This document shows positions 1 through 20,680 of a stretch of DNA of 20,680 bases, in pieces. The stretch spans positions 1-20,680 of the IMG/VR virus record IMGVR_UViG_3300027822_000042, one strand, 5' to 3'. The notes below the pieces were generated by a model. It was not told where the DNA came from, did not search any database, and saw only the letters and a program-made list of their open reading frames with translations. Numbering within the stretch: the stretch's first letter is position 1; each line of letters opens with the position of its first letter. Source of the DNA: a virus. Both the position numbers and the translations under genes were made by a program.

Positions 1-27
1 GATGGGTAGTCGGTCTTTTGTTGCCAT
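1..27 (-). CDS. 5' fragment of a minus-strand gene running off the window
   Basis: An ATG at 27 (minus strand) opens a frame of nine codons, MATKDRLPI, before the window ends. It lies 10 nt after the stop of the 41-codon gene at 38-163, which fits the packed minus-strand operon. No clear Shine-Dalgarno is visible in the short gap, which contains the palindrome GAACGTTC at 33-40. Too little is present to name a product, and the frame could be chance. Confidence 0.35.
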
Positions 28-37
28 AGTTGAACGT

Positions 38-163
38 TCACGTTGTGCACCATTCGATCGCTTCAATTCGGTTATCGAAAACCTTACTCTCTGGCGACTC
101 CCCCACCCAGCGGCTAGCTACCCATTGATCGTTACAAAACACTACTTCCCAAATTCTGCTCAT
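38..163 (-). CDS. small hypothetical protein, 41 aa
   Basis: The ATG at 163 is preceded by a good Shine-Dalgarno (GGAGGG, about 8 nt upstream), and the frame runs 41 codons to TGA at 38. The product begins MSRIWEVVF and has Trp at several positions (W5, W14, W19, W38) and Cys near both ends. It lies just downstream of the ArdA-like gene on the same strand, so the two are probably co-transcribed. The layout, WEVVFCNDQWVASRW then an IEAIEWC helix, resembles other small proteins of this operon such as the one at 4433-4648 (AAIEWCEEM). I do not recognise the family. Confidence 0.7.
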   Translation of the reverse strand: MSRIWEVVFCNDQWVASRWVGESPESKVFDNRIEAIEWCTT

Positions 164-176
164 TGTTCAATCCCTC

Positions 177-692
177 CTATGGTGCAAACACGTAAACGGT
201 GCCCGCGTCGCTGTCCACGAATGACCATCCTTCGTAGCCAAGGTCTCGCGCGTATGCTTCATAATCGAAGTAGTTGGCGATATCCTCCGGTACTTTTTCA
301 AGCATTCCGTTACCTTCAATCAGGTCATATGCAAAGTCTAAAGCGCTGTCATGCTCGCCATGATATGCGTCTTCAAAACTGGAGTAATCCACATACGTGA
401 ACGCTCCCGCATTGCCCAAATACGCCAAGAACGCTTCCCGTTCCCATTCTTCGCACTGGTTGTACTCTTCCATAAACCCTAGAAGCTCGCTTATGTCATA
501 CTCCCTTACCCTGATTGGAAACCCTTCATGGTCGTGAATCGCGTACTCTTCCGCCACTAGCTCGCGAGACTTCCCTAGCATCTCGTCGATCTCTGCGTAA
601 ACCTCGTCACTGTCTTTGTCGTCCAATTCAATCCATGCGCCATGCAGGTTACCCGCGTTGTAGTCGCTCAGACTTGCTACGTAAATTCTCAT
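177..692 (-). CDS. ardA: ArdA-like antirestriction protein
   Basis: A 171-aa acidic protein. It opens with MRIYVASLSDYNAGNLHGAW and has EEYAIHDHEGFP near residues 48-59; both match the ArdA antirestriction family (about 165-180 aa). ArdA proteins are DNA mimics that bind and inhibit type I restriction enzymes in the host cytoplasm. The high Asp/Glu content along the whole length fits such a mimic. The start at 692 has a GGAAAGG Shine-Dalgarno and follows the upstream gene by about 13 nt. It is near the end of the long minus-strand early operon, where host-takeover genes are expected. Family assignment is confident; target specificity cannot be read from sequence. Confidence 0.85.
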   Translation of the reverse strand: MRIYVASLSDYNAGNLHGAWIELDDKDSDEVYAEIDEMLGKSRELVAEEYAIHDHEGFPIRVREYDISELLGFMEEYNQCEEWEREAFLAYLGNAGAFTYVDYSSFEDAYHGEHDSALDFAYDLIEGNGMLEKVPEDIANYFDYEAYARDLGYEGWSFVDSDAGTVYVFAP

Positions 693-705
693 TGTGTTAC
701 CTTTC

Positions 706-963
706 CTAGAACGTTGGCTCTATGCCGCGGTCAAATAGTTCATAATCGCGCTCGATGTCTTCCCAACTTAATCGTAACGCTAGTTCACTCTTGAACGTTT
801 CTACGTTTACGAAACCTAATGAGTCTTCACTGAGAATAGCTAGCTCATAGTTAAACCTGCCAAACCATCCCAATTCGCTCACCGATCCGATATCTTCATC
901 TTGCCCACCATCAAGGCTTAAGTCATACAGTGTTTCGGCTAGTTTGCTGTCGAACTTACTCAT
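706..963 (-). CDS. hypothetical acidic protein, 85 aa
   Basis: Starts with MSKFDSKLAETLYDL and ends at TAG 706. The start ATG overlaps the preceding gene's stop as TAATG, the usual arrangement in this operon for coupled translation. The protein is acidic (many Asp/Glu, e.g. GGQDEDIGS and WEDIERDYELFDRG) with no Cys and no membrane segment. I do not recognise the family. It lies directly upstream of the ArdA-like gene, so an early accessory role is likely, but no function can be given. Confidence 0.75.
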   Translation of the reverse strand: MSKFDSKLAETLYDLSLDGGQDEDIGSVSELGWFGRFNYELAILSEDSLGFVNVETFKSELALRLSWEDIERDYELFDRGIEPTF

Positions 964-1244
964 TACTCACCCTCCAATTGTTCGCGACAATCGTCGCTCG
1001 TGTCGTTACATTCGGTCGCTTGAATGATCACTCCTAAGTCATGCTCCCGGTCTGGTTCTGTCACCCAATAGCTCAGGTTTCGTGCGTTACCTTCGAAACG
1101 GTAGCTACCCTCATAATCACTATCCTGCATGAAACGTTTCTCGTCCCTCAGTGCTGCGATAGCCTCCGTTTTAGTTCGTACCGCGTAGGGGTCGTTAAAC
1201 GGCATGTATCCAGGCGTGTTTTTGACGATATGATAATGGGTCAT
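963..1244 (-). CDS. hypothetical protein, 93 aa
   Basis: I chose the ATG at 1244 (MTHYHIVKNTPGYMPF) over an in-frame start 15 codons upstream because it forms a 4-bp ATGA overlap with the stop of the preceding gene at 1241. The protein contains a segment TKTEAIAALRDEKRFMQDS, then aromatic and acidic residues. Two Cys sit near the C-terminus. No known domain is recognised. Soluble; part of the tightly coupled run 706-2287. Confidence 0.75.
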   Translation of the reverse strand: MTHYHIVKNTPGYMPFNDPYAVRTKTEAIAALRDEKRFMQDSDYEGSYRFEGNARNLSYWVTEPDREHDLGVIIQATECNDTSDDCREQLEGE

Positions 1245-1705
1245 GCTTGTACCCTTCCGCACCCGCAGTCTGGATCTTCCGAATAGCACAACGCGTCACC
1301 TTCCGGGTGGTTGATCTCCCATTCTCTCATCGAGTAGTCATACTCATCGAGTACCGGATAGTCTTCCAATTCTTCAAGTATTCCGTCGGCGACATCAAGC
1401 AAGTCTTGCCTATCGGCACGGATCATTAACTCCTCAATCCAACCAACTCCCCAATGTTTAAATGACGCGATCGTTATTGGTGCATCTTGCGGATAAGCAT
1501 CAACCCAAGGCCGTCCTAGATAGTTGATATCGCTTATATTCATTTCCGGTATACTGTCAATCAGTACGTTCATGGCAACGTAGTAGTTACTCTCGTCTAG
1601 AGGGTCGCTATCCCTATGTATGCCGAATCCTGCCAGAACATAGCCAACTTCTAGGATGTCGTTGCCATTGGGCAACTGTAGTGTGCGTTGTGTGCGGTCG
1701 CTCAT
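1241..1705 (-). CDS. hypothetical acidic protein, 154 aa
   Basis: The start at 1705 (MSDRTQRTLQLPNGND) gives an ATGA overlap with the preceding stop at 1702; a longer in-frame version exists but lacks that signature. The protein is acidic and soluble, with a hydrophobic N-terminal third (ILEVGYVLAGFGIH) and a C-terminal patch containing three Cys in CYSEDPDCGCG. The terminal Cys cluster could bind metal, but no known zinc motif is complete. Family not recognised. Confidence 0.75.
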   Translation of the reverse strand: MSDRTQRTLQLPNGNDILEVGYVLAGFGIHRDSDPLDESNYYVAMNVLIDSIPEMNISDINYLGRPWVDAYPQDAPITIASFKHWGVGWIEELMIRADRQDLLDVADGILEELEDYPVLDEYDYSMREWEINHPEGDALCYSEDPDCGCGRVQA

Positions 1706-1947
1706 AATTGCGTATCCTTCAATAGGTCGCATAGTTTCCTAGCTTGGTCAAATGTAAGCCAGATCTCTGTATGTCCTAGATTGACCTCTACATGATCTAG
1801 GCTGGCGATGTTGCGAACATATACCGTCGCCATTTTGGCGCTCACCCTGGTGCAGAATGGCTGTTCTTGCGTAACCTCTATTCGCTCCCTACTGTTTTGA
1901 TCATCGACCGTTATGTGTTGGTAGTGGTCGCGGTAGTCGTATATCAT
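1702..1947 (-). CDS. hypothetical protein, 81 aa
   Basis: Starts at ATG 1947 with an ATGA overlap to the stop of the 35-aa gene upstream. The sequence begins MIYDYRDHYQHITVDD and ends with a probable helix, TFDQARKLCDLLKDTQL. Alternating hydrophobic residues in the middle (ATVYVRNIASLDHVEVNLG) suggest beta-strands. No Cys pairs or membrane segment. Product unknown. Confidence 0.75.
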   Translation of the reverse strand: MIYDYRDHYQHITVDDQNSRERIEVTQEQPFCTRVSAKMATVYVRNIASLDHVEVNLGHTEIWLTFDQARKLCDLLKDTQL

Positions 1948-2051
1948 CCTGCCATTCTCCTAAGTTCCTGCGCCAACATTCGGCGGGTAGCTCGCTTGCG
2001 TGACTTTGCGCGTCGTTTCTGTAGATGTCGTTCTTCGCGTGTGATATTCAT
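1944..2051 (-). CDS. very small Arg/Lys-rich protein, 35 aa
   Basis: The ATG at 2051 shares its A with the TAA of the upstream gene (TAATG), and the stop at 1944 overlaps the next start (ATGA), so the frame is flanked on both sides by the operon's coupling signatures. The peptide, MNITREERHLQKRRAKSRK and onward, has about 12 Arg or Lys among 35 residues and would be a single basic helix. It could bind nucleic acid, but that is inference from charge only. Confidence 0.7.
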   Translation of the reverse strand: MNITREERHLQKRRAKSRKRATRRMLAQELRRMAG

Positions 2052-2287
2052 TAGTCTGCTTTCCGAATCATTCGCCGGATTGCCTCCGGCACACTGCTGC
2101 TATAGAAAAAGTCCCTATCTATGTATTTCTCTAGGTGATAGGTCGACTTGACACTTACAAATTGGCCATGCCACGATGCGTAAACCCGGATAGTGGCGCC
2201 TTGCGGGTCCGTTGCTAGCACGTCTGCCGCCTCTTGTGTTGAGAGAATGCTGTAGCCTTCCGCAATGAGTGATTCTCGCGTAGCCAT
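2051..2287 (-). CDS. hypothetical protein, 78 aa
   Basis: The start at 2287 overlaps the preceding stop as TAATG. The N-terminus (ESLIAEGYSILSTQEAADVLA) looks like a short helix followed by a helix-turn segment of excisionase/MerR style (TQEAADVL). However, the rest (IRVYASWHGQFVSVKSTYHLEKYIDRD) does not clearly continue a winged-helix pattern. No Cys or membrane segment. I leave it hypothetical; a DNA-binding role is only a weak possibility. Confidence 0.72.
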   Translation of the reverse strand: MATRESLIAEGYSILSTQEAADVLATDPQGATIRVYASWHGQFVSVKSTYHLEKYIDRDFFYSSSVPEAIRRMIRKAD

Positions 2288-2403
2288 TACTTTGTCCCCT
2301 TCAATAACTGCACAGTGAACCCTGCACGATGGTATCTGATAGCTAGGTTGACTTTGCTAGTTGTGGCAAAAACGCCTGACTTACCCGATATTGTGAAATG
2401 CAT
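2287..2403 (-). CDS. very small hypothetical protein, 38 aa
   Basis: Two starts are possible. The longer one (2475) has a Shine-Dalgarno almost touching the ATG and would overlap the upstream gene by 59 bases. The ATG at 2403 has AAGGGAG about 5 nt upstream and lies just after the upstream stop at 2417, so I prefer it. The product MHFTISGKSGVFATTSK... is basic with alternating polar and hydrophobic residues suggesting small beta-strands. Family not recognised. Confidence 0.6.
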   Translation of the reverse strand: MHFTISGKSGVFATTSKVNLAIRYHRAGFTVQLLKGTK

Positions 2404-2416
2404 TACGACTCCCTTT

Positions 2417-2692
2417 TCAGTTTGCGCCAAGGCTCCAGCTTCCGTCAGACTGTCGGAAATAGACAGCTTCGGCATATCCTTGCGAGTCTCTATAGGTTGC
2501 CATATGTGTGAAAGGGCCTAGGTGTGCGTCACAGTATTTCCAGGTCGGCCTACCGTCTGCCCGACAGTCGAATCCCGCCGTTTCTATACACGTGGGTATG
2601 GGTTCATGAAGTATTAACCGCGGTACCCCCACGAAGTGTGGGTTGTCTTCTTTTACGTTAGAAAGCTTTGGTTGCCCAATAATGGCGTACAT
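2417..2692 (-). CDS. hypothetical protein with three Cys, 91 aa
   Basis: The ATG at 2692 overlaps the TAA of the 25-aa gene upstream (TAATG), so I trim the longer open frame to this start. It begins MYAIIGQPKLSNVKED. Cys at residues 35, 43 and 54, with His57 and His63, sit in the segment TCIETAGFDC...YCDAHLGPFTH and could coordinate zinc. The C-terminal third contains a WSLGAN ending. No family recognised. Confidence 0.7.
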   Translation of the reverse strand: MYAIIGQPKLSNVKEDNPHFVGVPRLILHEPIPTCIETAGFDCRADGRPTWKYCDAHLGPFTHMATYRDSQGYAEAVYFRQSDGSWSLGAN

Positions 2693-2769
2693 TATCGAAC
2701 ACTCCGAAGTGCGATTGTCGAAACGATGGTCGCCCAACCGATGACGATTAGTGTGAGTCCCTCTGCCAT
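2692..2769 (-). CDS. single-membrane-helix micropeptide, 25 aa
   Basis: The ATG at 2769 shares a base with the TAA of the gene upstream, and the stop at 2692 shares a base with the next ATG (both TAATG). The peptide MAEGLTLIVIGWATIVSTIA... is nearly all hydrophobic from residue 5 to 20 and ends in basic residues (LRSVR), a typical single transmembrane helix with a positive cytoplasmic end. The exact fit between two neighbours argues that it is translated. Function unknown. Confidence 0.6.
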   Translation of the reverse strand: MAEGLTLIVIGWATIVSTIALRSVR

Positions 2770-2987
2770 TAGTTGGCCTTTCTGATAAGTTGGGCGATAC
2801 AGCGGTTTGCAGCTTTTTCTGTGCGGTGCAAGTGCTCGCATTCGATATATTCGTTTCGCGTATGTCCCGGACCAATGTCCGTAATGAGCGTTGCGGAGCC
2901 GCGGTAGTGGGTTATTGGCTCGGGCCTTGGGTGGTAGTCGATCCGGTCGTGCACTGGCTTACCTTTCGTTGTGAACTTGTGAACCAT
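2769..2987 (-). CDS. hypothetical protein with Cys/His patch, 72 aa
   Basis: The frame ends at TAA 2769. The start is uncertain: ATG at 2987 (MVHKFTTKGKPVHD) has no Shine-Dalgarno, and a TTG at 3014 has AAAGGG only about 2 nt away. The C-terminus has ECEHLHRTEKAANRC, a Cys/His-rich helix resembling small phage proteins of unknown role. It is the first gene after the structured non-coding stretch 2988-3298, so its expression may depend on that leader. Confidence 0.65.
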   Translation of the reverse strand: MVHKFTTKGKPVHDRIDYHPRPEPITHYRGSATLITDIGPGHTRNEYIECEHLHRTEKAANRCIAQLIRKAN

Positions 2988-3064
2988 TAACGCATACTTC
3001 GGAACGGATTGCAAGACCCTTTAGTGATTCTTGGTGACTATTTGATTAACGCACAAACTAACTA

Positions 3065-3120
3065 CCCCCAGTGACTACGAACATACGTTCGATGCGAGGC
3101 GGACGGTCCAGCATCGGGGG
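3065..3120 (-). other. compact multi-stem inverted-repeat element
   Basis: The ends CCCCC (3065-3069) and GGGGG (3116-3120) can pair and enclose two hairpins: GAAC/GTTC around ATAC (within 3079-3092) and CGATGC/GCATCG (3090-3095 / 3111-3116, ends shared with neighbouring stems), with an inner GGAC-G-GTCC. Together these give a three-way-junction outline of 56 nt on either strand. It is too small for a tRNA and lacks tRNA invariants. Function unknown; the strand is inferred from the surrounding genes. Confidence 0.35.
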
Positions 3121-3195
3121 ATATACCGACAGTGGTGCAATGAGGTCGCACAATATCGACACAGTGACGTTATAGGCTGGCTAGTTCGGGAGGGG

Positions 3196-3216
3196 AGAAA
3201 ACCGCGAGAGGCGCGG
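3196..3216 (-). terminator. possible intrinsic terminator or attenuator
   Basis: On the minus strand a perfect 5-bp stem CCGCG-CCTCT-CGCGG (3216-3202) is followed by TTTTCT. Upstream, CCGCGG at 3235-3230 can pair with the same stem half, giving a mutually exclusive alternative fold, the geometry of an attenuator. The stem is short and the T tract broken, so termination strength is uncertain. It would end transcripts arriving from the operon upstream or from the 3262-3280 element. Confidence 0.4.
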
Positions 3217-3261
3217 GAACTTCCACAAGCCGCGGTGGGGGAGGTGGGGCGTATAGGGTCT

Positions 3262-3280
3262 GTCAAACACTGCAAGTTTT
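3262..3280 (-). repeat. 19-bp direct repeat, copy A
   Basis: The plus-strand sequence gtcaaacactgcaagtttt occurs here and again, identical, at 3710-3728. On the minus strand it reads as TTGC-N6-TTGAC, i.e. it contains a consensus-like -35 (TTGACA here, TTGACC in copy B). The two copies sit just downstream and upstream of the gene at 3299-3646. Downstream flanks differ and no shared -10 is visible, so it may be an operator or regulator site rather than two plain promoters. Confidence 0.6.
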
Positions 3281-3298
3281 GCTTATTCGGTAGTCGTA

Positions 3299-3646
3299 TT
3301 ACAGCACCATGGTTTGTGCCAACAATACATCACGGTTACTTGGCTTTACGGAAAGTCCTCGCACCTTGACTTTGCGAATAACTAGATTGCGTTGATTGGC
3401 TCGATCCAATTTTTGTAGATATCGTTCGGCAGTGTAATTATCTACGAAGCAATGCCAGCCTGACCAGTACCAACCATCGCCGCTACCGTCCCTCACCCAC
3501 CTATTTCTTGCCCAGTACTCCATGCCAGGGATGAAGTCAGTACTGGTTTTGTGGAAAAGGGTCCGCACTGACCCGTCATCCAGTTCCTCGAAGATTTTGT
3601 ACGCCGCAACCCAAAGGTTCGGGTTGGGAGATTGTACTATTTGCAT
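3299..3646 (-). CDS. hypothetical Trp-rich protein, 115 aa
   Basis: The start at 3646 (MQIVQSPNPNLWVAAYKIFEE) has GGAAGG 7 nt upstream. An in-frame ATG at 3661 lies within a base of the predicted transcription start, so 3646 fits better, although a leaderless 120-aa form is possible. The central part (YWARNRWVRDGSGDGWYWSGWHCF) has seven Trp. The C-terminal half is basic. It has its own promoter (3669-3697) and is bracketed by the 19-bp repeats, so it may be regulated separately from the operon. Family unknown. Confidence 0.7.
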   Translation of the reverse strand: MQIVQSPNPNLWVAAYKIFEELDDGSVRTLFHKTSTDFIPGMEYWARNRWVRDGSGDGWYWSGWHCFVDNYTAERYLQKLDRANQRNLVIRKVKVRGLSVKPSNRDVLLAQTMVL

Positions 3647-3668
3647 ATTTGAACCTTCCATTGGTTAC

Positions 3669-3697
3669 ATTGTATCAAAAATGGAGCATCCTGCCTA
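3669..3697 (-). promoter_or_regulatory. extended -10 promoter for the gene at 3299-3646
   Basis: On the minus strand TG-A-TACAAT is a good extended -10 (TACAAT at 3674-3669), with a weak -35 TAGGCA 17 bp upstream (3697-3692). The predicted start is about 3662, giving a roughly 15-nt leader that carries the GGAAGG Shine-Dalgarno of the ATG at 3646. The palindrome GCCTAGGC (3693-3700) overlaps the -35 and could be an operator. The 19-bp repeat copy B lies just upstream. Confidence 0.55.
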
Positions 3698-3709
3698 GGC
3701 CCTTTTTGG

Positions 3710-3728
3710 GTCAAACACTGCAAGTTTT
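3710..3728 (-). repeat. 19-bp direct repeat, copy B
   Basis: Identical to 3262-3280 (gtcaaacactgcaagtttt on the plus strand). It lies upstream of the promoter at 3669-3697 in the 198-bp gap between two minus-strand genes. That gap otherwise contains only tiny frames of 11-14 codons and no other obvious element. Its position upstream of a promoter suggests an activator or repressor site. Confidence 0.6.
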
Positions 3729-3859
3729 TAACCCTCACTTTTTGTAATACACTCGCCATTTCACACACCACATGGACCACCAGGAAGGAAAACCTTTCTG
3801 TGCATTGTAGAAGTTCTTTACTCGCAAGCCAAGTTCCAAGGCGTCCAGTTCATTTCTAC

Positions 3860-4006
3860 TCAAGCGTCAAGGACGACCCATTTGTCGTGACCCGTACCTT
3901 TAGTGTGCGCCGCCGCCCACTTCCCGCGCTCGCTGGCAGATCCGAATATCATCGGAATATTGGTCGCGCATTCCCGGCAAAGTAGAAGGTACCAAATGTC
4001 AGCCAT
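3860..4006 (-). CDS. small Cys/His protein, 48 aa
   Basis: Found by reading the minus strand. The ATG at 4006 overlaps the end of the preceding gene by 8 bases (ATGGCTGA) and the frame ends at TGA 3860. The product starts MADIWYLLCRECATNIPM and ends GHDKWVVLDA. CxxC at residues 10-13 and later His residues (HTKGTGHD) suggest a small metal-binding fold. The overall layout is familiar from small actinophage proteins of unknown function. Last gene before the 198-bp gap with the 19-bp repeat. Confidence 0.72.
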   Translation of the reverse strand: MADIWYLLLCRECATNIPMIFGSASERGKWAAAHTKGTGHDKWVVLDA

Positions 4007-4259
4007 TTTCAAACGTCCACAAAGTATCTGTACTCGAAATCACGATAGCCTTTCCAATATCCCTGCCCCACCTAGCCCAAGGATCAAATAAGATTTTCGA
4101 TCTATACTGAGGCCATTGCACCATGAATATCCAATGACGCCCGCTCCAAAACGGTTCCTCCATAATAACGCCATTCATCCGCAGGCCATCGGCATCGGTT
4201 TGCTCGATAGACCATCCCTTGCGTATCTCTTGACACAAAGAGTGAAACTGTTCATTCAT
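3999..4259 (-). CDS. hypothetical protein, 86 aa
   Basis: The ATG at 4259 overlaps the preceding stop by 8 bases (ATGAATGA). The protein starts MNEQFHSLCQEIRKGWSIEQ, an amphipathic helix, then alternates hydrophobic and aromatic residues (FWSGRHWIFMVQWPQY) and ends SSTDTLWTFENG. It is soluble, with one Cys. The pattern of helix plus strands resembles small phage single-domain proteins, but no family is recognised. Confidence 0.72.
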   Translation of the reverse strand: MNEQFHSLCQEIRKGWSIEQTDADGLRMNGVIMEEPFWSGRHWIFMVQWPQYRSKILFDPWARWGRDIGKAIVISSTDTLWTFENG

Positions 4260-4446
4260 GTTCGCCCCGCGTATTCCTATCTGTCGTCTTCCCGCAATGT
4301 GTACAGGTATGCCGGAAACGCAGCAACCCGTTCAGTTCCCCGCCGACCAGTTCACAGTCGAAATAGTAGAACCCGTGATTGTCTCCCCGACAGGAAGATG
4401 TGTGACTGTCGAGAAGGGCAGACCCGCGTCCGCTAGCCATTTTCAT
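4252..4446 (-). CDS. small zinc-ribbon-like protein, 64 aa
   Basis: The ATG at 4446 has GGAG 5 nt upstream inside the 3' end of the preceding gene; a second ATG two codons later is also possible. The protein (MKMASGRGSALLDS...) has a CTHCGK knuckle near the C-terminus and two earlier Cys (SSCRGDNHGFYYFDCE). Cys-x(n)-Cys ... CxxC is a plausible zinc ribbon. Cytoplasmic; partner unknown. It overlaps both neighbours, so it is translationally coupled. Confidence 0.68.
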   Translation of the reverse strand: MKMASGRGSALLDSHTSSCRGDNHGFYYFDCELVGGELNGLLRFRHTCTHCGKTTDRNTRGEHE

Positions 4447-4648
4447 ATTCACTCCAGAAAACCACGGGTGCCTGCTCATAAGCATGGACTTCAATAATAT
4501 CCCACATTGAAATCATTTCCTCGCACCACTCTATGGCGGCATTCCTGCTGTCCAGTTCGACCTGAGTCCACCATCCGTCAGTGTATTTCCAGCATACAGT
4601 GTAGATGACGGCGGGGATGCCGAGTTCTTCGTTAAGCCATTCGCTCAC
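4433..4648 (-). CDS. hypothetical acidic protein, 71 aa
   Basis: GTG start at 4648 overlapping the upstream TGA (GTGA). The product MSEWLNEELGIPAVIYTVCWKY... has strand-like segments, a helix AAIEWCEEMISM, and ends APVVFWSEYENG. Acidic, Trp-rich, no known motif. The helix shares the pattern I/A-EWC with the 41-aa protein at 38-163, so the two may be distant relatives. Confidence 0.72.
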   Translation of the reverse strand: MSEWLNEELGIPAVIYTVCWKYTDGWWTQVELDSRNAAIEWCEEMISMWDIIEVHAYEQAPVVFWSEYENG

Positions 4649-4914
4649 AAACTCACCAACACTTTCATGTTCGCAATCAACGCTAGCCCGTACAAGACCG
4701 TTGCGACCTTGGCCCCCATCTTTGCAGGTGGATAATCAGACCGCGCAACCCATACCGCCAGCACACCGATAGCTACACCTTTAACCCACAGCGATATCGG
4801 CCCAGCCCAAGGCGCAACGAGAGGGTTGAGTTCCACACCCCCGCGAGCCAGGATCGCCACCGTAATAACTGAGTCGGCGAATGCGAGAATCACCAATGCG
4901 AGAAACCATTTCAT
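4645..4914 (-). CDS. small membrane protein, DUF5658-like
   Basis: An 89-aa protein with three probable membrane helices (residues about 3-24, 40-60, 68-88). The loop GGVELNPLVAPW resembles the E-x-NP-L motif of DUF5658 membrane proteins. I take ATG 4914 (MKWFLALV) rather than the in-frame ATG at 4929, which lies too close to the -10 to be in the transcript; GGAAAGGAAG precedes 4914. First gene after the promoter at 4932-4960. Function unknown; the family call is from memory of the motif. Confidence 0.7.
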   Translation of the reverse strand: MKWFLALVILAFADSVITVAILARGGVELNPLVAPWAGPISLWVKGVAIGVLAVWVARSDYPPAKMGAKVATVLYGLALIANMKVLVSL

Positions 4915-4931
4915 ATCTTCCTTTCCCATCT

Positions 4932-4960
4932 ATTGTATTACGTCAGCCCGGACTATGCAA
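4932..4960 (-). promoter_or_regulatory. minus-strand promoter TTGCAT-17-TACAAT
   Basis: On the minus strand -35 TTGCAT (4960-4955) and -10 TACAAT (4937-4932) are 17 bp apart, close to the vegetative sigma consensus. The predicted start is near 4925, giving an 11-12-nt leader with the Shine-Dalgarno for the membrane protein at 4914. The -35 lies inside the 3' end of the preceding gene, so this is an internal operon promoter. Confidence 0.65.
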
Positions 4961-5171
4961 GCGTTAATTCTTCTTCACGCACAGGGAAGAACTTTTCGTT
5001 CAGCCCGCAGCATGTCACTTCGTAAACGAAAGTGTAGACCCCCGGATTTTGGCGGTCCCACACGTACTGTACGCGGGACACCCGTTCGTGACTTCCCGGA
5101 CCTATCAAGGCGTGCCATTTGGGGCAGTTAACCTTGACATCATCGCCGACATTGAAAAGTGGCGTAGCCAT
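4953..5171 (-). CDS. hypothetical SH3-like small protein, 72 aa
   Basis: ATG 5171 has a GGAGG Shine-Dalgarno 6 nt upstream and a 43-bp gap from the preceding gene. The sequence MATPLFNVGDDVKVNCPKW... then RVQYVWDRQNPGVYTFVYEVTCCGLNEKFFPVREEEL reads as five short strands. The opening FNVGDDVKV and final EEEL resemble small KOW/SH3-like beta-barrels. That fold is inference. Three Cys, of which two are adjacent. Confidence 0.72.
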   Translation of the reverse strand: MATPLFNVGDDVKVNCPKWHALIGPGSHERVSRVQYVWDRQNPGVYTFVYEVTCCGLNEKFFPVREEELTLA

Positions 5172-5214
5172 AACATACCTCCACTAGATAAAATAGCAGT
5201 AGGAAGGTGTAAGT

Positions 5215-5553
5215 TTATTTAACTGGAGTGTAGTATTCGATCTTTAGGTTTTCGGGCTGCACCCATTTGTCAACCTGTTTCCGAATCTGGTTTTCGTCAA
5301 GGGTCAATCGTGCGCATTCCATGCGATGCCATTGCTTGAAAGCGGGGCTGGCTACGAGGCGACTAAACGCCGCCTTTTTGTTCGTTGCTTGACTTTTCGA
5401 ATCGGTGGCAACACCCTGAGCGCCCGACGCAGAATGCTTAATACGGACCCCAGTAGCATTTTTGTTACGATGTTGACCGCCTGACCCTGACCCAAAAATA
5501 TGGGTGACCTCAAAGTCTTTTTTGGTGAGACGGAAAAGAAGTTCACGCTTCAA
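5215..5553 (-). CDS. release-factor-like GGQ domain protein
   Basis: A 112-aa protein made almost only of the RF-1 catalytic domain: GSGSGGQHRNKNATGVRIKH at residues 21-40, then ATDSKSQATNKKAAFSRL. GGQ (25-27) is the motif that hydrolyses peptidyl-tRNA in the ribosome. It lacks the codon-recognition domains of RF1/RF2 and has no clear basic tail like that of ArfB, so it is closer to a minimal rescue factor of the RF-H/ArfB type. The TTG start at 5553 forms a TTGA overlap with the previous stop. Likely role: release of stalled ribosomes or altered termination during infection (inference). Confidence 0.85.
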   Translation of the reverse strand: MKRELLFRLTKKDFEVTHIFGSGSGGQHRNKNATGVRIKHSASGAQGVATDSKSQATNKKAAFSRLVASPAFKQWHRMECARLTLDENQIRKQVDKWVQPENLKIEYYTPVK

Positions 5554-5666
5554 TTACGCTTTCCTTTATTAACCATCTTGTGCATCTCGTCCTTAGTAAC
5601 GCCATGCCCCAACATCCAAGATATTAGTTGGGCAAAAGATGTTTTGGCAATGTCTTTCGCGCTCAC
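5550..5666 (-). CDS. very small protein, 38 aa
   Basis: GTG start at 5666 overlapping the preceding stop (GTGA); it ends at 5550 overlapping the TTG of the GGQ gene. The product MSAKDIAKTSFAQLISWMLG... is a mostly helical basic peptide with no Cys. It is trapped between two coupled genes, which supports translation. Possibly a partner of the GGQ protein, but only location suggests this. Confidence 0.65.
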   Translation of the reverse strand: MSAKDIAKTSFAQLISWMLGHGVTKDEMHKMVNKGKRN

Positions 5667-5986
5667 AGTTGCTCCAAAGCGTTAGCACGTCTCAACAGAT
5701 CGTCTGCCTGAAGACGCAATTCCTTAGCGTTCGCCTGCCGGTTCTCCCTATCTTCTTTACGGAGAATGGCTTCTTGAAGGGAAAGGGGGGTGTGGTCGTC
5801 TGGCACCCAATCACTGTCGTTAAGAACTATTTCGTTAACGCCCGATATGGCCGCAATGGCTTCTTCGATAAGGTAGTGATCCCCACCAATTATGACTTCA
5901 CCGGTATCGTTCCGCCACAGACAGGACCACTCACCATCGCCCGTCACCCTAGTACATTCCTCAAGGGAAATTTCTGGATACTTCAT
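5663..5986 (-). CDS. hypothetical protein with C-terminal coiled coil, 107 aa
   Basis: The start at 5986 overlaps the preceding stop (ATGA). The N-terminal 60 residues (MKYPEISLEECTRVTGDGEW...) look like a small alpha/beta domain with two Cys. From about residue 69 the protein is a charged helix, LQEAILRKEDRENRQANAK then LRLQADDLLRRANALEQL, with heptad-like leucines. Oligomerisation through this helix is likely. Family unknown. Confidence 0.75.
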   Translation of the reverse strand: MKYPEISLEECTRVTGDGEWSCLWRNDTGEVIIGGDHYLIEEAIAAISGVNEIVLNDSDWVPDDHTPLSLQEAILRKEDRENRQANAKELRLQADDLLRRANALEQL

Positions 5987-6153
5987 TTACTTTTCTTTAC
6001 TCCCCAAATCTGCGAAGACTTTGGTCGTTCCGTAACGTTGTCCCATTCAGCGTGACATTGTGTGCACCGGTACCGCGCGTAAAGAATGCCGGGGGTTCCG
6101 AAAACCCACTGGGCGTCTCGGATACGAATTGGGGTACAGTCGTGAGCAATCAT
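5983..6153 (-). CDS. small CxxC protein, 56 aa
   Basis: The ATG at 6153 and TGA at 5983 both form ATGA overlaps with neighbours. The product MIAHDCTPIRIRDAQWVFG... has His4, Cys6, and RCTQCHAEW at residues 29-37, a single zinc knuckle with an extra Cys/His pair that could complete a zinc site. The C-terminus is basic (WGVKKSK). One of several tiny Cys-rich proteins in 4.2-7.1 kb. Confidence 0.72.
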   Translation of the reverse strand: MIAHDCTPIRIRDAQWVFGTPGILYARYRCTQCHAEWDNVTERPKSSQIWGVKKSK

Positions 6154-6341
6154 GTTTTAACCTCCACCTTCATATTGAACAGTCCAATAGCTACACCTAG
6201 AAGAAACGACGATTCGAAACTTATCGGTGAGATAACAGTTGAATGCTGGGATAGGAGCGCACTGCTAAACATTATGGCGGCACCGCGGACAACGGTGTTA
6301 ACAATTATCAGTCCAAGAATTACTGGTGTTATTTCTTTCAT
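6150..6341 (-). CDS. small two-helix membrane protein, probably leaderless
   Basis: A 63-aa protein with hydrophobic stretches at residues about 5-30 and 44-56 and a short charged C-terminus. No Shine-Dalgarno precedes ATG 6341. Instead the -10 TACACT ends 6 nt before the ATG, so the transcript should begin at or within a base of the start codon. Leaderless mRNAs are common in actinobacteria. First gene of a sub-operon running leftward. Function unknown; a membrane-perturbing role is possible but unsupported. Confidence 0.7.
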   Translation of the reverse strand: MKEITPVILGLIIVNTVVRGAAIMFSSALLSQHSTVISPISFESSFLLGVAIGLFNMKVEVKT

Positions 6342-6344
6342 GCA

Positions 6345-6362
6345 ACAAGTGTACTACACCTT
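6345..6362 (-). repeat. 18-bp repeat with palindrome GTGTA-C-TACAC, copy 1
   Basis: The plus-strand sequence acaagtgtactacacctt is identical at 11708-11725. It covers the -10 and part of the spacer of a minus-strand promoter at both sites and contains an 11-bp palindrome, GTGTA-C-TACAC. The sequence is too long and too well kept to be explained by -10 conservation alone, so a regulator may bind it. Confidence 0.65.
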
Positions 6363-6376
6363 GCCTTTCAGTTCAA
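6348..6376 (-). promoter_or_regulatory. minus-strand promoter TTGAAC-17-TACACT
   Basis: On the minus strand -35 TTGAAC (6376-6371) and -10 TACACT (6353-6348) are 17 bp apart. The spacer ends AAGGTGTAG, the same as in the 11711-11740 promoter. Transcription would begin at about 6341, on the ATG of the membrane protein. Confidence 0.62.
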
Positions 6377-6387
6377 GCTCATATTCC

Positions 6388-6534
6388 TTACAGCAAACGT
6401 GTTTGGTTTTTGTTCAAGATTGTGGAAGTCAAAGTCCCGCCGTGTTCAATATGTTCAAATAGCCATTTCATGGCATAATCGGAAGGTGCGAAGATCTCTA
6501 GCACCGCTCCACAGTTACAGGTAACTTTCCGCAT
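6388..6534 (-). CDS. small CxC protein, 48 aa
   Basis: ATG 6534 is preceded by GGAGG at the right distance (GGAGGAAATAG then ATG) inside the 3' end of the previous gene, which it overlaps by 20 bases. The product MRKVTCNCGAVLEIFAPSDY... has CNC at residues 6-8 and an amphipathic helix AMKWLFEHIEHG. The CxC plus later His could bind metal, but fewer ligands are present than in the neighbouring zinc ribbons. It ends just before the 6348-6376 promoter. Confidence 0.7.
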   Translation of the reverse strand: MRKVTCNCGAVLEIFAPSDYAMKWLFEHIEHGGTLTSTILNKNQTRLL

Positions 6535-6640
6535 CTATTTCCTCCGTGATGGCAATATCGCACTCAACACAGATACCGTCGCGGATCTCTTCAGGATAAA
6601 AGGCGACAAGACAGTATTGGCAGATTTCATACTCTTCGAT
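6515..6640 (-). CDS. zinc-ribbon protein with non-standard start, about 41 aa
   Basis: The frame reads IEEYEICQYCLVAFYPEEIR then DGICVECDIAITEE and stops at 6515: two CxxC knuckles 14 residues apart, a clear zinc-ribbon pattern. No ATG or GTG lies in frame. A GGAGG Shine-Dalgarno is placed 7 nt before an ATC codon at 6640; a TTG at 6655-6653 precedes the Shine-Dalgarno. Either a rare ATC start or the TTG is used. The competing ATG frame here gives a Ser-rich peptide without motifs. Start uncertain, protein likely real. Confidence 0.6.
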   Translation of the reverse strand: MEEYEICQYCLVAFYPEEIRDGICVECDIAITEEIDAESYL

Positions 6641-6642
6641 GG

Positions 6643-6768
6643 TTAGTCCTCCCAACGATGGTTACCGTTTTTGTGGTCGCCCCAGTGATCGGGGGACTTG
6701 AGACAATATATATCGGGAGTACCGGAGAAGTGATTGCAGAGGGGGGCGGGAATGGGCTGGAATTTCAT
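6643..6768 (-). CDS. small Cys/His-rich protein, 41 aa
   Basis: ATG 6768 forms an ATGA overlap with the preceding stop at 6765. The product MKFQPIPAPLCNHFSGTPD... continues with IYCLKSPDHWGDHKNGNHRW. Cys11, His13, Cys22 and a HWGDH...H run suggest a metal site. The pattern matches a type of small actinophage protein I recall, of unknown function. Confidence 0.7.
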   Translation of the reverse strand: MKFQPIPAPLCNHFSGTPDIYCLKSPDHWGDHKNGNHRWED

Positions 6769-6878
6769 GGGCGAGCAATATGTTTTTTGCGGGGATAGCC
6801 GAGATGGTTCCACGCATGTGTCCAGCCAAACAATCGTTTCTCGATAGCGTATCCGCAGTGACGGCAGTAAGTTACCAT
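6765..6878 (-). CDS. minimal C2H2-type zinc-finger protein, 37 aa
   Basis: ATG 6878 lies inside the stop region of a 12-codon ORF (6872-6910). The product MVTYCRHCGYAIEKRLFGWT continues with HAWNHLGYPRKKHIARP. C5-x2-C8-x12-H21-x3-H25 has the spacing of a classical C2H2 zinc finger, followed by a basic tail, so nucleic-acid binding is possible. It has no Shine-Dalgarno of its own, so translation probably depends on the upstream small ORF. A longer in-frame version has no conserved start. Confidence 0.62.
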   Translation of the reverse strand: MVTYCRHCGYAIEKRLFGWTHAWNHLGYPRKKHIARP

Positions 6879-6910
6879 TTGATTCGTTCGATGTTCGGTG
6901 TTGCTGTCAT
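6872..6910 (-). CDS. 12-codon leader ORF with strong Shine-Dalgarno
   Basis: ATG 6910 is preceded by AGGAGG at optimal spacing and encodes MTATPNIERIKW before TAA at 6872. The stop overlaps the start of the zinc-finger protein (ATGGTAA). The best ribosome site of this region serving a 12-codon frame suggests a translational-coupling leader peptide. A single-base indel that split one longer gene is the alternative. Confidence 0.5.
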   Translation of the reverse strand: MTATPNIERIKW

Positions 6911-6918
6911 TCGTCCTC

Positions 6919-7080
6919 CTAACGATTAGCTTCAGCCTTGCGACGACACTTCGGACACGCCGACTGATCTCCCGCCATGTGCATATAGAACTTGTACGGT
7001 TCGCCACAGATCGGGCACTTGATCGTCTGGCCCGATCCATGGAAGGTGCCTCCGTCTGGTTCGGTAATGTTGATACTCAT
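6919..7080 (-). CDS. small zinc-ribbon protein, 53 aa
   Basis: ATG 7080 has AAGGA 8 nt upstream; the frame ends at TAG 6919. The product begins MSINITEPDGGTFHGSGQ and contains KCPICGEPY and ACPKCRRKAE: CPxC pairs 20 residues apart, a classic zinc ribbon. The C-terminus is basic (RRKAEANR). Such proteins often bind DNA, RNA or polymerase; the target here is unknown. Confidence 0.78.
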   Translation of the reverse strand: MSINITEPDGGTFHGSGQTIKCPICGEPYKFYMHMAGDQSACPKCRRKAEANR

Positions 7081-7111
7081 ATTCACGTCCTTGAATTAGA
7101 CATAATGGTGG

Positions 7112-7390
7112 TTATGGGCGCTTCAGCAATTCGTAAAGACCCTTCGGCACATCGTCGATACGTTCGTTCATCCACAGCAAAGCTACTGGGTCTCCCTTGC
7201 GGATTGCCACGATGTTAAAGTCGTCACATCTAGCTTCAGCGAATCCTTCCGATATCGCATAACTGAGACGGTCGCTTGTCTCTAATACTGTCCAGTTGGT
7301 TTCCCACCGTTCGACATTACCGACGATACGCCCGATTGCGGTAACATACTGGTCGCCTGGCTTGTGCTGCCATAAGGTCGGTTCGTTCAT
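7112..7390 (-). CDS. hypothetical protein, 92 aa
   Basis: ATG 7390 (MNEPTLWQHKPGDQYV) gives an ATGA overlap with the previous stop, so I reject the 16-codon longer form. Strand-like segments (YVTAIGRIVGNVERW) are followed by ISEGFAEARCDDFNIVAIRKG and a C-terminal DDVPKGLYELLKRP. Soluble, family unknown. Confidence 0.75.
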   Translation of the reverse strand: MNEPTLWQHKPGDQYVTAIGRIVGNVERWETNWTVLETSDRLSYAISEGFAEARCDDFNIVAIRKGDPVALLWMNERIDDVPKGLYELLKRP

Positions 7391-7602
7391 TCGTCTTCCT
7401 TGATTTTCAGGTGCCGCCCAGGCCGTTCCAAGCGGCATTCACCGATGAAATGAAACTCGCAAGTCGTTGGCTCGCCAGTCTCACTATCTACCCACGCATA
7501 CGGCTTGTTGTGTTCGGCGCACCACGGGATTTCCTCAACAACAACCTCGACATACCTGAATGACCCTTCGATCTGGTGAGGTTCCTTGCGGTACAGTTTC
7601 AT
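7387..7602 (-). CDS. hypothetical protein with Cys/His residues, 71 aa
   Basis: ATG 7602 overlaps the previous stop (ATGA). The protein MKLYRKEPHQIEGSFRYV... has CAEH, then TTCEFHF and GECRL, giving three Cys and three His that could form a zinc site. Basic C-terminus ending KIKEDE. No named family. Confidence 0.73.
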   Translation of the reverse strand: MKLYRKEPHQIEGSFRYVEVVVEEIPWCAEHNKPYAWVDSETGEPTTCEFHFIGECRLERPGRHLKIKEDE

Positions 7603-7916
7603 GTTTCCCCTTTCAACGCCGCATCGACAATGCGAGATGCTTCCTGAAAGTCACTCAGGATCGGTACCTTGACGCCGTTAATGACGACTAGCTTCAACTC
7701 GTCAGCCAGTGGCCCCAGGCCGTCCCTAGCCCACGCTAGATGTAGATACGCTTTCAGCGCTGCTTCGTAGTCGATGAATCCTTGCTGCTCCCCAAACGCC
7801 ACCCATTCAGCCTGGGTCGGAGCACGCCCACCAGGACAGTTATCCTCTACGTGGTCGGCTCCGTAGGAAATGTTCGGGTGCGTTTCATATCTCCCGTGTT
7901 CGCATGGCATCCTCAT
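7599..7916 (-). CDS. hypothetical protein, 105 aa
   Basis: ATG 7916 overlaps the previous stop (ATGA). The N-terminus MRMPCEHGRYETHPNISYGA... with DNCPGG holds two Cys and two His. The C-terminal two thirds are helical (EAALKAYLHLAWARDGLGPL; SRIVDAALKG). It may combine a metal knuckle with a helical domain, but no family is recognised. Confidence 0.73.
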   Translation of the reverse strand: MRMPCEHGRYETHPNISYGADHVEDNCPGGRAPTQAEWVAFGEQQGFIDYEAALKAYLHLAWARDGLGPLADELKLVVINGVKVPILSDFQEASRIVDAALKGET

Positions 7917-8152
7917 CGCTCACTCCTAGACGACCAGTTGGCCTCAACAGTGACATGGGTTACTCTCGTGCGTCCACCAGCATCGGTGATATGTGTCTCT
8001 AACCCAATCTCGTAAGGAACCAGTGGCGCTTCGGTTTCCAGAGCGTCGGCTAAGTCCCTCAACGCCTCGGGCAAGTCTTTAATCTTGACTTGCTGTGCGA
8101 AGAAACGAACGTCAGTTGTCGTGGTTCTGCTTGTCCTTTTCAAGTTCATCAT
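7913..8152 (-). CDS. hypothetical protein, 79 aa
   Basis: Two adjacent ATGs occur at 8152 and 8149; 8152 gives an ATGA overlap with the previous stop. A basic Ser/Thr-rich N-terminus (MMNLKRTSRTTTTDVRFF) is followed by a helix IKDLPEALRDLADALETEAP and two strands. No Cys. Unknown function. Confidence 0.72.
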   Translation of the reverse strand: MMNLKRTSRTTTTDVRFFAQQVKIKDLPEALRDLADALETEAPLVPYEIGLETHITDAGGRTRVTHVTVEANWSSRSER

Positions 8153-8571
8153 TTGTCTCCGTCTACTAAATCTGTCTCAGTTAGTACCCGATTAGTACCA
8201 GCGAGCAGTTCCCACCGAGGCTGCCAAGCAAACACGCAACCACCGTAATGGCCGAAATAGAACGCACCGATGCAGGATGACAGAACCGATCCCCTTCGCT
8301 CGCCTCTGGGTGATCCGCGGTGCTCGGGCTTGGTGCAAACCTCTCGACACTTGCTCGGGTCTGCCCAGATAGTTTCGCCCAAGACGACAAGCTCAACATG
8401 CTCAGCAGGACAAGGGTCATAGGGGGGAATCTGGTTAAGGTTCGATGACAGCCGCCGGCCCTTCCCGCCGCAGGTTTCGCAACCCACCGCCCCACGAACA
8501 TACGCCACTATTGCGTTCTTCGGCCAGATACCTTCCTGAGCCATCGCTGCTGCTTTTAGCGGGTTAGTCAT
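8149..8571 (-). CDS. Cys-rich protein with DnaJ-like zinc knuckle, 140 aa
   Basis: The start at 8571 (MTNPLKAAAMAQEGIWPKN) overlaps the MazG-like gene by 8 bases; a 37-codon upstream extension is an antisense-like artefact. CETCGGKG at about residues 32-39 is identical in form to a DnaJ CxxCxGxG knuckle. Further Cys follow at DPCPAEH, KCREVC and SSC. The distribution could form two zinc sites. It lies in the block of nucleotide-metabolism genes, but no specific role is visible. Confidence 0.72.
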   Translation of the reverse strand: MTNPLKAAAMAQEGIWPKNAIVAYVRGAVGCETCGGKGRRLSSNLNQIPPYDPCPAEHVELVVLGETIWADPSKCREVCTKPEHRGSPRGERRGSVLSSCIGAFYFGHYGGCVFAWQPRWELLAGTNRVLTETDLVDGDK

Positions 8572-8839
8572 TAGATTTCTCCCACCTGTGCGTATAGGTA
8601 TCGGCTGCCATTGCCACCAAATTGGCAACATCGGCAGCTTCACGCCAGATTTGCCAGGGCGCCTGGCCTTGTTCCATAGCATCGACCAGTTCCTCCATTT
8701 CGCCTAACGATAAGATAACCAAGTCTTTAACTTCTTCAGCAGTACGCCAATATGGTTTGAAACTGTTCTGTCGCAACTTGTCCAACATGTGGTCAGATAG
8801 CGTAGCAACTAGTAGTTCTTCTTGTTGTTGGTCACTCAC
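8564..8839 (-). CDS. MazG-like nucleotide pyrophosphohydrolase, 91 aa
   Basis: GTG start at 8839, overlapping the HAD-fusion stop by 8 bases (GTGAGTGA). An all-alpha protein with LGEMEELVDAMEQG at about residues 46-59 and a second helix WREAADVANLVAMAADTY; the E-x2-E-E ... E-x2-D-x2-N pattern matches the MazG/dUTPase-like all-alpha NTP-PPase fold that binds Mg2+ and hydrolyses NTPs to NMP and PPi. Length is typical of phage single-domain forms. Acts on nucleotide pools in the cytoplasm. Substrate unknown. Confidence 0.75.
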   Translation of the reverse strand: MSDQQQEELLVATLSDHMLDKLRQNSFKPYWRTAEEVKDLVILSLGEMEELVDAMEQGQAPWQIWREAADVANLVAMAADTYTHRWEKSND

Positions 8840-9875
8840 CAGTTAACACCCTTTCCCAGGTTGCCGCGTATCCAGCCAGATCAACCAGCGAATCAATGGT
8901 GACCGAATTAGAAAGCCGTGACATTTTCACTAGAATCATGGCAGCGGCGATGTCTTCCGCAGTGAAAAGAAGCGGTTGTTCATTGGCTCGGAAATATGCA
9001 TTCCACAGATCTGCGGTTTGCTGAAAGTTCCTCCGTGGATGACCGTAATCTTGCTGACGCGGACCGTAGACGGCATCGCGAGCCTGTTGGAGAATATCCA
9101 TCCGAACGGCTTGGATGTCTTCGCCGAACGCAATATCGGGCGCTTCACTGAATTCCGCATCAGGGAACTTTCCGTCTAATTCGTCTTCAGGAAAAGCAGG
9201 CCCAAACGAATCATATTTTTCAACCTCCGCAACAACATTTTCCCACCCAACAATACGCTTAACTTCGATTTGGGGGAGTGCCCACAAATCGTCACTCCAC
9301 ATTTCTACCGCAGGGGCAGTTGTGTAATCTTCATTCCATCTTTGCGCAAATAGGATATTCAGCTTACCTTTCTGCGCCCATTTGCCAGTATCAGGCTTGT
9401 CATCAATAACGATATCCGCGTCGAAATCTTGCTTGTCGCCTTTGACAAAACAGATCTCGTCATACTCAAGATTGGTCGCGTCAAGAAAATAGGTAACATT
9501 GCGGATCGCTTGTCCACGCAGTTTCCGGTCCGTAATGGCTTTTGAGGTAACGATGCGAATATGATGTCCAGCTTCACGGAGAGCAGCGAGTCCTTCTTTT
9601 GCGCCGAGGACAAGACGATTGTTCCCGCCACCGTAGACGCGCCCTACGCTAATACCTTTGTCGATCAGTGTCCAAAACTGGGACTTGGTAAGGCATCCCA
9701 AGTCATGCGTGTCGGGGTCATAAGCATTGCTACACCATTGTTCCCAAATATTCCAATGTTCGGGTTCAGGCAAACATGTTACGTCTTCGTATAGAGTAAA
9801 GGCGCGTCGGTATTCTTCCCTCGCATCCTCAACGAAATCATGCAGAACCCCGTCCAGATCTATGTTGATTTTCAT
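8832..9875 (-). CDS. HAD 5'-nucleotidase-like domain fused to DUF6378-like domain
   Basis: A 347-aa two-domain protein. The N-terminus MKINIDLDGVLHDF carries HAD motif I (D6, D8), with VTSKAI and IVIDDKPDTG further on as motifs II and IV, as in 5'(3')-deoxyribonucleotidases. From about residue 260 the C-terminus (QQARDAVYGPRQQDYGHP... LFTAEDIAAAMILVKMSRL... VDLAGYAATWE) matches phage DUF6378 proteins, an all-alpha domain often found beside MazG-like enzymes. A linker of about 60 acidic residues joins them. ATGA overlap with the previous gene. Probable role: nucleotide phosphate hydrolysis to shape dNTP pools (inference). Confidence 0.8.
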   Translation of the reverse strand: MKINIDLDGVLHDFVEDAREEYRRAFTLYEDVTCLPEPEHWNIWEQWCSNAYDPDTHDLGCLTKSQFWTLIDKGISVGRVYGGGNNRLVLGAKEGLAALREAGHHIRIVTSKAITDRKLRGQAIRNVTYFLDATNLEYDEICFVKGDKQDFDADIVIDDKPDTGKWAQKGKLNILFAQRWNEDYTTAPAVEMWSDDLWALPQIEVKRIVGWENVVAEVEKYDSFGPAFPEDELDGKFPDAEFSEAPDIAFGEDIQAVRMDILQQARDAVYGPRQQDYGHPRRNFQQTADLWNAYFRANEQPLLFTAEDIAAAMILVKMSRLSNSVTIDSLVDLAGYAATWERVLTGE

Positions 9876-10087
9876 ATCCCAATCCTCTCTTTACGCAATT
9901 CTTCTAATGCTATTTCCATAACCCAATATCCTTCACATTCAACCGATACGCACTGTCCCGCCACGGTCCGCGGTTCGTTCACCCATTCAGTGCAAGTTAA
10001 CCCATGACGCCAACGCTTGGTGCCGTAGACTTTCACGTCTGCTTGGGCGTGATAATACCCGTCTTTGAAACCAAGGGCGTAACTCAT
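9872..10087 (-). CDS. hypothetical protein, 71 aa
   Basis: ATG 10087 overlaps the previous stop and its own stop overlaps the HAD-fusion start (ATGA twice). The protein MSYALGFKDGYYHAQADVKV... has three Cys (LTCTEW, GQCVSVEC) and a C-terminal helix EIALEELRKERIGI. The opening ALGFKDGYYHA resembles short phage proteins that begin with an alpha-helical Gly-Tyr-rich segment. Unknown function. Confidence 0.72.
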   Translation of the reverse strand: MSYALGFKDGYYHAQADVKVYGTKRWRHGLTCTEWVNEPRTVAGQCVSVECEGYWVMEIALEELRKERIGI

Positions 10088-10335
10088 ACTCGCGAACTAT
10101 CCCCAGCTATAGCAAACATACGTTCAATAAACGCATAGGCAAGCTCGGCATCCTCTTCATTGCGAAAAAACGCCAAGGTGCGAACCTCATTTTCCCCACT
10201 CGTATGGTAGAGGGAAACTTGTTTGCGTCCTGGCAGATGTCCAATGTAAAGCGTGCCCAGATTTTGGCCATTAATCATGTTTAGCTGCCAGCCGTAACTG
10301 AAAGGTTCGGTGGCGGGACTTGGAAAGTCTGTCAT
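10084..10335 (-). CDS. hypothetical protein, 83 aa
   Basis: ATG 10335 lies 3 nt after the previous stop with GGATA upstream. Strands (GTLYIGHLPGRKQVSLYHT; VRTLAFFRNEED) precede a helix AELAYAFIERMFAIAG. Soluble, no Cys. Alpha/beta fold without a recognised family. Confidence 0.73.
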   Translation of the reverse strand: MTDFPSPATEPFSYGWQLNMINGQNLGTLYIGHLPGRKQVSLYHTSGENEVRTLAFFRNEEDAELAYAFIERMFAIAGDSSRV

Positions 10336-10338
10336 TGG

Positions 10339-10515
10339 TTATCCTTTTACTGTTGGGTGATATTCGTGTCGCCGAATAGGGGGCGATTGCTGCCCTTCCC
10401 AAATTGGTTCATCTGGTTCGGCTGCACAGTCAAGACTTCCGCAATCTAGGCAAACGTTGGCTTCGCGTTTCCATTGACGTTCGATATTGGTAGACCCGCA
10501 AGTTTGGCAGAACAT
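10339..10515 (-). CDS. small zinc-ribbon protein, 58 aa
   Basis: ATG 10515 overlaps the previous TAA by one base. The product opens MFCQTCGSTNIERQWKRE and continues ANVCLDCGSLDC: CxxC-x14-CxxC, a rubredoxin/zinc-ribbon arrangement like that of transcription-factor or polymerase ribbons. The tail is Pro/Glu/Arg-rich (PPIRRHEYHPTVKG). Could contact RNA polymerase or nucleic acid; not demonstrable here. Confidence 0.8.
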   Translation of the reverse strand: MFCQTCGSTNIERQWKREANVCLDCGSLDCAAEPDEPIWEGQQSPPIRRHEYHPTVKG

Positions 10516-10817
10516 TAATGATCCAATCCCATGTCCCGAATACCATATTCGGAATATTCTTCATTGGCCCATTTGCGTGCTTCTTCTTTTGACGCATGGC
10601 TACTTTGCACAACGCCAGAATAGCTTGCATGGTATCGTTCGCCGATTTCCTTGTCGATGCGATCTCGAAATGCGTTAAGCATTTGGTACATCCACATGTC
10701 GCGGACTTCTTTTTCCACATCAGCGTATGAAGATTCGAACCCCATGTAAACGTCGTAGCATTCATCCATTGGATCTTCAGGGCGATAAACCACGTAGTAA
10801 AAATTGTCTGAACTCAT
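10515..10817 (-). CDS. hypothetical acidic protein, 100 aa
   Basis: ATG 10817 (MSSDNFYYVVYRPED) overlaps the exonuclease stop (ATGA). Long charged helices follow (DVEKEVRDMWMYQMLNAFRD; KEEARKWANEEYSEYG). No Cys pairs; soluble. Gene of unknown function directly downstream of the exonuclease. Confidence 0.75.
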   Translation of the reverse strand: MSSDNFYYVVYRPEDPMDECYDVYMGFESSYADVEKEVRDMWMYQMLNAFRDRIDKEIGERYHASYSGVVQSSHASKEEARKWANEEYSEYGIRDMGLDH

Positions 10818-11437
10818 ATCAGCCCTTCTTTTGCTTGCCCAACCATGCCCACCCACGGCTCAGCCATGTCTTGCAGAATCTCCCACGCAAAGTACGCTAA
10901 AGTAGCGTCATACAACGCATCGTGTTCTTGGCCTTCAATTCCGAGAGCATCCATTTTCTCTTTGGCGAGCCGCTTGACACGTTTCTTCAAAGTATCCCAC
11001 CGCCAAGGATTTGTGGATTCTATGCGCGGCAGTCCGATACTTCCCAAATACATACACAGAGCGTTCAGGTCTACGGTGCGTCGGGAGAACAGTAACCAAA
11101 GTTCCGGCATCCAATGTTGGAGAATAGCCATGTCGAATCCGCCGACGTTAAAACCTACCGGCCAAGGCTTGTGGATGTCGTGAGATTCAAAGAAGGATTG
11201 AATATTCCTGGTTGCCCATTCGCGACTTCGTCCAGAAGTTCGGATATCCTCTTGACTTAATCCATGAATTTTCTCAGCCTCTTCCGACCAGTCATCTATC
11301 GTGATAGGCCAATAGATCAACGTTTCATACGTTGCACCGTTCGGCAAATATATCCCGATCTGTATCGGCGCAGCGGTAGCAATATCGGTTCCGTTGGTTT
11401 CAAGGTCCAAACCTACGATTGTTTGTCCGCGCTTCAT
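10814..11437 (-). CDS. DEDDh 3'-5' exonuclease (DnaQ-like)
   Basis: A 207-aa protein with the exonuclease motifs in order: ExoI GLDLETNG (D11, E13), ExoII GFNVGGFD (N97, D102) and ExoIII EHDALYD (H172, D177). The H-x4-D form marks the DEDDh subgroup, which removes 3' nucleotides with two metal ions. Length fits a stand-alone phage exonuclease. ATG 11437 overlaps the previous stop (ATGA); a longer in-frame start is rejected. Probably acts in phage DNA replication proofreading, repair or host DNA breakdown. Confidence 0.88.
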   Translation of the reverse strand: MKRGQTIVGLDLETNGTDIATAAPIQIGIYLPNGATYETLIYWPITIDDWSEEAEKIHGLSQEDIRTSGRSREWATRNIQSFFESHDIHKPWPVGFNVGGFDMAILQHWMPELWLLFSRRTVDLNALCMYLGSIGLPRIESTNPWRWDTLKKRVKRLAKEKMDALGIEGQEHDALYDATLAYFAWEILQDMAEPWVGMVGQAKEGLI

Positions 11438-11688
11438 AGCGCTGGTAGGTAGGTGTATGTAAATGCTACGTTTGGCTGCGGAACGGGTTCTACCCCTTCG
11501 AACCATTGTGGATCAAGGGTAGCACGAGCGAGGCCGAGAATATCTTTGGAAGCTCCGGGCCATTCCGCTACTCGTTCTTTGGCAGCCTCTAGGGCCAAGT
11601 CTTCATCGTAAGCTTCAACAATGAAGGTACTGAGGTTGACCTGCCCTGTCCGGGAGCGATAGTTAAACAAAACTACGTATTCATTCAT
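11434..11688 (-). CDS. first gene of the leftward operon, hypothetical 84 aa
   Basis: ATG 11688 has AAGGAAG 4-5 nt upstream and a roughly 16-nt leader from the promoter at 11711-11740; a start seven codons upstream is disfavoured. The product MNEYVVLFNYRSRTGQVNLS... is an alpha/beta protein with a helix EDLALEAAKERVAEWP. It resembles small phage proteins with an 'EAYDEDLALEAAKE' helix but no functional family is recognised. Confidence 0.78.
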   Translation of the reverse strand: MNEYVVLFNYRSRTGQVNLSTFIVEAYDEDLALEAAKERVAEWPGASKDILGLARATLDPQWFEGVEPVPQPNVAFTYTYLPAL

Positions 11689-11707
11689 GTGTCTTCCTTT
11701 CGACACC

Positions 11708-11725
11708 ACAAGTGTACTACACCTT
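11708..11725 (-). repeat. 18-bp repeat with palindrome GTGTA-C-TACAC, copy 2
   Basis: Identical to 6345-6362. Here it overlaps the -10 and spacer of the promoter at the head of the leftward operon. The same element at an internal promoter 5.4 kb downstream suggests joint control of both transcripts. Confidence 0.65.
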
Positions 11726-11740
11726 AAGATCCGAAGTCAA
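11711..11740 (-). promoter_or_regulatory. leftward operon promoter TTGACT-18-TACACT
   Basis: On the minus strand -35 TTGACT (11740-11735) and -10 TACACT (11716-11711) are 18 bp apart. The start near 11704 gives a 16-nt leader with the Shine-Dalgarno of the first gene. This is the main candidate for driving the early minus-strand genes, and lies directly after the small-RNA terminator. Confidence 0.65.
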
Positions 11741-11747
11741 GTACCCA

Positions 11748-11938
11748 TAACAAAAGGACCAAAACGTTAGTCCTGGTCCCTCTGTTGTTTGTGTGTGATG
11801 ACAAGCGTAGCGTAGTCATCGTTAGAAGTCAAGGAGGTAACCGGGGGGCGGACTAGGTGAGAAAGGAAGAAAGCACCCGTCCGGTGTTCACACACAAACG
11901 AAAACTCGCATCCCCCCGGCTGTACTGGGCGGGTACAG
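11748..11938 (-). ncRNA. structured small RNA with predicted pseudoknot and anti-SD motif
   Basis: A transcript of about 190 nt on the minus strand, framed by a promoter (11944-11971) and an intrinsic terminator (11749-11779). Helices in RNA order: P1 CUGUAC/GUACAG (11938-11933 / 11925-11920) with a 7-nt loop; P2 CCGGGGGG/CCCCCCGG (11919-11912 / 11848-11841, 8 bp); P3 GUUUGUGUGUGA/UCACACACAAAC (11899-11888 / 11798-11787, 12 bp). P3 begins inside the P2 loop and ends outside it, so P2 and P3 form a pseudoknot. CGGAC/GUCCG (11883-11879 / 11853-11849) can extend P2; a GAUGAC/GUCAUC hairpin lies between. The unpaired ACCUCCUU (11838-11831) matches the 16S rRNA anti-Shine-Dalgarno. No known RNA family recognised. 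Confidence 0.6.
11749..11779 (-). terminator. intrinsic terminator ending the small RNA
   Basis: On the minus strand GGACCA (11779-11774) pairs with TGGTCC (11761-11756) across a 12-nt loop and is followed by TTTTGTT. A second, overlapping AGGAC/GTCCT pairing is possible. It stands between the small RNA and the leftward operon promoter and so separates the two transcripts. Confidence 0.6.
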
Positions 11939-11943
11939 GACAG

Positions 11944-11971
11944 ATCATAGCATATGATTTTTGCTTGGCAA
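11944..11971 (-). promoter_or_regulatory. promoter for the small RNA, TTGCCA-16-TATGAT
   Basis: On the minus strand -35 TTGCCA (11971-11966) and -10 TATGAT (11949-11944) are 16 bp apart. Transcription would start at 11938-11936, exactly at the first base pair of hairpin P1. That coincidence supports both calls. On the plus strand the same bases could look like a weak AT-rich hairpin with a T run. Confidence 0.55.
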
Positions 11972-12051
11972 ATAACCCAGAAACGCAGAGGCCGGGGGAC
12001 ACTCAGTTAAGTGCCAATCCCCGGCGTACTTGCTGACGGGACGCTCACTCG
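11972..12051. other. non-coding gap with one strong hairpin (11991-12025)
   Basis: GCCGGGG (11991-11997) and CCCCGGC (12019-12025) form a perfect 7-bp stem whose loop contains a second stem CACT/AGTG. No T tract follows on either strand, so it is probably not a terminator; it could be an RNA-processing or protein-binding site. Nothing else is recognisable here. Confidence 0.4.
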
Positions 12052-12246
12052 TTATGCCGCCAACCCAGAAATAACCATATCGGTAGGGCTATAGTTCTGC
12101 CAACTAGCTTTCGGATATTCGCGTATAGGTATAGGTTTCTTCCGTGGTGGCGCTGGCTTGCTAGGTGCGTGGGGAACAGTCCTAACTGGACGTTTCTTTT
12201 TTCCGCCTCACAAAAACCAGTCGGCTATTTGAGTAACATTATTCAC
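12052..12246 (-). pseudogene. leaderless small gene with in-frame UGA (readthrough or pseudogene)
   Basis: A GTG at 12246 follows the minus-strand -10 TATACT by 6 nt, as in a leaderless gene. It reads MNNVTQIADWFL, then TGA, then continues in the same frame for 51 codons, from GGKKKRPVRTVPHAP through a Pro/Arg/Lys-rich part to YSPTDMVISGLAA and TAA at 12052. Restoring a Trp at codon 13 would give a natural 64-aa protein. TGA is a normal stop elsewhere in this window, so general recoding is excluded. Possibilities: nonsense mutation, stop readthrough, or chance. No other gene explains this stretch. Confidence 0.4.
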
Positions 12247-12260
12247 GATGCTAGTATAGT
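12229..12260 (+). promoter_or_regulatory. rightward promoter, overlapping a leftward -10
   Basis: On the plus strand TTGAGT (12229-12234) is followed at 17 bp by TAGTAT (12252-12257); TATAGT (12255-12260) is a better -10 at 20 bp. The ATG of the next gene is at 12268, 7 nt after TATAGT, suggesting a leaderless transcript. On the minus strand the same bases give TATACT (12258-12253) for the gene starting at 12246. The two -10 elements share bases, so the polymerases must compete. Confidence 0.5.
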
Positions 12261-12267
12261 CCCCGTT

Positions 12268-12441
12268 ATGGCTAAAATACCAGGGGCCGGAACCCCAAAC
12301 GATAAAGGCATGACGCAGATAAATCTACGCGTCAACAATGGACTTTACACGGCTATTTCTAATTACGCCATTGAAGAAAAGTCTAGTCTCAGCAATGAAA
12401 TCCGAAAAGCCATAACGCATTATCTAAACGAAAGGCTGTAA
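12268..12441 (+). CDS. ribbon-helix-helix DNA-binding protein, 57 aa
   Basis: The ATG at 12268 lies at the predicted transcription start and lacks a Shine-Dalgarno, so the gene is probably leaderless; a 33-codon upstream extension crosses the promoter and is rejected. After a flexible MAKIPGAGTPNDKG, a strand (MTQINLRVNN) and two helices (GLYTAISNYAIEEK; LSNEIRKAITHYLNERL) match the Arc/MetJ ribbon-helix-helix fold. Such dimers bind operators. Its position at the divergent promoter suggests control of the arms or autoregulation. It could alternatively be a diverged small terminase, but length argues against it. Confidence 0.75.
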   Translation: MAKIPGAGTPNDKGMTQINLRVNNGLYTAISNYAIEEKSSLSNEIRKAITHYLNERL

Positions 12442-12872
12442 TGCTTGCATTACTAACAATTGCGGCTTGGCGGGTCACACATTTCCTACAAGAAGACTCT
12501 CTCTTCGAATCCGTGCGAGAGTTTTTCTTTTGGTTCTTCCCTCCTGAGGGTTGGTACACGGTTTCGAGCGAAGATGATGGGTTAGCCCCGGCCACACTTC
12601 CCGGTGCTTTTACTATCACTCGTTACCGCACCGAACGCGAGTTTCAACTTTTCGTTGACGACGAAGGTGCCCGCTTTTACTACGCTAAAAGGCAATCAAA
12701 AATTGGGGAACTTTTTTCCTGCCTTTGGTGTCTCTCCATTTGGGTCGCGGCCGCAACGGTAGCTATTTACTATTCAATCGTTCCCGGTATTTCGACCATT
12801 GACCAATTGGTTTATTGGCTGGTCGTTGCGTCCGGTATTGTTGTAACCGAAAAACTAGTCGCTAAGCTGTAG
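12441..12872 (+). CDS. DUF1360-like membrane protein, 143 aa
   Basis: The ATG overlaps the previous TAA by one base (TAATG). Hydrophobic segments lie at residues about 1-15, 92-112 and 118-140, with a soluble insert between (FPPEGWYTVSSEDDGLAPAT...). The FSCLWCLSIWVA motif (CxxCLS-W) and the early WRVTHFL match DUF1360, a phage and bacterial inner-membrane family of unknown role. In actinophages such genes sit among structural genes. Here it precedes the portal. Confidence 0.75.
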   Translation: MLALLTIAAWRVTHFLQEDSLFESVREFFFWFFPPEGWYTVSSEDDGLAPATLPGAFTITRYRTEREFQLFVDDEGARFYYAKRQSKIGELFSCLWCLSIWVAAATVAIYYSIVPGISTIDQLVYWLVVASGIVVTEKLVAKL

Positions 12873-12881
12873 AGTAGACAC

Positions 12882-14600
12882 ATGCCTGTAGATAACACTC
12901 ATGCCCTGACCGCTTCTGGTGAACGGGTTTCTCGTACTCGCAATTCAAACCCGCTTGATCTTTACCTTCAGGGCGAGACTGGTATTCGCGAAATGCAGGA
13001 ACAAGCTTGGAAATATTTCGACAAAGTTGGCGAAGTTCCTTTTGTCGGGCAGTCCCTCATTGGTAACCGTATTAAAAAGTACGCGTTCTTTCCTGCATGG
13101 GAAAATGAAAAGGGCGACATTAAGCCTTTGGCTGACGTTGACCACGGGTTGTCTGATCGTGAACTTGACTTGATCAATACTGTTTTCGGTACCGTTCGCA
13201 CGAAAGCTGGTGGAGCGCCAGAGTTTTGGTCTTTGACTGCTGAGAATACTTTCGTAGGTGCGGAAGCGTCACTTATCCTTGAACCTAAACGTCAGTACTT
13301 TGATGTAGTTTCGCCACTGGAAGTTAAGAACAGCCCCGGTGGTGGGTTTACTCTTGACGGAAAGAATATTCCAGTCACTCGCCTTTTCCGCATTTGGCTA
13401 CCGCATCCAAAGAAACCCTCACGTCCCTACACTCCACTGTTTTCTTCATTCGGAACCCTGGACGACATTTACTGGATGACAAGGTATCTTTCGCAGCGTA
13501 CTCGCAATCGTTTGGTACAAAATGATATTCTTGTTCTGCCGAATTCGATCACCCCACCTGATATTGACCCGGCCCGTTCTGATGCGCAGAATATTGGACC
13601 TCAGGATAAGCTAAACAATTTCGAGAGTGCTTTCCGACAGTTGGCCCGCGAGAATATTTCTCTCTCCGGCAACAATGCTCCGATGCCTATGATTGTGTTT
13701 GCGCCCGACGGTACTGCCAAGGATGTTTCCTGGATTACGGCAGAACACAAGATTGATCCTTCACTTTTGGTGTACCTGCATCAACTCCGTGAACGGTTTG
13801 CCAATAACGTTTCTGTCCCAACCGAGATGGTTACAGGCTTGGCTTCTGCTAATCACTGGGGGGCAGCCACAATTGAGGATGACTTAGAGTACTCCCATAT
13901 TGGTCCCCTTGCTAATACTCTTTCAATGTCCGTTACGCTATCGTATTTCCGGCCAGCTATTCGAGCTATAGGTGAAAAGCAAGATGACCAAATTTTCATT
14001 CCCGAAGATAAGCTTTCACGTATCCGAATCGGTTACTCGTCTCTTCGCAAATCTGAAAACCCGGATTATGTGCGTAATATTTTGCGGGCTTATGACCTTG
14101 GTGTTGTCGGCGAGGAACCTGTGGCGGATGCTTTGGGGATACCACGGAACCTAATTCTTACTGCCAAGGAACGTGCCGAACGCCTGGAAGCTCGTAAGGG
14201 AAATGGTGATTCCAACGAATCGGCACCGTCGCGGCAACAGGATCAGCGCAACCAACCCAAGTCTGCGCCCGCAGACGAGGACCGCTCGCGTGACGGTTTC
14301 AATAATTTTGTTGGCTTACTTTCCCACGAGATTCACAGAACAGCAGGCAATCGCCTACTAAACTGGGCAAATGCCAACCCAGATATCGCTGACGGTTTGC
14401 AGTTAGCTTCTGACCCTGCACAGGTTGGTCGCTATGCTGGACGTTCTACCCTTGCCGAGCTTGGTAAAACTGAGTCGTCCCTGTGGAAAGGCATGTCGGA
14501 TCGTATTAAAGATTCTGCACGCTTTTATAGTGATCCTCAAGAAATTCTTGATAACCTTACTGATATTTCTGAGTCAATCCAGAATGGCTTTTGGTCCTAG
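12882..14600 (+). CDS. phage portal protein
   Basis: A 572-aa protein starting MPVDNTHALTASGERVSRTR with no strong Shine-Dalgarno. The central and C-terminal parts have portal features: LRERFANNVSVPTEMVTGLA, NHWGAATIEDDLEYSHIGPL and ANTLSMSVTLSYFRPAI, the pattern of actinophage portals in which a helical stem follows the 'NHW...ED' motif. Portals form the dodecameric DNA gate at the capsid vertex and the terminase docking site. The last 140 residues are hydrophilic (GNGDSNESAPSRQQDQRN). Followed by the protease, as usual. Confidence 0.85.
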   Translation: MPVDNTHALTASGERVSRTRNSNPLDLYLQGETGIREMQEQAWKYFDKVGEVPFVGQSLIGNRIKKYAFFPAWENEKGDIKPLADVDHGLSDRELDLINTVFGTVRTKAGGAPEFWSLTAENTFVGAEASLILEPKRQYFDVVSPLEVKNSPGGGFTLDGKNIPVTRLFRIWLPHPKKPSRPYTPLFSSFGTLDDIYWMTRYLSQRTRNRLVQNDILVLPNSITPPDIDPARSDAQNIGPQDKLNNFESAFRQLARENISLSGNNAPMPMIVFAPDGTAKDVSWITAEHKIDPSLLVYLHQLRERFANNVSVPTEMVTGLASANHWGAATIEDDLEYSHIGPLANTLSMSVTLSYFRPAIRAIGEKQDDQIFIPEDKLSRIRIGYSSLRKSENPDYVRNILRAYDLGVVGEEPVADALGIPRNLILTAKERAERLEARKGNGDSNESAPSRQQDQRNQPKSAPADEDRSRDGFNNFVGLLSHEIHRTAGNRLLNWANANPDIADGLQLASDPAQVGRYAGRSTLAELGKTESSLWKGMSDRIKDSARFYSDPQEILDNLTDISESIQNGFWS

Positions 14601-14607
14601 TAGGATT

Positions 14608-14623
14608 ACTAGCACTAGCTAGT
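14608..14623 (+). promoter_or_regulatory. hairpin just before the protease ribosome site
   Basis: ACTAGC-ACTA-GCTAGT forms a 6-bp stem with a 4-nt loop, ending 1 nt before the AAGGA Shine-Dalgarno of the protease gene. No T tract follows, so it is not a terminator. It could lower or tune translation or stop an exonuclease. Flanking CTAGTAGGATT and CTAGTAAGGATT are near-repeats. Confidence 0.35.
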
Positions 14624-14634
14624 AAGGATTTTTC

Positions 14635-15912
14635 ATGGACGTGACCATTAACATTGGTGACAAGGATTCCATTGTTGTTGATGGTGAACCTCTCGTCGCC
14701 GCGCCAATCCCTGACACTTCGCCAGATAACGAAGAAACTGCCAAGGGTGAACAGTTTTATATTCAGATAATTCCTGAAGGTCGCGAAACTGACGATAAGC
14801 GGTTCTTTGAATTTGGCTCTCTGGAAATGCGCGAGCTTCCCGTACCGTTGATGATGCAAAAAGAAACGCAGCCGGGACACTTCAACTCCGTCTATGTGGG
14901 TTCTATTACCAACATTTGGCGTTCCGGAAGTTTCATTGTTGGTACTGGCAACTTTGACGATCCAAAGAAAAATGAGGACGCTGATACTGCCGCTCGTCTT
15001 GTTAGTGAAGGGTCGTTCAACCGCGTATCTGCCGACTTGGTCGACATCGAAGTTCGGTATGAGTGGGGACTTGACGATGAAGGTTTTGAAGAATTGGAGC
15101 GCATGGTATTTACTCGCGCCAAAGTTGCCGCGGCTACCATTGTTGCCGTCTCTGCCTTTGACGAGGCTCGCATACATCTCGGCCCAGCGCCAGAACCAGA
15201 AGATGCCCTTGTAGCTTCCGTGTATCCTGAAGGTTTCCGTGAAGCCTTCTCGGCCCCCGAACATGATGCCCCATATCCACTTACCGTTACGGAACTAGAA
15301 TCCGGTATTCGCCAACTAACTGGCTATGTGGCACTGTGGTCTACCTGCCACATAGGTAAAGCAAAGAGCTGTGTAACGGCACCACATTCGTCTACGAACT
15401 ATGCTGCCTTCCAGACTGGCCTACATGACGATATTCCCGTTGGCGTGCTTACAATGGATACTGGACATGCAAAGATTCGCCTGAATCTTGAGAACACGGT
15501 TCGTCATTATGACGATACGGGAACAGTTGCCGCGTATATCCAGCTTTCGGAAAACGAACACGGTATTTTGATGACGGGATATGTTGAGCCAGCACTTGAC
15601 GATACTGCCATTCGTCGGCTCACCGCATGTTCGGTTTCTGGTGACTGGCGTTATGACCCCAAAGCTAAGAATCTTGAACTGGCTGCCGTACTAGCTGTGC
15701 CCACCCCAGGATTCCAAACGCCGCGCGCTTTCGAAGCTGCTCCCGGTAAACAACTTTCTCTCGTTGCCGCCGGTTCATATTGCCGTCCATGTGCAGAACC
15801 GATCGAAACAATAGACGATATTCTTGAGGCACATTTTGGTGTCGAAATTGCCGAAATAGCTGAATCTGATCTCATTACCTACATTGACAAACTGTTAGAT
15901 AGGGTCGAATAA
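14635..15912 (+). CDS. capsid maturation protease, putative
   Basis: A 425-aa protein with AAGGA 6 nt before the ATG. The N-terminal half (QFYIQIIPEGRETDDKRF, MRELPVPLMM, SFNRVSADLVDIEV) and the second half (GYVALWSTCHIGKAKSC, FQTG, PVGVLTMDTGHA, GYVEPALDD) match long actinophage head-maturation proteases encoded after the portal. TMDTGHA probably holds a catalytic His; the catalytic Ser or other partner cannot be fixed by eye. Role: cleaving the scaffold/capsid delta region in the immature head. The fused scaffold on the capsid protein at 17976 is the expected substrate. Confidence 0.75.
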   Translation: MDVTINIGDKDSIVVDGEPLVAAPIPDTSPDNEETAKGEQFYIQIIPEGRETDDKRFFEFGSLEMRELPVPLMMQKETQPGHFNSVYVGSITNIWRSGSFIVGTGNFDDPKKNEDADTAARLVSEGSFNRVSADLVDIEVRYEWGLDDEGFEELERMVFTRAKVAAATIVAVSAFDEARIHLGPAPEPEDALVASVYPEGFREAFSAPEHDAPYPLTVTELESGIRQLTGYVALWSTCHIGKAKSCVTAPHSSTNYAAFQTGLHDDIPVGVLTMDTGHAKIRLNLENTVRHYDDTGTVAAYIQLSENEHGILMTGYVEPALDDTAIRRLTACSVSGDWRYDPKAKNLELAAVLAVPTPGFQTPRAFEAAPGKQLSLVAAGSYCRPCAEPIETIDDILEAHFGVEIAEIAESDLITYIDKLLDRVE

Positions 15913-16746
15913 ATGGCTCAATGTTGCGACTGTACCTGCGAAACTGAATTTTGCACCCTTGCTGATCCACCCATTATTCGATGCGTAGATCCGAGCGGAT
16001 GCGTTCACTTTGGCTTAGACTTTACCGACACTAACTGTATCCATTTGGAAACAAATGGAACCGGACAACTGGAAGCGTCACCTATCATTTCTCCCAATTC
16101 TGGGAATAGTGTTGAGTGTCTTAGTAACGGCCTCTATGCCCCCACCGCTTCAGCGTCGAGCAATCCCTGCAATGCACTGTCGGTCCTGTCAAATGGGTTT
16201 CACGTCCAGCAACAGGGTGCCGTGCCAATCTCATATTTTGAAGATTACACTTTAGGCTATTCGCTAGCCCCCGGAGATGTTGCCGTTAACCAAAAATATC
16301 ATATGCAGTCGAGCGTTATTGCTAGTCCGCCTTTGTTGTTTAATGGATCACCAACCTCCGCTGGATGGTCTACCGTTTCAGTTGCAAACCCGTCAGCGTG
16401 CAAGACTGCCCACATGTTTTACAATTTACAATCGTCCGACGTTTTGGTTAGTGGACTTGCGGGTACCAGTACAGCCTGGCGTTTGCTTTTCCGTGCTGCC
16501 GTTTTCGATCCGGTGACAACCAACATTATTGAACTTGGTCCCGGAACACTTTTCAACGGTGACAATGGAAATTTCCAAGGACTGCCCGTCCACGATACTG
16601 ATCGTATCCAAACTTTGGTTGCCGGATATTCTGGCAACTGGCGCATAACGGGCCTTATGGAAGTTTTGCAAGTTGGTGACACTACTCTGAACTTCAGCAA
16701 TGTTGGCCTGTTATTCATGTCAGGCTTGGTTGTGGTGGATTACTAA
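15913..16746 (+). CDS. putative virion fiber or decoration protein, Cys-rich N-terminus
   Basis: A 277-aa protein whose ATG directly follows the protease TAA. The first 60 residues hold nine Cys (MAQCCDCTCETEFC... RCVDPSGC... TNCIHL), then LEASPIISPNSGNSVECLSN resembles the 'ISPDxGNxLxCxxNGLYVP' strands of phage fiber and head-decoration proteins. The rest is rich in beta-strand and Gly/Ser/Asn. The Cys cluster would need disulfides or metal in the virion. No enzyme motif. Function by context only. Confidence 0.55.
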   Translation: MAQCCDCTCETEFCTLADPPIIRCVDPSGCVHFGLDFTDTNCIHLETNGTGQLEASPIISPNSGNSVECLSNGLYAPTASASSNPCNALSVLSNGFHVQQQGAVPISYFEDYTLGYSLAPGDVAVNQKYHMQSSVIASPPLLFNGSPTSAGWSTVSVANPSACKTAHMFYNLQSSDVLVSGLAGTSTAWRLLFRAAVFDPVTTNIIELGPGTLFNGDNGNFQGLPVHDTDRIQTLVAGYSGNWRITGLMEVLQVGDTTLNFSNVGLLFMSGLVVVDY

Positions 16747-17568
16747 ATGAGGTACCCGAAAGCTATATGGCTGCCCCGCAGCCCGTCAGGTGGTAGCTAT
16801 GTTGGGGGGAGTCCTCGCGGCGTACTCCATACCACCGAAACCCATAATTGGGCTGGGGCAAAGTATTACCACATAGAGTACAATCCCAATGCAGCGCCAG
16901 GGAAAAAGTGGCGACAATATCGCTTATTTGAACGTTCAGCATATGGGCTACGTCATCCGTCCTCAACGCCTCAAACTAATCGACAAGGGACGGCCTGCAT
17001 TCAGGTTGCCGTCACGGGATATGCAGGCAATTCACATAATTGGGGTGACGAAGTTTATGCAGACTTGGCAGAATTTATTGCCTGGTCTAACGAGAATTTT
17101 GGCATCAAACCTTGGTCTCGCTATGACGTTGGCCACAACGGTTCAGCTTATGGGGAAAAAGGTACAGCTAGGATGCTGTGGGATGAATGGTTAGAACATG
17201 ACGGATGGTGCGCCCACCAAGAGGTTCCTTCTAATTCTCACTGGGACGCAGGTAAGGTAGATTGGACACGACTTTTAGGAGATGGAATGACCCCGGAACA
17301 AAGAGCATCATTGGATTGGCTTGAAGAAATGCGACCCTGGTTGGATTCCTTCATTTATTCAACAACTGAAGGCGTCGACCAGAAAGACCCGAATGGTGGG
17401 CAGTCGTCCCCATTTTTCCCTGAAGTTCTTATCCCGTATCATCGGAACGAACGCAAGGAACTTGAGGCCCGCGTTGCCGCCCTTGAAAATTCAAGCAATG
17501 GGGTTGGCGAACTTGAAGTTACAACCGAAACCATTGAAGTCGTCACTAATGTAACAATTGTTCCATAA
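16747..17568 (+). CDS. lysA: N-acetylmuramoyl-L-alanine amidase endolysin
   Basis: A 273-aa protein whose ATG directly follows a TAA. The amidase_2/PGRP fold is recognisable: GVLHTTETHNW with zinc His28, then YDVGHNGS and CAHQEVPSNSHWDAGK, with His157 and His165 as likely further ligands. It cleaves the amide between muramic acid and the stem peptide at lysis. Residues 180-260 hold a linker and a helix (RKELEARVAALENS), not a known wall-binding domain. No signal peptide, so release depends on the holin that follows. Lysin beside head genes is unusual. Confidence 0.85.
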   Translation: MRYPKAIWLPRSPSGGSYVGGSPRGVLHTTETHNWAGAKYYHIEYNPNAAPGKKWRQYRLFERSAYGLRHPSSTPQTNRQGTACIQVAVTGYAGNSHNWGDEVYADLAEFIAWSNENFGIKPWSRYDVGHNGSAYGEKGTARMLWDEWLEHDGWCAHQEVPSNSHWDAGKVDWTRLLGDGMTPEQRASLDWLEEMRPWLDSFIYSTTEGVDQKDPNGGQSSPFFPEVLIPYHRNERKELEARVAALENSSNGVGELEVTTETIEVVTNVTIVP

Positions 17569-17583
17569 ATGACCGGAGGAAAA

Positions 17584-17820
17584 ATGGACGGCTTTATCGC
17601 CTATGTTCGTACGTTTGTTCCAATTGCTATCGGAGCAGTTGTGACTTTCTTGGCACGCCAATTTGACATCGTGATTGATAGCGAATCCGCACAAGGTGCA
17701 GTTTTGTTTGTCAATGCAGTTGTAACTGGTGCCTACTATGCCCTGATTAAGTATGCCGAAACACGTTTCCCGTGGATTGGTTGGCTGATCGGCTACGCCA
17801 AATCGCCCACATACCTATAG
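17584..17820 (+). CDS. holin
   Basis: A 78-aa protein; ATG 17584 has GGAGG 4 nt upstream, while an in-frame ATG at 17569 lacks one. The protein MDGFIAYVRTFVPIAIGAVV... has membrane helices at about residues 8-24 and 40-58, then WIGWLIGYAKSPTYL, the ending typical of actinophage holins. Holins form inner-membrane lesions that let the lysin reach peptidoglycan. It directly follows the amidase, completing a lysis cassette. Confidence 0.8.
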   Translation: MDGFIAYVRTFVPIAIGAVVTFLARQFDIVIDSESAQGAVLFVNAVVTGAYYALIKYAETRFPWIGWLIGYAKSPTYL

Positions 17821-17840
17821 GGAAAACTTAACCTCAACTG

Positions 17841-17868
17841 GCGCTCCCTTCGGGGGGCGTCTTTTGTT
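17841..17868 (+). terminator. intrinsic terminator after the holin
   Basis: GCGCTCCC-TTCG-GGGGGCGT forms an 8-bp stem (two G-U pairs) closed by a stable TTCG loop and is followed by CTTTTGTTT. It ends the portal-to-holin transcript and separates it from the capsid gene, which therefore needs its own promoter or readthrough. Confidence 0.8.
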
Positions 17869-17975
17869 TAACCAGAACCCACCCGTCGTTCATTTACCCT
17901 AAACAACGTTACCTAGTAACACCGTGGCCCACAAAGTGTGCCCTAGATGTATTTACCACGTTTGGAGGAACTTTC

Positions 17976-19712
17976 GTGGAACGGTTCAAAGAGCTTCTTG
18001 AGAAGCTAACTTGTAATGATTGTGATGAAAGCCTGTCCAGTGCCGAGCTTTCCGAACTCAAAGATCTTGTAACGGCGCAGTACGAAACTGCCAAGGCCGA
18101 CAAAGAGATTGAGTCTCTGGAGAAGTTCGCTAAGGTGCTTTCCCTTATTTCTGATTCGGAAGCTATGCTTGCCGACGCCGAAGCTGATGTTGAAGCTAAG
18201 ATTGCTGAGCTTGATGTTGAGGCTGGCCTGGCTGACGTTAACCCCGAAATGCTCGATGCCGAGGTTGCGGAAGCTGAAGAGGTAGCTGAAGAGGTTGCCG
18301 AAGAAGTTGCCGAGCCTGTCGTCGCCGCTATTCGGATTGAGCTTGACGATTTCGACCTTTCGCAGTTTAGGACTGCTGAGGAAACTGTAGAAGTTGAAGA
18401 GGTTGCCGATAATACTTTCCTTAACCTGACCGCAGCCGCGGCTGGTGGCAACATCAATGTTGGGGAAAAGATTCAGACTCGCGATAATCTTCGTGATTAC
18501 GTCATGGGTCTCTACGAGTCCATGTCTGCCCGCGGATCTTCTGATAAGACCTACGCCGCTCGTGGCCTTGTTGACAAAGCCTACGATGGCGTAATTGATG
18601 ATGAGCGTTCAATGGACGCTCGCCATGTCACTCAAGTTCTTCAGGACGTTTCCGAAGCTGCACGTGCCGAGGCTATTACGGCTGACGGTTCGTTCTGTGC
18701 GCCGGTTGAGCCGGACCTTCGCTTTTGCGATCTGACTGGCCCGATCACCGGTACTCTGCAACTCCCGAGCGTCCGTGCGCCCCGCGGTCAACTTCAGTAC
18801 ATGGCAACGCCACGTTTTGATGACATCTATGCCCTAACCGGTATCGGTGAACTCTTTACCGAAGCTGACTCGATTGCTGTTGATCCTGACGATGACCTAA
18901 CTTGGAAGTCGTGCGCTACTGTTGACTGTCCGTCACAGCAAAGCGTTGTTTCGGTGGATGCGGTTTACTCCTGCCTCACTTACAAGCACTTCACAGCCAA
19001 TAGCTACCCTGAGTATATTGACTTCTTCATTCGCAATGCGCTGAAGGTTCATGTCCTTAAGCAAAACGCTGAGTTGGTTACCAAGGTTGCGGCCCTTGCC
19101 GTTCCCCTTACCAACACTATCGTTCCTGCGCTTGACAGTACTGCTGGCTTGCTCAATGAACTTGAGCAACGTGCATATGCGCTGAAGCGTGCATATTGGC
19201 TCGCCGACGATACTGTTATCGAAGTTCTGCTTCCTGAGTGGGTCAAACTGATGGTTCGTGGCGACATTGCAGTTCGTCAGTTTGGTGACGTTAACGCAAT
19301 CTTCAGCATCTCCGATGCCGAGATTACCGCCCTGTTCAATGATCGCGGGATTCGCGTTCAGTGGTTGAAGAACTGGCAGCGTGTGGGTACCGACGGCACG
19401 GCAGCCAATGAGCTTGCTGGCGCTGTTGGCGACCTGAGCCTGTGGCCGAACACCTTTGAAGCCATCGCGTACATTCCCGGCACACTCGTTGCCATGGAAG
19501 CACCGAACTTCAATATCGGCTTTGACGTTATTCGCGACGGTGCGCTGATTAGGCAGAACGCCTATCAGGGTTTTGCTGAGACTTTTGAAGGTCTAGCAAC
19601 ACCTTGCGACCATCAGGTTCAGTCTTGGACAATCAACTTCTGCCCGCTGGGTCAGACTTCCGGTCCCGTGACCATTGATTGTGCTGACATCAATGAGCCT
19701 GCTCCCCTCTAG
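17976..19712 (+). CDS. major capsid protein with fused scaffold-like domain
   Basis: A 578-aa protein; GTG 17976 has GGAGGA 6 nt upstream. Residues 1-150 are a very acidic helical region (LSELKDLVTAQYETAKAD, repeated EVAEEVAEEVAEP) typical of a fused delta/scaffold domain. From about 155 the HK97-like capsid fold follows: DNLRDYVMGLYESM, then LTGPITGTLQLPSVRAPRGQ, and a C-terminal part (VLLPEWVKLMVRGDIAVRQF) seen in actinophage major capsid proteins. The protease upstream is expected to remove the N-terminal part. Terminators on both sides isolate the gene, fitting very high expression. Confidence 0.85.
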   Translation: MERFKELLEKLTCNDCDESLSSAELSELKDLVTAQYETAKADKEIESLEKFAKVLSLISDSEAMLADAEADVEAKIAELDVEAGLADVNPEMLDAEVAEAEEVAEEVAEEVAEPVVAAIRIELDDFDLSQFRTAEETVEVEEVADNTFLNLTAAAAGGNINVGEKIQTRDNLRDYVMGLYESMSARGSSDKTYAARGLVDKAYDGVIDDERSMDARHVTQVLQDVSEAARAEAITADGSFCAPVEPDLRFCDLTGPITGTLQLPSVRAPRGQLQYMATPRFDDIYALTGIGELFTEADSIAVDPDDDLTWKSCATVDCPSQQSVVSVDAVYSCLTYKHFTANSYPEYIDFFIRNALKVHVLKQNAELVTKVAALAVPLTNTIVPALDSTAGLLNELEQRAYALKRAYWLADDTVIEVLLPEWVKLMVRGDIAVRQFGDVNAIFSISDAEITALFNDRGIRVQWLKNWQRVGTDGTAANELAGAVGDLSLWPNTFEAIAYIPGTLVAMEAPNFNIGFDVIRDGALIRQNAYQGFAETFEGLATPCDHQVQSWTINFCPLGQTSGPVTIDCADINEPAPL

Positions 19713-19730
19713 GCAATCCAGCCACTAACC

Positions 19731-19766
19731 GAAAGACCCTCCCTTAACTGGGGGGGTCTTTCTTTT
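19731..19766 (+). terminator. strong intrinsic terminator after the capsid gene
   Basis: GAAAGACCCTCCC and GGGGGGGTCTTTC form a 13-bp stem (one G-U pair) with a 6-nt loop and are followed by TTTT. This is the strongest terminator in the window and ends the capsid transcript. Confidence 0.88.
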
Positions 19767-19832
19767 AACTAGAAACGAACGTAAACCAATGTACTCTTTC
19801 TTTGTACGCGTTACCTAAGAGTTTGAGCGGAA

Positions 19833-20680
19833 ATGACTTCATACCAGATTATTGACGCACCTCGCAAAATTGCCGCACGCGACGGTCTGTTGCAAACATT
19901 CCCCGCAACGAACCCCGCGGTTAATTGGCAGGGTGGAATACAGTTCGACCCCGGAAGCTGTGGGCATGGCGGGGTAATTCCTGCTGAATGTCTTGATGTT
20001 GATCTTCCGTTGAAAAATATTGGATGTTGTGGGGATGTAGATAAACCCGTGGATTCGGAATTTGTCATTAAGGCGCGCCCATATACCTTGTATTCCGCTT
20101 TTGAGGTAAGCACCTTCAACGATCGCGACACTGCAAAAGAAAAAGCGTTGAATGCTTTTAATATGTGTCACGATAAGTTGCTTGAGACCGAATTCTGGAC
20201 TGGGCAAGCTGCCAAGATTGCGGAAGATGTTCCGTACAACGGTGAAGATTTTCCCCAACGTTTAGCGAAACCTTACGATCCGCTAGAAGTTTACAACCCG
20301 ACCTTCCCAACTTCCCCCGATCCGTTTGATTGGACCACTTCCGTAGTTCTCTCTCCGACCGAGAGCTTGGGAATGGCAATCGAAGCTGCCTCGGCACATT
20401 GTGGAACGCGGGCAGTGATCCACGTTCCAGCTTCTGCCCTAGTATATTGGGTTAAGAATGGTTTAGTTGTCCGCGAAAATAATCGCTGGCAAACGATTGT
20501 TGGTGGACATATTGTTGTCCCTGGTCGCGGGTATCCTGGCACTGCTCCAGATGGAACGCTGCTCGACGGCGTTGCATGGATCTATGTGACTGGAATGCTT
20601 GAAACCTTCCTGGCTGCCCCCAATGCAAAATTCACAGCAAGGGATTCGCAGTTTCTCCAGCATCGCCTTAACCGCGACAT
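19833..20680 (+). CDS. capsid-associated structural protein, 3' end missing
   Basis: An open frame from ATG 19833 through the window end (282 codons without a stop). The start is MTSYQIIDAPRKIAARDGLL, with a weak GAGCGGA Shine-Dalgarno. The part TRAVIHVPASALVYWVKNGL...TIVGGHIVVPGRGYPG...GVAWIYVTGMLETFLA resembles proteins found just after the major capsid gene in many actinophages (pattern 'CGTxxxIHA...VVPGxGYPG...WxYxTGxxE'). A role in head assembly or stabilisation is inferred from this and position. Four Cys lie in the first third. Confidence 0.7.
   Translation, partial: MTSYQIIDAPRKIAARDGLLQTFPATNPAVNWQGGIQFDPGSCGHGGVIPAECLDVDLPLKNIGCCGDVDKPVDSEFVIKARPYTLYSAFEVSTFNDRDTAKEKALNAFNMCHDKLLETEFWTGQAAKIAEDVPYNGEDFPQRLAKPYDPLEVYNPTFPTSPDPFDWTTSVVLSPTESLGMAIEAASAHCGTRAVIHVPASALVYWVKNGLVVRENNRWQTIVGGHIVVPGRGYPGTAPDGTLLDGVAWIYVTGMLETFLAAPNAKFTARDSQFLQHRLNRD

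Follow-up and report, generated by a model that had tools for sequence, protein, structure and literature searches.

A candidate structured RNA carrying copies of the 16S rRNA tail between the early and structural operons of an actinophage-like virus

Genomic setting of the locus

The window analysed in this study, i.e. the whole stretch of 20,680 bases of the virus record, contains two divergent operons, and the candidate RNA described here lies in the intergenic region that separates the early operon from the structural one. The minus-strand genes (177-11688) are early-looking and encode an ArdA antirestriction protein, a GGQ release-factor-like protein, a nucleotidase/DUF6378 fusion and a DnaQ-like exonuclease. 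From position 12169 onward, the plus strand carries mainly structural genes (portal, protease, endolysin, holin candidate, capsid). The structural proteins have their relatives mainly in actinophages (22–39% identity), and the source virus appears to be actinophage-like.

The ArdA-type antirestriction gene (177-692, minus strand) occupies the far end of the minus-strand operon. Another minus-strand gene (5215-5553) encodes a short RF-1-domain protein with a GGQ motif, whose top curated match, PrfH, falls under the cut-off and whose phage counterparts (40–46% identical) occur in Mycobacterium and Tunturiibacter phages. The product of the minus-strand gene 8832-9875 joins a 5'-nucleotidase-like (NT5C) domain to DUF6378, with top database matches that span either half alone. 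An endolysin gene and that of a small membrane protein (the holin candidate) are placed between the capsid protease and major capsid genes (16747-17820, plus strand), which is an unusual location for lysis genes. The divergent region may be regulated by the product of 12169-12441 (plus strand), a small ribbon-helix-helix-like protein that weakly matches a repressor family. Directly upstream of the RNA promoter there is a GC-rich hairpin (11990-12027; GCCGGGGGA...TCCCCGGC, with an inner CACT/AGTG stem), which is not followed by a T run.

Promoter, terminator and extent of the candidate RNA

The predicted small RNA (~190 nt) spans positions 11749..11938 of the minus strand, as judged from a promoter, a terminator and folding. 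The promoter (11944..11971, minus strand) is composed of TTGCCA (11971-11966), a 16-nt spacer and TATGAT (11949-11944), the latter preceded by TG (extended -10). With 10/12 matches, it ranked first among the five promoter-like sites within 11000-12900, and its -10 box is located inside the inverted repeat ATCATA-TGC-TATGAT. Six bases beyond the -10 box, at position 11938, begins hairpin P1 (CUGUAC/GUACAG; 11920..11938, minus strand), which would form the predicted 5' end of the RNA. The opposite end is marked by an intrinsic terminator hairpin with a U-rich 3' strand (11749..11786, minus strand), recognized from both sequence and folding. The promoter, the hairpin at the predicted +1 and the terminator had all been claimed in a first-pass annotation of this DNA, and each was found on the minus strand; the terminator hairpin (17 pairs, including G-U) is bigger than was described there. 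A coding reading of 11749-11944 was dropped, as only short ORFs lacking a family or a good start were detected. An RNA encoded on the plus strand was likewise rejected (weaker folding, no framing promoter-like or terminator-like site).

Downstream of the RNA terminator, the next gene has a separate promoter, TTGACT-18-TACACT (11711..11740, minus strand), whose -10 box lies inside a near-palindromic 17-mer, AAGGTGTAGTACACTTG (11725-11709). An exact second copy of this 17-mer is present at 6362-6346 (minus strand), where TTGAAC-17-TACACT precedes gene 6341. Placed over the -10 boxes of two early promoters, AAGGTGTAGTACACTTG resembles an operator or a phage-specific promoter. The palindrome at the -10 box of the RNA promoter differs from it. 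The separate promoter of the next gene, together with the different -10 palindromes, suggests that the RNA and the early operon are probably regulated apart.

Predicted folding

The predicted RNA contains two long helices (all coordinates on the minus strand). In P2 the 5' arm CCGGGGGG (11912..11919) pairs with the 3' arm CCCCCCGG (11841..11848), while P3, formed by GUUUGUGUGUGA (11888..11899) and UCACACACAAAC (11787..11798), crosses P2. The two perfect helices, of 8 and 12 pairs, that had been proposed to cross are thus indeed present. No such combination arose when the RNA was dinucleotide-shuffled 1000 times, and shuffling of the whole 20.7 kb window produced one in 1.5% of the replicates. 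P3 is the sole perfect helix of at least 12 pairs in the window. Two further hairpins were predicted: Pa (CGGAC-G-GGUG / CACC-UA-GUCCG; 11849..11883; -11.2 kcal/mol), with a 14-nt pyrimidine loop, and P4 (GAUGAC/GUCAUC; 11797..11820). Because the last two 3' bases of P3 are common to P4, P3 would be reduced to 10–11 bp if P4 forms.

The duplex energies of P2 and P3 are -18.1 and -16.8 kcal/mol, respectively. The best nested fold retains P1, P2, Pa, P4 and the terminator, and the addition of P3 sacrifices two small hairpins. By our own estimate, with the usual penalties, the pseudoknot would be about equal in stability to the best nested fold, and the coexistence of P2 and P3 as a pseudoknot is plausible. 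The folding z-score of the minus strand was -3.9 with the terminator and -2.6 without it, compared with -1.6 for the plus strand. The possession of its own promoter and terminator, the separate promoter of the downstream gene, the strand-biased folding and the lack of an Rfam match support the earlier view of this locus as a stand-alone structured RNA gene.

Copies of the 16S rRNA tail

The 3' tail of 16S rRNA in Actinobacteria is ACCUCCUUUCU. The loop of Pa, CUUUCUUCCUUUCU (11860..11873, minus strand), which had been overlooked in the first-pass annotation, consists of 14 nt, all of them pyrimidines, with an unpaired probability of 1.0. It holds the 16S-tail 8-mer UCCUUUCU (11867-11860) and also UCUUCCUUUC, to which the Shine-Dalgarno sites of two early genes are exactly complementary. 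A second 16S-tail 8-mer, ACCUCCUU (11831..11838, minus strand), was the one originally noticed, and its match to the tail and its single-stranded state (unpaired 0.97 in the nested ensemble) were both confirmed. UCCUUUCU and ACCUCCUU jointly span the 16S rRNA 3' tail. No further tail 8-mer occurs in the window, whichever strand is read, and these two both lie unpaired within the RNA, 29 nt apart. Two tail 8-mers were obtained in 0.08% of the RNA shuffles; among 145 scanned sequences this was the only pair within 80 nt, yet approximately one is expected by chance over all that sequence.

The suggestion that the 8-mer ACCUCCUU pairs with ribosome-binding sites was not supported within the window. 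AAGGAGGT occurs there only once, opposite the 8-mer of the RNA as its complement, no 8-nt partner of ACCUCCUU was found within the window, and pairing of its segment with the ribosome-binding sites of the window was no better than that of shuffled versions (p 0.72). In the same test, the 16S tail itself did not exceed its own shuffles. The genes formerly named as targets (capsid, holin and 5171) show just ordinary GGAGG pairing. The idea of an anti-Shine-Dalgarno action is supported in kind but with a change of segment, since it is the CU loop of Pa that carries a 10-nt complement.

Putative target genes

Ten nucleotides of the Pa loop are exactly complementary to the Shine-Dalgarno sequence of the adjoining gene (ATG 11688) and to that of a distant one (ATG 4914). 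The first of these sites is predicted to form a hairpin (GUGUC/GACAC; 11689..11706, minus strand), in which the Shine-Dalgarno sequence GAAAGGAA is exposed in an 8-nt loop. The putatively regulated gene (11434..11688, minus strand) encodes an 84-aa protein of no family, and its stop codon overlaps (ATGA) the start, at 11437, of the exonuclease gene (10814-11437, minus strand), which suggests translational coupling. The second exact complement, GAAAGGAAGA (4916..4925, minus strand), is the Shine-Dalgarno sequence of gene 4645-4914 (89 aa, hydrophobic). Outside the RNA locus, whose complement strand also carries GAAAGGAAGA, the Shine-Dalgarno sites of these two genes are its sole occurrences in the window.

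In shuffle tests, chosen after the match had been seen, a 10-mer match on the adjacent gene arose in 0.7% of cases and on two genes in 1.5%; when the 14 letters of the loop were shuffled, 4.6% of the resulting loops matched some gene and 1.0% matched this pair. Pyrimidine-rich loops easily fit purine-rich Shine-Dalgarno sites, and the chance level of the observed complementarity is about 1%. Nested cofolding, which is unable to represent loop-loop (kissing) contacts or the pseudoknot, gave gains for genes 11688 and 4914 that were no better than those of shuffles (p 0.34-0.96), and did not single them out when the RNA was cofolded with each of 40 start regions. As the Shine-Dalgarno sequence of the target is presented in a hairpin loop, a kissing-loop contact of at least 8 pairs is possible. 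If gene 11688 is transcribed solely from its own promoter, its 5' UTR may be too short for the full target hairpin.

Search for relatives

No DNA similarity to the window was detected among 50,697 phage records, and the portal, protease, capsid and early proteins matched those of distant phages only (~22-46% identical), or none. A near-kin search of IMG/VR (portal, protease and two protease motifs specific to the window) revealed no close relative, and the RNA architecture was present in none of 80 distant loci collected by a profile search. IMG/VR searches with RNA patterns (P3+ACCTCCTT, GGTTACCTCCTTGACT and P4/P3) returned nothing, or unrelated chance matches. The covariance model R1, which is weak because it was built from one sequence, found nothing in the collected loci, in 2 genomes or in 395 bacterial genomes of one class, and its best match in 55 whole virus records had an E value of 0.27.

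In agreement with the earlier claim that the RNA belongs to no known family, Rfam gave no gathering-level match, and within 11690-12170 none of the matches with E values of up to 10 assigned it to a family. There was no tRNA or tmRNA match in ARAGORN. The candidate RNA thus appears to be an orphan, with no Rfam family and no relative in the collections searched, which may leave out near relatives of the source record.

Proposed function and alternative explanations

To our knowledge, few regulatory RNAs have been described in phages of Actinobacteria. The reading that we tentatively prefer, and to which we assign somewhat less than an even chance, is that of an orphan C4-like antisense RNA that covers the ribosome-binding sites of early genes. 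A phage small-RNA gene heading the early operon on the minus strand would be transcribed, and its folded core (P1, P2, P3, Pa and P4) would present two single-stranded pyrimidine copies of the 16S tail. In the cell, the Pa loop would pair with the Shine-Dalgarno sequence of the adjoining gene (ATG 11688), probably as a contact between two hairpin loops, and would thereby block ribosomes, i.e. repress rather than activate, at this gene and at the exonuclease gene coupled to it through the ATGA overlap. The gene with ATG 4914, which carries the same complement, would be a second early target. ACCUCCUU may perhaps provide a second, less specific grip. As one 16S-tail stretch fits the ribosome-binding site of the adjoining gene exactly, the RNA probably times early-gene translation, i.e. 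sets when early phage genes are translated. If this is true, covering early ribosome-binding sites with a copy of the 16S tail would be a simple phage means of timing early translation; because loop and target match exactly, the proposal is testable by two-base swaps.

The same region could instead act in cis, as a 5' leader of the early operon. The terminator would then be an attenuator, the pyrimidine loop would fold onto the 11688 Shine-Dalgarno sequence on read-through, and the pseudoknot would serve as a sensor or antiterminator. The shared orientation, the position of the terminator (~60 nt ahead of the first early gene) and the loop complementarity agree with this explanation. We nevertheless consider it unlikely, given that the downstream gene has its own post-terminator promoter, with a -10 region recurring at another early gene, that the same target is also found on a distant second gene, and that no riboswitch family was matched.

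It is rather unlikely, too, that the locus encodes a structured phage RNA with another job (e.g. as a partner of a protein or in packaging), in which case both the Shine-Dalgarno complement and the matches to the tail would be incidental. The structural evidence does outweigh the pairing evidence, the cofold tests were negative, and phage sRNAs of unknown role exist (reviewed in PMC12197685); against this, both of the unusual single-stranded segments are tail copies, and the complementarity to the neighbouring gene is uncommon in shuffles (p ~0.007). We hold it quite doubtful that the RNA represents a new family of pseudoknotted ribosome-tail mimics, which, in the infected cell, would take over translation initiation at selected early genes and perhaps also at host mRNAs.

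A general competitor, whose two ribosomal-tail copies bind strong Shine-Dalgarno sites of host or phage mRNAs broadly and so shift translation in the course of infection, would account for two unpaired tail 8-mers that have no equal elsewhere in the window. This is improbable, as neither the ACCUCCUU segment nor the 16S tail surpassed its shuffles in pairing with the ribosome-binding sites of the window, and as such an RNA would inhibit the phage itself, whose genes rely on these Shine-Dalgarno sites as well. Finally, an untranscribed DNA element (origin, operator cluster or packaging site) or chance inverted repeats would be in keeping with the operator-like appearance of the -10 palindrome ATCATATGCTATGAT and the repeated 17-mer, and with the occurrence of operators in divergent intergenic regions, but is very improbable in view of the promoter, +1 hairpin and terminator ordered on a single strand, the folding that favours this same strand, and the rarity of the crossing helices by chance.

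Comparison with known systems

The preferred reading, a C4-like antisense RNA, takes its model from phages P1 and P7. As in C4, a phage RNA would be made directly upstream of its target and in the same direction, with a hairpin loop complementary to the ribosome-binding site. In the P1/P7 system the downstream gene is translationally coupled, and the gene 11688/exonuclease pair, with its putative coupling, would resemble it in this respect. Of the C4 features tested, complementarity between a loop and the ribosome-binding site of a same-direction downstream gene was present (10 nt, gene 11688), while the ~77-nt form with three stem-loops was absent, the candidate RNA having another architecture. 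C4 is cut by RNase P from a longer transcript to give an RNA of ~77 nt with three stem-loops (PMC5320573), whereas the candidate RNA is ~190 nt long, apparently pseudoknotted, has its own terminator and comes from an actinophage-like virus. The Rfam covariance model of C4 gave no match in 11690-12170, either at the gathering level or up to E 10.

The 6C/B11 sRNA of mycobacteria and other Actinobacteria binds mRNA 5' UTRs through base pairing of its pyrimidine-rich loops with purine tracts (PMC10470900), and shares with the candidate a structured RNA with loops of this kind; PMC8198154 offers a known-system comparison beside these C-rich loops. The candidate loops are CU-rich and of phage origin, whereas those of the chromosomal 6C/B11 are runs of C, and the Rfam model of 6C/B11 was not matched; nor does the architecture of the candidate place it in this group. 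The best sub-threshold Rfam match was to the cyanobacterial Yfr10/Yfr2 RNAs (CACACAC plus terminator). Membership of Yfr10 was rejected (25 bits vs a cut-off of 43, E 0.16), as only low-complexity letters and the terminator were matched and the 5' hairpin is absent. The sar RNA of P22 and other phage antisense RNAs repress translation by pairing near the start site (reviewed in PMC12197685), a mode of action that is also proposed for the candidate RNA.
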